Source of the DNA: Acinetobacter lwoffii
Lineage (GTDB): Bacteria > Pseudomonadota > Gammaproteobacteria > Pseudomonadales > Moraxellaceae
Length of the DNA: 64,000 nt
NCBI RefSeq assembly: GCF_019343495.1
Contig: NZ_CP072550.1
Span: 186,001 to 250,000, forward strand
Direction of reading: 5' to 3'
In this document: positions 1-64,000 of the stretch, piece by piece
How the letters are laid out: each line of letters opens with the position of its first letter
How positions within the stretch are numbered: the stretch's first letter is position 1
Notes under the pieces: model-generated
The model's database searches: none
What the model saw: only the letters and a program-made list of their open reading frames with translations
What the model was told of the DNA's origin: nothing
Program-made: the position numbers and the translations under genes

Positions 1-3000
1 CACTTCAAGCAAGTCACGGAATTGTGGGAGTTCATCTAAAACAGAAATTTGACTTTGCAGATAGCTACCGCGCTTATATTCAAGCTTAGTCAATTCCTTT
101 TGAATATTTTTCGCTGCTTTTTCATCGCCAGCGTCACGGTTTTCTTTGATCATGAGTTTTTGAAGCTCATTTTCAAGAAATTCAATTTCTGACGATACCG
201 ACTTGAAGTTATTAAACGCTTTTTCTTTTTCAGGCGAATCAGCGGTAACGTCTTGCGCCGTATCTGCTTTTAAAATCGCTTCCATGCGACTTTGCATCAA
301 AATGTTGAATAGACTCTCACCCGTATTTTCCAAACCAATCACGGGCTTTCTACCCTCATGTAATGCCTGAATCACAGCATCACTTGTAGAGTCAGTTTTC
401 AATGCCAATAGGAATTGCTTTTGGATCTGGTACATTCGAGATCCAAAGTTCATCACACTCAAACTTAAACGGTTTTTCGGATCGTCTGAATCCTGATGAA
501 AGTCTAAATTGGCAACAGCATCATCATCATTGGCAATGTTTTCTAGCGCATCGAGGCGAATATCTTTAGAAAATTTCACCATGTCCGTCAAGATGTCAGA
601 AAGAACATCTGAGTAATTGTGAAATTTCTTAATTTCCTCTTCAGTTGGCACAAAGGTTTGAATGGTAATGTGCGAGAGATCTTGCTCTCTACGAATCATG
701 GCAGAGCTGTCTACCAAACCTTCAGAAATAAACTCCAAAATTGGACCATCTGCATTATCGATAACCTTTTGTAAGTCATTACGAGATACGGATCGAGGGA
801 ACAATTTATGGAAGAATTCAAGATTTTCAGGTTTCTTAATTGCCGATGCAGACTGGAAATTAATTAGATTGGTCTGATCAATAACATCTAAGAAAAATTG
901 ACTTGTAGCTGATTTCAAGGATGCTGCACGGTGCGTTTCATCCATCACCAAAACAGTGTCTTGATTAATAAAACGAGTCAATAACGCACGTTTCCGGTTT
1001 GGTCGGTTAAATTGGCTATACGTTGCCAATACCAAGTCATGTTGCGCTGGAATATCTTCAATTTCCTTAGGTAGATCTTGGCCAGTGAATAAAACCTCTT
1101 CAGTACCAAAGCGGTTAATCACAGCATCCGAGTTAAAGATAAACGGATCTTTAAAGAACTTGTCACTGTCTGTAGCAACAATATCACGCCAAATGTCGTT
1201 CAAGAGTTGCGTTGTATCTGTAAGGAAAACAGGGGGCTTTCCTCTTAACGCACTATATCGTAAACACGCAGCTGCAATACGACCTTTACCTAAACCCGTC
1301 TGGTCGCCAATAAGCACAGGTAAGTTTTGGTCAAAACGTAAAATGATATGGGCAACCGCATCGACCTGTTCACATGCAAAAGCGGACTTTAGTGCATCAA
1401 AATTGTCATATTGCAATTTCTTAGCGACATAGGCATCAACAAGAGTAGGGTAGTTACCATTATCGACTTCAGCTTGGAAATTGATACCCCCAAAACCTAA
1501 TACATTTTGGATGTGTGTAGTCAATTGAGCATTTGCCTGATTAATCGCTTTAATCTGGTTTTTAGCCACTAAAGCAATTGGCTCAGATGCCATAGACATC
1601 GGTATATACTTAACTTGGTATATATTTTCCGGAGTTGGTTCTGTTGTGTTTTCAGCATTAGGAACAGGAACAATCGGCTGTAAATTTGATTGGTCAGATT
1701 CAACAGTCGGTTCTTCTTTTTGCTCAGTACCGATCGCTAATTCAGAATTTAACTTAGCAATCTCTTCAGCAGTTAAACCCGGTTCCTGTTTTACTTGCTC
1801 TACCGCTGGTTCTTCAGCTGGTGTTTGTTCAGGTGTTTCACCCTCATTGGTCGCCGTGGTATCACCTACTTGAAGATTAACGTCATCGTCAAGGTCTTCA
1901 TCCAGATTTTGGTTCTCGTGCGGATTCTTTACCTCAGGCACGAAATCATTGTCATTTTCATTTTCAAACGTTGGTGTAGCTTCAGTTGGTGTAGGTACAT
2001 CATCATCTGAACTGGTTGTTTGCGTACTAACTTCAACGGTTCCGAAGTCAAAAGAAACTTTATTCGGTTTTGATTTAGGTTTACGACCAAACATCGGTTT
2101 TGGTTTGACAGCTTCCTCTTGCTTAATCTCTTCTTCTTTAGCGACCACGACTTCATCAAACATAGTGACTGCAGACGTAGGCGTTACACTTGATGCAATA
2201 TCTTCAAGTGGCGAAACAGGCTGTTCATCACCTAGACTGGCAAACAAATCGTCATTTTCTTTTTCAACAGGCTTAACCTCAACAACAGGTTCAACCACTG
2301 GTGCTTGTTGTGCTTGTTGCTCAACTGGAGTCGGAGTAGTTGGCTTGAAGTATAGATCCTTATTCGGATTCAAACGATTATAGATTACGTTATTAGCCCA
2401 TCCCCAAAGTTCGTCATAGTCCGTAATGACTTTCAACTTATCTGGTACCACAGAAGATTGGTAAGTTTGTAGTAACGCTTGTTCGTTTTTACGATTGCCT
2501 ACCACTAACATACGAACATTTTGATTAGCGCCGTTTCGTGCATATGCATTGCCGTGGATTTCTACAACCGCCTCAACTTCATAATGCTTATAGAGATAAT
2601 TAAGTAAATTCTTTGATTTACGCTCAACCGTACCATCTGAAATCTGTTTATCTGAGCCAATAATGAAAACTGAACGCCCTTGATCGTTTCGTGCGTTTAG
2701 TGATTTAACCAGAATGGCATGGTCCAATTTATCCGTACTGAACCAGACGTTTTCTGATGGATCTACCAATAATGGGTTTGGATCTACGCCGTTACGCTGT
2801 TGAACCAAAATTGGTGCAACACGTTCTAGTTTATCCATAGCACCAAAAGGAGGGTTGGCAATCACATAGTCAACTTTTTGCTTAAACGTTTGCTCAAAAT
2901 CAATTTGTGTAGCATCTGCAGTAACAACCGTGCATTCATAATTTTGAGTCAGTGCTTTTGTACGTTCAGCACGTTTGGGATCTAACTCAACCGCATAGAC

Positions 3001-3969
3001 AGAAGCATTACGCTCTTGGGTTAATAAACCGATTAAAGATCCATTACCCACAGTTGGCTCGAGCACGGAAAAGTTTTGTTTTGTTCGGTTATCACCCTCA
3101 ATCAATAAGCGCTGAGCCACAAGTGACATCGGGATTGGAGTCGAATATTGCTGTAACATACGAATCGTATTGTTTCGCATGGTCTTAGTCGGCATGCGAT
3201 TGTATAACGCTAAACTCGTTTTAAATGAGCTCTCAGTAAAATCAAGCTCACCTAACTTTTCGACCATCACTGTTTCAAGCGCTTCTTCTGCAGTATGGAT
3301 CTGTTTATCTGTTACCTTGGATACATCAACGTCAGCATTTTTGGCTTGCGTGATTAGAGCTAAAAACTTTAAAAAGTCCTGGTGATTATGGCTCTTTGTT
3401 TCATGTTCTAATTGATAGATATAGCCTCTTAAGCATTCTTTTAAATCTTTTTGCTTGGTCGCACGTAAGTACAGACTAGACGGCTGATCATTAGGACCTT
3501 CAGGTATTTGCGTACCTTGGGCATTCACGTAAAAACGGTTATGAGCTGAAGCATAGATTTTGTTGCCATCAGAGTTATAACCGAGTGGAGTTGCACTATT
3601 CAACGCAACGTTCAATCGTTGTGGCACCAATGTTTTTGCTTGGGCATTGAACAAATCATGCAATTCTTGGCGAGTCGCAAGCACACTACGGATAAATTCT
3701 TTTGGAATACCCAAAACTTCATGAAACAGTCTTGGTTTGATCGTTTCATTCAAATTGTATTGATACAAGTGACCGTCAAAGTGAGGATAAGCCTCAAACT
3801 TCATCGGTGTAAAACCAATGTTATTCAAATTTTCTTTAGATAGTTTTTTTTGAACGTCCAATAAGAGTAATTGGCTATCCGTCTGGCCAACACGCCGTAC
3901 ATCGAGATATACACCAGCTTGTGATAAGTCGATCCATTTAATTTTTTCGTTTAAATCATGAGTAGTCAT
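1..3969 (-). CDS. DarB-like DNA methyltransferase/strawberry-notch helicase fusion (3' end outside window)
   Basis: An open minus-strand frame runs from an ATG at 3969 through the left edge with no stop (about 1320 residues visible). Residues ~330-480 look like an N6-adenine methyltransferase: a motif I-like EPTVGNGSL, then the catalytic NPPFGAMDK near residue 371. Residues ~540-790 are an acidic, proline/glutamate-rich linker. A superfamily II helicase of the strawberry-notch type follows: Walker A GDQTGLGKGR near 886, Walker B MDETHRA near 1008, and VIGLENTGES near 1207. Methylase plus this helicase is the architecture of phage P1 DarB, a virion-carried antirestriction protein, and of related plasmid proteins. 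A role in protecting the plasmid on entry is inferred. It lies 31 bp after the 544-aa gene and is probably co-transcribed with it. The domain calls are firm; the antirestriction role is by analogy. Confidence 0.8.
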   Translation of the reverse strand, partial: MTTHDLNEKIKWIDLSQAGVYLDVRRVGQTDSQLLLLDVQKKLSKENLNNIGFTPMKFEAYPHFDGHLYQYNLNETIKPRLFHEVLGIPKEFIRSVLATRQELHDLFNAQAKTLVPQRLNVALNSATPLGYNSDGNKIYASAHNRFYVNAQGTQIPEGPNDQPSSLYLRATKQKDLKECLRGYIYQLEHETKSHNHQDFLKFLALITQAKNADVDVSKVTDKQIHTAEEALETVMVEKLGELDFTESSFKTSLALYNRMPTKTMRNNTIRMLQQYSTPIPMSLVAQRLLIEGDNRTKQNFSVLEPTVGNGSLIGLLTQERNASVYAVELDPKRAERTKALTQNYECTVVTADATQIDFEQTFKQKVDYVIANPPFGAMDKLERVAPILVQQRNGVDPNPLLVDPSENVWFSTDKLDHAILVKSLNARNDQGRSVFIIGSDKQISDGTVERKSKNLLNYLYKHYEVEAVVEIHGNAYARNGANQNVRMLVVGNRKNEQALLQTYQSSVVPDKLKVITDYDELWGWANNVIYNRLNPNKDLYFKPTTPTPVEQQAQQAPVVEPVVEVKPVEKENDDLFASLGDEQPVSPLEDIASSVTPTSAVTMFDEVVVAKEEEIKQEEAVKPKPMFGRKPKSKPNKVSFDFGTVEVSTQTTSSDDDVPTPTEATPTFENENDNDFVPEVKNPHENQNLDEDLDDDVNLQVGDTTATNEGETPEQTPAEEPAVEQVKQEPGLTAEEIAKLNSELAIGTEQKEEPTVESDQSNLQPIVPVPNAENTTEPTPENIYQVKYIPMSMASEPIALVAKNQIKAINQANAQLTTHIQNVLGFGGINFQAEVDNGNYPTLVDAYVAKKLQYDNFDALKSAFACEQVDAVAHIILRFDQNLPVLIGDQTGLGKGRIAAACLRYSALRGKPPVFLTDTTQLLNDIWRDIVATDSDKFFKDPFIFNSDAVINRFGTEEVLFTGQDLPKEIEDIPAQHDLVLATYSQFNRPNRKRALLTRFINQDTVLVMDETHRAASLKSATSQFFLDVIDQTNLINFQSASAIKKPENLEFFHKLFPRSVSRNDLQKVIDNADGPILEFISEGLVDSSAMIRREQDLSHITIQTFVPTEEEIKKFHNYSDVLSDILTDMVKFSKDIRLDALENIANDDDAVANLDFHQDSDDPKNRLSLSVMNFGSRMYQIQKQFLLALKTDSTSDAVIQALHEGRKPVIGLENTGESLFNILMQSRMEAILKADTAQDVTADSPEKEKAFNNFKSVSSEIEFLENELQKLMIKENRDAGDEKAAKNIQKELTKLEYKRGSYLQSQISVLDELPQFRDLLEV

Positions 3970-4000
3970 AGCGAACCTGAAGAAGAATTATTAAATTTGA

Positions 4001-5635
4001 TTAAAAAGTCATGTCGTTATAGACATCAGAAGTCGCAGCCTTTTCTTGGCTTTTCTTAACATCCATTTCTGGCTGTCTGACTTTCATCATTAACTCTTGT
4101 GGATCAGGTAAAAGATCGTGGTTGAAGTTCTTAGATAACGGACTATCGATTGAAGCTTTATGTTGCTGTACATGCTCTACCGTAATTTCTGAAAAGTTCA
4201 ACGCATTCATACGGGTTTGAGTAAGTTCAACAGGCTCGATAAACGAGACAAAACAATTATTCGAGTTCCGTTGGTGTGGTTGAATAACAATAAACGCTTC
4301 AGCAAATTGCTGTTTTGCATGCGTCAATTTATTCATGGTCTGACGATCAACTTGACTTAAAAATTGAGGATTTAAGTCGTGCGGTTTTGGATTGCCGTAG
4401 TCATCGGTAAATTGATTCACTAGGGGAGGTGCACCAACACCACGAACACCCTCACCAGTACGTAAATCTATTTCTGGATCTACCTTGCGAAAACCAGCGT
4501 GAGGCGTTTTATTGTTGAAAAATTTCTTTAAGAACGTGTCTTTGTAAAGCGCACCTAGTTGTAGTTGTTGGCCATGATAAACCTCAGGCAGTAATTTTTG
4601 ACTCACCAAGCCAGCGTAAAGACGTTTTAAATTTTGATTTTTTTCTTTGTCTACATCTTCATTGTAGAACACTTTAATTTGTCGATCGCCAAGTAATGCA
4701 AACAGGGCAATACGGGCCTGGTCCATAACATAAACGTTCTGAGCCTGTTTATCGAACTGGTCTTTTTCATGCTGGTTGGATGGTACAAAATTTGGATCAA
4801 AAGTTGCGGTGTGAAAGTCATTGCCGTTCAAAATATCTTTGATACTTTCAATCGGATCTTTAGCAACCCGATAAGACTTTTTAGTTTTATCAATACCGCC
4901 ACGTTGCATCAACGGATCTGGCTTAGCGAATTGCTTAACACTTTCACGATCAGCACTGTCATAGGTTGGAATCAATGGGATTGTAGTTAATACAGAACCA
5001 GACTCATAGCGCACAACAATTTTTGAAAATGGAATGCGCTCAGGTTGGTTGTCAGTACTATTCGATAAAGATTTAACAAGAAGCTGTAAATTATTTTTAA
5101 TAATAGCGTTATGAAGTGCTGGAGAATTAATTTTTACATTGGGCACTTGCATATGTGCTGCATCTTCAATGATTTGAGCTTTAACAAAGAAATCGCCGTT
5201 TTTTTGTTGATGCACATTGATAGAAGTGACTGCTTTGATTAATTGTGAATTCGGGTTGTTACTCATTACGTTGCACCACTGAGCAACATAAGTTTTATAA
5301 CCGTCAAGAGATTCGTAGGGTGAGTCAACACATTTGTCAAAACAGATAATTCGACCACGGTTAGCACCGCGATTATGTGTGTCTAATGAAGTACGTTGGT
5401 TACGTCCAGAATCAAATTTTGCGTGGACTTCATCTACTGAAACATTCTCAGTATGATGCTTGTTGAGTTTATTAATGATCTTCGTGAATTCTTCAGATGA
5501 ACTCATTCGTATGCGAACTGGTTCATTGGTAGACATATCAAAGCCGTATGCATACAGCTCGTCTTGTTCATCATGTTTGTAAAATTGATCTACAGTCATG
5601 ACGATACGTTTAATCGTATTATCACTTTTACTCAT
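4001..5635 (-). CDS. hypothetical protein upstream of the DarB-like gene
   Basis: A 544-residue soluble protein with no signal peptide or membrane segment. I do not recognise a domain. The N-terminus (residues 1-60) is a short beta-rich stretch, the middle carries charged, asparagine-rich segments, and the C-terminus is polar and lysine/glutamate-rich. The ATG at 5635 is preceded by a weak purine-rich stretch (GGAATTTAAGAA). The gene ends 31 bp before the DarB-like gene on the same strand, so the two are probably one operon and may work together, for example as a partner of the methylase-helicase. That link rests only on position. A GTATATACTA motif lies about 80 bp upstream, a motif that recurs before other backbone genes here. 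Confidence 0.75.
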   Translation of the reverse strand: MSKSDNTIKRIVMTVDQFYKHDEQDELYAYGFDMSTNEPVRIRMSSSEEFTKIINKLNKHHTENVSVDEVHAKFDSGRNQRTSLDTHNRGANRGRIICFDKCVDSPYESLDGYKTYVAQWCNVMSNNPNSQLIKAVTSINVHQQKNGDFFVKAQIIEDAAHMQVPNVKINSPALHNAIIKNNLQLLVKSLSNSTDNQPERIPFSKIVVRYESGSVLTTIPLIPTYDSADRESVKQFAKPDPLMQRGGIDKTKKSYRVAKDPIESIKDILNGNDFHTATFDPNFVPSNQHEKDQFDKQAQNVYVMDQARIALFALLGDRQIKVFYNEDVDKEKNQNLKRLYAGLVSQKLLPEVYHGQQLQLGALYKDTFLKKFFNNKTPHAGFRKVDPEIDLRTGEGVRGVGAPPLVNQFTDDYGNPKPHDLNPQFLSQVDRQTMNKLTHAKQQFAEAFIVIQPHQRNSNNCFVSFIEPVELTQTRMNALNFSEITVEHVQQHKASIDSPLSKNFNHDLLPDPQELMMKVRQPEMDVKKSQEKAATSDVYNDMTF

Positions 5636-5914
5636 TTCTTAAATTCCACGCTTTATATTTTTGATTGCTGGTCATTGACTCAAGCTATTTATAAAATACT
5701 ACAAAACCTCATTGGTATATACTAAGGAGGCAAATAAAAAATTAAAAAATATATTAAAAAGTTTAAGAGTAAATTTTTAAAAAGAAATTTTTTGTTTATT
5801 ATCTTTCTAATTAAGGGAAGTTAATTAGGGACATTTTTTATGCTTATTTTTCATGATATTACAGGATTAGTACGGAAAAACACAAATGGTACGAGCGAAA
5901 ATCAAATTCATTTG

Positions 5915-6191
5915 AGCGCAAATTGAATTTGAATTTTTAGAAAATAAGGCGTTTTTAGCTGGTTTTTGATGTTTTTATCCACTTTCCTATTAAATTCTAT
6001 CCACAAATTAAGTTCTTGTATATTAGAATGAATTTAAAAATATGAGTATAATATTGTTCATTTTTTAGCTTTTTGCAATATTGGAAATTTGCAAACTAGC
6101 AAGTGTTGTAAGTCGCTGTTTATAATAAAATTAAATAGAATAAAAAATACTTCCAGCGCAAATTAAATTCATTTGAGCGCAAATTAAATTC
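5915..6191. repeat. three copies of a 16-bp AGCGCAAATTRAATTY repeat
   Basis: AGCGCAAATTGAATTT is at 5915-5930. AGCGCAAATTAAATTC is at 6155-6170 and again at 6176-6191. The last two are 21 bp apart, two helical turns, and two of the three copies are preceded by TTTG. They flank the DnaA-box-like sites. They could be iterons or protein-binding sites of a replication or regulatory protein. Confidence 0.6.
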
Positions 6192-6314
6192 AAAACGTTG
6201 CGGATAACTTCTCCAATTTCCTGAGAGCCTTGATAATAAAGACTTTCAGATTTTATGAGGAATAGCCCTTATATATGACCCAACGATCGCTATTTAGCTT
6301 GTTTTACGACAAAT

Positions 6315-6958
6315 CAATAACTTACGCCATTAGGACGGAAGAAAGTTTACAACCCATTTATAAAAAACTTTCGCTGGAAGTTAGGTACAGCCAAAAAGTT
6401 ATAACCTAACCTTAAAACATACTAAACATACTATCTATGATAGTTGAGCTATTGGATCTGGACATAAAAGTAAAATCAATAACTTACGCTATTAGGACGG
6501 AAGAAAGTTTACAACCCATTTATAAAAAACTTTCGCTCGTATTTTGGCACCACTATAAATCAACAACTTACATCATTAGGACGGAAGAAAGTTTACACCC
6601 ACTTATAAAAAACTTTCGCTCGAAATTTGCCAGCAATATAAATCAACAACTTACATCATTAGGACGGAAGAAAGTTTACAACCCATTTATAAAAAACTTT
6701 CGCTCGAAATTTGCCAGCACTATAAATCAACAACTTACATCATTAGGACGGAAGAAAGTTTACAACCCATTTATAAAAAAGTTTCGCTCGAAATTTGCCA
6801 GCACTATAAATCAACAACTTACATCATTAGGACGGAAGAAAGTTTACAACCCATTTATAAAAAAGTTTCGCTCGTATTTTGGCACCACTATAAAACAATA
6901 ACTTACGTCATTAGGACGGAAGAAAGTTTACAAACCATTTATAAAAAAGTTTCGCTGG
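6315..6958. repeat. tandem array of seven 84-bp repeats
   Basis: Units start at 6315, 6477, 6561, 6644, 6728, 6812 and 6896. Spacing is 162, 84, 83, 84, 84 and 84 bp. Each carries CAAYAACTTACRYCATTAGG, then ACGGAAGAAAGTTTAC, an A-rich stretch and a TTTCGCT end. The first four units can pair GAAAGTTT with AAACTTTC. In the last three the second arm reads AAAGTTTC and cannot pair, so the hairpin is not conserved. The period is 28 codons, so a 154-codon frame runs through it, but this is a by-product of the repeat. Possible roles are iterons, a centromere or an array of small RNAs. Confidence 0.9.
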
Positions 6959-7160
6959 GTGCCTATCTTGAGCACATATTTATTTGATCAAGTATTACAT
7001 TGGTTAACTTACATTGTAATTGTGAATATTACTCATATAAGGCACTGTTTTTCATAGTCTTATTTATTAAGAAATTACTGTTAAAAATGCTTTTAATCGT
7101 AGTCTAATTAACGAATTGATGCTATAATGTCTACTCAGAATGCCTATGGGAATTCGAGAT

Positions 7161-7637
7161 ATGCAATATCAATCATTTAGTCTTAGACATCAAAAAATAC
7201 TCATTGACTTCAATGTGTTTAGCTCTGGCTCGTCTGATATTTTGCTAAAAGGTGTTTTATCTGCCGAATTGCTTATTCTAGTTGATAATTTAAATGCATT
7301 TTATTCTGCAGAAGACGGTAGATACGTTGTATCAGCTGAAAAAGTTAACCACGTTACAGGTCTAGATTTTAATAAGAAAACTATCAACCAGATCATGCGT
7401 GAAGCTTGTGATTTATCATTTATGATTGATACAGATGCGAAGCAAGCTGCAGCACCTATGATTGACGAAATTCAAATCTTATCAAGTGGCGATATTACTT
7501 TTAAACTCACTAAAAGCTTTGATTTTTTTAGAAATTCTCTTAGTTTTAAAAGCATATATGAGAAGCTACCATACAGGTTCACTACTTCTAAACTAGAGTT
7601 ACCGCAGATCGGTCAACAAATAATGTTAATTGCGTAA
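7161..7637 (+). CDS. hypothetical protein
   Basis: About 158 residues starting at the ATG at 7161. An in-frame ATG at 7140 would add seven residues, but 7161 is preceded by GGGAATTCGAG, which fits a ribosome binding site better. It is a soluble alpha/beta protein with no motif I recognise, no signal peptide and no membrane segment. It is the first gene after the repeat-rich block, is preceded by TATAAT at 7123-7128 and is followed by a strong terminator, so it is probably monocistronic. Its position next to the putative origin or centromere makes a replication or partition role possible, but nothing in the protein shows this. Confidence 0.65.
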   Translation: MQYQSFSLRHQKILIDFNVFSSGSSDILLKGVLSAELLILVDNLNAFYSAEDGRYVVSAEKVNHVTGLDFNKKTINQIMREACDLSFMIDTDAKQAAAPMIDEIQILSSGDITFKLTKSFDFFRNSLSFKSIYEKLPYRFTTSKLELPQIGQQIMLIA

Positions 7638-7638
7638 T

Positions 7639-7664
7639 TAAGCCTCTGACGAGGCTTTTTTATT
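7639..7664 (+). terminator. Rho-independent terminator
   Basis: AAGCCTC, loop TGAC, GAGGCTT and then a T-run, starting two bases after the stop codon of the gene ending at 7637. Confidence 0.85.
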
Positions 7665-7804
7665 GTCTAAAATTTAGTTAGTATATACACAGCTTTAAAG
7701 CGAAAAGACTACAACGTTAGTTGGGTTGCAAATATATTTTTATTTTTATTTTTTAATTCAATCTCAGGCAATGTACGTTGTACGTTGTCTAAAGTGGAGC
7801 AGTT

Positions 7805-9595
7805 ATGCAAGATTCTTCACAAGTCTGCATAAGTAAAGGAATTTCAGAAGATGAAATTTTTGGACTATCGCAGTCAATCAAAGACTCAATTATTAATGCC
7901 GAAACAAAAACCATGGATCTCTTGGGTTACGGCAACAAAATCAGTAATTTCATAGTCGAATGTTATCTAGATATTCCAGTTGTTGATCAATTCATTTTTT
8001 ACTTAATGTTGGTGAATGCCAAAAATAAGTATGCACATCAGCTGCAGCGCGTTATCGCTGAAAAACCTGAATTATCCCAAATTGAAGCATTACAACTAGC
8101 GAACAACTTTGTTCTGAATTTTGAATACATCCGTCAAATTCTTTTATTCAAAAATAAAGCTAATTACCTTAGCAATGGCCGTATCAAATCTTTGGCATGG
8201 AATACGCTAAATAGTGTTGGTAAAGTGATGCTACCAATGAGCTCTTTACGCCAAATGGACAGCGAACCATTTTCAAGAAATGACGTAGACAGCGTAACTC
8301 ATAAAAGAATGTTTGCCAGTACGGGCTATTTTGAATTAGATAACAATGCGTTTATTTGCTATCAGCTTGAAGAAACGTTGATTGCCAATCTATCTGAATT
8401 AGATTTTGATAAAAAGGGGCGCTACACAGTTCTCGACACTTTAACGGTTCTTGGATTTAAGGACCGTTTTGATCTTTATATGTATAACTTGATGAAGATC
8501 AATGAGTTTCGTGGCGAAGTGGTTATTCCTTACATTGACTTCAAAGCATTAACCGAGTTTTCAGTAGAATTTAAATACAAAGCAAGTGATTTTTACCGTA
8601 AACGACTTCTTGTTTCATTAGAAAGACTGAATAACAATCCATCTATTGAATTATTTATTTCTGTTAAGTATGAACCATGCAATAAGCGTACACCAGATCG
8701 TGACAATTTTTGCAATTATCGTTTTCAGATTCAGTTGAAGTCCAACTATCGTAAAGCGCTTAATACATTAAATGAAATGTGTGCAAAGGTTCAGGATGAA
8801 CAGGGCAATGAGCTTAAAATCAGTAATGCGCTCTTCACTTCAGCAATTCGATTGAATAATGGTGAACCTGAAAAAGTAATAGAACTTGTTAAGGATCGTT
8901 TAGCTGCTTATACAACTAAGAATGGACCATCATATTTAGCTAAAAATCTTAATTTGGTTGCGTCTTATGTTACGCGAGCTCTAGAAGATCTATATAAAAG
9001 TAATCACTTCTTTGAAAGATTCCTAAACGATATGAAGCAAGCAGATAATTTACTTTATCTGAGAAATCGTGATAAGAAAGTTGAGATCGAAAACAAAAGT
9101 GCATCTACTTTCTCAAGCGAATTCATTAATATTCGCGACAAAGTTGATGTTACCACTTGTGAAATTCTTACAAACGCTGAGTACATTTCAAAGAAAACGG
9201 AAGCTACTGTAATTATTGATTATGCTTTCATACGTAATTCTATTTTTATTACACATCCTCATTTGCGCCACCAGCGAAATGCAGACGAGAAAAAATACAT
9301 AGATCTCGTGTGTGAAAGCACAAAGCTTTGCCAAATATTCTTTGGTACGGGTAATGAAAATAAAAAAACGTTAACTCAAAACTATTTAACAGAACTCCTG
9401 TTTGAACATTTTTTTGATGATAATTTCCACTTGAACTCAGATGTATTAAAGAATCTTCTAAAAAAAGATAAGGACTATTGGGTACAAGAAAAGCAAAAGA
9501 CATTTATGCGGTTGTGGAAACTTGCAAATGAGTTCAGTTTAAAAGCTATTAGTCCAGCGAACTACAACGGTAAAGAGAGTTCAGACAATGAATAA
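7805..9595 (+). CDS. hypothetical protein, possible replication initiator
   Basis: 596 residues, soluble, no signal peptide. I do not recognise a family with certainty. The segment around residues 215-300 (DLYMYNLMKINEFRG, then DFYRKRLLVSLERL) has the helix-strand pattern seen in winged-helix plasmid initiators, but no diagnostic motif is visible. It is the first large gene downstream of the DnaA-box and repeat region, which is why a Rep role is worth testing. The upstream region has a GTATATACAC motif (7681-7690) and a direct repeat of GTACGTT about 30 bp before the start, possible operator sites. The stop codon overlaps the start of the next gene by 8 bp, so the two are translationally coupled. 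Confidence 0.6.
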   Translation: MQDSSQVCISKGISEDEIFGLSQSIKDSIINAETKTMDLLGYGNKISNFIVECYLDIPVVDQFIFYLMLVNAKNKYAHQLQRVIAEKPELSQIEALQLANNFVLNFEYIRQILLFKNKANYLSNGRIKSLAWNTLNSVGKVMLPMSSLRQMDSEPFSRNDVDSVTHKRMFASTGYFELDNNAFICYQLEETLIANLSELDFDKKGRYTVLDTLTVLGFKDRFDLYMYNLMKINEFRGEVVIPYIDFKALTEFSVEFKYKASDFYRKRLLVSLERLNNNPSIELFISVKYEPCNKRTPDRDNFCNYRFQIQLKSNYRKALNTLNEMCAKVQDEQGNELKISNALFTSAIRLNNGEPEKVIELVKDRLAAYTTKNGPSYLAKNLNLVASYVTRALEDLYKSNHFFERFLNDMKQADNLLYLRNRDKKVEIENKSASTFSSEFINIRDKVDVTTCEILTNAEYISKKTEATVIIDYAFIRNSIFITHPHLRHQRNADEKKYIDLVCESTKLCQIFFGTGNENKKTLTQNYLTELLFEHFFDDNFHLNSDVLKNLLKKDKDYWVQEKQKTFMRLWKLANEFSLKAISPANYNGKESSDNE

Positions 9596-10190
9596 TAAAC
9601 TTTATTTATGTGCAATTTTTACGGCTACTATATTGAGTAGTAGTGCAAATGCCGATTTTAGTGATTGGTATAAAAAAGCAACTTCAAATGAAGATTCAAC
9701 TCAGCAAGTGCCAGCTCAACAACAGCAAGCACCTGGTCAAATTCAACAGCAAGCACCAGTTCAGGTTCAGCAACAGCCGATACAGCAAAGACAATATAAT
9801 TCTAATCGGAACACCACAGCTACGCGTTACCAAAACAATAATGCAAATGTCACTGGTGATTCTGGCCTTGAAGCACGAATGAATAACTTGAATTCGACCA
9901 TTGAGAATCTAAACAAGTCATCAAAAAGTGGTGACAACCTCACGAATAACTATCTAAATATTGTTCAATTCATAGTGATAAACGAAGAAACACGTAAATT
10001 GGATGGTAAAGACAATACATCACTGATCAATAACATGTTGGCTGGTATTGTGAGTTGTCAGAATAAATACAAAGTCGATGTTATACAAAAAGTGAATAAT
10101 CAACTCCCAAGAGATGTTGCTAACACCGTACAACGGTATTTAAGCCAGAATGGACGCTCTATTGGTGCAAACGGCAACTGTTTATACTAA
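9588..10190 (+). CDS. secreted or periplasmic Gln/Pro-rich protein
   Basis: 200 residues. The N-terminus is a classical signal peptide with a hydrophobic core and an ANA cleavage site around residue 22. A low-complexity Gln/Pro/Asn-rich linker follows (residues ~38-90), then a short helical domain with possible coiled coil (95-125). Two cysteines near 157 and 198 could form a disulfide in the periplasm. The start codon overlaps the upstream 596-aa gene by 8 bp, so they form an operon that ends at the terminator after 10190. The function is unknown. It is the first of many envelope-type proteins in this backbone block. Confidence 0.75.
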   Translation: MNNKLYLCAIFTATILSSSANADFSDWYKKATSNEDSTQQVPAQQQQAPGQIQQQAPVQVQQQPIQQRQYNSNRNTTATRYQNNNANVTGDSGLEARMNNLNSTIENLNKSSKSGDNLTNNYLNIVQFIVINEETRKLDGKDNTSLINNMLAGIVSCQNKYKVDVIQKVNNQLPRDVANTVQRYLSQNGRSIGANGNCLY

Positions 10191-10205
10191 TTAAACCCCC
10201 TTTTA

Positions 10206-10233
10206 AAACCGTCCTTAAAAGGCGGTTTTTTTT
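10206..10233 (+). terminator. Rho-independent terminator
   Basis: AAACCG and CGGTTT arms enclose an inner CCTT/AAGG stem, followed by eight T residues. It closes the two-gene operon ending at 10190. Confidence 0.85.
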
Positions 10234-10273
10234 ATTCTTAAAACATACCTATTTATTTTAAAACCACATTCTA

Positions 10274-10279
10274 TATACT
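10274..10279 (+). promoter_or_regulatory. putative -10 box (TATACT) of the next gene
   Basis: The TATACT hexamer lies in the context CTATATACTA. A TTTTAAAACC stretch lies about 17 bp upstream. Transcription from here would start close to the first ATG (10292), which favours use of the ATG at 10316. Confidence 0.4.
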
Positions 10280-10315
10280 ACTAACAGTTTAATGAATATT
10301 AATGTGGGTTTTATC

Positions 10316-11161
10316 ATGATCAGTTCTAAAACAATATATGAACTATATCAATTGCTGAATCAATCCGAAGTACAAGAATTAAAATCATCTATAACTGAGA
10401 CTTTTGGTGCAGATGTGGAAAGTGAAGTTGATAAAAGCCCGGTCTTACAGCAAAAGATCAATTATTTTATTTATCAATATATACATCTCAAGCATCCAGA
10501 AAGAACAGACAAGATCTTATTCGATGCAAATGAGTCGGCTCACGAGGTTGTAAAAACAGAACACCTTAAAAGTGAGCCAGTACCCTTATTAAAAGATTTT
10601 GTATCAAACAGCAGCAATAAAAGTTTAGCACCTGAAGAACAAAAAGATGTAATTGCAGTCACTTTACCAGCCGAATTATCTGACATTCCTGTTGAACCAA
10701 CAAATCAAAACCATACAGGAAATAATGAAGTAAAACATGACTATAACATTATCCTTGATGGTCGAACTAAGCTAAATATATTGCTCGAAAGATATTTAAG
10801 TGGTGTTGATGATGTGGCTCGTGAAATCATTGTGAAGTGCTTTCTTGTTATCTCTATATTTGTAGCACTGATCTCTCTTGTTATGGTTCTTCTGAATACG
10901 ACCAATATTAACCAGATCCAAGAAATGTATGATATTGGCCATAAAACATTCCTATTCCAATATGCTGAAGTCTGCAATGTAAATGTTGAAGTTGCAAAAG
11001 CGAATCCATGTGTTATCTCAGAAATCAATAAACGTATTTCTGAACTATCAAATAGCAGATTTTGGAACACGTTCGGGGTGGTGCTTTTCTCACTTTTATC
11101 GTGCTTTTTCTTCTACCATATCTCTACTTACCGTGATTCTAAAGATAAGCACAACGGCTAG
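10316..11161 (+). CDS. two-TM membrane protein with large cytoplasmic N-terminus
   Basis: 281 residues from the ATG at 10316. An upstream in-frame ATG at 10292 would add eight residues but lies only about 7 nt from the expected transcript start. The first ~165 residues are soluble and acidic. Two membrane segments follow, around residues 175-200 (CFLVISIFVALISLVMVLL) and 250-275 (FGVVLFSLLSCFFFY), with a short periplasmic loop carrying two cysteines. I do not recognise the family. A terminator follows, so it appears to be transcribed alone. A role in an envelope-associated function of the plasmid is an inference from its many membrane-protein neighbours. Confidence 0.7.
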   Translation: MISSKTIYELYQLLNQSEVQELKSSITETFGADVESEVDKSPVLQQKINYFIYQYIHLKHPERTDKILFDANESAHEVVKTEHLKSEPVPLLKDFVSNSSNKSLAPEEQKDVIAVTLPAELSDIPVEPTNQNHTGNNEVKHDYNIILDGRTKLNILLERYLSGVDDVAREIIVKCFLVISIFVALISLVMVLLNTTNINQIQEMYDIGHKTFLFQYAEVCNVNVEVAKANPCVISEINKRISELSNSRFWNTFGVVLFSLLSCFFFYHISTYRDSKDKHNG

Positions 11162-11185
11162 TCTTAAAAGGAGGGTAGGGTGTTT

Positions 11186-11214
11186 TAAAATGGTCTTAAA
11201 AGGCCATTTTTTTA
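11186..11214 (+). terminator. Rho-independent terminator
   Basis: AAAATGGTCTT and AAGGCCATTTT arms followed by a T-rich tail, shortly after the gene ending at 11161. Confidence 0.8.
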
Positions 11215-11292
11215 TTTTAATAACAAAGTTTTATAGTTGATAAAAGGTATTCTAAAAGTATAATAGATACACTCTTAAAACTGGAATGCGTT

Positions 11293-11664
11293 GTGCTTTT
11301 TAAAATTCCAAAAACGGGTGAGATTGATTCAAGTGAACAATCGATGACAGGCCTGGTACTCAAATCGGCATACAACTTAGTTGCCATTTTCAATATTTGC
11401 TACATCTTTGTAGTTGTATTCTTTGTGTTTGAAATGTTTTTAAATACAACGATATACAAGATTAAATATCTACCAGAAACCCTCAATACTCCATCATATA
11501 TATTGCAAATCATCATATTCATTTTATGTTTTTCTTCACTTCTGTATGCGATAAACAAAATGTTTGATGAAAAGTATATCCCTACACGCAAAGAAATCTA
11601 TCTATTCCTTATCTCTTTTACTATCAATAGTTTATCAATGTTTAATTTTTTAGCTACCAAATAA
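11293..11664 (+). CDS. small membrane protein, three TM segments
   Basis: 123 residues from a GTG start at 11293. No strong ribosome binding site is visible, so the start is uncertain. Hydrophobic segments lie around residues 26-50, 70-88 and 100-120. A short polar N-terminus and a charged loop (MFDEKYIPTRKE) between segments 2 and 3 suggest a small integral inner-membrane protein. I do not recognise it. A TATAAT-like AGTATAATAG lies about 30 bp upstream and could be its -10 region. No neighbour is close enough to indicate an operon. Confidence 0.6.
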   Translation: MLFKIPKTGEIDSSEQSMTGLVLKSAYNLVAIFNICYIFVVVFFVFEMFLNTTIYKIKYLPETLNTPSYILQIIIFILCFSSLLYAINKMFDEKYIPTRKEIYLFLISFTINSLSMFNFLATK

Positions 11665-11845
11665 CACTGTAATACCAAGTTCCCACCGTAGCCTAAGCAA
11701 AAGTTACCTGTTTTTTTGGGTTTTAAAAGCAGTGAACAAGGGCAGAATTAAAACACAAAAAAATAAAATTAATAGTTTTAAAAAATATTTTTAAAACTAA
11801 ATCAGTGATAATATGTAACCAACGTTAAGTTTAAGAAAGTATATT

Positions 11846-12976
11846 ATGTCTGATATTCGCAGCATCTATTTTTACGGTAATAATAAAAGCATCAAATTGG
11901 GTAAAAACCCAATCTTAAATACTGTCTTTGAAATTTTTCCAGCCACTAAAACCCCTTTAAAGCGGATTCTTAATCATAACCACCAGTGGGTTAGTAATTG
12001 CGCTTTTTACGTGCCTAACGATGTGAAAAGTGAATGGGTTAAAACGGTAACACTTTCAATTTTGACAATCTCAATTATGGCTTCCTTCCGTAATGCAATT
12101 GCACAGCAAAAAGGGTTGTCACCAAACGATGAAGCACTTGATGAAGAGGTAGAGAACCTTGTGCCAGATTCGTTATTCAATTCTGCTATTGAATTATCGG
12201 ATCTTAAAAAAAGTTTATTAGAAGTTCTGCCAAATTTAATGAGCGAATACCTTGCACAAAACTTTGGTGAATACGAAAGCATTATTACAAACGGTGTAGC
12301 TAAGCTTTTTATTGATAACCATGAATTTTTGGATAAGCAACTTGATTCTGATGCTGGAACAGATAATCAGATTTCAATGTTAAATTTTACTGACAATGCA
12401 GATGAATTATTTCACACAACAAACTATATTTTAGTCCGTATTGCTGATTCAAATGAAAACTTGAAAATCAACTTTACTAACAGCAAACCACATGCAGAAC
12501 ACTTAGGCCGAATTCTGCATACATTGTTGGGGGATGAAAGTTTTGAGATCTCAAAAGGTTCAATTGAGATACCTAATGACGAAGATGGCCAAGAAATTTT
12601 CATCTTTGAAAAAGAAACGAACTTTATTGATTTTTACAATTCATTATTGCTGGAAGTTAGTTTTTTTCTAGATCATGCAACAGTCTTAGAGCATATAGAA
12701 AAGTATGCACCAATTAACCAAACACTAAGCAGTTTGAGTGAGAATTTAGAAAAGAATATTAACTTTGTCATTTCTTCATTCAAAGAAACTCGCGATCTAT
12801 CTGCATATTTAGAAAGCCGTGCTCAAATCATAGGGTTAATTCATGAAGCTGCACAAATCGCCAGCATTGAAATACAGCCAGTTGCTCAGGCTAAGGACCT
12901 TAAATCGTTAATTGAATCGCATCACCTGGTTACTTTTAATGATAAAGACACCTTTAAACAATTTAATTTATTTTGA
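11846..12976 (+). CDS. hypothetical protein
   Basis: 376 residues, soluble and acidic (many Glu/Asp), rich in helices, without signal peptide or membrane segment. No motif is recognised. The ATG at 11846 is preceded by AAGAAAG at a reasonable distance. The gene ends 7 bp before the next one, so they form a two-gene operon. The two products may be distant relatives: both have a ~60-residue central helical region ending in similar stretches (EYLAQNFGE here, AYLKSQFPE in the next). That similarity was noted by eye and is weak. Confidence 0.7.
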   Translation: MSDIRSIYFYGNNKSIKLGKNPILNTVFEIFPATKTPLKRILNHNHQWVSNCAFYVPNDVKSEWVKTVTLSILTISIMASFRNAIAQQKGLSPNDEALDEEVENLVPDSLFNSAIELSDLKKSLLEVLPNLMSEYLAQNFGEYESIITNGVAKLFIDNHEFLDKQLDSDAGTDNQISMLNFTDNADELFHTTNYILVRIADSNENLKINFTNSKPHAEHLGRILHTLLGDESFEISKGSIEIPNDEDGQEIFIFEKETNFIDFYNSLLLEVSFFLDHATVLEHIEKYAPINQTLSSLSENLEKNINFVISSFKETRDLSAYLESRAQIIGLIHEAAQIASIEIQPVAQAKDLKSLIESHHLVTFNDKDTFKQFNLF

Positions 12977-12983
12977 GGTGAAT

Positions 12984-13496
12984 ATGAAATTTGTTATTAA
13001 AAATGGCATTGGTACACGTAAAGTCGAAGTGGATCTCGCATTAGATATACCATTGGTGCTACAAAAATCCATTTCTGTAATTGAGTATGAAGATTTCTTT
13101 AAATATTTTAGTGAGCAACATTTTCACATTTGCAAATTTAGAACGTTGAACTTTAAAGATAATAGCGTAGAGGGAAGTAGTAAGGAATTAAATCGCTTTA
13201 TCTGGCTTGCTATGGCACATCAAGCTTATATGGAGCGTAAAGCTTTACTACCAAGTAAATATATTGCGGATCTAGAAGCTTCAATTTCAAGCATGTTTAA
13301 TTTAGAGAGCGAATCGCGAGAATGGTACCGAGCTATTCACAAAGCCATAGATGCTTACCTTAAATCACAATTTCCTGAAGCAATAGATTTTTTACCTTCC
13401 AACATTGCACCACTGGATGAAGTGACTAAAATTCTTATGCAAGAAGTACAGCCAGTGATACCAGTTGCAGACGAGCCAGCGAAGCTTTATAGCTGA
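12984..13496 (+). CDS. hypothetical protein
   Basis: 170 residues from the ATG at 12984, chosen because GAGGTG lies just upstream. A longer frame from 12912 would overlap the previous gene by 65 bp with no binding site. It is a small soluble protein with a beta-rich N-terminal ~60 residues and a helical C-terminus. No family is recognised. It lies 7 bp after the 376-aa gene and before a bidirectional terminator. It may interact with the product of its upstream neighbour, which is an inference from operon position only. Confidence 0.7.
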   Translation: MKFVIKNGIGTRKVEVDLALDIPLVLQKSISVIEYEDFFKYFSEQHFHICKFRTLNFKDNSVEGSSKELNRFIWLAMAHQAYMERKALLPSKYIADLEASISSMFNLESESREWYRAIHKAIDAYLKSQFPEAIDFLPSNIAPLDEVTKILMQEVQPVIPVADEPAKLYS

Positions 13497-13517
13497 TTCT
13501 AGAAATAATTAAGACAT

Positions 13518-13552
13518 AAAAAAACCATCTAAAAATTAGATGGTTTTTTTTG
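13518..13552. terminator. bidirectional Rho-independent terminator
   Basis: AAAAAACCATCT and AGATGGTTTTTTTT arms around an A/T loop. The A-run on the left and T-run on the right let it serve the plus-strand operon ending at 13496 and the minus-strand gene ending at 13562. Confidence 0.85.
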
Positions 13553-13561
13553 TTTGTGTTT

Positions 13562-14215
13562 TTATAATTTTGCGAATACTTCAGGATTGTCATTCATAAA
13601 CTGTTCAATGAAATCATTGTCTAATTCGACATGTTTTGGAAGCTTCTCATGTTCACGAACAATGGATTTTATAGATTCAATATTTTGCTGATTGAAAACA
13701 GGTGTTGTACGGCTCTTATAGCCAGTATCAGCCATCGCATAGCGATCATCAAACATACCTGAAGAGGTATTAGAATCGACTTCTGAGTCGCTTATAGATA
13801 GTGTTAAGTTGCGGTCTTCAGCTAACTTTAAAATGAATTCGTCAGAGATAAAGTTACGTAGCTCATGCAGCATAGATTCAACTTTATTGTGTTTAAAAAG
13901 CACCTTTGCAATTGAACGACAAGATAAGAAACCTTTTGTGATGTTTAGATCTAGTAATTTTTGAGGAATGATTGGATCGCTTTTCTTGTTGCTATTCGCG
14001 ATCTGTTCAACTTCTTCATCAGTCATAGAAGCTATAATGTTTTTAAAGAAATTGCCATATTGAAACTTTTCAATTTTCTCCAGCATTGTCACTTGTTCTG
14101 TATCTAATAAGCAAAAAGAAATAGGTTTAAGCTTGCGTTGGTCGGTTTTGCTTAAACTGCCATTTTGGTTTAAGCGGTTCTCTTTGGTTTTAGCGTTAGT
14201 TTTAGAGTTAGTCAT
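13562..14215 (-). CDS. hypothetical protein, helical, possible regulator
   Basis: 217 residues from the ATG at 14215. AAAGG lies eight bases upstream, and a GTG three codons earlier is a poorer choice. The N-terminal ~35 residues are basic and Asn/Lys/Thr-rich, which would suit nucleic-acid contact. The rest is helical with no signal peptide or membrane segment. No domain is recognised. It is divergent from the 140-aa helix-turn-helix candidate at 14380, with a 165-bp shared intergenic region, a layout often used by regulators. Its 3' end shares a bidirectional terminator with the convergent operon. Confidence 0.65.
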   Translation of the reverse strand: MTNSKTNAKTKENRLNQNGSLSKTDQRKLKPISFCLLDTEQVTMLEKIEKFQYGNFFKNIIASMTDEEVEQIANSNKKSDPIIPQKLLDLNITKGFLSCRSIAKVLFKHNKVESMLHELRNFISDEFILKLAEDRNLTLSISDSEVDSNTSSGMFDDRYAMADTGYKSRTTPVFNQQNIESIKSIVREHEKLPKHVELDNDFIEQFMNDNPEVFAKL

Positions 14216-14339
14216 TTTAAACACCTTTCAATATGTTTTAAACTTTGGTTAATACCAATAATCATATTATAAGTGGTTTTAGCTAAAATACAAAAAATGA
14301 ACATTTTGTTTTTTTAAAAAAATCTTTTAAATGTTTTTC

Positions 14340-14349
14340 GTATATACTA
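14340..14349 (+). promoter_or_regulatory. GTATATACTA promoter-like motif
   Basis: Contains TATACT about 32 bp before the GTG at 14380. TTTAAA about 16 bp upstream could be the -35 region. The same 10-mer or a close relative lies upstream of several other backbone genes in the window. Confidence 0.4.
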
Positions 14350-14379
14350 TAAGAATATCTATCTTAAAAGGTATAACTC

Positions 14380-14802
14380 GTGATTAAAACTGATACAGGC
14401 GATACGGTTGGAGGGGGTTTAACGAATCCTCAGGATGAAGTTCTAGCATTGTTAGAAGAGTGCTTAAACTCTGAACAATATACAGCTCGTATTACTTATA
14501 TTTGTGAAGATGGCGGTCAATTAGTAGGTAAAAAGGCAGCTTTAAAGATTTTAAAGGAACAAGAGGACAATGGTTTAATGCTGGTTCCAATACCAGTCTT
14601 AGGAAAACAACTAAGAGTCTGGAGTGGTTTAAGTAAAACCAAAATGTCTAGTCACACAGGATTGTACAACAATATACAGTGGTCAAAGTTTGAAAGTGGC
14701 GAAAAGTTAATAACAAAGCAAGCGTGGACATTACTTCAACTTAGACTTGGGGTTCATCCAAAATACAAATTGGTTTTAAAAAATGAATTAGATGTCGAGT
14801 GA
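14380..14802 (+). CDS. possible helix-turn-helix (Cro/C1-like) regulator
   Basis: 140 residues from a GTG at 14380, preceded by TTAAAAGG, a motif that serves as binding site for several genes here. The C-terminal half (residues ~85-130) has the spacing of a Cro/C1 helix-turn-helix: SKTKMSSHTGLYNNIQ, then WSKFESGEKLITKQAW and a LRLGV end. This is the W.k.E.G.. signature of that fold. It is therefore a candidate DNA-binding regulator, though the first helix is unusual. It overlaps the following gene by 4 bp (GTGA) and starts a run of five closely spaced genes to 17.5 kb. Confidence 0.6.
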   Translation: MIKTDTGDTVGGGLTNPQDEVLALLEECLNSEQYTARITYICEDGGQLVGKKAALKILKEQEDNGLMLVPIPVLGKQLRVWSGLSKTKMSSHTGLYNNIQWSKFESGEKLITKQAWTLLQLRLGVHPKYKLVLKNELDVE

Positions 14803-15317
14803 ATTATATGTTAGTGAAATTAGCCCTTAGTGGTCATGCTTCTCCAGAAGCTTTAAGTAAATTTGAACGTATCAAAGCGTATGTGCCAGATAGCGCACCT
14901 GTTTTGGTCACATACTTTAATAAACAAGTTTTATTAAGTGATCTACTGGTTAATTTTTCTAATTTTTTACCATCGCTCGAAATCACAAAAGATAAAGACA
15001 TGCTGGTTACGATTAGAGGAAATGAAACACCTTTAGTCGAATTTATTGTCAATTTAAAACTATACAGCATGAAATTAGGCAAACTTTTCTTTGAATTTGA
15101 GAATCAATTTAAAGAAAAAGAGCAAGACTTTAAGGGCTTTATTAAACGTCACAAACTTAAAGGTTTTGATCATGCCAATTTTGTTAATTACGTGAAACTA
15201 GGTGCATATGATAGTGCTTTAGACATTATCAAACACCAGTACGAAAGCGTTAAAAAAACATTCTTTGTACTGTTTAAAGATCGTTTCACCCTATTAGAAA
15301 GCAAGGGTTTTATTTAA
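14799..15317 (+). CDS. hypothetical protein
   Basis: 172 residues from the GTG at 14799, whose GTGA overlaps the stop of the upstream gene. An ATG three codons later is an alternative. The N-terminal half is mixed alpha/beta and the C-terminal half is lysine-rich and helical (residues ~100-165). No signal peptide, membrane segment or known motif is seen. It is translationally coupled to the putative regulator upstream and 9 bp from the membrane protein downstream, so it belongs to the 14.4-17.5 kb operon. Its function is unknown. Confidence 0.7.
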   Translation: MNYMLVKLALSGHASPEALSKFERIKAYVPDSAPVLVTYFNKQVLLSDLLVNFSNFLPSLEITKDKDMLVTIRGNETPLVEFIVNLKLYSMKLGKLFFEFENQFKEKEQDFKGFIKRHKLKGFDHANFVNYVKLGAYDSALDIIKHQYESVKKTFFVLFKDRFTLLESKGFI

Positions 15318-15326
15318 GGATATTCT

Positions 15327-15815
15327 ATGGAAATGTTAGATCCATCAAACACAAACCCTGGGCTCTTTTTAGTCATAATGGCTACGGCAATTGGTACCAT
15401 ACTTTTTGGTTTTTTAATTGTCGCTTTAATTGCACGATATAAGTTCAAGATTAGAGTTACGGTATCTAGTTTTATAGCTGCAGTTACTTTATCTGTATTT
15501 AGCTTTATATGCTTTGGTTCACTTGGTCCGATGGAACCTAAATACAGTACTTCAGTTGTTCAGCTTTATGCGTTGGGCTTACTGGCTGGTACTTTAATAT
15601 TAAATATAGTTCTTCTGAAATTATTCAGCCCTAAAACTATTGAACAGTTAGCTTTGAAAGGTTTTAATAAGTCAGAAAATGAACAAAAAGAGCATTACAA
15701 AAACATCTTAAAAGAGTTTAAATGTATTACTGATTTGGAAGATAAAAACAAGCTTAATAAGCGCAGTTTTAACTTGTTAAATGTTTTTAAACATAAAGGA
15801 AAACAAAATGTTTGA
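15327..15815 (+). CDS. membrane protein, three TM segments
   Basis: 162 residues from the ATG at 15327 with AAGGA upstream. Hydrophobic segments are around residues 13-35, 44-65 and 80-100. A basic, probably cytoplasmic C-terminal tail of about 60 residues follows, rich in Lys/Asn/Glu. No family is recognised. Its end overlaps the M48 lipoprotein gene by 8 bp. A membrane protein coupled to an outer-membrane or periplasmic protease suggests a shared envelope role, but that is inference. Confidence 0.7.
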   Translation: MEMLDPSNTNPGLFLVIMATAIGTILFGFLIVALIARYKFKIRVTVSSFIAAVTLSVFSFICFGSLGPMEPKYSTSVVQLYALGLLAGTLILNIVLLKLFSPKTIEQLALKGFNKSENEQKEHYKNILKEFKCITDLEDKNKLNKRSFNLLNVFKHKGKQNV

Positions 15816-16587
15816 TTTTAAGATGAAATCTTTGTGTGTTTTGGCTGTTGCCGGATCTCTTTTAACTGGTTGCGTATCTAGTACTATTGATGGAATGGGT
15901 TCTAAACGCAAACAAATCATGTTGTATTCTGAAAAAGAATATCTTCAGCAAAGTACTCAGTCTTACAACAACATCATCACGACTGCTAAACAGCGTGGAT
16001 TGATTGTGAATAACGCTCAAGTAAATAGAGTAGCAAAACGTCTTATCGCACAAGTTCCACATTATCGAGCTGACGCAGCAAATTGGAATTGGGAAGTTAA
16101 TACAATCCGAGATAATGAAATCAACGCGTTTTGTCTATCTGGAGGCAAGATCGGTGTGTTGACTGGTTCTATCACAAAAATTAATGCAACTGATGATGAA
16201 TTGGCTGCACTGATCGGCCACGAAATTGCACATGCTTTACGTGATCATGGGCGTGAAAAGGTAAGTAAAAAGCTTTTAACTGGTTTAGGTGTGCTTGCAG
16301 CTAGTTCGGCTGGTCTTGGTGACATGGTTGTATCTGGCACAAGTTTACTAGGCGATTATGGGGTTAACTTACCTGGTTCGCGCAAACTTGAAAGTGAAGC
16401 GGATCTTCTAGGTGTTGATATTATGGTTCGTGCTGGTTACAACCCACAGGGCGCAGTCAGCTTTTGGAATAAAGTAGTAGCCCAAGAAAAACAGGGCACT
16501 AAAATTGATTTCTTATCAACGCATCCTACTTCAGAAAAAAGAATTGTAGCGATCCAAGAATACATCAACCAAAATTACAGGAAATAA
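15808..16587 (+). CDS. M48-family metalloprotease lipoprotein
   Basis: 259 residues from the ATG at 15808, chosen because AAAGGA lies seven bases upstream. A frame from 15781 adds nine residues without support. A lipoprotein signal peptide ends in LLTGC with the lipidated cysteine at residue 22. The zinc site HEIAH is at residues 138-142, preceded by the family's NEINAF...GKIGVLTGS stretch, and the third ligand lies in SRKLESEADLLG. This matches M48 peptidases such as LoiP/YcaL, periplasmic proteases tethered to the outer membrane that degrade misfolded envelope proteins. Catalytic residues look intact. On a plasmid it may process or check a plasmid-encoded envelope structure (inference). It is part of the 14.4-17.5 kb operon. 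Confidence 0.88.
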   Translation: MFDFKMKSLCVLAVAGSLLTGCVSSTIDGMGSKRKQIMLYSEKEYLQQSTQSYNNIITTAKQRGLIVNNAQVNRVAKRLIAQVPHYRADAANWNWEVNTIRDNEINAFCLSGGKIGVLTGSITKINATDDELAALIGHEIAHALRDHGREKVSKKLLTGLGVLAASSAGLGDMVVSGTSLLGDYGVNLPGSRKLESEADLLGVDIMVRAGYNPQGAVSFWNKVVAQEKQGTKIDFLSTHPTSEKRIVAIQEYINQNYRK

Positions 16588-16602
16588 TATAAGGAGCTGG
16601 TT

Positions 16603-17538
16603 ATGGATATTTACACAGTTATCCGAGTGAGCAAAAAGTTGTTTGACCACGGTTATGTTGTAATACCAGAACACAAAGTAGATTTTAAATCGGCTTTACT
16701 GCTCTTAAATGAACAAACCGTTGATGATCGATTTCTAATATCTAAAGATATAGTAGGTGCTGAAATCAGAGGGAATTTTGCCTTAATTGAAAAGGAGGGG
16801 AAGTTTCAATTGTTTACCAAAGGAATAGATTACTTTTGTTTGAATGTTGAGCCTGAAAAATCCAGTACTGATCCTAAACCTGAAAAAGAGGTAAAAAAGA
16901 GTAAAGTAGTTCTCAAAAACCGTTATTTATATAAAAGTGGCGTGAAGAAGATAGGGGAGCTGGACACGTACAAGAAAAGAAGCGTCAAGATTACGAATGT
17001 AGGAAAACCATTTGTACTAAAACAAAAATTGCATGACGTTCCAGATTGGCTTTTTGAAAAGCTAAAAGACCAAGATGTATGTTGGATCTATTTTGAATAT
17101 GCTGAAGAACAATTATCAGAGGCACCAATAGAAACTGCACCAATCAATTTAAAAAGTGACATTGAAAGTTGTGTTAAATACTTTAAGTTACATGGTGAAA
17201 AAACAAGAAAAAAACCAATTATCAATGCTGAAGCACCAGGTAACGTAAACCTATTCAGATATTGTGATTTACGGCGCATTGATCAGGAATTAAAAGTCTT
17301 ATTTGTTTGTAGTGAAAACTATCTTTGGTTACTGGAACAAAATAGACAAGATCCACTACCTAACATCAAATTAAACAATATTAGTTTTGGCGGTTGGATC
17401 ATTCCCAAGACGACAAACCAAGATATGTTGAATAAGCTAATAATGTTAGATAAAGAATTAAAAACGAATCCAGATGCTTATCTTCTAAGTGTACGAGAGA
17501 GAGATGGATCCGTAAATTTGAACAACTCCTATAAGTGA
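16603..17538 (+). CDS. hypothetical protein, C-terminus altered by IS insertion at its stop codon
   Basis: The present frame is 311 residues from the ATG at 16603 (AAGGAG upstream). It is soluble, lysine-rich and without known motif. The last native codon is GAG at 17497-17499, where an IS3-family element begins. Removing the IS and one AGAG target copy places TAA (19773-19775) directly after this GAG, so the original protein was 299 residues. The insertion replaces the stop codon with 12 IS-derived residues ending in SYK. The protein is thus nearly intact and probably still functional. It is the last gene of the 14.4-17.5 kb operon. Confidence 0.75.
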   Translation: MDIYTVIRVSKKLFDHGYVVIPEHKVDFKSALLLLNEQTVDDRFLISKDIVGAEIRGNFALIEKEGKFQLFTKGIDYFCLNVEPEKSSTDPKPEKEVKKSKVVLKNRYLYKSGVKKIGELDTYKKRSVKITNVGKPFVLKQKLHDVPDWLFEKLKDQDVCWIYFEYAEEQLSEAPIETAPINLKSDIESCVKYFKLHGEKTRKKPIINAEAPGNVNLFRYCDLRRIDQELKVLFVCSENYLWLLEQNRQDPLPNIKLNNISFGGWIIPKTTNQDMLNKLIMLDKELKTNPDAYLLSVRERDGSVNLNNSYK

Positions 17539-18486
17539 TATTCTGCTCCTCAAATGATGTTATAAACATCAATATATGGAGTATTTTATGGCACGTAGAC
17601 CAAGAAGAAATCATTCAAATGATTTTAAAGCTAAGGTAGCACTTGCTGCGATTAAAGCAGAAAAAACACTTGCTGAATTGAGTGCTGAGTTTGATGTTCA
17701 TCAAAACCAAATTATTGACTGGAAAAATCAATTGATCTCAGCTTCCTCGCAAGCTTTCGATCAATCAAAAGCTCCAACAGAACCACCCATCGATCTAAAA
17801 AAACTACATGCAAAAATCGGTGAGCAGGCATTAGAAATTGATTTTTTAGAAGGTGTGTTGAAGAAACTGGGCCGCTTCAACCACAAAAGTTAATCGACGA
17901 CTCACTTCAGATTTCAGTATCTAAGCAAGCTAAGCTGCTGAAAGTCTCCCGTGGTTGTTATTACTATCGCCCAAAACCTGTGAGTGCATCAGATCTGAAG
18001 CTGATGCGATGTATTGATGAATTACATATGCAATATCCTTTTGCAGGCAGTCGTATGATGCGTGATTTGTTGAATCGTCAAGGACATCATATAGGACGAC
18101 GTCATACACGTACTTTAATGAAGAAAATGGGTATTCAGGCGTTATATTGCAAACCAAATTTAAGCCAGGCTAATCAAGCTCACCGTAAATATCCATATCT
18201 GCTCAAAGGGTTGGCTATTCAGCGCAGTAATCAAGTGTGGTCTACGGATATAACGTATATCCCTATGGCAAAAGGCTTTGTTTATTTATGTGCTGTGATT
18301 GATTGGCATAGCCGCAAGGTACTTGCGCATAGGGTATCGATTAGTATGGAGGTGGATTTTTGTATTTCGGCTTTAAATGAAGCGATTGAAAAATATGGTC
18401 GACCTGAAATATTTAATACAGACCAAGGCAGCCAGTTTACCAGTGATGCATTTATTGATGTATTGAAATCAAATGGCATTCAAATC
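17500..18486 (+). mobile_element. partial IS3-family element (left 987 bp), tandem with the next copy
   Basis: Its first 987 bp are repeated by the complete copy that follows. It starts AGAGATGGATCC at the left terminal repeat and stops within orfB, where the next copy's left end begins. It lacks the right end and cannot move by itself. A perfect 4-bp duplication AGAG (17496-17499 and 19769-19772) brackets the pair, so the whole block derives from one insertion event. Confidence 0.9.
17576..17893 (+). CDS. IS3-family transposase OrfA (partial copy)
   Basis: 105 residues, identical to the OrfA of the complete copy at 18563. It has an N-terminal helix-turn-helix of the IS3 OrfA type (FKAKVALAAIKAEKTLAEL, then IIDWK) and a C-terminal leucine-zipper-like stretch. 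In IS3 elements OrfA is joined to OrfB by a -1 frameshift to make active transposase, and here OrfB lies in the -1 frame. Because its OrfB is truncated, this copy can supply only OrfA, which in IS3 elements often acts as a repressor of transposition. Confidence 0.85.
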   Translation: MEYFMARRPRRNHSNDFKAKVALAAIKAEKTLAELSAEFDVHQNQIIDWKNQLISASSQAFDQSKAPTEPPIDLKKLHAKIGEQALEIDFLEGVLKKLGRFNHKS

Positions 18487-18525
18487 AGAGATGGATCCGT
18501 AAATTTGAACAACTCCTATAAGTGA
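17893..18525 (+). pseudogene. IS3-family transposase OrfB, 3' truncated
   Basis: The OrfB frame includes the DDE domain start (VWSTDITYIPMAKGF) and second aspartate region (NTDQGSQFTSD). At 18487 it runs into the left end of the second IS copy and gains an unrelated tail. The final DDE glutamate region (MVERLWRSVKYEEVY in the complete copy) is missing, so the product is inactive. Confidence 0.85.
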
Positions 18526-18562
18526 TATTCTGCTCCTCAAATGATGTTATAAACATCAATAT

Positions 18563-18880
18563 ATGGAGTATTTTATGGCACGTAGACCAAGAAGAAATCA
18601 TTCAAATGATTTTAAAGCTAAGGTAGCACTTGCTGCGATTAAAGCAGAAAAAACACTTGCTGAATTGAGTGCTGAGTTTGATGTTCATCAAAACCAAATT
18701 ATTGACTGGAAAAATCAATTGATCTCAGCTTCCTCGCAAGCTTTCGATCAATCAAAAGCTCCAACAGAACCACCCATCGATCTAAAAAAACTACATGCAA
18801 AAATCGGTGAGCAGGCATTAGAAATTGATTTTTTAGAAGGTGTGTTGAAGAAACTGGGCCGCTTCAACCACAAAAGTTAA
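18563..18880 (+). CDS. IS3-family transposase OrfA
   Basis: 105 residues with the IS3 OrfA helix-turn-helix (residues ~10-55) that recognises the element ends, and a C-terminal coiled stretch (LKKLHAKIGEQALEIDFLE) for oligomerisation. AATATATGGAG supplies the ribosome binding site. It overlaps the OrfB frame, which is in the -1 phase, as expected for a programmed frameshift. It is the intact partner of the OrfB that follows. Confidence 0.9.
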   Translation: MEYFMARRPRRNHSNDFKAKVALAAIKAEKTLAELSAEFDVHQNQIIDWKNQLISASSQAFDQSKAPTEPPIDLKKLHAKIGEQALEIDFLEGVLKKLGRFNHKS

Positions 18881-19707
18881 TCGACGACTCACTTCAGATT
18901 TCAGTATCTAAGCAAGCTAAGCTGCTGAAAGTCTCCCGTGGTTGTTATTACTATCGCCCAAAACCTGTGAGTGCATCAGATCTGAAGCTGATGCGATGTA
19001 TTGATGAATTACATATGCAATATCCTTTTGCAGGCAGTCGTATGATGCGTGATTTGTTGAATCGTCAAGGACATCATATAGGACGACGTCATACACGTAC
19101 TTTAATGAAGAAAATGGGTATTCAGGCGTTATATTGCAAACCAAATTTAAGCCAGGCTAATCAAGCTCACCGTAAATATCCATATCTGCTCAAAGGGTTG
19201 GCTATTCAGCGCAGTAATCAAGTGTGGTCTACGGATATAACGTATATCCCTATGGCAAAAGGCTTTGTTTATTTATGTGCTGTGATTGATTGGCATAGCC
19301 GCAAGGTACTTGCGCATAGGGTATCGATTAGTATGGAGGTGGATTTTTGTATTTCGGCTTTAAATGAAGCGATTGAAAAATATGGTCGACCTGAAATATT
19401 TAATACAGACCAAGGCAGCCAGTTTACCAGTGATGCATTTATTGATGTATTGAAATCAAATGGCATTCAAATCAGTATGGATGGTAAAGGTCGATGGGTA
19501 GATAATGTGATGGTTGAACGATTATGGCGGAGCGTTAAATATGAAGAGGTGTATCTCAAAGCTTATAGCAGTGTCACAGATGCGAAAAAGCAATTAAGTG
19601 CATATTTTGAGTTTTATAATTTGAAACGACCTCATTCGAGTCTAGACAAAATGACACCAAATGAGTTTTACTATGATCAGCTACCCCAACAAAACAAGGT
19701 GGCTTAA
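18880..19707 (+). CDS. IS3-family transposase OrfB (DDE integrase)
   Basis: The rve-type integrase domain is intact, with catalytic regions STDITY, NTDQGSQF and, 35 residues on, VMVERLWRS. It ends with the RPHSSLDKMTPNEFYY block typical of IS3 OrfB. The frame is open from the OrfA stop region. A GTG at 18967 is the first possible independent start (246 residues), but expression by -1 frameshifting from OrfA is the family rule. The element is therefore probably competent to transpose. Confidence 0.9.
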   Translation: MDDSLQISVSKQAKLLKVSRGCYYYRPKPVSASDLKLMRCIDELHMQYPFAGSRMMRDLLNRQGHHIGRRHTRTLMKKMGIQALYCKPNLSQANQAHRKYPYLLKGLAIQRSNQVWSTDITYIPMAKGFVYLCAVIDWHSRKVLAHRVSISMEVDFCISALNEAIEKYGRPEIFNTDQGSQFTSDAFIDVLKSNGIQISMDGKGRWVDNVMVERLWRSVKYEEVYLKAYSSVTDAKKQLSAYFEFYNLKRPHSSLDKMTPNEFYYDQLPQQNKVA

Positions 19708-19768
19708 CTAGAGCGGAATATCACTTATAAATACGCTTTTAGTTGTTCAAACAAGTGGGACCACCTCT

Positions 19769-19790
19769 AGAGTAAAGTACTCTCGTACAA
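19769..19790. repeat. right arm of a perfect hairpin split by the IS3 insertion
   Basis: Rejoining 17499 to 19773 gives GTACGAGAGTA, loop AAG, TACTCTCGTAC, an 11-bp perfect stem that includes the native TAA stop. The IS sits inside the left arm. No T-run follows, so it is not a standard terminator. It may be an mRNA 3'-end structure or a protein-binding palindrome. Confidence 0.7.
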
Positions 19791-19852
19791 TAACTATTGT
19801 AATGCTACTAATTAAGTTGCTTAAATCTAAATAATTAAACATAGCTGCAAAC

Positions 19853-19972
19853 ATGAATCTCAATTTTTTATTCGGCTTTATCATAATTATTGTTGGCGGT
19901 GGTGCAGCAATAGTTGCGCTTCGTTCAATGTTAGAAAATGAAATTTTTATGAAGGATAGTATATGGCTATGA
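19853..19972 (+). CDS. 39-residue single-TM membrane peptide
   Basis: An ATG at 19853 opens a 39-codon frame ending with TGA at 19970-19972. The N-terminal ~24 residues are one hydrophobic segment (FLFGFIIIIVGGGAAIVAL), followed by a charged tail with LENE and MKD. It overlaps the start of the next gene (19963) by 10 bp, a typical coupled arrangement. The ribosome binding site is weak. A membrane microprotein working with the following 99-aa membrane protein is plausible, but existence as a gene is supported only by composition and overlap. Confidence 0.5.
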   Translation: MNLNFLFGFIIIIVGGGAAIVALRSMLENEIFMKDSIWL

Positions 19973-20262
19973 ATAATTCTAAATTCGATAAATACTTATT
20001 GCGCTCATTTTTAAAAAATACTGGACTTGCAATAATTTCAATTAGTGCAATAGCATTGGTTATATTTGCATGTTATGTGGTTTATATAGGAATAGGAAAA
20101 GCATCAACTTATGTATTCAATAACTTTGTACTAACTCTAAAAACTATTGGCTATATCGTATTATTTTTAATCGCTTTAAATTTAGTTATCTGTTTTATTG
20201 AAAATGTTATCAAAGAAGCCAATCAAAAAAGGAGTGAAGATAGTTCAGAAGATAATGTATGA
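19963..20262 (+). CDS. small membrane protein, two TM segments
   Basis: 99 residues from the ATG at 19963 with GAAGGA upstream. A second ATG two codons later is possible. Two hydrophobic segments lie around residues 18-42 (LAIISISAIALVIFACYVVYI) and 60-82, followed by a charged C-terminal tail. No family is recognised. It is coupled to the upstream 39-residue frame. Its stop codon lies in the left arm of a long imperfect inverted repeat that may act in termination. Confidence 0.65.
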   Translation: MAMNNSKFDKYLLRSFLKNTGLAIISISAIALVIFACYVVYIGIGKASTYVFNNFVLTLKTIGYIVLFLIALNLVICFIENVIKEANQKRSEDSSEDNV

Positions 20263-20372
20263 GGGTAATAAAAAGTATCATACTGGCTTACTCTCAACAC
20301 TTTGATTTTTTGGTCTTTATCTCCATCAAGTGTATTTTCTAAAATATAGTATGAATCTTTTACCCTCATACA
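20256..20372. repeat. long imperfect inverted repeat with a nested inner repeat
   Basis: The left arm 20256-20284 (TGTATGAGGGTAA...CATACT) pairs with the right arm 20348-20372 (AGTATG...TTACCCTCATACA). Inside it, ACACTTTGAT pairs with ATCAAGTGT. Together these make a ~117-bp cruciform between two convergent genes. It could be a structured terminator or a small MITE-like insertion. No flanking duplication was seen. Confidence 0.65.
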
Positions 20373-20437
20373 CTAAGGGGTTAAGAAAGGTTTCGGCAAG
20401 AAACGCCCCTCAACAAAACACCTACGATAAAAAAGTT

Positions 20438-20800
20438 TTAGTGATCGTGGTGATCTGTATCAATTACGTCATTATTGTTTGCATTAAACTTAGCCTGCTC
20501 TTTATAAAAATTATAGTCGGCATTGTCGTATACAAGCTCTTTTGGGTAAGGGATACCCATTTCATCAAGCTTTAAAGCGTAATAATGCGGTATTGGCTTG
20601 GTTGGATTGAAGTATGGTTCAGGGTAGTACTGAGTAACGACTTTAGCGGAGTAGGAATTAACGAGTTGATCTACATCGCTTTCTATTGTTTTTTGTTGGT
20701 CATTGTAATAAGAGTCAACAAGCTCTTTGTCTGAGTGGCTTGCTGCACAACCTGAAAATATTAAAGGTATTAAAATAGCGATAATTCTATAATGTTTCAT
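20438..20800 (-). CDS. small lipoprotein
   Basis: 120 residues from the ATG at 20800 with TTTAAA immediately before it, a context shared by other genes here. The lipoprotein signal peptide ends in LIFSGC with lipidation at Cys18. The mature protein is tyrosine/proline-rich in the middle (YYPEPYFNP) and ends in a His/Asp-rich tail (DTDHHDH) that could bind metal. No family is recognised. It is probably anchored to the inner or outer membrane. It is divergent from the two-TM gene at 20861, sharing a 60-bp promoter region. Confidence 0.75.
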   Translation of the reverse strand: MKHYRIIAILIPLIFSGCAASHSDKELVDSYYNDQQKTIESDVDQLVNSYSAKVVTQYYPEPYFNPTKPIPHYYALKLDEMGIPYPKELVYDNADYNFYKEQAKFNANNNDVIDTDHHDH

Positions 20801-20860
20801 TTTAAATAGGCCCAGGTGTAGTGTATATTTAATGGAACGTTAAAATACTTTTGATTATAC

Positions 20861-21607
20861 ATGACTTTTAAAGATGCTGTAACACCACCTTTTAGCAGAG
20901 GAAAAAGAGAACATAAGTTCTTGGCTAAAATGTTAAAATCTGAAAAAGATAAGATTAAGCTTTATACCAAAAGTTTAAGAAAAATTACTTTTAATGAGCT
21001 TTTAATTAGAGCAACTTTAATTTTAGTTGTGGTTTTTGCGTTAAGTTTTTGTATCTTTGGCGTATACCTATCTTTGAACGGTTTATTCTCAAAAGATGTG
21101 CATTTAGGAATGATTGGCATTATAGGTGATAGTAGTAGAATAATATTATGTACCATCTCAGCTATATTGTGCGCGGTTACAGCTTTCAAACTGTTTAAGA
21201 AAGCAAAAATTGACTGGAAAGAACATCAGTCATCAAAACGATATGCCAAAGCAATAACGAAAGAGTACCAGTCATTAAATAATTTGATTTTGGAACAGAT
21301 TAAACAAGATAAAACAGGCAGTTATTGGCTGAACAGCAAAGAGATCCTGAGCATAACAGAGCAATACGAAGATAACATAAATGAAAACACAAAAGATTAT
21401 CTGGTAAGTTTTACGCAAGATACGACTAAAAAGTATGTTAGGTTTTACATATATAATAATTCGCATATCTCTAATGGGTATACCAATGTTTTACATATAC
21501 ACTCGACTACTTTAACAATTTATTCACACTGTCTAAGTTATTCGGATTCGTTGAGTGTTAAAGACCTTTTAGATATTTCTGTTAAAAGTATTTGCATAAA
21601 TTATTAG
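20861..21607 (+). CDS. membrane protein, two TM segments plus soluble C-terminus
   Basis: 248 residues from the ATG at 20861. A basic N-terminus of about 45 residues precedes two membrane segments (residues ~48-75 and 88-110). A cytoplasmic domain of ~130 residues follows, rich in polar and aromatic residues. No known domain is recognised. It is transcribed alone between a divergent lipoprotein gene and a terminator. GTGTATATTTA lies about 40 bp upstream, a variant of the recurrent GTATATAC motif. Confidence 0.7.
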   Translation: MTFKDAVTPPFSRGKREHKFLAKMLKSEKDKIKLYTKSLRKITFNELLIRATLILVVVFALSFCIFGVYLSLNGLFSKDVHLGMIGIIGDSSRIILCTISAILCAVTAFKLFKKAKIDWKEHQSSKRYAKAITKEYQSLNNLILEQIKQDKTGSYWLNSKEILSITEQYEDNINENTKDYLVSFTQDTTKKYVRFYIYNNSHISNGYTNVLHIHSTTLTIYSHCLSYSDSLSVKDLLDISVKSICINY

Positions 21608-21662
21608 TTTTACTATAATACTTTTAAGAACAAAATTTAAATGTTTCTTACGACATTAAAAG

Positions 21663-21693
21663 AATGGGAGGCTTATAGCTTCCCATTTTTCTT
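21663..21693 (+). terminator. Rho-independent terminator
   Basis: AATGGGAGGC, loop TTATA, GCTTCCCATT and then a T-rich tail. It follows the gene ending at 21607 and separates it from the convergent gene ending at 21707. Confidence 0.85.
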
Positions 21694-21706
21694 TTTAAAA
21701 TAACTA

Positions 21707-22060
21707 TTATTTTTCTAAAACATCATTTGCCTTTTTCTCAAAACCCTTAACTTCTGCTAAAAGTTCTTCATTTTGGGCCATTGTGTCAGTAAAGGTCTGT
21801 TTCGAGAATTTAATGAATTCCAATGCATCATTGATCGATTGCTCTTTGCTTGGCTTCACGTACTTCGGGAGCTTATTGAATTCAGTATCCACATTTCTTT
21901 TGATCGCAGAAAAGTCTTTATCAAGCGACTCGAATGCTGCACTGGTTGACTCAAGCTGTATACGTTCAGAAACTCTATGGTCGATGTTTTGGAACACCAG
22001 GAACACACATACAAAAACTAAACTAGCAATTAAACTATTTTTTAGAACAACTGTATCCAT
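21707..22060 (-). CDS. membrane-anchored coiled-coil protein
   Basis: 117 residues from the ATG at 22060. AAAGGG lies seven bases upstream and supports this start over one six codons earlier. One N-terminal membrane anchor (LIASLVFVCVFLVFQN, residues ~9-25) is followed by a helical, charged ~90-residue domain with coiled-coil character, probably periplasmic. No family is recognised. The shape resembles small structural or spacer proteins of envelope complexes, which is inference only. It is divergent from the 172-aa gene at 22135. Confidence 0.7.
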   Translation of the reverse strand: MDTVVLKNSLIASLVFVCVFLVFQNIDHRVSERIQLESTSAAFESLDKDFSAIKRNVDTEFNKLPKYVKPSKEQSINDALEFIKFSKQTFTDTMAQNEELLAEVKGFEKKANDVLEK

Positions 22061-22134
22061 TTTAAAACCCTTTAACATTTCTTTGATATTTTTAGTATAA
22101 TCACTTTAATGTCTTTAAAATTTTTTTAAAAAAT

Positions 22135-22653
22135 ATGTCTAAAGCCTCCAACGTTGAGCTCTTAAACTTTTATAGTCTTGTTAAAGTACCTTTTAAATAT
22201 GCTCACAAAGAGGTGTTGTTCTCCATTTCTATTTTATATTTTAACGGTAAAACTAAATCATACGTTCATTATCACAAATTTGAAGATGAAGAATTGCAGA
22301 CTGTTCTAGGGTATGTGGTTTCGGAGAGTCTGGCGTGGACCTTTGGATCTTTGAAAACTGATAAATTCACTGTTAATCAGAATTTTATTTTCAATACTGT
22401 GCAAGAAGTGGAAAAAAGCCTTAAAGAACAAATAAATGCTTTATATAAAAGCACGGGTATAAATGCTAAGTTTTCCATGCAATATGCCTTAAAGGATAAG
22501 CCATCTGCAGAAAACAACGACTTATTAGAGAAGATATTTGCGATTGATAAAATGCTACCATTTGCTTTTACATTTAATAATAACGGCGGTTATGAAGTTG
22601 CATTAAAAGAATGTTCGTTAAAACTAATTAATGATATTGGGTTTTTCGCTTAA
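22135..22653 (+). CDS. hypothetical protein
   Basis: 172 residues from the ATG at 22135, close behind an A/T-rich leader with no obvious ribosome binding site. The transcript may be nearly leaderless, since AGTATAAT lies about 36 bp upstream. It is a soluble mixed alpha/beta protein with aromatic-rich strands near the N-terminus. No signal peptide, membrane segment or motif was recognised. It shares a short divergent promoter region with the coiled-coil membrane protein and is followed by an AT-rich gap before the lipoprotein gene at 22744. Confidence 0.65.
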   Translation: MSKASNVELLNFYSLVKVPFKYAHKEVLFSISILYFNGKTKSYVHYHKFEDEELQTVLGYVVSESLAWTFGSLKTDKFTVNQNFIFNTVQEVEKSLKEQINALYKSTGINAKFSMQYALKDKPSAENNDLLEKIFAIDKMLPFAFTFNNNGGYEVALKECSLKLINDIGFFA

Positions 22654-22743
22654 AAGTCCTTAAACTATTAAATACCACTTCATTAATACTTATTTTTAAT
22701 TATAATGTGGGGTATTAGTAGTTTTAAGTTAGGTCATTAATTA

Positions 22744-24066
22744 GTGAATAAGAAAACCCTTACCATAGCGATATTGTCAGTTTTGCTATTTGGTTGTGAT
22801 AAGTTAAAGCCTTCAAATACTGATACTGCATCTCAAGAAGAACAAATAGATCCCATTGAAAAGAAAGTTGAGGAACAAGTTCGCAAATATGATGAACGTG
22901 TTACCACTTACAATCCATCTAACTACAAATTACCTCAATCAAGCCTTTCTACCACCAGCCACAAAGTAGCGTGTAATTTTGGTGTAGGGGGAGATCTACC
23001 AGCTTTGGCATCAAATGGCATGTTCTCACAGCCGTTATATCGTATTGAAGCTGAGCAGATCATGGATAAAGTTCAGGGCGATGTGATGTATGCCCCTTAT
23101 TCAATCGCGACATCTGTTGAGGGTGATGTTTTATATGAATCTGAAATTGATAGCTTTGATCGACAGTTAAATACATTACGAAGTTATCAAATTAAATCAT
23201 CTGAACAAAATATCATTTCGTCATCTGGCTTTTACACCAATTCAAACAAAGCTGTTCGTATGGCACCTATCCGCAGTTACCCGGTTGCTTATGTGAAGCG
23301 CTTGGACGGCGATATTGTTTCTACATCTATGTTTAATGATGCATGCGACAAAGAAGTAGGTGTACGTAACTACAAATGGCGCGAAATTGATGTGTCGGGC
23401 AAACCATATGCAAGTTTAGCATCCACTGTATCTGAGCAAATTGTTCGGGTGAATCAGTTTGGCATGTTCACCAGTGCATCAAATTTTTACAGCTACTTCA
23501 GTAGTGAGTTTGGCAACTTCTTGGATGCAAATAACAAGTTTAGATCCGCATTGGAGAAATCAGGACGTTTCCCTAAAGGTTCAAAAATCTACGTTCCATC
23601 TGAGATTAAAACGACTGATGAAACACTGGTGATTACGAAGAACCCTGAGCTTGAAATTACAGACTTCCAAAAAGACAAGGTTTTAGAGGCATACAACAAA
23701 GAGGCCAAAATACGGAATCTTGGCCAGATCGTATTCAAGGTCTACAACCTCAAAAACAATACTGTTTTCTATACACCATGGAATGAAACCAAGCACCGTG
23801 AAGCGGTCGAGTTTGAACCTATTGTTGTTATCGATGGCAAGGCTTATTCAGCAGTTTGGCATGTTCCTAATACTTTGACATTCAATGATTCGACCAGTGC
23901 TGGAAACTTAACGTATTACAACGCTACGGCGCATAACGCATTCGTCAATGCTGTTAAAGGTATATACCAAGGTCAGCAAAGCATGGTTGGTACAGAGCAC
24001 GAAGATGATACCGAATATTCAATGAAGACTGCAGTTGAATACCAGAAAGCCCAGGCAGAGAAATAA
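22744..24066 (+). CDS. large lipoprotein of unknown function
   Basis: 440 residues from a GTG at 22744. TAAGTTAGGT upstream gives a weak binding site, and TATAAT lies about 45 bp upstream. The lipoprotein signal peptide ends in LLFGC with the lipidated cysteine near residue 18. An acidic/Gln-rich linker (to ~50) follows, then a large mixed-fold domain. No known domain is recognised. The mature protein should be anchored in the periplasm. The next gene starts one base after its stop codon, so the two are co-transcribed. The pair may form an envelope-associated complex (inference). Confidence 0.75.
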   Translation: MNKKTLTIAILSVLLFGCDKLKPSNTDTASQEEQIDPIEKKVEEQVRKYDERVTTYNPSNYKLPQSSLSTTSHKVACNFGVGGDLPALASNGMFSQPLYRIEAEQIMDKVQGDVMYAPYSIATSVEGDVLYESEIDSFDRQLNTLRSYQIKSSEQNIISSSGFYTNSNKAVRMAPIRSYPVAYVKRLDGDIVSTSMFNDACDKEVGVRNYKWREIDVSGKPYASLASTVSEQIVRVNQFGMFTSASNFYSYFSSEFGNFLDANNKFRSALEKSGRFPKGSKIYVPSEIKTTDETLVITKNPELEITDFQKDKVLEAYNKEAKIRNLGQIVFKVYNLKNNTVFYTPWNETKHREAVEFEPIVVIDGKAYSAVWHVPNTLTFNDSTSAGNLTYYNATAHNAFVNAVKGIYQGQQSMVGTEHEDDTEYSMKTAVEYQKAQAEK

Positions 24067-24067
24067 T

Positions 24068-24835
24068 ATGGAATTAAGCACTATTGAAAAGAATACCGAA
24101 GCTCAAGACATTCAATCTGATGCGTATGACCAGCGTGTACATTCAGTATTGATAGTACCTGAACATGCCCTAAAAAAAATTGAGTCGATGATTTTGGCTA
24201 CTGGTCATGTACAAAGTGACAGTACCAATCTTTTAGAAGTTTTAAGGCCAATGCCTGAAGAATTCAGAAAAGACGTTGATAACACCGAATTTACAGAAAA
24301 AGAAAACGGCGACATCGGTGATGCAGCCGTGGTCATTGTTGATGGTTTGATTCACGACACAAAACGCGGTGTTTGGATCTCTCAAAATTGGGGTTGTGGT
24401 AGTCCTAAATTCACCAAGCTTATTCAGGCTGGAGCTGAGCCACCAATTGAACTGATTGCCAAAAATAAGGGGGATAAGTTTAGTGCGACTTTAACGCACG
24501 AATTTCAAAAAGCGTATGAGCGAATGGGTTATACCCAAAAACAGGTCGGTTATATACACATCCTATCAAATGGTACACCAACGACTTTCTTTAACTACCT
24601 GAGTGACGAATTGCTGTGCAAACTGGAATTCATATCAGTAGACAACAACCGTTTAAACGCCTCACAAACTAACTTTTATAGTGCCGTAGAGCGAGGATCT
24701 GTTTCAGATTGGGGAGTGAGCTATCACAGAAAACCTTTTAACTTAGAAAATTACCCGATCAATTCTCTATTGGTGTCGGGATTAACAATAACTTTTATTT
24801 TGTACCTGATTTACAGCTATCTCTTTGGAGCTTAA
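24068..24835 (+). CDS. hypothetical protein with C-terminal membrane anchor
   Basis: 255 residues from the ATG at 24068, one base after the lipoprotein stop codon. The frame extends upstream to 24035, but that would overlap the lipoprotein gene. The body is soluble, and a single hydrophobic segment at the very C-terminus (SLLVSGLTITFILYLIYSYL) suggests a tail-anchored protein facing the cytoplasm. No domain is recognised. It is followed 6 bp later by the 127-aa gene, extending the operon that runs from 22744 to about 27919. Confidence 0.7.
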   Translation: MELSTIEKNTEAQDIQSDAYDQRVHSVLIVPEHALKKIESMILATGHVQSDSTNLLEVLRPMPEEFRKDVDNTEFTEKENGDIGDAAVVIVDGLIHDTKRGVWISQNWGCGSPKFTKLIQAGAEPPIELIAKNKGDKFSATLTHEFQKAYERMGYTQKQVGYIHILSNGTPTTFFNYLSDELLCKLEFISVDNNRLNASQTNFYSAVERGSVSDWGVSYHRKPFNLENYPINSLLVSGLTITFILYLIYSYLFGA

Positions 24836-24841
24836 TACCAA

Positions 24842-25225
24842 ATGAAATATTTAAACAGAACATCTCAAGATCGCGAAAAACATCATTACTTTAATCAACA
24901 ACAGGGCGACAATAGAAAACAGCACAATCCGAACCATCGTCACCACTCTATTAGCTTAAATGATGTATTTCGGTCGTTATTAGCCCTTACTCAACTAGAC
25001 AAAGACATCCCGACATTGATCAAGCTTTTTGAAGAACAAGGGCTTGAAATATGCGAAACGCGTGTACGCACTTGGTCAACACCCGTGCATATCAACAATA
25101 GACCAATACCACACATTATTTTTGTTGGTTTTATGAATTTACTTGAGTGCATCAATGCTGAAGCAAAACTCAAAGATATTAATCTGTTTGATCTGTCAGA
25201 AATCTTGGACGATATACGCAACTAA
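24842..25225 (+). CDS. possible DUF1456-like protein
   Basis: 127 residues from the ATG at 24842. The N-terminal ~40 residues are His/Gln/Asn-rich and basic. Residues ~38-105 (SLNDVFRSLLALTQL, then LIKLFEEQGLEI, a conserved W and FVGFMNLLE) follow the pattern of half of a DUF1456/YehS-type domain, a small helical fold with a helix-turn-helix look. This is a by-eye resemblance without a profile search. It sits in the 22.7-27.9 kb operon between the tail-anchored protein and the LPD1 protein. Confidence 0.55.
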   Translation: MKYLNRTSQDREKHHYFNQQQGDNRKQHNPNHRHHSISLNDVFRSLLALTQLDKDIPTLIKLFEEQGLEICETRVRTWSTPVHINNRPIPHIIFVGFMNLLECINAEAKLKDINLFDLSEILDDIRN

Positions 25226-25243
25226 CAATTATGTGGTTTAGCT

Positions 25244-26884
25244 ATGACTGAAGAAATAAATAGTAATGAAAAAAAAGATGGTCCTATTACGGATGTAGGT
25301 AAAAAGTTTGCTGGTGCACGTAAAGACAACCCATCACCAGACTTCTCAGGCAACATGAATGGAATTAAGTCTGACAGCCTAGTGACTAAAAAGGAATATT
25401 GGCAAAAGCCTGATTTTAGAGCTGATGCCCAATCTGGCCATAAACCTGTAAAACATGCACTATTATTTTCTTTGGTCTATGCAAACTTAACCAACAAGCC
25501 TTTAGGGGGCGGTTGGTTTAGCATAGGTCAAAAGCAATGGGATGATGCCTACATTGCTACGCTACACTTCTTAAAAAACAAATATGAAAGCTCACACTAC
25601 GAACGTTTAGAACAACTGACAGACGACTTTAATGCGTACATGACCGTTAAGTTTGGTGCTGGACGAAGTGAAAAAGATATTTTAGAACGCTACTCAGCTG
25701 GACGACATACCAATCGCAGAGTTAAACACCCACTATCATTTAGTTCAGACACACGTTTACGCTTAAAAAACTTAATCCCTTTAGGATGGCCAGACGATCG
25801 TGTACTTGATACGGATAATTATGGTGCCAAAAAATTATTAAACACTGAGACTGGTCAACATAAGTGGTATGCCGTTAAATCCATTTCAGCAAAGCGGTTT
25901 CAAACACTAGATGATTGGACGGAATACGACACATTCAATGCAGCACTAGAAAAAGTAAAAACATTTTTTCAGCCAATTTTAGATGAACGAGTCATAGAAC
26001 CCAAAAAAGGACGCGCAAAACCACCCAAAAGACCGCGCTACGACAGAGTTGAAGTGCGCGAGGGTAAGGACCATCGAAAGGGTGAAAACATCGATAGCCA
26101 GTTGCTTATGGACTATTTCAAATTTTCTGGAGTCGAGTTCGGCAATTGGGTAAATCAAAAGGAACGTGCATGGTTTCTGAATTGCACGTATGACTCACTA
26201 ATGGATCTTGTCGAACTTCTAGGTCTACCCGTTACGTTCGCATCTTTAGGCGGTAAGCTAGGAATAGCATTCGGTTCGCGTGGCACAGGCGTTGATAGCG
26301 CAGCAGCTCACTTTGAACCAGGTAATATGCTTATTCATTTGACCAAGACGCAAGGTGTTGGAGCACTAGCCCATGAGTTCGCGCACGGATTTGATTGTGT
26401 TTTGGCAAAACGAAACGGACTCAATAATAACTTTTTTAGCGAATACTTTCTTTACACCAGTAAAGGGCGTTACTCAGTACAGAATCATCAAGAGTCAGCA
26501 TACAAACATCTTAAAGATGGCCAGACTGCAGATAAGTTTATCAAGCTGGTTAATTATCTTACTTTTAAGTCAACCAAATACCTTGATTACGAAGAAAGAC
26601 AAGGCGGTACGGGCTTTATGAATAACGCCATGCACCTAGATCAATCACGGTCAATGTATTGGTCACAGCCAACAGAAATCTTTGCCAGACTGTTTGAATG
26701 TTGGGTGACGGATAAGCTGGCTGAAAATGATCAACAAAATGGGTTTTTGGTGCACGGCACAGAAGAGTCGGCAAATAGTTGGAATATGAAGTTAAGCGCA
26801 TATCCAACAGGCAGAGAACGGGCAATTTTAGTTGATTTGATGGATGATTGGCTAAAAGCATTAGTGAGGTCGTGGACGAAATGA
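25244..26884 (+). CDS. LPD1-domain (large polyvalent protein-associated) putative metallopeptidase
   Basis: 546 residues from the ATG at 25244. Residues ~295-400 match the LPD1 domain: GVEFGNWVNQKERAWFLN, then a GGKLGIAFGSRGTG stretch and the zinc-peptidase motif HEFAH at 377-381. A downstream SQPTEIFARLFE is typical of the family. The N-terminal GKKFAGARKD segment is also common in such proteins. LPD1 domains occur in giant polyvalent proteins of conjugative elements and phages that are thought to travel with DNA and act on host targets. Here it is a stand-alone protein. The peptidase motif looks intact; the substrate is unknown. The gene overlaps the next one by 4 bp. Confidence 0.85.
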   Translation: MTEEINSNEKKDGPITDVGKKFAGARKDNPSPDFSGNMNGIKSDSLVTKKEYWQKPDFRADAQSGHKPVKHALLFSLVYANLTNKPLGGGWFSIGQKQWDDAYIATLHFLKNKYESSHYERLEQLTDDFNAYMTVKFGAGRSEKDILERYSAGRHTNRRVKHPLSFSSDTRLRLKNLIPLGWPDDRVLDTDNYGAKKLLNTETGQHKWYAVKSISAKRFQTLDDWTEYDTFNAALEKVKTFFQPILDERVIEPKKGRAKPPKRPRYDRVEVREGKDHRKGENIDSQLLMDYFKFSGVEFGNWVNQKERAWFLNCTYDSLMDLVELLGLPVTFASLGGKLGIAFGSRGTGVDSAAAHFEPGNMLIHLTKTQGVGALAHEFAHGFDCVLAKRNGLNNNFFSEYFLYTSKGRYSVQNHQESAYKHLKDGQTADKFIKLVNYLTFKSTKYLDYEERQGGTGFMNNAMHLDQSRSMYWSQPTEIFARLFECWVTDKLAENDQQNGFLVHGTEESANSWNMKLSAYPTGRERAILVDLMDDWLKALVRSWTK

Positions 26885-27213
26885 ATGCAATCACTAAGAC
26901 CTCAAAAAAAGAACGGATCTTATTCAATAATCCCAAAGCAACACGACTTTACAGGGAAGCAATAACAGAGCTTATTGCGTTTAAACCTTGGGAAGTTAAC
27001 GCCACTGAGAATATGCTTACGATCTGCAACACCTACCGCTATGTCGTGAATAAACGTTGTTGTTTAGGGTACGAGTTTTGGTGTTACGACCGAAGCGAAA
27101 AAGAATGGGTACGTGTTAAGCCCTCAAGCGGTCGCCACAACTATGGGAAAAACTGGTGCAAAACAAATGACAAAAACAATGGTCTACAAGGCAGTAAAAC
27201 GAGCAGATTTTGA
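26881..27213 (+). CDS. hypothetical protein coupled to the LPD1 gene
   Basis: 110 residues from the ATG at 26881, whose ATGA overlaps the LPD1 stop codon. GAGGT lies ~11 bases upstream. An earlier ATG at 26848 is possible. It is a small, basic, cysteine- and tyrosine-containing protein whose C-terminus becomes very Asn/Lys/Ser-rich because it overlaps the start of the next gene. No domain is recognised. Coupling to the LPD1 gene suggests a common function. Confidence 0.55.
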   Translation: MNAITKTSKKERILFNNPKATRLYREAITELIAFKPWEVNATENMLTICNTYRYVVNKRCCLGYEFWCYDRSEKEWVRVKPSSGRHNYGKNWCKTNDKNNGLQGSKTSRF

Positions 27214-27919
27214 GTATTCAAACGCAGCGCGTGGATACGTGTATCGGGGAGAGAAAATATCTGATGCTGAAGCGGAAAAACTAAAGCATAAATGGGCTAA
27301 AAAAGACCTGATGGACAATGCAAAAAAAGATGGATCGTTCACACCAGAATCATTAGAAATGTTCAAAACCTTGGTGAATCATGTATCACCACGGGAGTTG
27401 ACCGCCAAACAGCAAGCTTTGACATACCATAGCCTTAAACGCTACACAGATTGCGTATTTAACCTTTATGAAGTCACCGCTAAACAAACACCTCCAGCAA
27501 AACTAAAACGACCGTACAGCATGCCTAGACTGGATGGTACGGATAACCCTTGGAACCAAGGCAAACGAGAAAACGATGTCTATATATACAAGGGGATTGA
27601 GTACAAAGGCATTGAAGCGGAAACAGCAATGCATAAAGTGGTGATTGCATCAGAATTAACGGCAATTGCCGGATTGGATAATCAGTTAGCGAATCTGGCC
27701 AACGAAACAGGTGTAGCGTTGTTTTCAGAATTTATTGAAGTTGCACACCAGAACAATGATTTAAAGGATTTAACATATGTAGTTTTTGATTATGTAAAAC
27801 ATCTAATTGTGACGATTGATCGCTATTTTGATTTAAAACTGAAATCTAACGTGTCGGTCAGTATTTCAGTGAACCGAGTAGCTGGCTATTCAAGGTATAG
27901 CATAGTTCAACGGAAATAG
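27113..27919 (+). CDS. hypothetical protein
   Basis: The frame opens with a GTG at 27113 (268 residues). ATGs at 27146 and 27167 are alternative starts that reduce the overlap with the previous gene to about 68 or 47 bp, and none has a clear ribosome binding site. It is a soluble, basic N-terminal region followed by a helical C-terminus. No motif is recognised. It is the last gene of the operon starting at 22744. After its stop the backbone is interrupted by a 600-bp non-coding region. Confidence 0.6.
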   Translation: MLSPQAVATTMGKTGAKQMTKTMVYKAVKRADFEYSNAARGYVYRGEKISDAEAEKLKHKWAKKDLMDNAKKDGSFTPESLEMFKTLVNHVSPRELTAKQQALTYHSLKRYTDCVFNLYEVTAKQTPPAKLKRPYSMPRLDGTDNPWNQGKRENDVYIYKGIEYKGIEAETAMHKVVIASELTAIAGLDNQLANLANETGVALFSEFIEVAHQNNDLKDLTYVVFDYVKHLIVTIDRYFDLKLKSNVSVSISVNRVAGYSRYSIVQRK

Positions 27920-28530
27920 ACGCACGAACGCAACCAGTGACATTACATGTGTCGTCAATGACAGCTTATGTGTCTCGAACGTGCACGTAATTTTGGATTG
28001 ATTGGTTTGAATGCAGAAAATGTAAATTATGCAAAGTAACACCATGAATATAGCTGATGATTGTACGGTAGTACGTAGACCGTATCAAAGAATGACGACA
28101 GCTAACATGCTTAAGATTTGTTATAATAAACAAATTGTTAGTATCTAAACGACACATGAGCTGTCATTTTTTGGAAATTGCGACTACCCTATTCATTTTA
28201 ATTCGAACTTTAACTTATGTTCACCTGAAGTCTAGTTAATAAAACTTTTAATAATTTTATTTATTATTTTCAATAACTTATATAAATAAAAAAATAATTA
28301 TAAATTTTTGGTTCATGAACCTAATGAATTTATTGATACTTTTATAAAATAGAGTTAATTTGTCCGAGAGATATGGGTAGATATCTATTTTTGGTCTTTT
28401 TAGTGATTAGAGATATGACCATTGTCATCAAATTTTAAGGAATTCCTTAAGTTTTTTTCTTATAATTCAATAAAATAATTTTGAATACTCAAAAATTAAA
28501 TGTAATATAAGTCACATTATGAACCGTTAA
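27920..28530. other. 600-bp AT-rich non-coding region
   Basis: No convincing gene. The left third contains a 212-bp segment bounded by an 18-bp inverted repeat (listed separately). The rest (28170-28530) is extremely AT-rich with scattered stops in all frames. It marks the junction between backbone and defence island. Confidence 0.6.
27957..28168. repeat. 212-bp segment with 18-bp terminal inverted repeats
   Basis: AATGACAGCTTATGTGTC (27957-27974) and GACACATGAGCTGTCATT (28151-28168) are inverted with one mismatch. A related half-site TGACATTACATGTGTCG lies just upstream of the left arm. The size and ends resemble a non-autonomous element or two recombinase sites in opposite orientation. No target duplication is evident. 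Confidence 0.6.
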
Positions 28531-28740
28531 GTGAAATACGTTTTGCTTAAACGAATGATTGAGTTAGATCATCTAAATGATGATCGTGCTAGAAGACTCA
28601 GGTTTTACACCAAAATATTTGGCAGACTTTATTTTAAATACAATCCTAAACTGAATATAAAAAACCTTCGGAGGGCTTATTTGGCCAAACTAACCATCAA
28701 CCTGAAAAAACTAAATTCTTACGCTAAGTATTTTTTCTAA
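28531..28740 (+). CDS. small basic protein (doubtful)
   Basis: 69 residues from a GTG at 28531, strongly basic (Lys/Arg-rich) with several tyrosines. No ribosome binding site or family is recognised. It could be a small nucleic-acid-binding protein preceding the defence operon, or a chance frame in AT-rich DNA. I lean slightly toward chance. Confidence 0.25.
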   Translation: MKYVLLKRMIELDHLNDDRARRLRFYTKIFGRLYFKYNPKLNIKNLRRAYLAKLTINLKKLNSYAKYFF

Positions 28741-28852
28741 AAGACACCGTACATATAGCATTACTTTATGTTAATAAAAATTTAGCATCATTTTTGACGC
28801 TTATTTGTTGTATGTGCAAAAGCAAGACATTTTAAATAAAGAATCTTTTAAT

Positions 28853-31800
28853 ATGAAAGTTACATATCCAGAGACAGGTATATACGAGCACGAACTCAAA
28901 GCAATTGATAAGATTAAAAAGGTCTTTGATCGTGGCGAAAAAACTAAAAACTGGCGAGCATATGCTGGTTTTGAATTTATGCATAAAAATGGAAAAAAAG
29001 CAGTAGCGAAAGGTAGTTCTGAGAAATTTGAATATGATCTCCTAATTATTACTCATGCAAACATTTTGGTCATTGAATTCAAGGACTGGAACGGTAAGGA
29101 AATTACAAAAGTTGCAGGAAAATGGTACGTAGGTAATAAAGAGCAAGATTCATGCCCTGTAGCTAAAAATGTAAAAAAAATGCAAATTATAGTTAATAAA
29201 CTAAAGGATAAAGTTTCAGAAAAGAAAGCTAAGGGCATTACATTTCATTACCAAAGTGTTTCTCACTTTGTTGTCATGTGTGGTAAAGCAGATTATTCGC
29301 GCCTGCCTCCAGAAGATTTAGAGCACATTCTTTCGATAGATGAGTTTATACAATTAGCTCAACAGAAGAATTTTAATAATATGTTCCGCAAGCATCTGGA
29401 ACGTGATGGTCGCATATATGATATTAAAAAAGAATATCACGCCATTATTGATGAAATTTTTGCGCCTGACCAAATTCAACCACGCTCTTTGATTATTAAT
29501 AATCATGAACGAGGTGACTTGATCTTACCGCATCCTAAAAAGATTTATAGCGAGTATAAAGCGCATTCATTGACCATCGTTGGTGAAAAATCTTTAATGC
29601 GTTGTTGGGATTTTAATGAATTCAAGTTGAGTAACTCAAGAATGAGTCAGCCTCAACATCGATTCAACTTGATCTGCAATGAGCGCCGGGTTTTCCAAAA
29701 AATTAAAACAGAAAAGCCTGATCTTTATCAAAGTTGTTTGCACCCGATTACAAACCCAAGTCTTGATGACATGACATCAAAATATAATGAGTTGTATGAG
29801 TTGCCTGAGAACAGCTATCGAGTCAACGAATTCATCGGCGCTTATGCTGAGAAAATGTCTGAATCTGAGAAATTGGATTTATTCCAGATTTTGCTTGGTA
29901 AATTTAATCACCTACATCAAATGGGAATTACTCATGGTGATGTGGGTGATCATAGTGTGTGGATCTCTTATAAAAAGGAGATATTGCTATCCAATTTTTC
30001 GGCAGCAAATGATCAAACACAGCCCTCGAAAATTGACCCTGAACTGGCTAACGAACTCCCATTTTTGAATACAACAGCTCATCTTCCGAATCTTGCGCTG
30101 ACAGCTGCACAAAAGGATGTGTATTGGTTAGGGCAGTTAATCCTTCATATTTGGAAGAATGCTCGACTGAGCCCACGTTCATTGAAAAAATTTAGTCTTG
30201 AGGAGCGAGATCAGAACCACTGGTTAGAGCGTATTTTAACACGAGCTTTGACAGGGAAATATGATAATGCATGTGCAGTATTCCAAGATTTCTTAGCTCA
30301 AAAACCTGCTGAACAAGTTAGTTATGAACTTGATGCAGATGTACTGAATCCATATTTAAATCAGACAAATACCTATATCAGTTACCCGATATTTGGCGCG
30401 CCTATTGATGCTAACCAAAATTTTACACTCTATGCATCAGGCAACATGTTAGTCAAAACATGGATGGGTAAAGTTGCATCTGCAATGACAACTTATCAAA
30501 AGAGTTGTTTTAAGCGATTCTTTGAAGAACTTAAAATGACGCAGGCTCTCAATTTGCCATACCTTCCTAAGATTATTGATTTTGGTTTATCAACTAGCAC
30601 AGCATGTGTGTATCTAGTAACTGAAATGGTAAAGGGTGAAGCTTGGTCAACGGTTATTGAGGGCTTAACTGAGGATGAAAAAAATGAACTTTCACTTCAG
30701 TTATTGCATTCTCTGAAAAAATTTCATGAGCATGGCTTTCAACATGGAAACTTGGATGATGAAAAGATTCTAGTAGATAAAACAAACTTGAAAGTTAGTT
30801 TTAATGATTGCTTCCATCCTGAAGTACCACAACCTGATTCTTCTAATGCTTATTTCCCATCTGATATTGAAGATCCAACAGTCATTCAGTGTGACAACTT
30901 TACTGCATTGAAATTAATCGCAGATCTATACGATATAGACTTGGCTGTGGATGATGTGGCTTCAATGGATCCTACTTTATCCTGGCTAAATACAGCCTTG
31001 AGCATAGAAGGAATGGAAGATCCAAGTGTACGCTATATTGATAATTCTCGCTTTATAGAGGCATTTGAATGTAAGGGTGCTATTGTAAAAGAAGCTCCTC
31101 AGATTAGTATTTATACAAGTAAGGTTGAGACGCCCTTTACGATTTATCCCGAAAACGGCAAAGTTTATATCCAACTTGAGGCAGCAAGTGAGGGGGATTT
31201 TCGATTTACACTTAGCGGAATCAATGGCATGTTAAAAGGGTTTTATAAGCCCCATGAAAATCAATTAAGTTTCCTTGATTTTGTCAAAAAACAAGACCTG
31301 TGGTGGAAGGCTAGTAGGGATGCAGATCTGACTATTGATGTTAGCATTGAAGTCCACCCGATATCTGGGATGAGTAAGCGTGACAACATTGTAGAGTTAA
31401 ATGACTTCTTAGCAAAAGATCAAAACTTTAAGGATGCTATTGAACAGTTTAAGCAAGCACAGCTCAAAAGGACTCAAGAGAAAGAGGAAACATTACGGGC
31501 TCTGCGTGAACAAAAAGCATTACAAGAAGAGATAGGCGATGTTATAGCTACTGATGAGCTTATGGCACAGCCAATGAGTCATCTGCCTACACATAGCCAC
31601 TTAATTGATATTGAAACGAAAGAGTTGTGGAAAAAAGTCATGGCGACTGAGCGTCATGCACATCCTACAATCACTCTGTCTGAGCCGTTAAAGATAGTTT
31701 CGAGCAAACATTTTAAAGATTCAAAGAGTGCTATTGCATACTATGACTCTGCAGAAGATGTTTCAGCTAAATTTTCAAAGACCGATAAAGTCGATGTAAT

Positions 31801-34039
31801 GTGCACTAAAGAAACTGGGGCGGGAGGTGATTACACTTTCTGCATAGGTACGGTGAATATTGCGCAATCAAAAGTCGGAGAATTGTGGATCGATTTTTGT
31901 AAAAAAACAAATGAAGTTCCTGAAGAAGCAACACTGTTTCTACAAAGCAAGGCAGATAAGTCATCTAATCGGAAACGTGCAGATGCTCTGACAAATATTC
32001 TGAGTAATAAGGCTGTCATTGAAAATCTCGTAGATTACTTTGAACCATCATTAGTGATTGAAGCAAAAGATTATGAGATTGAAGTGCCTGATGAAGATCT
32101 AGATCACTATAACAAATACAAAAATGGGGAATTGGTTAAAGCCCTCAATCCATTACAACGTAAAGCGTTCCGTAATGTGCTTAAGTATGGACCTGTATCA
32201 CTATTAAAGGGACCACCAGGAACCGGCAAAACTGAATTTATCTCTATACTGGCTCACTATCTCTATGATAAACAAAATGTATCTAACATCTTAATTGTTA
32301 GTCAGTCGCACGAAGCTGTAAATACAAGTGTTGAGCGTATACGTCAGCTATGCACAGAGTATGACACACCATTAAGTATTGCTCGAATAAGCAATAAAGA
32401 GAGTGCTGTGTCTCCTGAATTAAAAGATGTCTATACAGGCTCAATTATTACGAGCCAGATAGAGCTGTTTAAGTCTAATATTAAAGAAAGAGTGCTTGAG
32501 CTTGCAAAAGATTTATCACTTGAAGCTGAATACTTGAGCGATCTTTATGAAATCAGAGTCACTATTTTAAATAGTCTTAAATCTGCGTATCAGTCAATCG
32601 ACCAAGATGATCTTGATCAAAAGTTTAGCTTCTCATTAGAAGAGTATACCCAGGCTTTCAAATCAGCAATGCATAAGCTGAAGAGCATGTTTGACGGAAA
32701 TCAAGACTTTTGGGATCAACTGGAAGACTGTATCAATGATAAAGAGATAACAGTATTAAACCAGTTAAATAAGATCGACATGATTACGTTCGCAGCACTT
32801 AATCAATACTACGGGGTATCTAATGAGGAAGGACTTAAAGCGAAAGCCTTGATCAATATTGCCCTAGATTATGAACCATTAATTGAAAGCCAAAATGCTA
32901 ATTATGAAAGTTTCCTGGTCAAAACAAGGCAATTAGTCTGTGGCACATGCGTTGGTGTTGGCCAACAAAGTATTGGAATCGCCAATCACGTATTTGATTG
33001 GGTGATTATTGATGAAGCAGCACGTTCAATCGCTTCAGAATTGGCAATTGCAATGCAGTCAGGTGCACGTATTTTATTAGTTGGGGATCAAGACCAACTT
33101 CCTCCACTATATTCGAGCGATCATAAAAAGGCTTTAGCTAAGCAACTTAAGATATCAGATGATGATTTGGAAGATAAATTACAAAGCGACTTTGGCCGTA
33201 TCTTTAATTCACATTATGGACTAAAGGCTAGTTCAGAACTCTTGTCACAGTACCGAATGAGTCCGAGCATCGGCGAATTAGTTTCAGACTGTTTTTATGA
33301 AGGAAAACTTGAAACTGAAGTTGTCGATTCTCGTGGTTTAAGTGATGAAGAGCTGAAAGAAATTAAGTTAAAGCGGATTGTGCCTGATAACTATGCATCC
33401 GACATCGCAATAGAATTGAATTCAACAGTTACTTGGGTGGATACTGGGAATGCTGAGCATTTCAAAATGGAGAAAGGTAGTAGTATTTATAACCCACATG
33501 AAATTAATGAAATTATCGATTTTCTTCAGCGGATTGACCAAGACAAACTCTTGTTAAATAAATTAGTGCCAGAGCCTGATTCCCTTAAAGAGCCTGCTAT
33601 TGGTGTAATTTGTACCTATGCTGAGCAAAAAAACCGGTTAAGAAAAGCCTTCTCTTTGTGTGAAGTGTCAGATGCATTGAGATCAATTGTGCGTATTGAT
33701 ACGGTGGATAGTTATCAAGGTAAACAGAATAAGATCATCATTCTCTCAGTTACGCGAAATGATCCAACTAAGTTTCCTGCATTTTTGAAGTCACCAAATC
33801 GTGTGAACGTGGCTTTATCTCGCGCAATGGATCGTCTTGTAATCTTTGGTGCGTCAGAAATGTGGCAAGGAGTCAACAGTAACTTACCTTTAGGACGCGT
33901 ATTAAATTACATCAAGTGCCGTGAGAATCAGACTTTAGAATATCGATATATTTCAAAACGCGCCATTGTCAAAATAGTACAAAACAATCCGCACATTAAT
34001 AAAAATAGATCAAAAAAATATAGAAAGGCAGGGGTATAA
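28853..34039 (+). CDS. NERD nuclease-tandem pseudokinase-SF1 helicase fusion, candidate antiphage protein
   Basis: 1728 residues from the ATG at 28853 (AAAGAA upstream; an earlier TTG at 28805 is less likely). Residues ~10-110 form a NERD nuclease domain with D62 and EFK at 75-77. Two kinase-like folds follow. The first has HGD at 361-363 in place of HRD and an NFS in place of DFG. The second has HGN at 631-633, with the catalytic Asp changed to Asn. A coiled region (~850-900) precedes a Upf1/Dna2-type SF1 helicase: Walker A GPPGTGKT at 1120-1127, DEAA at 1387-1390, then QYRMSPSIGEL and the late motifs VDSYQGKQ and VNVALSRA. NERD plus kinase is the architecture of PglW/BrxW in Pgl/BREX, but here it is fused to a helicase. 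The partner gene follows 3 bp later. A defence role is inferred. Confidence 0.85.
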   Translation: MKVTYPETGIYEHELKAIDKIKKVFDRGEKTKNWRAYAGFEFMHKNGKKAVAKGSSEKFEYDLLIITHANILVIEFKDWNGKEITKVAGKWYVGNKEQDSCPVAKNVKKMQIIVNKLKDKVSEKKAKGITFHYQSVSHFVVMCGKADYSRLPPEDLEHILSIDEFIQLAQQKNFNNMFRKHLERDGRIYDIKKEYHAIIDEIFAPDQIQPRSLIINNHERGDLILPHPKKIYSEYKAHSLTIVGEKSLMRCWDFNEFKLSNSRMSQPQHRFNLICNERRVFQKIKTEKPDLYQSCLHPITNPSLDDMTSKYNELYELPENSYRVNEFIGAYAEKMSESEKLDLFQILLGKFNHLHQMGITHGDVGDHSVWISYKKEILLSNFSAANDQTQPSKIDPELANELPFLNTTAHLPNLALTAAQKDVYWLGQLILHIWKNARLSPRSLKKFSLEERDQNHWLERILTRALTGKYDNACAVFQDFLAQKPAEQVSYELDADVLNPYLNQTNTYISYPIFGAPIDANQNFTLYASGNMLVKTWMGKVASAMTTYQKSCFKRFFEELKMTQALNLPYLPKIIDFGLSTSTACVYLVTEMVKGEAWSTVIEGLTEDEKNELSLQLLHSLKKFHEHGFQHGNLDDEKILVDKTNLKVSFNDCFHPEVPQPDSSNAYFPSDIEDPTVIQCDNFTALKLIADLYDIDLAVDDVASMDPTLSWLNTALSIEGMEDPSVRYIDNSRFIEAFECKGAIVKEAPQISIYTSKVETPFTIYPENGKVYIQLEAASEGDFRFTLSGINGMLKGFYKPHENQLSFLDFVKKQDLWWKASRDADLTIDVSIEVHPISGMSKRDNIVELNDFLAKDQNFKDAIEQFKQAQLKRTQEKEETLRALREQKALQEEIGDVIATDELMAQPMSHLPTHSHLIDIETKELWKKVMATERHAHPTITLSEPLKIVSSKHFKDSKSAIAYYDSAEDVSAKFSKTDKVDVMCTKETGAGGDYTFCIGTVNIAQSKVGELWIDFCKKTNEVPEEATLFLQSKADKSSNRKRADALTNILSNKAVIENLVDYFEPSLVIEAKDYEIEVPDEDLDHYNKYKNGELVKALNPLQRKAFRNVLKYGPVSLLKGPPGTGKTEFISILAHYLYDKQNVSNILIVSQSHEAVNTSVERIRQLCTEYDTPLSIARISNKESAVSPELKDVYTGSIITSQIELFKSNIKERVLELAKDLSLEAEYLSDLYEIRVTILNSLKSAYQSIDQDDLDQKFSFSLEEYTQAFKSAMHKLKSMFDGNQDFWDQLEDCINDKEITVLNQLNKIDMITFAALNQYYGVSNEEGLKAKALINIALDYEPLIESQNANYESFLVKTRQLVCGTCVGVGQQSIGIANHVFDWVIIDEAARSIASELAIAMQSGARILLVGDQDQLPPLYSSDHKKALAKQLKISDDDLEDKLQSDFGRIFNSHYGLKASSELLSQYRMSPSIGELVSDCFYEGKLETEVVDSRGLSDEELKEIKLKRIVPDNYASDIAIELNSTVTWVDTGNAEHFKMEKGSSIYNPHEINEIIDFLQRIDQDKLLLNKLVPEPDSLKEPAIGVICTYAEQKNRLRKAFSLCEVSDALRSIVRIDTVDSYQGKQNKIIILSVTRNDPTKFPAFLKSPNRVNVALSRAMDRLVIFGASEMWQGVNSNLPLGRVLNYIKCRENQTLEYRYISKRAIVKIVQNNPHINKNRSKKYRKAGV

Positions 34040-34042
34040 CTC

Positions 34043-35419
34043 ATGGAAAATTCACTAAGAAGCTATCATGACGTAGATGTTACATTGCCATCACAACTAT
34101 TCAATGTGGCATTTAGCTATACCACAACAGATACCTTAGATTTTATTGATTCTATGGTATTGCGCCTATTGGTAATTGCACCACTTTCTGCTGAAAAAAT
34201 AGCGCGGTTCTTAGGGTTATCTAATCATGAAACAGATGTGCTATTAACTAAATTATTAAAACAAATGCAGATAAAACATCTTGAAGATGATCGATTTGCT
34301 CTGACTCAGCGACTTGAGAAAGCATTCTCGGATGTTTGTGCAATTCCTTATGTAAATAAGATTGAGGACAATATTCAAAAGATGAGTTTTGAGATGATTG
34401 GCTTGAATCCTGAGCCAGTTAATCCCAACGCATCTGACAATGGGGCAAATTCAATTAAATTAGATGCTTCTAACCAATACCTTTCAAATGGTGAGTCTTT
34501 GGTTAGTAAGGAGTTTCAGAAAAATTTTCGATTTTATTTCAGCCAAGGATTAGTTAAGTTGAATCCATCAGTGGATGAAAAGAAGCTGCAACTGTATAAA
34601 ATGAGCCAAGTGGAAAAATTGCGAGACCATTCTCGTCGTTTTACATTACCATTGACGCTTGATGAGAATTATACACCTACAGAGATTAGTGATTTTAATC
34701 ACATGGAAAATCTTAACAAAATCGAAGATTCTCTTTACGCTGCTCTTAGATCAGCTAAGAAGCCACAAAATATTGAGGATATTCTAAAGGTACTCCATGA
34801 ATTAGATATGGAGGATACTTTTTCAGTTGAATCTATTTTTAGCGAGAATAAGCTTAATTTAGATCGCTTATTTAAGCTAGAACACAAATCCAATGAATAC
34901 TTTATCGGGCCAATATATTCTAAGGAAAATTCAGACCTGTTTTTCAAAACAATCAAACAATATCAAGACCAGAATAATGATGATAAACAGCTGTATTGGT
35001 TAGCTCCATCAGATGAATTTTGGGGTAAGTCAGATAGATTTAGTGATTTTATTGATCGTTTATCGACAACCACAATTACCAAAAACTTTAAATGCTTCTT
35101 ACCAGTGGCATACAGAAATGATAAACAATCAATCGCAAGTTATAAAAAACTAATCACAGCTGAGGCAGGAGCCAAGCACTTTCTAACGTTTAAGGAAAGT
35201 AGTGTAGTTTTTGACGGTAATTTTGAGCTTTTGGTTATGAAAGACTCTTTTTGTGTTTTGATTATTCACGTTAGTGATTCATCCACAAATATTTTAACAA
35301 CAGTGCCTGTGGGTATTATTGTCAAAAATAAGGCTATTGCCCAATCGTTTTATAAGTTTTTTGAAGACTTAGAGAACGATGGAGAGAACTTCTTTGGTTT
35401 ATTAAATTCTAAAAAATAG
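34043..35419 (+). CDS. partner protein of the NERD-pseudokinase-helicase, winged-helix N-terminus
   Basis: 458 residues from the ATG at 34043, three bases after the upstream stop codon, so the two are coupled. Residues ~35-95 look like a winged helix (LLVIAPLSAEKIARFLGLS, then LLTKLLKQMQIKHLEDDRFALT). The middle (~200-300) is helical. The C-terminal ~170 residues are alpha/beta and end near a Leu/Phe-rich stretch. No catalytic motif is recognised. It may be a DNA-binding or sensor subunit for the large helicase protein. A strong terminator follows, defining a two-gene transcription unit. Confidence 0.8.
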   Translation: MENSLRSYHDVDVTLPSQLFNVAFSYTTTDTLDFIDSMVLRLLVIAPLSAEKIARFLGLSNHETDVLLTKLLKQMQIKHLEDDRFALTQRLEKAFSDVCAIPYVNKIEDNIQKMSFEMIGLNPEPVNPNASDNGANSIKLDASNQYLSNGESLVSKEFQKNFRFYFSQGLVKLNPSVDEKKLQLYKMSQVEKLRDHSRRFTLPLTLDENYTPTEISDFNHMENLNKIEDSLYAALRSAKKPQNIEDILKVLHELDMEDTFSVESIFSENKLNLDRLFKLEHKSNEYFIGPIYSKENSDLFFKTIKQYQDQNNDDKQLYWLAPSDEFWGKSDRFSDFIDRLSTTTITKNFKCFLPVAYRNDKQSIASYKKLITAEAGAKHFLTFKESSVVFDGNFELLVMKDSFCVLIIHVSDSSTNILTTVPVGIIVKNKAIAQSFYKFFEDLENDGENFFGLLNSKK

Positions 35420-35431
35420 AATAATCATCTT

Positions 35432-35462
35432 AAAAAGCTAGCAGATTTGCTAGCTTTTTTAA
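35432..35462 (+). terminator. Rho-independent terminator of the two-gene defence operon
   Basis: AAAAAGCTAGCA, loop GATT, TGCTAGCTTTTTT, twelve bases after the stop codon at 35419. Confidence 0.9.
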
Positions 35463-35512
35463 ACTCAAATTAGAGTGGCAACAATCCAGACCAGACATTT
35501 CTACTTTGAAGT

Positions 35513-36551
35513 GGCTTTGTTGCACAAAGATTTGAAATGCAAAGCGCCCCTAATTGAGCCAAATTTAAGGCGTAACTTGGGTAAGTGGTCGACCTAATTC
35601 CGTAAATCTGTTAAGGACTGCTACACGTGCATGGATCTCATTCACTTGGCTATCAAAACTCCTTGCACTGAGTTTATCTCCTAATAATTTGATGCAATGC
35701 ATCTTAGTTTCAACCAAACTTCGCCGATGATAGCCTGACCATTTTTTCCATAGTGTCCTGCCTAAACGTTTAATTGTTCGAAGTAATTCATTTCGCTCTA
35801 GCGAGCTACTCTTTGTATCTTTCCATGGTTTCGCATTTTTTCTAGGTGGAATCACCGCATGCGCTTGCCGATCTGCAATGACCTGACGGCATTGCTTGGT
35901 GTCATAAGCCCCATCGGTATAAACAGAGTCAATCCGCTCATCTTGTGGAATCTGATTAAGTAAATCACCAAGCACCTGTGAATCACTGACATTATTGGTT
36001 GTAAGCTGAACTGCTCGTATTTGTAGGGTTTTAGCATCTATACCAATATGAAGTTTACGCCATTGGCGACGATATTCAGGTCCATGTTTCTTGCGTTTCC
36101 ATTCGCCCTCACCTAGAAACTTCATGCCTGTAGAGTCCATGAGTAGATGCAGCCCATCGCTACTTTTTTGGTAGCTGATTACAATATCAATATGCTTTTG
36201 TCTTCTACAAAGCGTGGTGTAATCTGGAGCTATCCAATTTAATCCGCAAAGTTTAATCAGACTTTGCACAAAGCCAGTGACCATACGTAAAGACAGACGG
36301 AATAAGGATTTAATCATTAAGCAGCATTGGATGGCTGCGTCGGAGTAGGTTTGATTTCGCCCTTGTTTGCCTTTTGATGGCGCATACCATTGCGTAGCAG
36401 GATCAAACCAAATGGCAATATTTCCTCGACTCATGAGTGCTCGGTTATATGCGGGCCAATTGGTTGTGCGGTAGATTTTGTGTGTAGGCTTCTTCATTTG
36501 AAAATTATATCGCTGAAAAACCCTTTACAGATAGGTTTGTGCAACAAAGCC
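35513..36551 (-). mobile_element. IS5-family (IS903-type) element, 1039 bp
   Basis: The terminal inverted repeats begin GGCTTTGTTGCACAAA at both ends. One transposase gene fills it on the minus strand. The flanking 9-mers (CTTTGAAGT and ATTCAGAAT) do not match, so this copy has no target duplication. It may have been involved in a deletion or recombination with another copy that joined the helicase operon to the CBASS block. Confidence 0.9.
35565..36497 (-). CDS. IS5-family transposase
   Basis: 310 residues. The DDE_1/IS903-type domain is intact: an early SRGNIAIWFDP block, the first catalytic Asp in LLMDSTGMKFLGEGEW, the second in VYTDGAYDTKQ, and a terminal YHRRSLVETKMHCIKLLG that carries the glutamate (Y-(2)R-(3)E-(6)K signature). 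The gene fills the element between its terminal repeats. It is probably functional. Related elements are very common in Acinetobacter. Confidence 0.93.
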   Translation of the reverse strand: MKKPTHKIYRTTNWPAYNRALMSRGNIAIWFDPATQWYAPSKGKQGRNQTYSDAAIQCCLMIKSLFRLSLRMVTGFVQSLIKLCGLNWIAPDYTTLCRRQKHIDIVISYQKSSDGLHLLMDSTGMKFLGEGEWKRKKHGPEYRRQWRKLHIGIDAKTLQIRAVQLTTNNVSDSQVLGDLLNQIPQDERIDSVYTDGAYDTKQCRQVIADRQAHAVIPPRKNAKPWKDTKSSSLERNELLRTIKRLGRTLWKKWSGYHRRSLVETKMHCIKLLGDKLSARSFDSQVNEIHARVAVLNRFTELGRPLTQVTP

Positions 36552-36642
36552 ATTCAGAATTGAAATAGAAAAATTTAAAAATAAATAACTTGGAAATAGA
36601 TTTTATGATAAAATTCAATCAGCTATATTAATTTCTACACTT

Positions 36643-36928
36643 ATGTCTGCACTACAAAAAATTAATGAAGATATGATAGTGAATCTTCCTAAGGGTGATT
36701 TACACGTTCATTTAAATGGAGCTATTCCAACAAATTTAGTTAAGGAATTATTAGCAAAAAATACAAATGGAATTCCCTCAAATTTTGATATTAATAAAGA
36801 TTTAAATATTCTCGAACCACAAAAAAATCTGCAAGATTATTTAAAACCATGGAAAGTCTTAAATTTAATACCTAGATCGCAGAGTGATTTAAATAAAATA
36901 GTATTACAAACATTTTTTAGTTTAAAAC
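36643..36928 (+). pseudogene. adenosine deaminase-like gene, 5' fragment only
   Basis: The first ~95 codons of an adenosine deaminase-family protein from the ATG at 36643. The zinc-binding start motif NLPKGDLHVHLNGAIP (H-x-H) is clear, followed by the helical region. At 36929 a MITE interrupts the frame, which then ends after 13 foreign residues. The remainder of the gene (normally ~330-500 residues, including the later His/Glu/Asp ligands) is absent, so no activity is expected. Deaminase-like proteins occur in some antiphage systems such as RADAR, so it may be a relic of another defence gene (inference). Confidence 0.75.
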
Positions 36929-37041
36929 GGCTTTGTTGTATAAACATTCTTCAAGATACTGATTTTTAAGGATTTGTTTAAATTTTAATCCAAAAATAAA
37001 TTAAACAAAATCATAGTCTTAGATATTTATGCAACAAAGCC
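36929..37041. mobile_element. 113-bp MITE with IS5/IS903-type ends
   Basis: The ends are GGCTTTGTTGTATAAACA and, inverted on the right, GGCTTTGTTGCATAAATA. There is no coding capacity. The terminal sequence matches the first ten bases of the IS5-family element 380 bp away, so that or a related transposase could mobilise it. No clear target duplication is present. Confidence 0.8.
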
Positions 37042-37115
37042 CCATTAGAGCTAAACTCCATTTACTAATGTCATATTTAAATCTAATGGTATGAAAGTAC
37101 TATCAAATATACTGT

Positions 37116-38747
37116 TTAAATTACAGCGATTTCATTCTTGCTTCCATTATTTCGAATTTGAAGTCTTGGAACCATTGAATTATTTAAGTAATCATAAATA
37201 ACCATTTCAGGATGATGCAGATCAAATGCTTGTCCAAACCATATACAAGCAGCATTGGATGCACATGGTAAGACATGAATTTTGGTAATTCCTTTATCTG
37301 TTAGACTATGAAATAACGCATGAATATCTTGCATGAAACTTAGTCCTCGTTCAGGATTTCTTATTGCTCCATTCCCCATATATTCTGGTTTAGCAGTAAT
37401 GTTAATTACCGGATGTCCTAATTCAACAGCCTTATTTTTAGAGGTTTCTGGATCAGCAGTGAGATTCAATCTAATAGTAATTTCAGTACAATCTTCTATT
37501 TCACTGAAATTATTAATTTCATACGCTTTGGTTGTACATATAAGATCAGGCCACATCCAACAACTTCCATCCCTATACATAAGCATAGGTATAAATTTCC
37601 CTTTATTTCCTAATTTACTTCCTAATGCTATTAGGCATGGCATAGGGCCGAAGCCAAAAATAGCTACTCTCTTATCATCAAATTTAGTTTCCCTAAGTAA
37701 TTGTTCTGTTTGAACTTCAAATTCTTCTAAAAAATACTTTTTATAGAACTCATCAGCTGAAGCTCTTAAATGAGCTGGTAATGGTTCATGAATTAGTGTC
37801 TTATCTTTATGCAAAATAGATTTTAATGGGAGAAGGCAGCTTGCAATATCACGTCGTGAAGGAGACTGAGGAATATTGCGATTCACGGGCCAGAAAAATA
37901 AATACACTGGCATAGGAGTAAAGCTTAAAGAATCTAATAAATCTTCGCATTGTGCTGTGAAATTACTTCTCATTTGCGAGAGTCTTGAAGCTGTATATTC
38001 TGCGCCAGCAACTTTATCAATTAACCTATGATGTTTTTCACATAATAATAAAATATTCGTTGGATCATCTGATAGTTGATATGAGAAGAAGGGGATACCG
38101 CGAGTAGAATTTTCTGATGCTGCAACATTATGAGCTAAAACGCCATATGTACCTTCAAATCCAGTTATTTCATCTATGTTTAATTTTGCACCACATCCTT
38201 TAAACATACATCGGCCATGACTTGAGAGATAAATCTGGTTTTTATCTTTTTCAGATAAATCGTTACCCCTACCTGTAAGATGCTCAAAATCAAAAATTCT
38301 TTTTATGAAATATTCTAATTGGTTTACAGGGTTTGGTTTTTGTTTAGGAATCTTTCTAGGAACAAAATCTACATCTTTAACTTCGCTCTCTTGAGAGGAG
38401 GTTAAATTCCATGTTTCTTTTAACTTTTCAAAATCATGTAGAGTGTGGGCATCAATTATGTGACCTTGAAGAAAGCGTGCATAAATGGAAATTTTTTTGG
38501 CAAGCAATCTTCGGACAAAAGTTAAAGTATCATCATAATTGAGAATTATACGGAAAAAACTTTCAGGGCTTTTATTTTTCAATAAGACAAAAATTATATT
38601 TTTACGTTCTTCATCAACTAATACACCTAATGAATCTATACAAATATGCTTTAAAATTTCTTCTATATATTTATTTGCATTTGATAAATCATCTATTGCT
38701 GATAAAGAAGTCTGTAAACTTAGGGATGGGTCTAGTTGCATTTTCAA
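37116..38747 (-). CDS. cap5: CBASS effector, HNH nuclease-SAVED (Cap5-like) with extra N-terminal domain
   Basis: 543 residues. An HNH endonuclease lies at ~172-250: SSHGRCMFKGCGAKL, a central LAHNVAAS and LLLCEKHHRLID, with zinc-type cysteines. A SAVED domain (~330-540) includes a FGFGPMPCLIALGSKLG stretch and the late NITAKP and IHVLPC strands. In Cap5 proteins the SAVED domain binds the cyclic oligonucleotide made by the CD-NTase and this activates DNA degradation. Typical Cap5 proteins are ~380-420 residues with HNH at the N-terminus. Here ~170 further residues precede it, helical and of unknown role. The start overlaps cap3 by 4 bp. It is the last gene of the CBASS operon. Confidence 0.88.
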   Translation of the reverse strand: MKMQLDPSLSLQTSLSAIDDLSNANKYIEEILKHICIDSLGVLVDEERKNIIFVLLKNKSPESFFRIILNYDDTLTFVRRLLAKKISIYARFLQGHIIDAHTLHDFEKLKETWNLTSSQESEVKDVDFVPRKIPKQKPNPVNQLEYFIKRIFDFEHLTGRGNDLSEKDKNQIYLSSHGRCMFKGCGAKLNIDEITGFEGTYGVLAHNVAASENSTRGIPFFSYQLSDDPTNILLLCEKHHRLIDKVAGAEYTASRLSQMRSNFTAQCEDLLDSLSFTPMPVYLFFWPVNRNIPQSPSRRDIASCLLPLKSILHKDKTLIHEPLPAHLRASADEFYKKYFLEEFEVQTEQLLRETKFDDKRVAIFGFGPMPCLIALGSKLGNKGKFIPMLMYRDGSCWMWPDLICTTKAYEINNFSEIEDCTEITIRLNLTADPETSKNKAVELGHPVINITAKPEYMGNGAIRNPERGLSFMQDIHALFHSLTDKGITKIHVLPCASNAACIWFGQAFDLHHPEMVIYDYLNNSMVPRLQIRNNGSKNEIAVI

Positions 38748-39250
38748 TTTAACTCAATATAACCTAACAGTTTGATTTTAAAATTTTTTCTACCAATCCA
38801 GATTCCAGTTTTTACTCTTCCGATTATTAAATATAAAACTGGGTCATTAAGATTGGTAATGCCATTTAGAACAGTATCTATATCCCTTAAATCGGTTGGA
38901 GAGGGTGTTGGTACATCTTCAGGATGTGTATGCCATAGGCCTTGAAAATTATAGAATTTTTTAGATTCGTTCCAAGCTTGTATTAAAGCATATTGGTGGG
39001 ACTTTGACCTAAAGAAAGACATACGTGTTTGACAGTCTCCTTCCATAGGAGAGGTAAAGCTTTCAATGATTTTAGCTTTAGTTTCTATGTCTGTTCTTCC
39101 AATTAGAATGCCACCCGATTCTGGAGAATCTGATTCTAATTGTATAAATTGCTTTAAACTCTTTAAAACATTTGCTTGAATAATAAAGACTTGGCCTGTA
39201 GGTGTGTCACATTTAATCCTCCCTTGAGTTATGTATTGCAACATGGGCAT
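38744..39250 (-). CDS. cap3: CBASS Cap3, JAMM/MPN isopeptidase
   Basis: 168 residues. The JAMM zinc motif is complete: E44 in SPESGGILIG, then H107-x-H109 (GLWHTHP), S117 and D120 in PSPTDLRD, spaced H-x-H-x7-S-x2-D. In type II CBASS, Cap3 removes the CD-NTase from its conjugated targets, opposing Cap2. The gene overlaps cap2 by 22 bp and the effector gene by 4 bp, so translation is tightly coupled. It is intracellular. Confidence 0.92.
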   Translation of the reverse strand: MPMLQYITQGRIKCDTPTGQVFIIQANVLKSLKQFIQLESDSPESGGILIGRTDIETKAKIIESFTSPMEGDCQTRMSFFRSKSHQYALIQAWNESKKFYNFQGLWHTHPEDVPTPSPTDLRDIDTVLNGITNLNDPVLYLIIGRVKTGIWIGRKNFKIKLLGYIELN

Positions 39251-40887
39251 ACTTCTTTATAAATTTCTTTTAAATTCAATATATTAATTCCATTTGAATT
39301 ATTTACTGAATTATAAAAAGGGGTAGTAATTATTCCATTTTTATTTGCATTCTGATTGTCGCCAGAAATAGAAACAAATCCTAATTGTTGATTCAGGACA
39401 TATTCAGAAATATAGCTTGCTAGCTTCATGCAATTTAAAGAAGAGAAGGGGGTAAATGCACCAGCACACCCTGTAATATTTTTAGCAATTAGCTGTCCAG
39501 ATTGTACATATTTATACATAGGGGTAAGACTTTTATTTGATTTTTCATCAAAATATAAGCAGTTTAAACATCCTACATGTTTATTATTGAAAGAAATAAA
39601 ATGTCCACCTAAATCATAAGGTTCTAACCAGCCTATTATTACTTGAATGTTTGCACTTATTTCATAAATAGTTTTTACGAGAGAAATCTCAGTAGGAGTA
39701 TGGCCAATTGCTATGATGATAGTATCAATATCTTCAGTAATTTTTGATTTTATCCAGCTTTCACCATGGCTTACGAATGGAAAAATAGTTAATCCGGGCC
39801 TTTCTATTAAAAACTTATTAGCTAAAGAAGTAGATTTATAGGTATTAACATACTGCAAACCTAAAGAATGACGATAAATATTATCTGTTTTTAAAAGCTC
39901 TGGATCTATGAAAGAAAATTTATTTACGCCTGTTTGAGCTAATATCTCTGCAATCTTTGAGCCTAAAGCCCCACATCCGATAATCGCTATATGTCTTGTT
40001 TTTTTCTCTTGCCCCGTTCTATTTAATAAATAATCTATCCACGCTCTTTGTGTTAAAGAGACTTTAAAGCCTTTGAAGGATACTTTTTCTTTGAAAGAAT
40101 ACCAAATGGCATAATAAAAAATCACATAAGCAAATCCATGTTCATTTGGAATTCCCACTAGGGCATAATGATTGCCTTGTTTTAACAAAGATCGTTTGTT
40201 CTCATTAGAGAGGGTATTAACAATTTTTAGAAAATAGTCCTCATTAAAATAATCTCCTATATCTGGTATGGGGAAAACAGAAGCATCTTCTAATAATATC
40301 TTATGAATTTTTACTTTTGTGAGCTGGTTGTGGTTTATGTAAGAACTATCGCCATCATCAATATGCTCTAATATTTGATGATTCCCTTTTGATGATTTTC
40401 TTAACCAACCATATAAATTAAATGTAGAAGTAGGGTCGCAATGTAATATTACATCCTCATTTATATTTTGAGTGCTGCCTAAATATCCTTCTAGTTCGTT
40501 ATACAAGCTTACTCGGTTGTTTAATTGAAAATTAATAAAAGATTGCTTGAGTATATCTATAGCCCTTTCAAAGAATTCAGTAATAAGTTCTTTATGTCTA
40601 TAGCCTTCAAAGTTTTCACCTTGATGATCCGTAGTACAAATTTCCCCACTTTGACTCACATGATCTAAGGCAGACATTGGTCGTGTCAATATTCTAAAAA
40701 TGGGAGGTATCGTCCAATTAGCTCTATTTTGAAAAATTAGACCAAGGCAAACCTGTTGTGTATTAATGAGAAAATCAAATTTTAGATTAACCCAATCCTT
40801 AGTAATAGAAGTGACATGGATATTTTGAGCTCCATGTTCACTTAATAGCTTTTCAATATTGTCTAACTTTGGGTTATCAAAAAACAT
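39229..40887 (-). CDS. cap2: CBASS Cap2, E2-E1 ubiquitin-transfer-like protein
   Basis: 552 residues. The N-terminal E2-like domain (~1-160) has its active cysteine at residue 84 in SGEICTTDHQ. A ThiF/E1 adenylation domain follows at ~305-530: RHIAIIGCGALGSKIAEIL, then FIDPELLKTDNIYRH, with the E1 cysteine in the TGCAGAFTPFSS stretch and zinc-type cysteines in LNCLYF and CPCC. Cap2 conjugates the CD-NTase C-terminus to target molecules to prime signal synthesis. The gene starts 9 bp after the CD-NTase gene. All key residues are visible. Confidence 0.92.
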   Translation of the reverse strand: MFFDNPKLDNIEKLLSEHGAQNIHVTSITKDWVNLKFDFLINTQQVCLGLIFQNRANWTIPPIFRILTRPMSALDHVSQSGEICTTDHQGENFEGYRHKELITEFFERAIDILKQSFINFQLNNRVSLYNELEGYLGSTQNINEDVILHCDPTSTFNLYGWLRKSSKGNHQILEHIDDGDSSYINHNQLTKVKIHKILLEDASVFPIPDIGDYFNEDYFLKIVNTLSNENKRSLLKQGNHYALVGIPNEHGFAYVIFYYAIWYSFKEKVSFKGFKVSLTQRAWIDYLLNRTGQEKKTRHIAIIGCGALGSKIAEILAQTGVNKFSFIDPELLKTDNIYRHSLGLQYVNTYKSTSLANKFLIERPGLTIFPFVSHGESWIKSKITEDIDTIIIAIGHTPTEISLVKTIYEISANIQVIIGWLEPYDLGGHFISFNNKHVGCLNCLYFDEKSNKSLTPMYKYVQSGQLIAKNITGCAGAFTPFSSLNCMKLASYISEYVLNQQLGFVSISGDNQNANKNGIITTPFYNSVNNSNGINILNLKEIYKEVCPCCNT

Positions 40888-40896
40888 TGAGTTTTC

Positions 40897-41910
40897 CTAA
40901 GCAGATTTTCCTTCTTGAGTGTAATAAGTTTGTACTACTGGTTCGGACACTTCTTGTATTTCAGGGATAGGGAATTGTCTTCCAAAAGTTTTATTTAAAA
41001 TTTTGCAAGCTTCTACTGTATCAGTTTCCTCATTTACAGCTTCTAAAGATGATTTTAAATCTTCAAGTTTTGATTTTAAGTGCTCCATTTGTTTTCGGGT
41101 CAATTTTTCGAGTAAGTCTACACCTTGATGTGCAGGTAAATTAATTACGAGTCTGAAGTAATACTCGTTATTTTCTGGATCAATGCTAAAGGTAGTGAAT
41201 TGATCTAATACATTATTTACTATAGAAAGTAATACCTTATTATCATTCTCATAATCTTCAGCTGTTATATGCTCATATACAGCTGTAGTGATAGCAATAC
41301 TCTTAAAAAAATCTAGACCTTTCTCATTTCGCCATTGTTTCAAGTAGCGAGTACATCGTCTAAACTGATGACGTAAATCTGAATCATCTTCAAATTTTCC
41401 CAAAATTGTATCGGTAAGTTCAGTAGGATTTGAAATATCCCAAGTCTTAAGGTCTTCAGAGGAGAATTCCTTACCTCGAGCTAGATACATATTGCCTTTG
41501 TCGTCTTCAGCGTAGATGGGCAGATCTACATGATAATCGGGACTACCATTTTTGAGATAAGTGACAGTTACGCAAGGTCGTTTGATCGTTACAGTTCTAT
41601 TTGAATGAGTTAAAGCATCTCTAACAATTTTTTTAATTTCTACTGAGCCATATTCCTCTTTGTCACAATCTAATAAAACTCCTACATCAATATCATAATC
41701 TCCATTCTTAGGCTTAATCCCTGTGCCCAAGGCATAACTACCTTGATTAAAGTATTCAACAAATTGAGGACCATTTGGATCCTTTTTGAGTTCATCTTTT
41801 AAGGTGCTAATCAAAAGGTCACGTTTTTCACGTAATGTACTTTCTTCGTCATAACGACCTAATCGAATATTTGTGTGGAACTTAGCATAGTGTTTTTGTG
41901 GATTCGCCAT
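40897..41910 (-). CDS. CBASS CD-NTase (cyclic oligonucleotide synthase)
   Basis: 337 residues. The nucleotidyltransferase motif is GSYALGT at 57-63, then D73 and D75 in DYDIDV, with the third acidic residue D129 in YHVDLPIY. An OAS-like helical domain follows. The protein ends in EGKSA, a short flexible tail as needed for Cap2-mediated conjugation. It is the first gene of the operon cdn-cap2-cap3-effector, which defines type II CBASS. On phage infection it should make a cyclic di- or trinucleotide that activates the HNH-SAVED effector. I do not assign the clade or the product from sequence alone. GGAGATCC lies ~35 bp upstream; the binding site before the ATG is weak. Confidence 0.92.
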   Translation of the reverse strand: MANPQKHYAKFHTNIRLGRYDEESTLREKRDLLISTLKDELKKDPNGPQFVEYFNQGSYALGTGIKPKNGDYDIDVGVLLDCDKEEYGSVEIKKIVRDALTHSNRTVTIKRPCVTVTYLKNGSPDYHVDLPIYAEDDKGNMYLARGKEFSSEDLKTWDISNPTELTDTILGKFEDDSDLRHQFRRCTRYLKQWRNEKGLDFFKSIAITTAVYEHITAEDYENDNKVLLSIVNNVLDQFTTFSIDPENNEYYFRLVINLPAHQGVDLLEKLTRKQMEHLKSKLEDLKSSLEAVNEETDTVEACKILNKTFGRQFPIPEIQEVSEPVVQTYYTQEGKSA

Positions 41911-42616
41911 ATTGTTGTATTCCTGTAGTGCTTTTGTTGTTATGGGGATCTCCTATATTAAATACAAGTTAAGACATTAAAAAAAATAGAATTTTTAAAG
42001 GGAAAATTTAATCAAAAAATATTTAAACAAACGATGAGATGTATCAATCTCCAATTTTTAGCATTCCTTCCCAACTAAAATAGTTTTGAGTCAAATTCTT
42101 TCTGGACATCGCCCATACACGACCATGCATCTTGCAAGGTCCAATTACGGCATCGCCACCACAGAGTAAAAAGAATGTTCAAAATAAACAGTCTAAAAAT
42201 TCTGAATAGCCTTTTAGAACAGAGAGTTAAGGCACACAATTTAAAATAGTCAGTGAGCCTATCAAAATCCTCATGTATGAAACCTAAGAAGTTCCACATT
42301 TTTCTGGGTATACAAGCCTAAATTTTATGGAAAGAATTCATATGCTGCTCCTTTAGCTAAAAGAGTATTCAGCTTACGATTCGTGGTTATTTTCAACAGT
42401 GCCTTCTGGTAAGGGTCGGCACCTGCACATCAAAAAAATCTCCCCCCAGAGTACGGCTGTTTCTATCGGGGGTAGAATATTCATTCTGTTACTTTAGACT
42501 ATAGCCTAACGGAACAAAATAAAGTCTTAAAAAGCAACTCAAAAACCGTATTTATAGACTTAATATTTAATTTCGGTACAATATGTATTTAATTATCTAA
42601 ACTCTAACGGTACAGA
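41911..42616. other. 706-bp non-coding region between CBASS and resolvase
   Basis: No convincing gene. It must contain the CBASS promoter (minus strand) and the resolvase promoter. Before the resolvase there are three similar 10-mers, TAACGGAACA (42506-42515), TTTCGGTACA (42571-42580) and TAACGGTACA (42605-42614), a possible res or operator site. A CCCCC/GGGGG stem lies near 42445-42476. Confidence 0.5.
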
Positions 42617-43183
42617 ATGCCTAATCAGGTCGGATATATTCGAGTCAGTTCAACTGAACAAAATACTGAACGTCAATTAGATGGAATCAGCCTGGATAAG
42701 ACCTTTACTGAAAAGGCAAGCGGTGGTAGCCGTGAACGTCCTCAGTTAAATGCAATGCTCGACTATCTGCGTGAAGGTGATACGGTGCATGTTCATAGTA
42801 TTGATCGTCTGGCACGTAATACAAATGATCTGAACGAAATTGTGAATAGTCTGAATGATCGTGGTATAACCATTATTTTTCATAAAGAGAATTTGACCTT
42901 CAGTCATGATGTAGCACAATCGGCAATAAATAAACTCATGTTTCAGATGCTTGCTGCATTTGCAGAGTTTGAACGCTCCATGATCCGTGAGCGTCAAAAG
43001 GAAGGAATTGCAAAAGCCAAAGCGAAGGGCTTATATAAGGGAAGAAAGCGGAAGGTTGACTATGTTGAAATACGAAAAGCAATGGCTGAAGAAAATTCAA
43101 CATTTAGAGGTGTTGCAGAAAAGTTTAAAGTAGGGATAGCAACAGTACAAAGAGCTTTAAAAGAAGAAACTAATAATCAATAA
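42617..43183 (+). CDS. serine recombinase (resolvase/invertase family)
   Basis: 188 residues from the ATG at 42617. The resolvase domain has YIRVSSTEQN with the catalytic serine at residue 11, the DRLARNTNDL motif, and FAEFERSMIRERQKEGI at the start of helix E. A C-terminal helix-turn-helix (TFRGVAEKFKVGIATVQRAL) completes the family. Length is normal (~185). It would cut and rejoin DNA at res-type sites such as the repeats just upstream. Such genes are common on Acinetobacter plasmids and in Tn3-like elements, though no Tn3 transposase is present here. Confidence 0.92.
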   Translation: MPNQVGYIRVSSTEQNTERQLDGISLDKTFTEKASGGSRERPQLNAMLDYLREGDTVHVHSIDRLARNTNDLNEIVNSLNDRGITIIFHKENLTFSHDVAQSAINKLMFQMLAAFAEFERSMIRERQKEGIAKAKAKGLYKGRKRKVDYVEIRKAMAEENSTFRGVAEKFKVGIATVQRALKEETNNQ

Positions 43184-43192
43184 GGTTGATTA

Positions 43193-43318
43193 ATGAAGAC
43201 GCTTAGATATTCAAATTTAGAAAAGATCATGACCATTTATACTGAAATTTCTACTTATATTACATTTCATAATGCGACTGGTTTAACAGATATAAATAAA
43301 TCAATGGAAGATTTTTGA
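43193..43318 (+). pseudogene. 5' fragment of an unidentified small gene, cut by an IS3-family element
   Basis: 41 codons from an ATG at 43193, ten bases after the resolvase stop codon. The stop TGA is supplied by the left end of the IS3-family element (TGAACCGTACC at 43316). The fragment is helical and polar. It was probably co-transcribed with the resolvase before truncation. Family not recognised. Confidence 0.45.
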
Positions 43319-44250
43319 ACCGTACCGGGTTTGTCGGAGACCAAGCTTTCTGAGAGAATGTCCCGATGAAAAAAGTAAAATATACCCCTGAAATCAGAGA
43401 AAGAGCGGTTCAATTATTGATTGAATCCGAGAAAGATTATCCATCGAATTGGGCTGCGATCACCGCTATTGCTCCCTGAGCAGTATACTGCGCAAGGGTT
43501 GTACTCCTGAAACACTACGTGTTTGGTATCAAAAATATTTAGATAAACAAAATCCAGTTAAAGTACAGCAGCTTTCAGACCAAGAACGTATCAAACAACT
43601 GGAACGCGAAAATAAAGAACTGCAACGTGCCAATGAAATTCTACGTAAAGCAGCCGCTTTTTTCGCCCAGGCGGAGCTCGACCGCCCACACAAATAATGG
43701 TGGATTTTATCCATAACAATAAAGAGCTATATGGTGTTGAGGCGATTTGTAGGATTTTACCGATCGCAGCTTCAACCTATTACCGGACTCTAGATCTCTG
43801 CGAAAATCCAGAACATCGAGCAAAGCGAGATTTACATGACTTGCATCATGCTGAGGAGATTAAACGAATTTGGAAGGAAAGTTCAGGTCGGTATGGTGTA
43901 CGTAAAGTCTGGCAAAAACTGAAACGTGAAGGCTATATTATTGCACGCTGTACTGTTGCTCGATTAATGCAAAAGCTAGGTATACAAGGTGTTTGGCGTG
44001 GTAAGAACAAACAAACCACCCGTAGCCGAGATGATCAAAAACGAGCGGATGACTTGGTGAAACGTAATTTTAGTGCTGATCATCCTGACCAACTGTGGGT
44101 GAGTGACTTTACGTATATTCAAACAAATTCAGGCTGGGTCTATACTGCATTTATTATTGATGTGTTCTCACGAGCAATTGTTGGATGGAAAGTATCGACA
44201 CGGATGAATACAGATATGGTGCTCGATGCATTGGAGCAAGCATTTAGGGC
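43316..44250 (+). mobile_element. IS3-family element, right end lost, both frames broken
   Basis: It starts with TGAACCGTACCGGGTTTGTC, a terminal repeat of the IS3 family. OrfA contains an indel and OrfB is cut at about 44250, where GC-rich floR-region DNA begins. The right boundary is approximate. Confidence 0.8.
43366..43697 (+). pseudogene. IS3-family transposase OrfA, frameshifted
   Basis: The frame starts at the ATG at 43366 (MKKVKYTPEIRERAVQLL) and stops at a TGA at 43477-43479 after WAAITAIAP. The OrfA sequence resumes in another frame at GCTPETLRVWYQKYL. At the break lies the 12-bp palindrome GCAGTATACTGC (43480-43491), foreign to the gene and probably an insertion scar. Confidence 0.8.
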
Positions 44251-44338
44251 GGCAGAGGGGGCTGGAACGCTGAGTGCGCCCATGCCGCATTGCAAAGCAA
44301 AAGATAATCGGATAAAATGTAGCAATTCATATTCGTAA
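43697..44338 (+). pseudogene. IS3-family transposase OrfB, 3' truncated
   Basis: About 190 native residues include the N-terminal HTH_21 region (SSGRYGVRKVWQKLKREG) and the first part of the integrase domain (LWVSDFTYIQTNSGWVY, FIIDVFSRAIVGW). It is cut before the second catalytic Asp and the Glu, where the frame runs into the GC-rich floR segment. Inactive. Confidence 0.85.
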
Positions 44339-44384
44339 GCGTGGAGTAATCAGATGGGAAATTCCAAGTCAGCAGACAAGTAAG

Positions 44385-44411
44385 CCGCAACAACCAGTAT
44401 TGTTGTTGCGG
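44385..44411 (+). promoter_or_regulatory. perfect 10-bp hairpin upstream of floR
   Basis: CCGCAACAAC, loop CAGTATT, GTTGTTGCGG, about 80 bp before the floR start. No T-run follows, so it is not a simple terminator. It may be part of the ISCR2-linked floR leader that commonly travels with the gene. Confidence 0.5.
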
Positions 44412-44489
44412 CGCTCTGTAAGGCTAGTCTCATCTGATTGCTGACGAGCAGACGTCGCCCGGTATTCCTTAATCGAGGGTTGATTCGTC

Positions 44490-45704
44490 ATGACCACCAC
44501 ACGCCCCGCGTGGGCCTATACGCTGCCGGCAGCACTGCTGCTGATGGCTCCTTTCGACATCCTCGCTTCACTGGCGATGGATATTTATCTCCCTGTCGTT
44601 CCAGCGATGCCCGGCATCCTGAACACGACGCCCGCTATGATCCAACTCACGTTGAGCCTCTATATGGTGATGCTCGGCGTGGGCCAGGTGATTTTTGGTC
44701 CGCTCTCAGACAGAATCGGGCGACGGCCAATTCTACTTGCGGGCGCAACGGCTTTCGTCATTGCGTCTCTGGGAGCAGCTTGGTCTTCAACTGCACCGGC
44801 CTTTGTCGCTTTCCGTCTACTTCAAGCAGTGGGCGCGTCGGCCATGCTGGTGGCGACGTTCGCGACGGTTCGCGACGTTTATGCCAACCGTCCTGAGGGT
44901 GTCGTCATCTACGGCCTTTTCAGTTCGATGCTGGCGTTCGTGCCTGCGCTCGGCCCTATCGCCGGAGTATTGATCGGCGAGTTCTTGGGATGGCAGGCGA
45001 TATTCATTACTTTGGCTATACTGGCGATGCTCGCACTCCTAAATGCGGGTTTCAGGTGGCACGAAACCCGCCCTCTGGATCAAGTCAAGACGCGCCGATC
45101 TGTCTTGCCGATCTTCGCGAGTCCGGCTTTTTGGGTTTACACTGTCGGCTTTAGCGCCGGTATGGGCACCTACTTCGTCTTCTTCTCGACGGCTCCCCGT
45201 GTGCTCATAGGCCAAGCGGAATATTCCGAGATCGGATTCAGCTTTGCCTTCGCCACTGTCGCGCTTGTAATGATCGTGACAACCCGTTTCGCGAAGTCCT
45301 TTGTCGCCAGATGGGGCATCGCAGGATGCGTGGCGCGTGGGATGGCGTTGCTTGTTTGCGGAGCGGTCCTGTTGGGGATCGGCGAACTTTACGGCTCGCC
45401 GTCATTCCTCACCTTCATCCTACCGATGTGGGTTGTCGCGGTCGGTATTGTCTTCACGGTGTCCGTTACCGCGAACGGCGCTTTGGCAGAGTTCGACGAC
45501 ATCGCGGGATCAGCGGTCGCGTTCTACTTCTGCGTTCAAAGCCTGATAGTCAGCATTGTCGGGACATTGGCGGTGGCACTTTTAAACGGTGACACAGCGT
45601 GGCCCGTGATCTGTTACGCCACGGCGATGGCGGTACTGGTTTCGTTGGGGCTGGTGCTCCTTCGGCTCCGTGGGGCTGCCACCGAGAAGTCGCCAGTCGT
45701 CTAA
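44490..45704 (+). CDS. floR: florfenicol/chloramphenicol exporter FloR
   Basis: 404 residues, the usual FloR length. It is a 12-TM major facilitator (DHA1) drug/proton antiporter with the family motif GPLSDRIGRRPILL in the loop between TM2 and TM3 and the N-terminal MTTTRPAWAYTL start of FloR. It exports chloramphenicol and florfenicol across the inner membrane. The gene and its flanks are visibly GC-rich compared with the AT-rich plasmid, evidence of recent transfer. It is followed by the lysR remnant that usually accompanies floR. A broken IS3 element lies upstream and an IS6-family element downstream. No ISCR2 rcr gene is present. Confidence 0.96.
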   Translation: MTTTRPAWAYTLPAALLLMAPFDILASLAMDIYLPVVPAMPGILNTTPAMIQLTLSLYMVMLGVGQVIFGPLSDRIGRRPILLAGATAFVIASLGAAWSSTAPAFVAFRLLQAVGASAMLVATFATVRDVYANRPEGVVIYGLFSSMLAFVPALGPIAGVLIGEFLGWQAIFITLAILAMLALLNAGFRWHETRPLDQVKTRRSVLPIFASPAFWVYTVGFSAGMGTYFVFFSTAPRVLIGQAEYSEIGFSFAFATVALVMIVTTRFAKSFVARWGIAGCVARGMALLVCGAVLLGIGELYGSPSFLTFILPMWVVAVGIVFTVSVTANGALAEFDDIAGSAVAFYFCVQSLIVSIVGTLAVALLNGDTAWPVICYATAMAVLVSLGLVLLRLRGAATEKSPVV

Positions 45705-45758
45705 CCGACGACTGGTAGCAGGCCCGCTCCGATGCGGCGCACTAACCATCGAAACCTC

Positions 45759-45981
45759 GTGAATGTCGGTATCCTGTCTGGCAGGATACCGCTCATTTCC
45801 CTTGTTCAGTTCATCGCCGTCGCCGAGCATCTGAATTTTCGGCATGCGGCCAAGGCACTTGGTATCAGCTAGTCGAGCGTCAGCGCGCGTGTGAAAGCGC
45901 TGGAGGATAACCTTGGTGTCCTGCTATTTGAGCGCCATGCGCGGGGCGTTCGGCTAACAGACGCAGGCAGGCACTTCATGG
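45759..45981 (+). pseudogene. lysR-family regulator remnant downstream of floR
   Basis: The N-terminal helix-turn-helix of a LysR regulator is readable (LVQFIAVAEHLNFRHAAKAL, then SSVSARVKALEDNLGVLLFE). There is an in-frame TAG at 45870-45872, and the gene is cut at 45982 by the IS6-family element. This broken lysR is a standard companion of floR in ISCR2-derived segments. No function is expected. Confidence 0.85.
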
Positions 45982-46801
45982 GGCACTGTTGCAAATAGAG
46001 ATTTGAGTCGATGATGTTCCCTTTAAAAAGTACTTAGAGACCGAAAACCCTGTTGATTAGACACACTTCACCCTGAGGCTGACCATAATAAAATGACGAT
46101 GCTTGTCCTTTACGTAGTGCACGCATGACTTCAATACCTTTAATTGTGGCATAAGCCGTCTTCATAGATTTGAATCCTAATGTGGCCCTGATGATCCGCT
46201 TTAGCTTGCCATGATCACATTCAATCACGTTATTTTTATACTTAATCTGCCTGTGCTCAAGGTCTGGTGGACATTTACCTTCCCGTTTTAACCGTGATAA
46301 AGCACGTCCATATGTGGGTGCTTTATCCGTGTTGATCACTTGTGGAATTTGCCACTTCTTCACATTATTTAAAATTTTTCCAAGAAAACAATATGCTGAT
46401 TTGGTATTACGTCTAGAAGAAAGATAAAAATCAATAGTATGGCCACGTTGGTCAACTGCACGGTATAGATATGCCCATTTGCCATTCACTTTTACGTAAG
46501 TTTCATCCAGATGCCATAAATGTCGATCTGTAGGATTACGCCAATACCAGCGTAAACGTTTTTCCATTTCTGGAGCATAACGCTGAACCCAACGATAAAT
46601 TGTGGTGTGATCAACATTCACTCCACGTTCGGCCAGCATTTCCTGAAGTTCACGATAGCTGATGCCATATTTACAATACCAACGAACAGCCCAAAGAATG
46701 ATTTCACCTTGAAAGTGCCGACCGTGGAAGGGATTCATCTGCTGTATCTCGAAATAAATAAGATATTTAGCTTATCATGTCAGCCTATTTGCAACAGTGC
46801 C
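45982..46801 (-). mobile_element. IS6-family element (IS1006-like), 820 bp
   Basis: Perfect terminal repeats GGCACTGTTGCAAA at both ends. It encodes one transposase on the minus strand. Length and protein fit the Acinetobacter IS1006/IS1008 group rather than IS26. It cuts the lysR remnant on one side and an IS1202-family element on the other. No target duplication is present, as expected after IS6-mediated deletion or cointegrate resolution. Confidence 0.9.
46034..46738 (-). CDS. IS6-family transposase (IS1006-like)
   Basis: 234 residues. It has the IS6 layout: a short zinc-finger-like N-terminus (MNPFHGRHFQGEIILWAVRW), a helix-turn-helix (YRELQEMLAERGVNVDHTTI) and the DDE domain with DETYVKVNGKW, INTDKAPTY and the C-terminal glutamate in VIECDHGKLKR. 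Intact. It differs from IS26 at many positions and matches the type found in Acinetobacter IS1006/IS1008. Such elements form cointegrates and gather resistance genes, and this one joins the floR segment to the pdif modules. Confidence 0.93.
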   Translation of the reverse strand: MNPFHGRHFQGEIILWAVRWYCKYGISYRELQEMLAERGVNVDHTTIYRWVQRYAPEMEKRLRWYWRNPTDRHLWHLDETYVKVNGKWAYLYRAVDQRGHTIDFYLSSRRNTKSAYCFLGKILNNVKKWQIPQVINTDKAPTYGRALSRLKREGKCPPDLEHRQIKYKNNVIECDHGKLKRIIRATLGFKSMKTAYATIKGIEVMRALRKGQASSFYYGQPQGEVCLINRVFGL

Positions 46802-47920
46802 GTTGATCTTCCGTCCTTCATGCATGAGGGCCACAGTGCCATCCGGGTACTCCAGAAATGAAATGTATTGCCCAACAAGCTTATGATTCAGCTCTGTCGG
46901 TTCAAGCAGATAAATACACTTGTCATAGGTGATGGTTAGGTTCTTCGTGACCTTACGCGGTTCCTGCCAAGTGAATATATCCTCCAGCTCAGCATCAGAT
47001 TCCGTTAAAGATCGATGTAAATTCTTCGAGTTTCTCGCACACTTGGCAAACTTCTGATTGAAGTGCTCAATGAAGCAGGGTAGCCATGCATTGGCTTCGG
47101 CAATTGAACTGATGCCTTCCAGACGCATCTCCTTGATCAAACGGTCTTGAAGGGTTCTATTCGCGCGTTCTACGCGACCTTTAGCCTGTGGTGAGTTGGC
47201 AAAGATAATATCAATATTTAACTCATTCAGAATCCGCCCAAATTGCGTGATCTGGCTGTCTTGGCTGGATTTCTGATTCACTCTGAATACCGAATGTTTG
47301 TCGCTATAAAAGGCCAGAGGCTTGCCGTATTGTTCAATGTAGGCTCGGGTTGAAAGCATATAGTCAAAGGTCGTTTCCGCCTCACAAAAGCGCAGATGCA
47401 ACAGCTTTCCAGTGGCATCATCGATATACACCAATAAACAGCACTTAGCAGCGCGTCCTTCAAACCAGTCATGATATGAGCCATCAATCTGGATCAGCTC
47501 ACCGAAGCAATCACGGTTATAACGTGGCTGATATGGACGTTTCAGGCGCTTGGATCGAGGAATCCAGAGGTCATTGGCCGTCATCCAGCGCCGAACCGTT
47601 TCTACCGGGATATGCAGGCCAAACATGCTGCTGAGCTTCTCATGCGCCAAGGTAGGACCAAAGCCCAGCAGATGTTCAGAAATAATGGAAAGACATTTTG
47701 ATTTTAACAAGTCATCATGGCGACGATGACCCGGTTGACCACGACTGGCATGTGCCAGACCTGAAACACCGTCTTGATTGAGCTTCTGCAATAACCGGGT
47801 AATTTGACGGGTGGAAAGATTCAGGATTTCAGCAGCACGGACCTGGGTAATACGATGATCTCGAACGTCTTGCAGAACTGCAAGACGTTGAATTTCCTTG
47901 TCAGACATAGTGATCAACAT
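46802..47920 (-). pseudogene. IS1202-family transposase, C-terminally truncated
   Basis: About 370 native residues. The N-terminal helix-turn-helix (QVRAAEILNLSTRQITRLLQ) and the rve/DDE core are present: IQIDGSYHDWFEGRAAKC, FYSDKHSVFRV and GRVERANRTLQDRLIKE. It is clearly homologous to, but diverged from, the transposases at 51775 and 54481. The last ~90 residues found in those copies are missing because the IS6-family element cuts the gene. Probably inactive. Confidence 0.85.
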
Positions 47921-48013
47921 CTCTAATTTATATCCAGTCCATGATGGTAAAAACCATCATAAACTAGACATTTTTATTGGTGAGAATATAGACACTTTAA
48001 ATGGTTTCTAACA
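46802..48013 (-). mobile_element. IS1202-family element, 3' end lost to IS6 insertion
   Basis: The remaining end, read inward, starts TGTTAGAAACCATTTAAAG, followed by a second motif AAAAATGTCTAG like those in the complete IS1202-family copies here. It ends exactly 5 bp before a pdif XerC half-site (48019). The distal end is replaced by the IS6-family element. Confidence 0.85.
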
Positions 48014-48018
48014 AGGTT

Positions 48019-48046
48019 ACTTCACATAAGAAATTTTATGTTAAAT
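48019..48046 (+). promoter_or_regulatory. pdif site 1 (XerC-XerD orientation)
   Basis: XerC half ACTTCACATAA, spacer GAAATT, XerD half TTATGTTAAAT. It lies on the mph(E) side of the mph(E)-msr(E) module. The XerC half is degenerate relative to the usual ATTTCGTATAA. Confidence 0.85.
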
Positions 48047-48157
48047 GATTGTTAGAAATGCCCCTTGATCGAGGCATTTTCTATAAAGAATACTAAAAAC
48101 TAATTAAAGCCAACCAAGTTTCAAAACAAGGCAGTTCTCAGCAATCATATTTTTAAA

Positions 48158-49042
48158 TTATATAACTCCCAACTGAGCTTTTGCTCCAACGATAAGGCTT
48201 TCATTTTGAGTTTCTAAGGCAAATAAACCATACATCAAAGGAGAGGCCGCTGCTCTTTCTAAAGTCTGTTCATATAGTTTATTCCAAACTTTACCCCCTA
48301 GTTTTTCATACTCGATGATTAGAGTTTTGAGGCTTTCTTCTCCAAACAAAGTTACATGCCCAGCAAAATCAATCGCTGGGTCATCTATATGGGCTGTTGA
48401 CCAATCAATAACGCCTGAAACAGCTCCATCCTTTGAAGCTAGTACATGCCCAGCATATAAATCGCCATGTATAAATTGGGTGAAATCTGCCCATAGAACA
48501 TCATTATCCAACCATTTTCTGTAGCGGGTTTCCAATTGCTCACTTATACCAATTTCAGATTTTACTAACTGCAAATTGTTTGCTATTTCAGGTCTTAAAT
48601 CTGAAGGTTTCATAATTTTCAAATCATTTTCCCGAACTTCTTTTTCAGGAATACTATGGATTTCAAATAAGGTTTTTGCCAAAGATGTTATGTATTTCGG
48701 GCTATCTTTGTCCATATTCCAAATTATTTCATAGGTTTCAGCATCCAAATTTAAAACAGGATTATCTTTAAGTATGGGATAAGCCACTAATTCTGTAGAT
48801 GAAATTCTCCAATCAGGAACCTCTACAGAAAGATGTTTTTTTACCAATTCTAAAATGCGTTTTTCTTTCTTGATTTGTTCCCTCATGCCATCACGACGAG
48901 GAATACGCAGCAACCATTGTTGCCCCTTTGTATCAAGAGCAAAAACGACCTTAAAATCAATGCCCATTTCATTGAAATTCATTTTGTCCGTAAGCAACAA
49001 GCCGTGTGCTTCAGCAAGTGATTGAATATCTTGAATTGTCAT
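48158..49042 (-). CDS. mphE: macrolide 2'-phosphotransferase Mph(E)
   Basis: 294 residues. It is an APH-type kinase: the catalytic loop FIHGDLYAGHVL, then GVIDWSTAHIDDPAIDF carrying the metal-binding Asp, and ATP-site residues near the N-terminus (WLLRIPRRDGM). It phosphorylates the 2'-OH of the macrolide desosamine in the cytoplasm and gives macrolide resistance. It lies 55 bp downstream of msr(E) on the same strand, the well-known msr(E)-mph(E) operon of Acinetobacter plasmids, here framed by two pdif sites. Confidence 0.97.
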   Translation of the reverse strand: MTIQDIQSLAEAHGLLLTDKMNFNEMGIDFKVVFALDTKGQQWLLRIPRRDGMREQIKKEKRILELVKKHLSVEVPDWRISSTELVAYPILKDNPVLNLDAETYEIIWNMDKDSPKYITSLAKTLFEIHSIPEKEVRENDLKIMKPSDLRPEIANNLQLVKSEIGISEQLETRYRKWLDNDVLWADFTQFIHGDLYAGHVLASKDGAVSGVIDWSTAHIDDPAIDFAGHVTLFGEESLKTLIIEYEKLGGKVWNKLYEQTLERAAASPLMYGLFALETQNESLIVGAKAQLGVI

Positions 49043-49097
49043 TTTTAATTTCCTTTAAAGAGTTCAATAATTAATGTTCGGATTAGATTGGCTATCA

Positions 49098-50573
49098 TTA
49101 ACAATCTCTCTCAAAAGTCTTGATGATTTTGTGGTCTTTGATCTCGTAGATAATGTCAGCAATATTATCGACCAATTGCTTGTCATGAGATACGAAGATA
49201 ATAGTTCCTGCATAGGACTTCATCATTGTTTCTAATGCGGCAATACTTTTTAGGTCAAGATAGTTTCCTGGTTCATCCATAAGCAAAATATTATATTTTC
49301 CTAAAAGCATTTTGGATAAAAGCAGTTTGATGATTTCACCTCCCGATAAGTCGGATAAGTTTTTTTGAATATCATTCGCTCCGATCCCCATTGAAGCCAA
49401 TACTGCACGAATTTCCGCAACTGTGTACTCGCACTCTTCCTGCATAAAGGAGAGCACAGATTTATGCGTGTTAAATTTATATCCTGTTTGTGTAAAGTAG
49501 CCAATTTCAGCTTTTGGAGATATGGTTAATCCATCAGCACGTTCTGATATCATTTTTAACAAGGACGTTTTCCCTGTTCCATTCGATCCAGTTATAGCGA
49601 CTTTAGCGCCAAGCGGTATTATAAAGTTAGCGTCATCAAAGATAGTACGGCTACCAAATTTTAAGCTCAGACCATCTGCCGTAATCGGGAACTTATTGTG
49701 CAGTTCTAGGGCTGAACTTTGACGAAAACGAATAGAACGCAAATGCTCTGGTGCTTGAATATCTTCTAATGCAGCCAAACGCTTTTCCATACTCTTAGCT
49801 GCCTGATACAGTTTTCTTTGCTTGGTGCCAGTCATTTTTGCATGCCCAAGTCGTCCAGCACTTTCGGTAGAGTTTTTGGATTTTTCTCCTTTTTTCTTAT
49901 TGTCTAATCGATTAGCTTGCTGGCGTTTTTCTTGCACAGCAGATTCTAATCGCTCCCGTTCCTTCATCATCAGCTCATATTCTACGGCTTGGTGTTGTCG
50001 CTCTTCTTCTTTTTGACGCAAGTAATCCGAGTAACCACCCCAATATTCCGTAATTTTACCGTCTTTTAACTCCCATATCTTGTCTACAACCATATCAAGA
50101 AAATATCGGTCATGACTGATAACAAGTAATGCTCCATCAAATGCTTTAAGTTGACCAATAAGTAGATCTATTCCATTGAGATCAAGGTGGCTGGTTGGTT
50201 CATCCGCTAGAATGCCATGTACTTGTTGGGAAAATGCGGCAGCAATTTTTGCACGAGTTTCCTCTCCGCCACTCATTGTGTCGTTTTGTACATTGGAAAC
50301 ACCAAGGCGAGATAACATTGCCCGGTCTTCGACCGTTTCTATTTCGATTCCGCCCAGTTGGCTGATATGTGCAAAATCACCAAAACGCTGTAATGTCGCT
50401 TCGGCTAAAACAATTTCGCCATTAAGTACTTTGAGTAAACTACTCTTTCCTGCTCCGTTATCACCCACAAGACCAATACGGTCATAAGAGTGAATTTCCA
50501 ATTCATCAATATCCAAAACATCACGCCCAGCATAATCCAAGCGTATGTTTCTCGCTTTAATAATTAAACTCAT
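49098..50573 (-). CDS. msrE: ABC-F ribosomal protection protein Msr(E)
   Basis: 491 residues. It has two ABC ATPase domains without membrane segments: Walker [15 protein letters not shown] and signature TMSGGEETR in the first, and [11 protein letters not shown] and DLSGGEIIK in the second. A charged interdomain linker (~185-265) reaches the ribosome in ABC-F proteins. Msr(E) dislodges macrolides and streptogramin B from the ribosome. It is the first gene of the msr(E)-mph(E) operon. The upstream leader has a short peptide frame and a terminator-like hairpin (listed), suggesting drug-dependent attenuation. Confidence 0.97.
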
Positions 50574-50662
50574 TTTTATTTACTCCTGTTTAGCTCTTGA
50601 AATTTTTTATGCAGCAAACAGGATTTAGGTGAAAACAAAAGCTAGCATCACAGTGTCCTCCC

Positions 50663-50701
50663 AAAAAAAAAGCTATTCATCCACAGGGTGGACAAATAGC
50701 T
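50663..50701 (-). promoter_or_regulatory. attenuator-like terminator in the msr(E) leader
   Basis: On the minus strand AGCTATTTGTCCAC, loop CCT, GTGGATGAATAGCT, then nine T residues. It lies about 95 bp before the msr(E) start and after a 9-codon frame, as expected for ribosome-controlled transcription attenuation. Confidence 0.75.
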
Positions 50702-50712
50702 AGTCAATTAAG

Positions 50713-50742
50713 TTATAACTGGAAACTATGCACTAAAAGCAT
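50713..50742 (-). CDS. putative msr(E) leader peptide (9 aa)
   Basis: A short frame encoding MLLVHSFQL ends 11 bp before the attenuator hairpin. Drug-stalled ribosomes on such peptides switch leader folding in several macrolide resistance genes. The ribosome binding site is weak, so this is a proposal based on position. Confidence 0.4.
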   Translation of the reverse strand: MLLVHSFQL

Positions 50743-50776
50743 ACTTATAAATTAAGCATACTTTTACTTTATATAT

Positions 50777-50861
50777 CCGCATATATTCTTAAAGACACAA
50801 CAAAAGCCCACCATTATAAAATAGTGTCACTATGCAAATAGTTGTGTCTTAACGAATGCGG
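50777..50861. repeat. 85-bp inverted-repeat element in the msr(E) promoter region
   Basis: The arms are CCGCAT...TTAAAGACACAAC (50777-50801) and GTTGTGTCTTAACGAATGCGG reading to 50861, paired as inverted repeats. The stretch between them carries TATAAT on the minus strand. It looks like a tiny transposable remnant or operator that supplies a promoter to msr(E). Confidence 0.55.
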
Positions 50862-50996
50862 ATAGAATGCATAAACTTACCTAAAAAATAAAATTCAGTT
50901 TTATGATAACTTTACTGTTAAAAGAAGTCTAGACAACCTTGTTTTATGCTTGGATATAAGGCTTATTTTAAAATAATAGTAGTGAAGATTTTCTAA

Positions 50997-51024
50997 AATT
51001 AACATAATACACCTTATACGAAAT
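50997..51024 (-). promoter_or_regulatory. pdif site 2 (XerD-XerC orientation)
   Basis: On the minus strand XerC half ATTTCGTATAA, spacer GGTGTA, XerD half TTATGTTAATT, the canonical Acinetobacter pdif. It is the boundary between the mph(E)-msr(E) and first HigBA modules. Confidence 0.93.
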
Positions 51025-51026
51025 AA

Positions 51027-51056
51027 AAATGGGAGCCTTAAGCTCCCATTTTTTAA
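51027..51056. terminator. terminator between pdif 2 and higA
   Basis: AAAATGGGAGC, loop CTTAA, GCTCCCATTTTTT. It can act on both strands and ends the higBA transcript coming from the right. Confidence 0.85.
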
Positions 51057-51065
51057 GTAATTTTT

Positions 51066-51338
51066 TCAAATAAGGCTTGGGTGAGCATCTAAAATTCGAA
51101 TCAATGTAGCTGCTGGTCCAGTTGGATAGCGTCGTCCCTGTTCCCAATTTTGCAGGGTACGGGGGCTAATATGTAGACGTGCAGCAAATTCATTTTGGCT
51201 CAAGCCAGTTTTTTCACGTACTTCTTTAATATCAGGCAATTCGAGTTCTGTAACTCGGCTTGCTTTAACTTCTTTACGTTTGATAGCTCCAGCTTCTTTG
51301 ATTGAAGCAACCAAGTCATCAAATAAGTTGTTATCCAT
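51066..51338 (-). CDS. higA: HigA-type antitoxin (XRE/Cro-C1 HTH)
   Basis: 90 residues. The C-terminal half is a Cro/C1 helix-turn-helix (REKTGLSQNEFAARLHISPRTLQNWEQGRRYPTGPA, read as two adjacent blocks), typical of HigA antitoxins and NadS-type regulators. It neutralises the RelE-like toxin encoded upstream and should repress the operon. It overlaps the toxin gene by 8 bp in the toxin-first order characteristic of higBA. It is part of a pdif-bounded module. Confidence 0.88.
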   Translation of the reverse strand: MDNNLFDDLVASIKEAGAIKRKEVKASRVTELELPDIKEVREKTGLSQNEFAARLHISPRTLQNWEQGRRYPTGPAATLIRILDAHPSLI

Positions 51339-51651
51339 GAAATTGCTCCTTCACGAGTTGGTGCAGAATGGCGGTTTCCTTATCTGTTAAATTATCTTTT
51401 ACTGATTTTGGATAAGCCACTAAGAAAAAGATCTGATCATCCTCGGTGACCCAATAATAAATCACCCGTATCCCACCACTTTTCCCTTTGTTACCTTGAG
51501 CACAACGTACTTTGCGAATACCACCGCCATTCTTGATTAGGTCACCTCTATCAGGCTGTACCAAAAGATCTTGCTGAAGTTGACGATATTCCTCATCAGA
51601 TACAAGGTCTTTAATTTGCTTGGTAAAGATGCTGGTTTCAATAAATAACAT
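51331..51651 (-). CDS. higB: HigB/RelE-type toxin
   Basis: 106 residues from the ATG at 51651. A TTG six codons upstream opens the frame but is a poor start. It has the RelE/HigB fold: N-terminal helices (FTKQIKDLVSDEEYRQLQ), then GGGIRKVRCA and GIRVIYYWV strands, and FLVAYPKSVKDNL near the end, matching the family's catalytic lysine/arginine region. It is probably a ribosome-dependent mRNA endonuclease. An imperfect palindrome ATACGTC/GGCGTAT at 51661-51677 is a likely autoregulatory operator. Confidence 0.87.
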   Translation of the reverse strand: MLFIETSIFTKQIKDLVSDEEYRQLQQDLLVQPDRGDLIKNGGGIRKVRCAQGNKGKSGGIRVIYYWVTEDDQIFFLVAYPKSVKDNLTDKETAILHQLVKEQFHG

Positions 51652-51725
51652 GGACTCTTTATACGTCAATGGCGTATTTGAATTTTAGCAGTTTCCATAA
51701 CAAAAAACGAGAGCTGGTAGATCTC

Positions 51726-53207
51726 TGTTATTCCTAAGTAGAAATGTCCTACCTAATAACCAAATAGAAATGTCCTATATGGACAATTCCAAGTCAAGCA
51801 CAGGATTTAGATTTCGTTCTTTGATTGCTATTTTCTGTGCACGTCTGCTTGGCATCTTTTGAGAACGATTGCGTTTGTTTTGTTGTTCCAGTTCTTCATG
51901 CTGTTGTTGGATATGATTCAGAACAGCACCCAACCGTTTATTCTCAACAATCTCTCGCTGATTCAGCTGACTTAATTTATCGAAGAGGCTGTAATTGATC
52001 TTTCGGCCATCATGCATGAGGGCTACAGTACCATCCGGGTATTCCAGGAACTCAAGATACTTACCGATCAACCTTTGATTTTCTTCGGTGTTTTCCAGGA
52101 GATATACGCATTTATCATAAGTAATCGTCAGGCTATTCGTGACTCTGCGGGGTTCACGCCAAGTAAAAATATCATCTAATTCTTCGGCTGTTTCAGTGAT
52201 AGGCCGATGTAGATCCTTAGGATTAAAAGCCATCTTGGCGAACTTCTGATTGAACTGCTCAATGAAGCAGGGTAGCCAGGCATTAGCTTGCTCAATCGAG
52301 CTGATACCTTCCAGACGCATCTCCTTGATCAGACGGTCCTGAAGGGTTCTGTTGGCACGTTCCACACGGCCTTTGGCCTGTGGTGAATTGGCGAAGATGA
52401 TATCGATATTCAGGGTACTGAGTACGCGTCCAAACTGGGTAATCTTGGTGTCTTTCTTGCTGCTTTGATTCACCCTGAAGACTGAATGTTTGTCGCTGTA
52501 AAATGCCAACGGCTTACCATGCTGCTCAACATACAAGCGTGTTGAAATCATATAATCAAAGGCTGATTCTGATTCACAGAAGCGTAAATGCTGCAATTTT
52601 CCTGTAGCATCATCGATAAACACCAGCAGACAGCATTTAGCAGCGCGTCCTTCAAACCAGTCATGATATGAGCCATCAATTTGGATCAGTTCACCAAAGC
52701 AATCCCGGTTGTAACGAGGCTGATACGGGCGTTTTAGGCGCTTGGATCGAGGAATCCATAAGTCAGCTGCAATCATCCAGGAACGCAGGGTTTCTACTGA
52801 AAGATCGAATCCATGTACGGTGGTGAGCTTTTCATGCGCTAAAGTGGGTCCGAAACCATGGAGTTGATCAGAAACAATATTGAGGCACTTGAGTCTGAGT
52901 TCTTCAGGAAGTTTGGAATTGCTGATTTGGCCACGACCGGCATGGGCTAATGCAGCGGGACCTTGAGCTTTGTATTTCTGCAGTAAGCGTCTGATCTGAC
53001 GTTCTGAAATATGAAGTAGCTGAGCAGCCTGGGATTGAGTTATGCGTTGATCGCAGATTTCCTGCAAGACCGACAATCGTTTAAGTTCTTTATCCGACAT
53101 AGACACCAACATATCAAACCGTCCGCTAACGAAATTGCAAAAGTGCATATTCTAAAAGCGGACATTTTTACTTTGGAGAAACCGGACATTTCTATTTTGG
53201 AGTTACA
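51726..53207 (-). mobile_element. IS1202-family (ISAjo2-like) element, copy A, 1482 bp
   Basis: The ends read inward are TGTTATTCCTAAGTAGAAA and TGTAACTCCAAAATAGAAA, each with AAATGTCC repeats. A perfect 5-bp duplication ATCTC lies at 51721-51725 and 53208-53212. The right end is exactly 5 bp from pdif site 3. No difference from copy B was seen in the encoded protein or the length. Confidence 0.93.
51775..53148 (-). CDS. IS1202-family transposase, copy A
   Basis: 457 residues; an internal start at 53112 (MLVSMSDKE) has a better ribosome binding site (GGACGG) and gives 445. A helix-turn-helix N-terminus (QSQAAQLLHISERQIRRLLQ) precedes a complete rve/DDE domain: IQIDGSYHDWFEGRAAKC, FYSDKHSVFRV and KGRVERANRTLQDRLIKE. 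A basic C-terminal tail follows. Elements of this group are reported to insert 5 bp from the XerC side of pdif/dif sites, as seen here. Intact and probably active. Confidence 0.92.
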   Translation of the reverse strand: MHFCNFVSGRFDMLVSMSDKELKRLSVLQEICDQRITQSQAAQLLHISERQIRRLLQKYKAQGPAALAHAGRGQISNSKLPEELRLKCLNIVSDQLHGFGPTLAHEKLTTVHGFDLSVETLRSWMIAADLWIPRSKRLKRPYQPRYNRDCFGELIQIDGSYHDWFEGRAAKCCLLVFIDDATGKLQHLRFCESESAFDYMISTRLYVEQHGKPLAFYSDKHSVFRVNQSSKKDTKITQFGRVLSTLNIDIIFANSPQAKGRVERANRTLQDRLIKEMRLEGISSIEQANAWLPCFIEQFNQKFAKMAFNPKDLHRPITETAEELDDIFTWREPRRVTNSLTITYDKCVYLLENTEENQRLIGKYLEFLEYPDGTVALMHDGRKINYSLFDKLSQLNQREIVENKRLGAVLNHIQQQHEELEQQNKRNRSQKMPSRRAQKIAIKERNLNPVLDLELSI

Positions 53208-53212
53208 ATCTC

Positions 53213-53240
53213 GTTTCGCATAACAGCCATTATGTTAAAT
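53213..53240 (+). promoter_or_regulatory. pdif site 3 (XerC-XerD orientation)
   Basis: XerC half GTTTCGCATAA, spacer CAGCCA, XerD half TTATGTTAAAT. It lies immediately after the target duplication of IS copy A and is the left boundary of the SMI1/KNR4 module. Confidence 0.92.
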
Positions 53241-53271
53241 TGTAGTAAGAACTTTAATGCGATAGAGCAGA

Positions 53272-53697
53272 ATGTATATGCAAAATAAGCTTGATAACAT
53301 TATTCAAGAATTAAAAGAACTATCTGGGAATAGTCGTCTAAACATAGAACTACCTGATGATATTTTCATATCTGCTTATGAACGAAAAATAGGTTTTATT
53401 TTTCCAAAAGATTATAAAAAAGTTTTGAAAGAGATTAGCAATATCTTTTATGGAACAATTGAATTAGCGTCTCTTACAGATGAGAAAGAATGCTATCGAG
53501 GGCTATCTCAGATATTAAATGATGCTAGGGAGCAAGGTCTGCCAGAAGATTGGCTACCTATTTGTGAAGATAATGGTAGTTATTATTGCCTATCTCCTAA
53601 TCATAAAATTAGATATTGGACAGCAGATGGATATAGCGATGAGCAGTGGGAAGATTTAGCAGATTGGATCAAGCAAGTTTGGATAGATGGAAATTAA
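53272..53697 (+). CDS. SMI1/KNR4 (SUKH) family protein
   Basis: 141 residues from the ATG at 53272 (a second ATG two codons later is possible). The SUKH fold is recognisable: an FPKDYKKVLKEIS helix, then LPEDWLPICEDNGSYYCL and YWTADGYSDEQWEDLADWI, the W-rich C-terminal signature. Bacterial SUKH proteins often serve as immunity proteins against polymorphic or contact-dependent toxins. It is the sole gene between pdif sites 3 and 4, so a mobile immunity cassette is a reasonable inference. No toxin gene is present. Confidence 0.85.
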   Translation: MYMQNKLDNIIQELKELSGNSRLNIELPDDIFISAYERKIGFIFPKDYKKVLKEISNIFYGTIELASLTDEKECYRGLSQILNDAREQGLPEDWLPICEDNGSYYCLSPNHKIRYWTADGYSDEQWEDLADWIKQVWIDGN

Positions 53698-53707
53698 GAA
53701 TTTCTAA

Positions 53708-53735
53708 AATTAACATAATACACCTTATACGAAAT
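53708..53735 (-). promoter_or_regulatory. pdif site 4 (XerD-XerC orientation)
   Basis: On the minus strand XerC half ATTTCGTATAA, spacer GGTGTA, XerD half TTATGTTAATT. It is identical to pdif site 2. Confidence 0.93.
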
Positions 53736-53766
53736 TAAAAAATGGAGCCTAAAGCTCCATTTTTTA
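53736..53766. terminator. terminator between pdif 4 and the second higA
   Basis: AAAAAATGGAGC, loop CTAAA, GCTCCATTTTTT. It is of the same design as the terminator beside pdif 2. Confidence 0.85.
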
Positions 53767-53776
53767 ATAACTTTTT

Positions 53777-54058
53777 TTAAATTGCTAAGCGTAAATTCAG
53801 TGCTTTTACAACTTTAATCACAGTATCAAAACTAGGGTTAACATCACCAGAAAGTGCTTTATAAAGACTTTCTCGGCCTAAGCCTGTATCTCGTGATAAT
53901 TGAGCCATTCCTTTAGCTTTTGCAATGTTACCTAAAGCCTTTGCAATGAATGCGGCATCGCCATTAGATTCTTCAATACATGCTTGTAAGTAAGCCTGCA
54001 TATCATCCTCTGTTTTAAGATGCTCAGCACTGTCCCATTTGCGAAGTTTAATAGCCAT
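53777..54058 (-). CDS. higA: HigA-type antitoxin (addiction module)
   Basis: 93 residues. The helix-turn-helix of the HigA/probable addiction module family is clear: AKGMAQLSRDTGLGRESLYKAL, read with the following SGDVNPSFDTV and VVKALNLRL. The N-terminal ~45 residues form the toxin-binding part. It directly abuts the toxin gene (stop and start adjacent at 54058/54059). It should neutralise the toxin and bind the palindromic operator at 54369-54388. It belongs to the module between pdif 4 and 5. Confidence 0.9.
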   Translation of the reverse strand: MAIKLRKWDSAEHLKTEDDMQAYLQACIEESNGDAAFIAKALGNIAKAKGMAQLSRDTGLGRESLYKALSGDVNPSFDTVIKVVKALNLRLAI

Positions 54059-54361
54059 TTATAGCTCCTCCTCTAAATCTTGTGCCAATTGCAGGGCAAG
54101 TTTTATATCTTTACTTTGCGTAGACTTATCTCCGCCTGCTAAAAGAATAACAACCCTTTGCCCTTGCTTGCAGTAATAAATCCTATAGCCTGGCCCAAAG
54201 AAGAAACGTAATTCAGAAACACCTTCACCGACCGGCTCAGTATCTCCAAAGTTTCCATCTTCAACCCGATCAATTCGGACTTGTATGCGTCTTTTTGCCT
54301 GCTGGTCTTTTAACTTGGTGAACCAGTCATCAAAGACTTCAGTGGTATATATTGAGTACAT
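54059..54361 (-). CDS. higB: RelE/ParE-family toxin (HigB-type)
   Basis: 100 residues from the ATG at 54361. An earlier in-frame start nine codons upstream lies within the operator palindrome and is unlikely. It is a phage-derived Gp49-like/HigB toxin: a TTEVFDDWFTKLKDQQAK start, then RRIQVRIDR, SELRFFFGPGYRIYYC and a VVILLAGGDKSTQ block, the K/R-rich active region. It probably cleaves mRNA on the ribosome. It pairs with the antitoxin gene that follows it directly. Confidence 0.9.
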   Translation of the reverse strand: MYSIYTTEVFDDWFTKLKDQQAKRRIQVRIDRVEDGNFGDTEPVGEGVSELRFFFGPGYRIYYCKQGQRVVILLAGGDKSTQSKDIKLALQLAQDLEEEL

Positions 54362-54368
54362 AAGTAGA

Positions 54369-54388
54369 ATGTATCCTATAGGATACAT
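54369..54388. promoter_or_regulatory. 20-bp perfect palindrome, probable operator of the TA operon
   Basis: ATGTATCCTATAGGATACAT, 7 bp upstream of the toxin start codon. The position and perfect symmetry fit binding of a dimeric antitoxin for autoregulation. Confidence 0.8.
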
Positions 54389-54431
54389 TTATGCAAGAAA
54401 TAAACTTGATATTTGGGGCTCGAAACGGTGA

Positions 54432-55913
54432 TGTTATTCCTAAGTAGAAATGTCCTACCTAATAACCAAATAGAAATGTCCTATATGGACAATTCCAAGT
54501 CAAGCACAGGATTTAGATTTCGTTCTTTGATTGCTATTTTCTGTGCACGTCTGCTTGGCATCTTTTGAGAACGATTGCGTTTGTTTTGTTGTTCCAGTTC
54601 TTCATGCTGTTGTTGGATATGATTCAGAACAGCACCCAACCGTTTATTCTCAACAATCTCTCGCTGATTCAGCTGACTTAATTTATCGAAGAGGCTGTAA
54701 TTGATCTTTCGGCCATCATGCATGAGGGCTACAGTACCATCCGGGTATTCCAGGAACTCAAGATACTTACCGATCAACCTTTGATTTTCTTCGGTGTTTT
54801 CCAGGAGATATACGCATTTATCATAAGTAATCGTCAGGCTATTCGTGACTCTGCGGGGTTCACGCCAAGTAAAAATATCATCTAATTCTTCGGCTGTTTC
54901 AGTGATAGGCCGATGTAGATCCTTAGGATTAAAAGCCATCTTGGCGAACTTCTGATTGAACTGCTCAATGAAGCAGGGTAGCCAGGCATTAGCTTGCTCA
55001 ATCGAGCTGATACCTTCCAGACGCATCTCCTTGATCAGACGGTCCTGAAGGGTTCTGTTGGCACGTTCCACACGGCCTTTGGCCTGTGGTGAATTGGCGA
55101 AGATGATATCGATATTCAGGGTACTGAGTACGCGTCCAAACTGGGTAATCTTGGTGTCTTTCTTGCTGCTTTGATTCACCCTGAAGACTGAATGTTTGTC
55201 GCTGTAAAATGCCAACGGCTTACCATGCTGCTCAACATACAAGCGTGTTGAAATCATATAATCAAAGGCTGATTCTGATTCACAGAAGCGTAAATGCTGC
55301 AATTTTCCTGTAGCATCATCGATAAACACCAGCAGACAGCATTTAGCAGCGCGTCCTTCAAACCAGTCATGATATGAGCCATCAATTTGGATCAGTTCAC
55401 CAAAGCAATCCCGGTTGTAACGAGGCTGATACGGGCGTTTTAGGCGCTTGGATCGAGGAATCCATAAGTCAGCTGCAATCATCCAGGAACGCAGGGTTTC
55501 TACTGAAAGATCGAATCCATGTACGGTGGTGAGCTTTTCATGCGCTAAAGTGGGTCCGAAACCATGGAGTTGATCAGAAACAATATTGAGGCACTTGAGT
55601 CTGAGTTCTTCAGGAAGTTTGGAATTGCTGATTTGGCCACGACCGGCATGGGCTAATGCAGCGGGACCTTGAGCTTTGTATTTCTGCAGTAAGCGTCTGA
55701 TCTGACGTTCTGAAATATGAAGTAGCTGAGCAGCCTGGGATTGAGTTATGCGTTGATCGCAGATTTCCTGCAAGACCGACAATCGTTTAAGTTCTTTATC
55801 CGACATAGACACCAACATATCAAACCGTCCGCTAACGAAATTGCAAAAGTGCATATTCTAAAAGCGGACATTTTTACTTTGGAGAAACCGGACATTTCTA
55901 TTTTGGAGTTACA
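54432..55913 (-). mobile_element. IS1202-family (ISAjo2-like) element, copy B, 1482 bp
   Basis: Same length and ends as copy A. A perfect 5-bp duplication GGTGA lies at 54427-54431 and 55914-55918. The right end is exactly 5 bp from pdif site 5. Different duplications in the two copies show two independent insertions. Confidence 0.93.
54481..55854 (-). CDS. IS1202-family transposase, copy B
   Basis: 457 residues, with the same predicted protein as copy A at 51775: helix-turn-helix N-terminus, three DDE regions (QIDGSYHD, YSDKHSVF, GRVERANRT) and basic C-terminus. The shorter start, MLVSMSDKE, is at 55818. Identity between copies indicates recent spread within this plasmid or its relatives. 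Intact. Confidence 0.92.
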   Translation of the reverse strand: MHFCNFVSGRFDMLVSMSDKELKRLSVLQEICDQRITQSQAAQLLHISERQIRRLLQKYKAQGPAALAHAGRGQISNSKLPEELRLKCLNIVSDQLHGFGPTLAHEKLTTVHGFDLSVETLRSWMIAADLWIPRSKRLKRPYQPRYNRDCFGELIQIDGSYHDWFEGRAAKCCLLVFIDDATGKLQHLRFCESESAFDYMISTRLYVEQHGKPLAFYSDKHSVFRVNQSSKKDTKITQFGRVLSTLNIDIIFANSPQAKGRVERANRTLQDRLIKEMRLEGISSIEQANAWLPCFIEQFNQKFAKMAFNPKDLHRPITETAEELDDIFTWREPRRVTNSLTITYDKCVYLLENTEENQRLIGKYLEFLEYPDGTVALMHDGRKINYSLFDKLSQLNQREIVENKRLGAVLNHIQQQHEELEQQNKRNRSQKMPSRRAQKIAIKERNLNPVLDLELSI

Positions 55914-55918
55914 GGTGA

Positions 55919-55946
55919 ATTTCGTATAACCGCCATTATGTTAAGT
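55919..55946 (+). promoter_or_regulatory. pdif site 5 (XerC-XerD orientation)
   Basis: XerC half ATTTCGTATAA, spacer CCGCCA, XerD half TTATGTTAAGT. It directly follows the target duplication of IS copy B. Confidence 0.92.
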
Positions 55947-55996
55947 TAATCAAAATTCTTAATGCACCAAAACCTAAAAATTTAAATGGAGTAAAA

Positions 55997-56527
55997 ATGA
56001 CTTTAAAGGGGTTAGATATTCAAGAAGATTGTATCAAAGCTATTTCTAATGAATCTTTAATATTTGATATTAAGAATAAAGAGTTTTTAGAGGATATAGA
56101 AAATCTTTTATTACAGTATTTTCAAAATTTTAGTAATGATTTAAATGGAATTGAGTTTGATAATTTTTCTGTGGAGTTTTGGTTCGATGCAGGACAATTG
56201 ATTATTTATCCTGAAAAAGATTTATTAGATCGTAAACCCTTTGAATCTGAATATGATTTAGATAGATTAGACCCTTATTTTTATCTAGTTTGTGAAGAAT
56301 ATAGGATATATTTTGATGACTTAATATCTCGAAAAGTAAGCGATCAAGTATCTGAAAAAGAAGCTATTTCTAAAACTAATGACGTAATTGATTGTGTAAG
56401 CAAAGCTATAAAAAATATAAATGATGAAAACAATCTTTTAAAGATGTTAGGCAGGCCTAAATTAGAAATAAGATATTTCGGTGTAACGAAAGAAGAACTT
56501 TTAGCAAAAGAAATTCTCGTGAAATGA
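55997..56527 (+). CDS. hypothetical acidic protein in a pdif module
   Basis: 176 residues from the ATG at 55997 with TGGAG upstream. Acidic and soluble, with an N-terminal alpha/beta part containing FSVEFWFDAGQLIIYPEKD and a helical C-terminus. I do not recognise the family. Its style (small, acidic, aromatic, alone in its module) resembles immunity proteins such as the SUKH gene in the neighbouring module. It is the sole gene between pdif 5 and 6. Confidence 0.75.
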   Translation: MTLKGLDIQEDCIKAISNESLIFDIKNKEFLEDIENLLLQYFQNFSNDLNGIEFDNFSVEFWFDAGQLIIYPEKDLLDRKPFESEYDLDRLDPYFYLVCEEYRIYFDDLISRKVSDQVSEKEAISKTNDVIDCVSKAIKNINDENNLLKMLGRPKLEIRYFGVTKEELLAKEILVK

Positions 56528-56560
56528 AGTAGATATTTTTGTCGTATTAAGGAAAACTAA

Positions 56561-56588
56561 AATTAACATAATGGGCGTTATGCGAAGT
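56561..56588 (-). promoter_or_regulatory. pdif site 6 (XerD-XerC orientation)
   Basis: On the minus strand XerC half ACTTCGCATAA, spacer CGCCCA, XerD half TTATGTTAATT. It is the boundary before the BrnTA module. Confidence 0.9.
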
Positions 56589-56589
56589 C

Positions 56590-56618
56590 AAAAATGGGAG
56601 CTTAAGCTCCCATTTTTA
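56590..56618. terminator. terminator beside brnA
   Basis: AAAAATGGGAGC, loop TTAA, GCTCCCATTTTT. It is the third copy of this terminator design directly beside a D-C oriented pdif site. Confidence 0.85.
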
Positions 56619-56930
56619 TTGATGATTTTTTAATTCTTTCAGCATAGCATCCCGTAAAATTTCATTCATTCGTGTTTGATAACCTTTGCCTTGTGCTTTG
56701 AACCAAGCAAGTACATCAGCATCTAACCGAATTGAAGTTTGTTGCTTCACTGGGCGGTAAAATTGATTTTGGCGTACAGCACTGCTCCAATCGGTAATTT
56801 CAGGAATATCTGATAGATCTAGCTGATCATCAGGAACCGTGCCTTTAGCAAGCAAGCGTTGAATTTCAGCATCTTGCTTCTCACCAAATTTCTCATTCAG
56901 CTCTTTGCGTGAGTATCTAACCATGCTCAT
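56616..56930 (-). CDS. brnA: BrnA-type antitoxin
   Basis: 104 residues. The C-terminal ribbon-helix-helix (KQQTSIRLDADVLAWFKAQG, then YQTRMNEILRDAMLKEL) is the BrnA signature. The N-terminal part (YSRKELNEKF) contacts the toxin. It should bind BrnT and repress the operon at the palindrome upstream of brnT. It overlaps brnT by 14 bp in the toxin-first order usual for brnTA. It sits between pdif 6 and 7. Confidence 0.9.
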   Translation of the reverse strand: MSMVRYSRKELNEKFGEKQDAEIQRLLAKGTVPDDQLDLSDIPEITDWSSAVRQNQFYRPVKQQTSIRLDADVLAWFKAQGKGYQTRMNEILRDAMLKELKNHQ

Positions 56931-57204
56931 ATTTGTTTCGCTCCGCTTTAGTCACTTGCCTTGCACTAATGATTCGTATGATTTCACAGTCATCTTCATC
57001 AAAAATGGTGTGAGCCACCAATAACATTAGTACGCCTTTAACTCGTCCAATGGTTTGCCAACGTTCTTCACCATCGGTATGTCTGTCTTGGATTGAGATC
57101 CGTAATGGATCTTCAAAAACAAGGCTTGCAGTTTCGAAAGAGATATCATGCTTTTTCTGATTCTTTCGATTCTTAGCCTCATCCCATTCAAAATACTGTT
57201 CCAT
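56917..57204 (-). CDS. brnT: BrnT-type ribonuclease toxin
   Basis: 95 residues from the ATG at 57204; the frame extends three codons further. The BrnT pattern is clear: FEWDEAKNRKNQKKHDISFE, then FEDPLRISIQDR, GEERWQTIGRV and IRIISARQVTKAERNKY with the active-site Arg/Lys region. BrnT is a RelE-fold ribonuclease that stops translation. Complete and paired with BrnA. Confidence 0.92.
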   Translation of the reverse strand: MEQYFEWDEAKNRKNQKKHDISFETASLVFEDPLRISIQDRHTDGEERWQTIGRVKGVLMLLVAHTIFDEDDCEIIRIISARQVTKAERNKYEHG

Positions 57205-57219
57205 AAAAAACATTCAAAT

Positions 57220-57231
57220 TTGTATATACAA
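57220..57231. promoter_or_regulatory. 12-bp palindrome upstream of brnT, probable operator
   Basis: TTGTATATACAA, 15 bp before the brnT start. The position fits a BrnA-binding site overlapping the promoter. Confidence 0.65.
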
Positions 57232-57317
57232 TAATGTATCACAAAATTGTATAACTCAAGTTGAGAAGCGTAATTTTTAGTCAAATTTATTGGCAAGAAC
57301 TATCAAAACTGCTCATA

Positions 57318-57349
57318 AAAAAGCCGACTTGTTTCCAAGTCGGCTTTTG
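57318..57349. terminator. strong Rho-independent terminator
   Basis: AAAAGCCGACTTG, loop TTTC, CAAGTCGGCTTTT, between brnT and pdif 7. It insulates the toxin-antitoxin module from transcription on the right. Confidence 0.85.
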
Positions 57350-57411
57350 AACATCATCGAGCAAATAATTTATATCATAAGTTTTTGATTTTTATATTTT
57401 TCAATTTGTGC

Positions 57412-57439
57412 ATTTCGTATAACGCCCATTATGTTAAAT
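57412..57439 (+). promoter_or_regulatory. pdif site 7 (XerC-XerD orientation)
   Basis: XerC half ATTTCGTATAA, spacer CGCCCA, XerD half TTATGTTAAAT. It is the right-hand end of the visible pdif array. Confidence 0.93.
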
Positions 57440-57450
57440 TGAGGGGAATT

Positions 57451-57722
57451 TCAGCTATTCATTTCTAATTTTTTGATGATATAACAGTTCTCAATTTTAC
57501 GATTATCCCCACAAAGATTTTCTAAGTCATCTAATTGTTTCTTGAAGGAGGTTAATTGCTTAATTCTATTATCTAATTCTTTTGTATGTTTTTTTATAAG
57601 GTTATTTACTTTAGTACAATTTTGATTAGGAGTTTCTAACTCCTCACATAGAGACTCTATATCTTTAATAGAGATACCTAAACTTCTACAATTTAATATA
57701 AAACTTAATTTATCTAATGAAC
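57451..57722 (-). pseudogene. MerR-family metal regulator, 5' truncated by IS66
   Basis: About 90 C-terminal codons. The dimerisation helix and its entry are typical of CadR/ZntR-like MerR proteins: LRSLDKLSFILNCRSLGIS, IESLCEEL, then LIKKHTKELDNRIKQLTSF. Cysteines near the end (NLCG, ENCYI) resemble metal-binding ligands. The N-terminal helix-turn-helix is gone because the IS66 element starts at 57723. The frame continues into the IS but cannot make a functional regulator. It probably belonged to a metal-resistance pdif module. Confidence 0.75.
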
Positions 57723-57808
57723 GTAAGCATCCGGCTAACACAGCCTTACCAAGCGATCCTATAAGCCTTAATTTAGTTCCCACCTAAAAACAAGTGGGGA
57801 CTTAATCC

Positions 57809-58192
57809 ATGAACATGGATATATATTCAGCAACACCTCCTGTTGCTAAAAAACGCAGAACATACAGCAAAGAATTCAAACTCAGTATTGTCAATGCCTG
57901 TAAAAATCCTAATACCTCGATCGCTTCGGTCGCACTGCAACATAGTATTAATGCCAACCTTGTCAGTCGTTGGATCAGGATCTTCAGCCATCATGAGGGT
58001 GCCGTGCAGGATCCTACTCATGTGAATCCAGCATTTATTGCTTTGCCTTACACTGCTGCAATCAGCCAACCTATTGATGAGAGGATCACGTTGTGTATCA
58101 CCGTGCCTCATACGAATAATGATATTCAGCTAAAATGGCAGACATCAGAAATACCTGCCTTGGCAGAATTACTCAAGGCACTTGCAACATGA
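57809..58192 (+). CDS. tnpA: IS66 accessory protein TnpA
   Basis: 127 residues. The N-terminal helix-turn-helix region (KRRTYSKEFKLSIVNACKN, then NANLVSRWIR) is that of IS66 OrfA/IS3-OrfA-like transposase_8 proteins. It is required with TnpB for IS66 transposition. It overlaps tnpB by 4 bp, the usual coupled arrangement. Intact. Confidence 0.88.
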   Translation: MNMDIYSATPPVAKKRRTYSKEFKLSIVNACKNPNTSIASVALQHSINANLVSRWIRIFSHHEGAVQDPTHVNPAFIALPYTAAISQPIDERITLCITVPHTNNDIQLKWQTSEIPALAELLKALAT

Positions 58193-58524
58193 TCCGCATT
58201 GATGAAATCTGGTTGTCTACTCAGCCCATGGACATGCGTGCAGGTATGGATACGACCATGGCTCAGGTGGTGAGAGCCTTTGGCTACATCAAACCGCATT
58301 GTGCTTACCTGTTCTGTAATAAACGTGGCCATCGCATGAAAGTACTGGTACATGATGGACTGGGCATCTGGCTGTGTGCCCGGCGGCTGGAACAGGGCAA
58401 ATTTCACTGGGCTCAAGTTCACCAAGGTGAAACCGTGGCCCTCAGCCCGGAACAGTTACAGGCACTGATCCAAGGTTTGCCCTGGCAGCGCATTGGACGA
58501 CAGCAGGTGGTGACGATGCTTTAA
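58189..58524 (+). CDS. tnpB: IS66 accessory protein TnpB
   Basis: 111 residues from the ATG at 58189 (ATGA overlap with tnpA). The IS66 Orf2 signature is clear: IWLSTQPMDMRAGMDT, then AYLFCNKRGHRMKVLVHDG, LGIWLCARRLEQGKF and a short C-terminal helix. Length is normal for the family (~110-118). It acts with TnpA and TnpC in transposition. Confidence 0.92.
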   Translation: MIRIDEIWLSTQPMDMRAGMDTTMAQVVRAFGYIKPHCAYLFCNKRGHRMKVLVHDGLGIWLCARRLEQGKFHWAQVHQGETVALSPEQLQALIQGLPWQRIGRQQVVTML

Positions 58525-58598
58525 ACCAGGCTGTTCCATTCTGCTATTCTCCAAACGTTCTATTTCATTCTTCTCATGACCTCAGGCATACTGCGGTC

Positions 58599-60245
58599 AT
58601 GAATACGCTGCCTGACTTAAGCCAACTGACCCATGAACAACTGCTGGAATTCACCAGACAGTTGGCGATGCAGCATCAGTCTCTAGCACAATCAAATCAA
58701 GAATTAGAAAAATCAAACCAGCAATTGGATGCCAAAGTTCAACATCTTGAAGTCACCAATCAGCAATTAGATTCTAAAGTTCAACATCTTTCTATTCTCA
58801 ATCAAAAATACGAGCATGAACTCGCACTATTTAAACAGCACAAATTCGGCAGTAAAAACGAACATCTCACTGCAAAACAAATCCACCTGTGGGATGAAGC
58901 GGTTGAAGAAGATATTGCTGCGGTTGATCTAGAACTGGAACGGCTAAATGCAGATAAAACCGATGCAGCGACACAGAAAGCCAAAACCAATAAACCTAAA
59001 CGTCGACCACTGCCAGATCATCTACACACCATCCGTATTGAGCATGAACCTGCATCAACCCAATGCGCTTGTGGCTGCCAACTCCGTCGTATCGGCGAAG
59101 ATGTCAGTGAAAAACTGCATTTCAGACCGGCACAGTTCTATAAGGAACAGCATGTGCGTGGTAAATGGGTCTGTGATCAGTGTGACACCCTGACTCAGCA
59201 AGCGATGCCCGCCTATGTGATTGATAAAGGCATTGCTTCACCTGAACTGCTCAGCCATGTTTTGGTATCGAAATATGCCGATCATTTGCCGCTGTACCGT
59301 CAACGTCTGATCTATCAGCGGGCGGGAATCGAACTTTCTAGATCAACTTTATCTGACTGGATAGGTCGCTGCGGTGTAGAACTGGAACCTCTAGCCAATG
59401 CCTTAAAAGAGGTGGTACTACAACAGCAGGTGCTGCATGCAGATGAAACACCGGTCACCATCATGCGGATGGGTGAGAATGATAAAAAACCGAAGAAAGG
59501 TTATGTCTGGGCCTATGCCACTACACAGTACAATCCAGTTCAGGCGGTGATCTATGACTTTCAGGATAGTCGTTCAGGCCAGCATGCTGCAGAGTTCTTG
59601 AAAGGCTGGCAGGGTTATCTAGTCTGTGATGATTACAGTGGTTATAAAGCACGCTTTAAATCAGGCCAGGTCATTGAGGTGGGCTGCATGGCCCATGCAC
59701 GTCGTAAATTCCATGAACTGCATGTAACTGGGAAAAGTCAGGTCGCTGAACAGGCATTAGTGCTGATTCAGAAACTGTATGCGATAGAAGCAGAGCTCAG
59801 GAAAAAGACCGATGGTACAGCGGAAGACCGCCGCGAATACCGACAACAGCATAGTCAACCAGTGATGCAACAACTATATGAATGGCTCAACCAACATCAT
59901 CTGACAGTGCCATCGAGTTCTCCCACCGCCAAGGCCATCAATTACACTCTGAAGCGTTGGCCAGCTTTAAGCCGCTATCTGGATGATGGCAATCTACCTA
60001 TTTGCAATAATTGGGTCGAGAATCAGATGCGTCCCTGGGCGTTGGGGCGCAAGAACTGGCTGTTTGCAGGTTCGCTGCGCAGTGGTCAGCGAGCGGCAAA
60101 CATCATGACGTTAATCCAGTCAGCAAAGCTGAATGGCTTGGATCCGTATGCCTATTTAAGTGATGTGCTGAAAAGGCTGCCGACACATAAAGTGACCCAG
60201 ATTGAAGAGTTACTGCCACACTGCTGGAAACCTAAATCGAATTAA
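58599..60245 (+). CDS. tnpC: IS66-family transposase TnpC
   Basis: 548 residues from the ATG at 58599. A long N-terminal coiled coil with short repeats (QQLDAKVQHLE, QQLDSKVQHLS) is followed by the zinc-finger region (CACGCQLRRIGEDVSEKL, then WVCDQCDT) and the DDE transposase core with LHADETPVTIM, VCDDYSGYKARF and the C-terminal NNWVENQMRPWALGRKNW block holding the Glu. Complete and of normal length (~520-550). Confidence 0.93.
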   Translation: MNTLPDLSQLTHEQLLEFTRQLAMQHQSLAQSNQELEKSNQQLDAKVQHLEVTNQQLDSKVQHLSILNQKYEHELALFKQHKFGSKNEHLTAKQIHLWDEAVEEDIAAVDLELERLNADKTDAATQKAKTNKPKRRPLPDHLHTIRIEHEPASTQCACGCQLRRIGEDVSEKLHFRPAQFYKEQHVRGKWVCDQCDTLTQQAMPAYVIDKGIASPELLSHVLVSKYADHLPLYRQRLIYQRAGIELSRSTLSDWIGRCGVELEPLANALKEVVLQQQVLHADETPVTIMRMGENDKKPKKGYVWAYATTQYNPVQAVIYDFQDSRSGQHAAEFLKGWQGYLVCDDYSGYKARFKSGQVIEVGCMAHARRKFHELHVTGKSQVAEQALVLIQKLYAIEAELRKKTDGTAEDRREYRQQHSQPVMQQLYEWLNQHHLTVPSSSPTAKAINYTLKRWPALSRYLDDGNLPICNNWVENQMRPWALGRKNWLFAGSLRSGQRAANIMTLIQSAKLNGLDPYAYLSDVLKRLPTHKVTQIEELLPHCWKPKSN

Positions 60246-60274
60246 AATTGGTATGGGATTCAGCGGACGCTTAC

Positions 60275-60480
60275 GTATATTGAACGTTATAATCGGACTA
60301 TACGTTATAGCTGGCTAAGCAAGCATCTATTTGACACACTGGAAGAAGTACAAGATTATGCAACAAACTGGTTGTGGCATTACAACCATGAAAGACCACA
60401 TCAAGCTAACAAAGGAAAGCCACCTCTAAGGGCTGCTTAACCTCTACTTTTAACTTCGGTTATTTATGGGAGGATTACCA
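60275..60480 (+). mobile_element. right-end remnant of another IS3-family element
   Basis: Contains the last ~55 codons of an OrfB transposase, ending KPPLRAA at 60438: TIRYSWLSKHLFDTLEEVQ, then WLWHYNHERPHQAN. The element ends at 60480 with an inverted end TGGTAATCCTCCCATAAA. The left part was removed at the IS66 junction. It in turn truncates the tyrosine recombinase at 60481. Confidence 0.85.
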
Positions 60481-61466
60481 TAACTTAAAGCAGAATAGGG
60501 AGGCTTTAAGGATGTAAATAAGATATGTGAAGGAATTTCTTTTCGGATTTCATTTATATAGATTTGAAGAATTCTGTAGTCTCGTTCCTGCAGTTTAATT
60601 ACTCGGTACGAATATTCATTTTTGATTTTTGGCTTTTTTGATCGATCATCGAACTCATCATCTGTATTTGTAATAATTAAACTAAAACTATGATTCTGAA
60701 TTGATTTTTTAATAGAGTTGGTTGTTAGTAGCATAAGCTCACCAATTCTAAGACCATAGTTGAGCATGAGATGTATGATCAGAAAGTTTCTGAGTTGTAC
60801 ATTTTTAGATCTAAAAGGATTTAATTCATTGTATTTATTAGAGTTACTTGGTGAAATGACTGAATACAATCCTTTAATCATTTCCTGATTCATGCTCTTA
60901 AAATTATGATTTATCTCACTTTTAATTGTCTTATTGGCTTTTGAAAAATTATTTATAATTTTTTTCTTTATTGTCATATATTTATTCAAGTTTTCTTTAA
61001 TTTTTTGAATTTCCTTCAACGTAAGTTGTGGCTGTGATTGCATGCTTAAGTATTCATTAATCAAGAAGTTGTAAAACTTTAAGAAGGATCTAACTCTATG
61101 ACCAATTGTTGTGTAATTAATATGTTCTGAATTGCTTAGCCGTATAAGATTACTTTCAAGTTTTTTATTATTTTCTAAGTAAACAATGAAATTATCAATT
61201 TCACATTGAATGATCTCAAAATTATAGGATGTCGAATAGAACGACTCACAAAAGGACGTGGCAAACTTTTCAAACCAAAATTCATACCAAAATTTTATTG
61301 CGATTAAATCTGCATGCTGCGTAGAGATACTTTGAAATCTAAGAAATTTCATGGTGTACAGCATAGGGTACATACATGGACAGAATGAATCTAAATCAAA
61401 TAAAAGAATAATTTGATTTTCGTTTGAGACTTTCTTTTCTAAATGAATTGTTTTTAAAGCAAACAT
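60481..61466 (-). pseudogene. tyrosine recombinase/integrase, C-terminally truncated
   Basis: About 328 native residues from the ATG at 61466. The N-terminal ~170 residues are SAM-like, helical and lysine-rich. The catalytic domain begins with LRNFLIIHLMLNYGLRIGEL, containing the first active Arg, and a later Lys-bearing beta region. The H-x-x-R motif and the Tyr nucleophile are missing because the IS3 remnant cuts the gene at 60481. The frame continues a few codons into the IS. Inactive. It may once have integrated or resolved a backbone element. Confidence 0.75.
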
Positions 61467-61743
61467 AGTAAAGTTTATGAATTATTCTTAAGGTCAACAT
61501 ATCATATTTTATGATTGAAATAGAAATTAGTTAAGTTATTGAATCTTAGTTCAAGAAAGAAAAATATGAAGTTATTGTTAGGTGTATCGGAATTGTCATA
61601 ATTAAAATTCTCAAAGGAGTAGAAAAGGCACTACCCCACAATTTTTTTCTCTCAAAATGTCATTCACTGTCATTTTTTTAGTGGCAAGTACCAGGTGCAA
61701 TTCTTTTTTACGGTGTATTACACCGTAGATGTTTTGAGTGAGC
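61467..61743. other. 277-bp non-coding region with a perfect palindrome
   Basis: No gene. TACGGTGTA, one central T, TACACCGTA (61709-61727) is a 9-bp perfect stem. The T-run lies before it on the plus strand, so it is not a terminator for either neighbour. TGTCATTCACTGTCATTTT at ~61660 contains a short direct repeat. An operator or recombination site is possible. Confidence 0.5.
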
Positions 61744-62496
61744 TTAGCTGGCACCGTAAAAGTTTTGATCGACAAAATATCCAAACTCAAGTGGACTGTT
61801 AACCCATTTGCTAAACAAAACGTGAAACAACAAATTATTGTAGTCTATATATTTTTCATAATTGTTCACGATACCTAAGTTCAGCAAGTTTTTTTCAAAC
61901 TCAATGCGTTCAATGGGTTCTGATTTCACAAATGCATGGATGGATGCTTTGATTACATGATAATTATAACTTTCTGATGAACATTGACGTTCACATGAAA
62001 TAACTCCAGCTTCAATGAACAAATTAATATTACGCTGCCAAGAACGTCCGTGAATGTGGTAATTCAGGCAGTCACCAAGTTTTTGCAGATCTGACAATTT
62101 AAAGGATTTGTTTTGGCAAATTGCAAAATATGTAAATGTAAAATAACGATATGAAATATCTTTTTTTAATGTCTTAAACTTAGGATTGTCATAAAAGTTA
62201 ACATTAGCATTCGTTCTATATATTTTAAGGAACAGCTCACCATACTTACTTAATCTATAATATTTAGCTGAACGACAAGTAGAACGCCCTAGATCCTCTA
62301 TCATCCCTAATTGGACCCAATTTTTAATAAGACGCTGAATAGACCGAACGAGCCATTTAGACTTATACCCCTCTAATTCATCTATATAGGTGCCTTTCAG
62401 GAAGTGAATACTCAATGGTCGTGGGTGATGTTCTACAAACTGAGTGAACAGTCGATGTATAAATTTTATATCCAAAATTGTATTTAGATCCCTCAT
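61744..62496 (-). CDS. possible winged-helix DNA-binding protein
   Basis: 250 residues from the ATG at 62496. It is helical and basic, with no signal peptide. Two regions look like winged helices: residues ~45-85 (WLVRSIQRLIKNWVQLGMI, then CRSAKYYRLSKYGELF) and ~125-165 (FKLSDLQKLGDCL, then WQRNINLFIEAGVISCE). The gene is divergent from the amidase gene. Between them lie six 11-bp direct repeats starting 11 bp from its start codon. This suggests either a regulator with its own operator array or an initiator with iterons. I cannot tell which. Confidence 0.65.
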   Translation of the reverse strand: MRDLNTILDIKFIHRLFTQFVEHHPRPLSIHFLKGTYIDELEGYKSKWLVRSIQRLIKNWVQLGMIEDLGRSTCRSAKYYRLSKYGELFLKIYRTNANVNFYDNPKFKTLKKDISYRYFTFTYFAICQNKSFKLSDLQKLGDCLNYHIHGRSWQRNINLFIEAGVISCERQCSSESYNYHVIKASIHAFVKSEPIERIEFEKNLLNLGIVNNYEKYIDYNNLLFHVLFSKWVNSPLEFGYFVDQNFYGAS

Positions 62497-62506
62497 GATA
62501 AGTACT

Positions 62507-62572
62507 TTAAAACCATCTTAAAACCATTTTAAAACCATTTTAAAACCATCTTAAAACCATCTTAAATCATTT
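62507..62572. repeat. six 11-bp direct repeats (TTAAAACCATY)
   Basis: Units start at 62507, 62518, 62529, 62540, 62551 and 62562, with an exact 11-bp period. Five read TTAAAACCATC or TTAAAACCATT; the last is degenerate (TTAAATCATTT). One unit per helical turn suggests cooperative protein binding. They lie between divergent genes, next to the putative winged-helix protein. Confidence 0.9.
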
Positions 62573-62653
62573 CAACAAAACCCTTTAAACCTTTTAATTT
62601 TTTTTAAATTTAATATACTTAAAATCCTAATAATAGCTTAAAGGGTTTTAATT

Positions 62654-63328
62654 GTGCTAAAGCTAAAATGTATATCGATATTAGCAATGTCAATCATTAC
62701 ACAATCTATCTTTGCTGAAAATTCAGTAGTACTTGATGTTGGCCATTCACCAAAACAAGCTGGATCTACTGCAGCTAACGGCTATCCTGAATACACTTAC
62801 AACCTAAGCATGGTCAATTCTATTGAATACTTTCTTAAATCGCGTCATGTCCAAGTGCTCAGATCTTCAGTGAATGAAGATAAAGTCTCACTGGTTCAAC
62901 GTGCGACCAGATACCCTAATGCTAATCTTTTTATTTCGGTGCACCACGACTCAATACCTACTGAGCTGACCAAGTACAAGAATCAACTCAAGGGTTTTTC
63001 AATTTTTGTATCAAAGAAAAATCCAGAATACGGAAAAAGTTTGAAATGCGCCAATCTCATTGGCCAGAACCTAAAATCAATTGGTGAAAGCCCTTCTACT
63101 TACCATGGCATGAATATACCAGGTGAAAACAAAAAGCTTTTGACCTCAAATGGCGTATATCAATATGACAATCTAGTGGTCCTGAAGAAATCACAAAAGC
63201 CGGCGGTTTTAATTGAGATCGGCGTGATTGCCAATCCTGAAGAAGCAAATCGCTTATCTAATCAGAAAGTAATCTGGAAAATATCTGAAAATATTGCTCA
63301 GTCGATACAGCAATGTTTAAACCAATAA
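62654..63328 (+). CDS. secreted N-acetylmuramoyl-L-alanine amidase (Amidase_3)
   Basis: 224 residues from a GTG at 62654 with TTAAAGGG upstream. A signal peptide (residues 1-21, cleavage after IFA) directs it to the periplasm. The Amidase_3 zinc site is complete: H31 in LDVGHSP, E46, His in FISVHHDS (97-98) and the catalytic E188 in VLIEIGVIANPEE. It cleaves the amide bond between muramic acid and L-alanine in peptidoglycan. It is short, a lone catalytic domain without AMIN or cell-wall binding modules. On a conjugative plasmid such an enzyme could open the wall for an envelope complex (inference). Confidence 0.9.
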   Translation: MLKLKCISILAMSIITQSIFAENSVVLDVGHSPKQAGSTAANGYPEYTYNLSMVNSIEYFLKSRHVQVLRSSVNEDKVSLVQRATRYPNANLFISVHHDSIPTELTKYKNQLKGFSIFVSKKNPEYGKSLKCANLIGQNLKSIGESPSTYHGMNIPGENKKLLTSNGVYQYDNLVVLKKSQKPAVLIEIGVIANPEEANRLSNQKVIWKISENIAQSIQQCLNQ

Positions 63329-63366
63329 GGTGCATGCTGCAGTAATCAATATGCACCCCTCTAGAA

Positions 63367-63900
63367 TTAGAATCTTATGCCGACCGTTTCACCATCATCA
63401 TTGACCGCACCAGCATCATAAGTGTTATGCCATACGCCATTAATCATGACCAAGTGTGGCGCCCAAAATGACACTGTTTGAATATTATGCAAAACATCAT
63501 CTGGCGTATCGAAACTAGAAGCACCTATATAGCGGAAGAACATCAAGTTTTCGCCTAGTTCTTCAATATACATTTCAGGATCAAAGTCATCCAAAAACTC
63601 TTTATCTTCACGTATCACTTCGTTTAACTCAGTTTCAACGAGTTTGAGTAAAGCGGTAGGCGTAGGTAAACCATCATAAGCCCATTCAGACTCTTTACCT
63701 TCAAGTTCCATCCCATCTTTAATATCAAATGCAGCGACATATCCAGTAAAGTAATTTTCAGCTTGCGAGAAGTTATTCGGCATGTCTTGATAGTATCCAT
63801 CAAGTACGGTCTTAATCTTTGCCAAGGTTGCATCAATCGTACTTTGAATTGCACTTTCAGCACGTTCTTGAGCTGTACCTCTTTGCTTAGCTTGCCCCAT
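63367..63900 (-). CDS. hypothetical protein
   Basis: 177 residues from the ATG at 63900. AGGGGG lies five bases upstream and supports this start over one seven codons earlier. The N-terminus MGQAKQRGTAQERAE is of a type seen in many short plasmid and phage proteins. The rest is acidic, with a helical middle and an aromatic C-terminal part (VSFWAPHLVMINGVWHNTYD). No family is assigned and no signal peptide is present. It is convergent with the amidase gene. Confidence 0.65.
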   Translation of the reverse strand: MGQAKQRGTAQERAESAIQSTIDATLAKIKTVLDGYYQDMPNNFSQAENYFTGYVAAFDIKDGMELEGKESEWAYDGLPTPTALLKLVETELNEVIREDKEFLDDFDPEMYIEELGENLMFFRYIGASSFDTPDDVLHNIQTVSFWAPHLVMINGVWHNTYDAGAVNDDGETVGIRF

Positions 63901-63978
63901 GTGTACCCCCTGATTATTCACATTTTGACTAGTATTTTATTTCTAAAGCCTATTGTTTCAGCACTTTAAACCGATTCA

Positions 63979-63988
63979 GTATATACCA
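63979..63988 (-). promoter_or_regulatory. GTATATAC motif upstream of the 63900 gene
   Basis: GTATATACCA on the plus strand, about 80 bp before the start codon on the minus strand. It belongs to the motif set also found at 5715, 7681 and 14340. Confidence 0.35.
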
Positions 63989-64000
63989 AAGGTTTGCTAT

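Follow-up and report, generated by a model that had tools for sequence, protein, structure and literature searches.

A NERD-containing Mokosh type I operon from Acinetobacter and the possible exchange of nucleases on a shared helicase core

The DNA analysed here, referred to as the window, is a stretch of 64,000 nucleotides from Acinetobacter lwoffii and corresponds to bases 186001–250000 of its contig, which measures 250,175 bases and is one of the six that make up a 3.53 Mb genome. The window carries the adjacent genes mkoA and mkoB, followed by a hairpin and a neighbouring CBASS operon (Table 1). A first-pass annotation, made from the DNA letters, had described a two-gene unit with a 3-bp spacing that ends in a terminator and lies next to a complete CBASS operon, and all of these elements were recovered. 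The ORF check placed three bases between the two open reading frames, and the hairpin downstream of mkoB folds with −15 kcal/mol, a value reached by 0/200 shuffled sequences; a pattern scan for terminators missed this hairpin, which was detected by folding. For mkoA, alternative starts lie upstream, the longest open reading frame beginning with a TTG at 28805 and the annotated start in a near-identical plasmid copy corresponding to 28814. The neighbouring operon contains the four genes of CBASS type II as defined in PADLOC, namely a cyclase, an E1-E2 protein (Cap2), a JAB protein (Cap3) and an effector, here SAVED-HNH; the NCBIfam scores for the cGAS and Cap3 models are below their cut-offs (112.8 vs 150 and 89.5 vs 200 bits, respectively). 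Between mkoB and CBASS lies an element of the IS5 family, to which the annotation of a plasmid copy gives the name ISAba12.

Table 1. Positions of the mkoAB operon, its domains and neighbouring features in the window.
Feature	Position	Strand	Description
mkoA	28853..34039	+	1728 aa; NERD, kinase-like 1, kinase-like 2, UPF1-like SF1 helicase; PADLOC MkoA PDLC03921, Pfam
NERD nuclease domain	28937..29224	+	MkoA residues 29–124; PF08378; D62, E75 and K77 invariant
Kinase-like domain 1	29483..30313	+	MkoA residues about 211–487; HGD retained, DFG Asp replaced by Ser380
Kinase-like domain 2	30410..31072	+	MkoA residues about 520–740; PF00069 best stretch 549–648; K535 and D652 retained, catalytic Asp replaced by Asn633
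SF1 UPF1-like helicase	32144..33856	+	MkoA residues 1098–1668; PF13086, PF13087; core motif residues present
mkoB	34043..35419	+	458 aa; winged helix and HKD-less PLD-like domain; PADLOC MkoB PDLC03923
MkoB winged helix	34106..34348	+	MkoB residues 22–102
MkoB PLD-like domain	34892..35377	+	MkoB residues about 284–445; no HxK in the window protein; E395 invariant; AF2 model, Foldseek matches to the PLD family
Terminator hairpin 3' of mkoB	35432..35459	+	Fold z −4.69
CBASS type II operon (neighbour, not part of Mokosh)	37116..41910	-	SAVED-HNH effector, Cap3 JAB, Cap2 E1-E2, cyclase; PADLOC 734.6, 249.3, 303.7 and 379.9 bits

Both proteins are matched over their full length by PADLOC models of Mokosh type I: MkoA by PDLC03921 (1675 bits, residues 1–1705) and MkoB by PDLC03923 (316 bits, residues 2–454), with nearly the whole of each model covered. 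By these profile matches the two-gene operon is Mokosh type I. The first-pass annotation had proposed a defence system with an architecture that it could not name, and had listed an existing name for this architecture among the outcomes that would count against it. The full-length matches support the assignment to defence, supply the name and rule out an unnamed new system. PADLOC holds a second Mokosh type I pair, PDLC03920 and PDLC03922, with a shorter MkoA and a longer MkoB. We refer to this pair as the PLD subtype, a label of our own, and to that of the window as the NERD subtype.

Mokosh is described as comprising a helicase, a kinase and a separate PLD nuclease in the accessible part of PMC11672841, and for Mokosh type I a review table gives both NERD (PF08378) and a PLD-like domain (PMC10952713). 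The available text of PMC11291487 states, citing other work, that Mokosh degrades viral transcripts. The UPF1-like SF1 helicase of that description (COG1112 in print) is found in MkoA, as is the serine-threonine kinase fold, but the kinase catalytic residues are not: the DFG Asp of kinase 1 is Ser and the catalytic Asp of kinase 2 is Asn. The separately encoded HKD nuclease is represented in the window MkoB by a PLD-like fold that lacks both HxK and a PLD Pfam match. Judged from these residues, the NERD subtype departs from the printed description by an MkoB that lacks HKD, and the Acinetobacter clade by kinases whose catalytic residues are missing. The system itself and the listing of NERD are already known, which would leave the HKD-less MkoB and the catalytically degraded kinases as the new elements; among the literature covered, which did not include Millman et al. 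2022, no title or abstract dealt with a dead PLD, a dead kinase or a nuclease swap in Mokosh.

The operon is mobile and widely shared. Bases 28000–36600 of the window match large plasmids at 99.8–99.9% among the 20 matches listed, and 557 of the 558 records that match this stretch at all are from Acinetobacter. Matches of at least 99% identity were found for mkoA in 58 plasmid records (55 with at least 80% cover) and for mkoB in 60 (56 with at least 80% cover), all of them Acinetobacter; CBASS accompanies mkoB on 41 of the 56 plasmids, each gene being covered to at least 80%. In two other genomes (L003 and L005), the gene immediately upstream of mkoAB is BrxL-like, and two contigs labelled Acinetobacter phage encode an MkoA with 36% identity across 99% of the query. 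By annotation, mkoA is in several pieces without an insertion sequence in 14 of the 58 plasmid records and interrupted by one in three, and three records retain only 105 bases of mkoB. Such damage would fit a plasmid locus in decay that has lost its defence function. The window copy is intact, however, and nine of the 14 split records come from one accession series (CP119xxx) and may reflect sequencing errors. Moreover, the NERD and helicase residues described below show no erosion across the clade, and the kinase loss is old, being common to divergent sequences. We therefore regard decay as very unlikely.

The conservation of MkoA was examined in an alignment of 115 of the 120 sequences listed among 652 MkoA matches; these are the sequences nearest to the window and not a sample of the whole family. 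The N-terminal NERD domain matches its Pfam model with a modest 35.7 bits (cut-off 22.1), and E60, D62, E75 and K77 are invariant in all 115 homologues. The C-terminal region matches AAA_11 and AAA_12 (131.7 and 124.8 bits), and it contains the core residues of each of the helicase motifs I, Ia, II, III, IV, V and VI, which are likewise invariant (115/115). The nuclease residues D62 and E75-x-K77 and the complete helicase read from the letters in the first-pass annotation are both borne out by these data. In a phmmer search of the PDB, the nearest solved chains to MkoA were the NAM7/UPF1 and SEN1 helicases, and no Mokosh protein was among the chains matched.

Between the NERD domain and the helicase lie two kinase-like domains, for which MkoA has a protein kinase Pfam match of 43.5 bits (cut-off 31.7). 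Their motifs read HGD...SNF in kinase 1 and HGN...FND in kinase 2. The DFG Asp of kinase 1 is absent from all 115 aligned homologues. The catalytic Asp of kinase 2 is present in 95 and absent from 20, which form one clade including the window protein; here it is replaced by N, H or R, and a sub-branch with an A. baumannii protein reads IGR. In a tree of 53 of the 115 rows (the first 21 plus every third of all), the group lacking this Asp is set off from the rest by one branch, whose SH-aLRT value is 100%. The loss is shared by sequences only 36–84% identical to the window and is therefore old. Two degraded kinases, as originally proposed, are thus found in the window protein, but across the alignment degradation is general only for kinase 1.

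Given these motifs, phosphorylation of the usual kind is not expected from either kinase in the window clade. All 115 homologues retain K535 and D652 of kinase 2, so this domain may still bind nucleotide and some nucleotide-dependent role may persist. These two residues, together with the catalytic Asp in 95/115, would also suit a kinase-led system, in which kinase 2 phosphorylates or AMPylates a target in a non-canonical manner and acts as the main effector or trigger. Against this, the whole window clade has lost the catalytic Asp, with IGR in the A. baumannii sub-branch, and its NERD and helicase residues are untouched; a leading role of the kinase seems quite improbable. The persistence of the NERD-kinase cassette in a clade without a motif-intact kinase instead argues for the kinases as folded switches or scaffolds.

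MkoB had been described as a winged-helix partner. The winged helix is present, but the AF2 model contains a C-terminal PLD-like domain as well, and the view of MkoB as a plain winged-helix regulator was rejected. Foldseek returned PLD family matches, and the domain superposes loosely on Nuc, NucT and PLD3 (rmsd 6–8 Å, TM by target up to 0.58). The top Foldseek match, TrmBL2, has an rmsd of 19 Å and was not relied on; the VIA-align result was taken up by the winged helix and is hardly informative for the PLD-like domain. A PDB search with the MkoB profile gave one match with an E value of 0.13, taken as chance. The window MkoB has no PLD Pfam match and no HxK anywhere in the protein. W319, P322, D324, G392 and E395 are invariant in 61/61 homologues. 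Outside the HKD positions, HxK strings occur at residue 307 in 31 of the 61, at residue 153 in 11, at residue 437 in seven and elsewhere in one or two; in one homologue (row P0130), an HLK at residue 387 comes near the expected HKD region. Sixteen of the 61, the window protein included, have no HxK string at all.

The PLD-like fold, the five invariant residues, the HxK at residue 307 and the naming of PLD as the nuclease in the accessible part of PMC11672841 would all agree with an ordinary Mokosh type I system as printed, in which MkoB would cut as a PLD-type nuclease by means of unusual catalytic residues, and the role of NERD would be limited to nucleic acid binding. However, the residue-307 HxK is missing from the other 30 of the 61 homologues, the window protein among them; where present, it sits just past a helix of the model, with no Asp at HKD distance in the strings printed. 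The NERD catalytic residues, in turn, are invariant throughout the MkoA alignment. An active PLD-type MkoB is thus considered unlikely.

The relation between NERD and HKD was examined in gene pairs of both subtypes. The PLD subtype comprises seven distinct pairs (L070, L071, L175, L178, L179, L081 and L083); the MkoB proteins of L176 and L177 repeat that of L175 (585 and 583 of 585 residues) and were neither counted separately nor scanned with Pfam. The NERD subtype comprises 14 pairs (the window, L003–L006, L074–L076 and L180–L185), of which L074 and L075 belong to one genus. L073 (partial MkoA), L072 (contig ending at MkoA) and L009 (mkoA ending early, near a contig end) were excluded. In the PLD subtype, NERD was not found in any MkoA (7/7), and each MkoB, of 585–671 aa, contains PLDc_2 and two HxK motifs (7/7). 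Two H[AGLS]K strings occurred in 312 of 10,000 shuffled PLD-subtype MkoB sequences. In the NERD subtype, NERD is present in 14/14, in L074 on a separate upstream ORF. None of the nine NERD-subtype MkoB proteins scanned has a PLD Pfam match, the other five (L004, L005, L006, L074 and L183) being checked by alignment only, and in none of the 14 does an HxK align with either of the two in the PLD subtype. The place of the N-lobe HxK is taken by varied residues; that of the C-lobe HxK falls opposite a gap beside a conserved GN-x-E or similar, so the alignment does not establish exactly which residues were exchanged.

The kinase-like domain of the PLD subtype is degenerate too. Among the five printed, S, N or A takes the place of the D after HR in four (L179 was not captured), and SGF, GGF or TGF stands at the DFG place in all five. 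In the NERD subtype, the DFG of kinase 1 is degenerate in 14/14 pairs and the catalytic Asp of kinase 2 is kept in 12/14, the exceptions being the window and L006.

Several searches accompanied the collection of these pairs. A contig scan of 216 relatives with an alignment of non-NERD MkoA gave mostly helicase-only matches among the best 80 loci, from which L081 and L083 were followed up. An MkoA profile search matched 87 of 96 genomes and 13 of 14 controls, nearly all through partial kinase or helicase regions, and MkoA was accepted at seven places only (six of about 1603 model positions and one cut at 1222). The PLD-subtype MkoB search gave no match in 96 relatives and none in the controls, so that absence is not thereby shown; in another search, most matches resembled other PLD proteins and were set aside.

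The separation of NERD and HKD is complete in the sampled pairs, but it may reflect one event and does not amount to a statistical sample, since the pairs form two clades and were mostly found with subtype-specific models. In these sequences, a single helicase core seems to be combined with either of two nucleases, NERD or PLD. We consider it somewhat more probable than an even chance that Mokosh type I comes in two forms that differ by a nuclease swap, one with a two-lobed PLD MkoB and no NERD, the other with a NERD-pseudokinase-kinase MkoA and a dead PLD binding domain; the Acinetobacter plasmid clade, also lacking a motif-intact kinase, would then run without phosphorylation and without PLD chemistry.

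The best explanation for the membership, domain order, residue conservation and NERD/HKD pairing observed here, to which we assign a probability of roughly 0.6, is a NERD-subtype Mokosh type I system with the NERD nuclease and the helicase as its likely working parts, because the kinase and PLD-type parts are without catalytic residues. We infer that MkoA most likely works in a complex with MkoB. The common core of this complex, consisting of the pseudokinase and UPF1-like helicase of MkoA and the winged helix of MkoB, would bind phage nucleic acid and translocate using ATP; being common to both subtypes, this core is the probable sensor and motor. Recognition would release the PD-(D/E)xK-type NERD nuclease of MkoA, which would then cut nucleic acid, probably DNA. 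The PLD-like domain of the NERD-subtype MkoB, without HKD residues, would serve as a binding or regulatory part. The NERD-pseudokinase-kinase cassette would have been fused to the Mokosh core and have taken the place of PLD chemistry. If this swap is true, part of the systems annotated as Mokosh type I would cut with NERD rather than PLD, and the PLD and kinase parts of those systems should not be assumed to be enzymes. The Acinetobacter clade would provide a natural experiment on whether a NERD-kinase cassette needs kinase activity at all.

Among known systems, the operon is closest to the Mokosh type I pair PDLC03921 and PDLC03923, which it matches in both genes and in gene order; the window clade differs in lacking the kinase 2 Asp that most aligned homologues possess. 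With the PLD subtype it shares the pseudokinase and helicase core of MkoA, the N-terminal region of MkoB and the gene order, whereas that subtype has no NERD in MkoA and a two-HxK PLD MkoB in all seven distinct pairs. The NCBIfam model of the MADS kinase MAD6 matches MkoA residues 52–439 with 92.7 bits, far under its cut-off of 460, and the match to this 612-position model stops short of the helicase; a MADS component was rejected on this score. A PglW/BREX component was rejected as well: the NCBIfam BREX_PglW model gives no full-length match (40.7 bits vs a cut-off of 990), and a PADLOC scan of 26 window proteins found no PglX, PglZ, BrxC or other Pgl/BREX partner, in agreement with the first-pass annotation, which had seen none nearby. 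MkoA itself is a weak match to the PADLOC PglW model (41 bits, residues 11–390), and a kinase-intact E. coli-type homologue scores 92.8 bits. The order NERD, pseudokinase, kinase is described for PglW and a subset of DndF in PMC12839542, in whose main text the word Mokosh does not occur. MkoA has the same N-terminal order as PglW of type 2 BREX/Pgl and this DndF subset, and differs in its C-terminal SF1 helicase, which the accessible part of PMC12839542 does not report for them. The nuclease swap, if true, would connect Mokosh with type 2 BREX and Dnd through their NERD-kinase cassette.

The CBASS type II operon next to mkoAB looks complete in the window and has a SAVED-HNH effector. It is present on 41 of the 56 plasmids with an mkoB match of at least 99% identity covering at least 80%. 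An IS5-family transposase, named ISAba12 in the annotation of a plasmid copy, separates mkoB from this operon; an IS66 or IS21 element occupies the interval in other plasmid copies. The genes for FloR, Mph(E) and an Msr-family ABC-F protein lie ∼2.6 kb and more past the CBASS operon, and one plasmid thus holds both resistance and defence genes. On plasmid pRIVM_C011601_1, a group II intron gene and an IS3-like element disrupt the CBASS region, in which just a short SAVED CDS is annotated, whereas mkoA and mkoB are both annotated as whole.

Coordinates of features in and around mkoAB loci
Feature	Sequence	Coordinates
ORF upstream of mkoA	window	25244-26884
IS5-family transposase	window	35565-36497
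CBASS type II operon	window	37116-41910 (-)
FloR efflux gene	window	44490-45704
Mph(E)	window	48158-49042
Msr-family ABC-F gene	window	49098-50573
BrxL-like gene	L003	6580-7893
BrxL-like gene	L005	7-1407
Disrupted CBASS region	pRIVM_C011601_1 (L033)	21117-24700
Split mkoA	L074	3034-7973

The annotation of mkoA varies among the 58 plasmid records that match it at 99% identity or above. In 14 records, nine of which belong to the accession series CP119xxx, the gene is listed as multiple fragments with no IS present; in three others (H245, H246, and H271), an IS element interrupts it. In one further genome (L074), a frame change inside the NERD region splits mkoA; the gene is whole in L075, a locus from the same genus.

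A nearly full-length MkoA relative (36% identity) is found on two contigs named Acinetobacter phage MD-2021a (H101 and H102), and may represent a prophage- or satellite-borne Mokosh.

Upstream of mkoA in the window, an ORF matches the CLCA_X family model at 143.8 bits, under the cut-off of 260; plasmid copies annotate it as an LPD1 domain protein. In two other genomes (loci L003 and L005), a BrxL-like gene lies immediately upstream of mkoAB, suggesting that in both of them a BREX locus may end with Mokosh.
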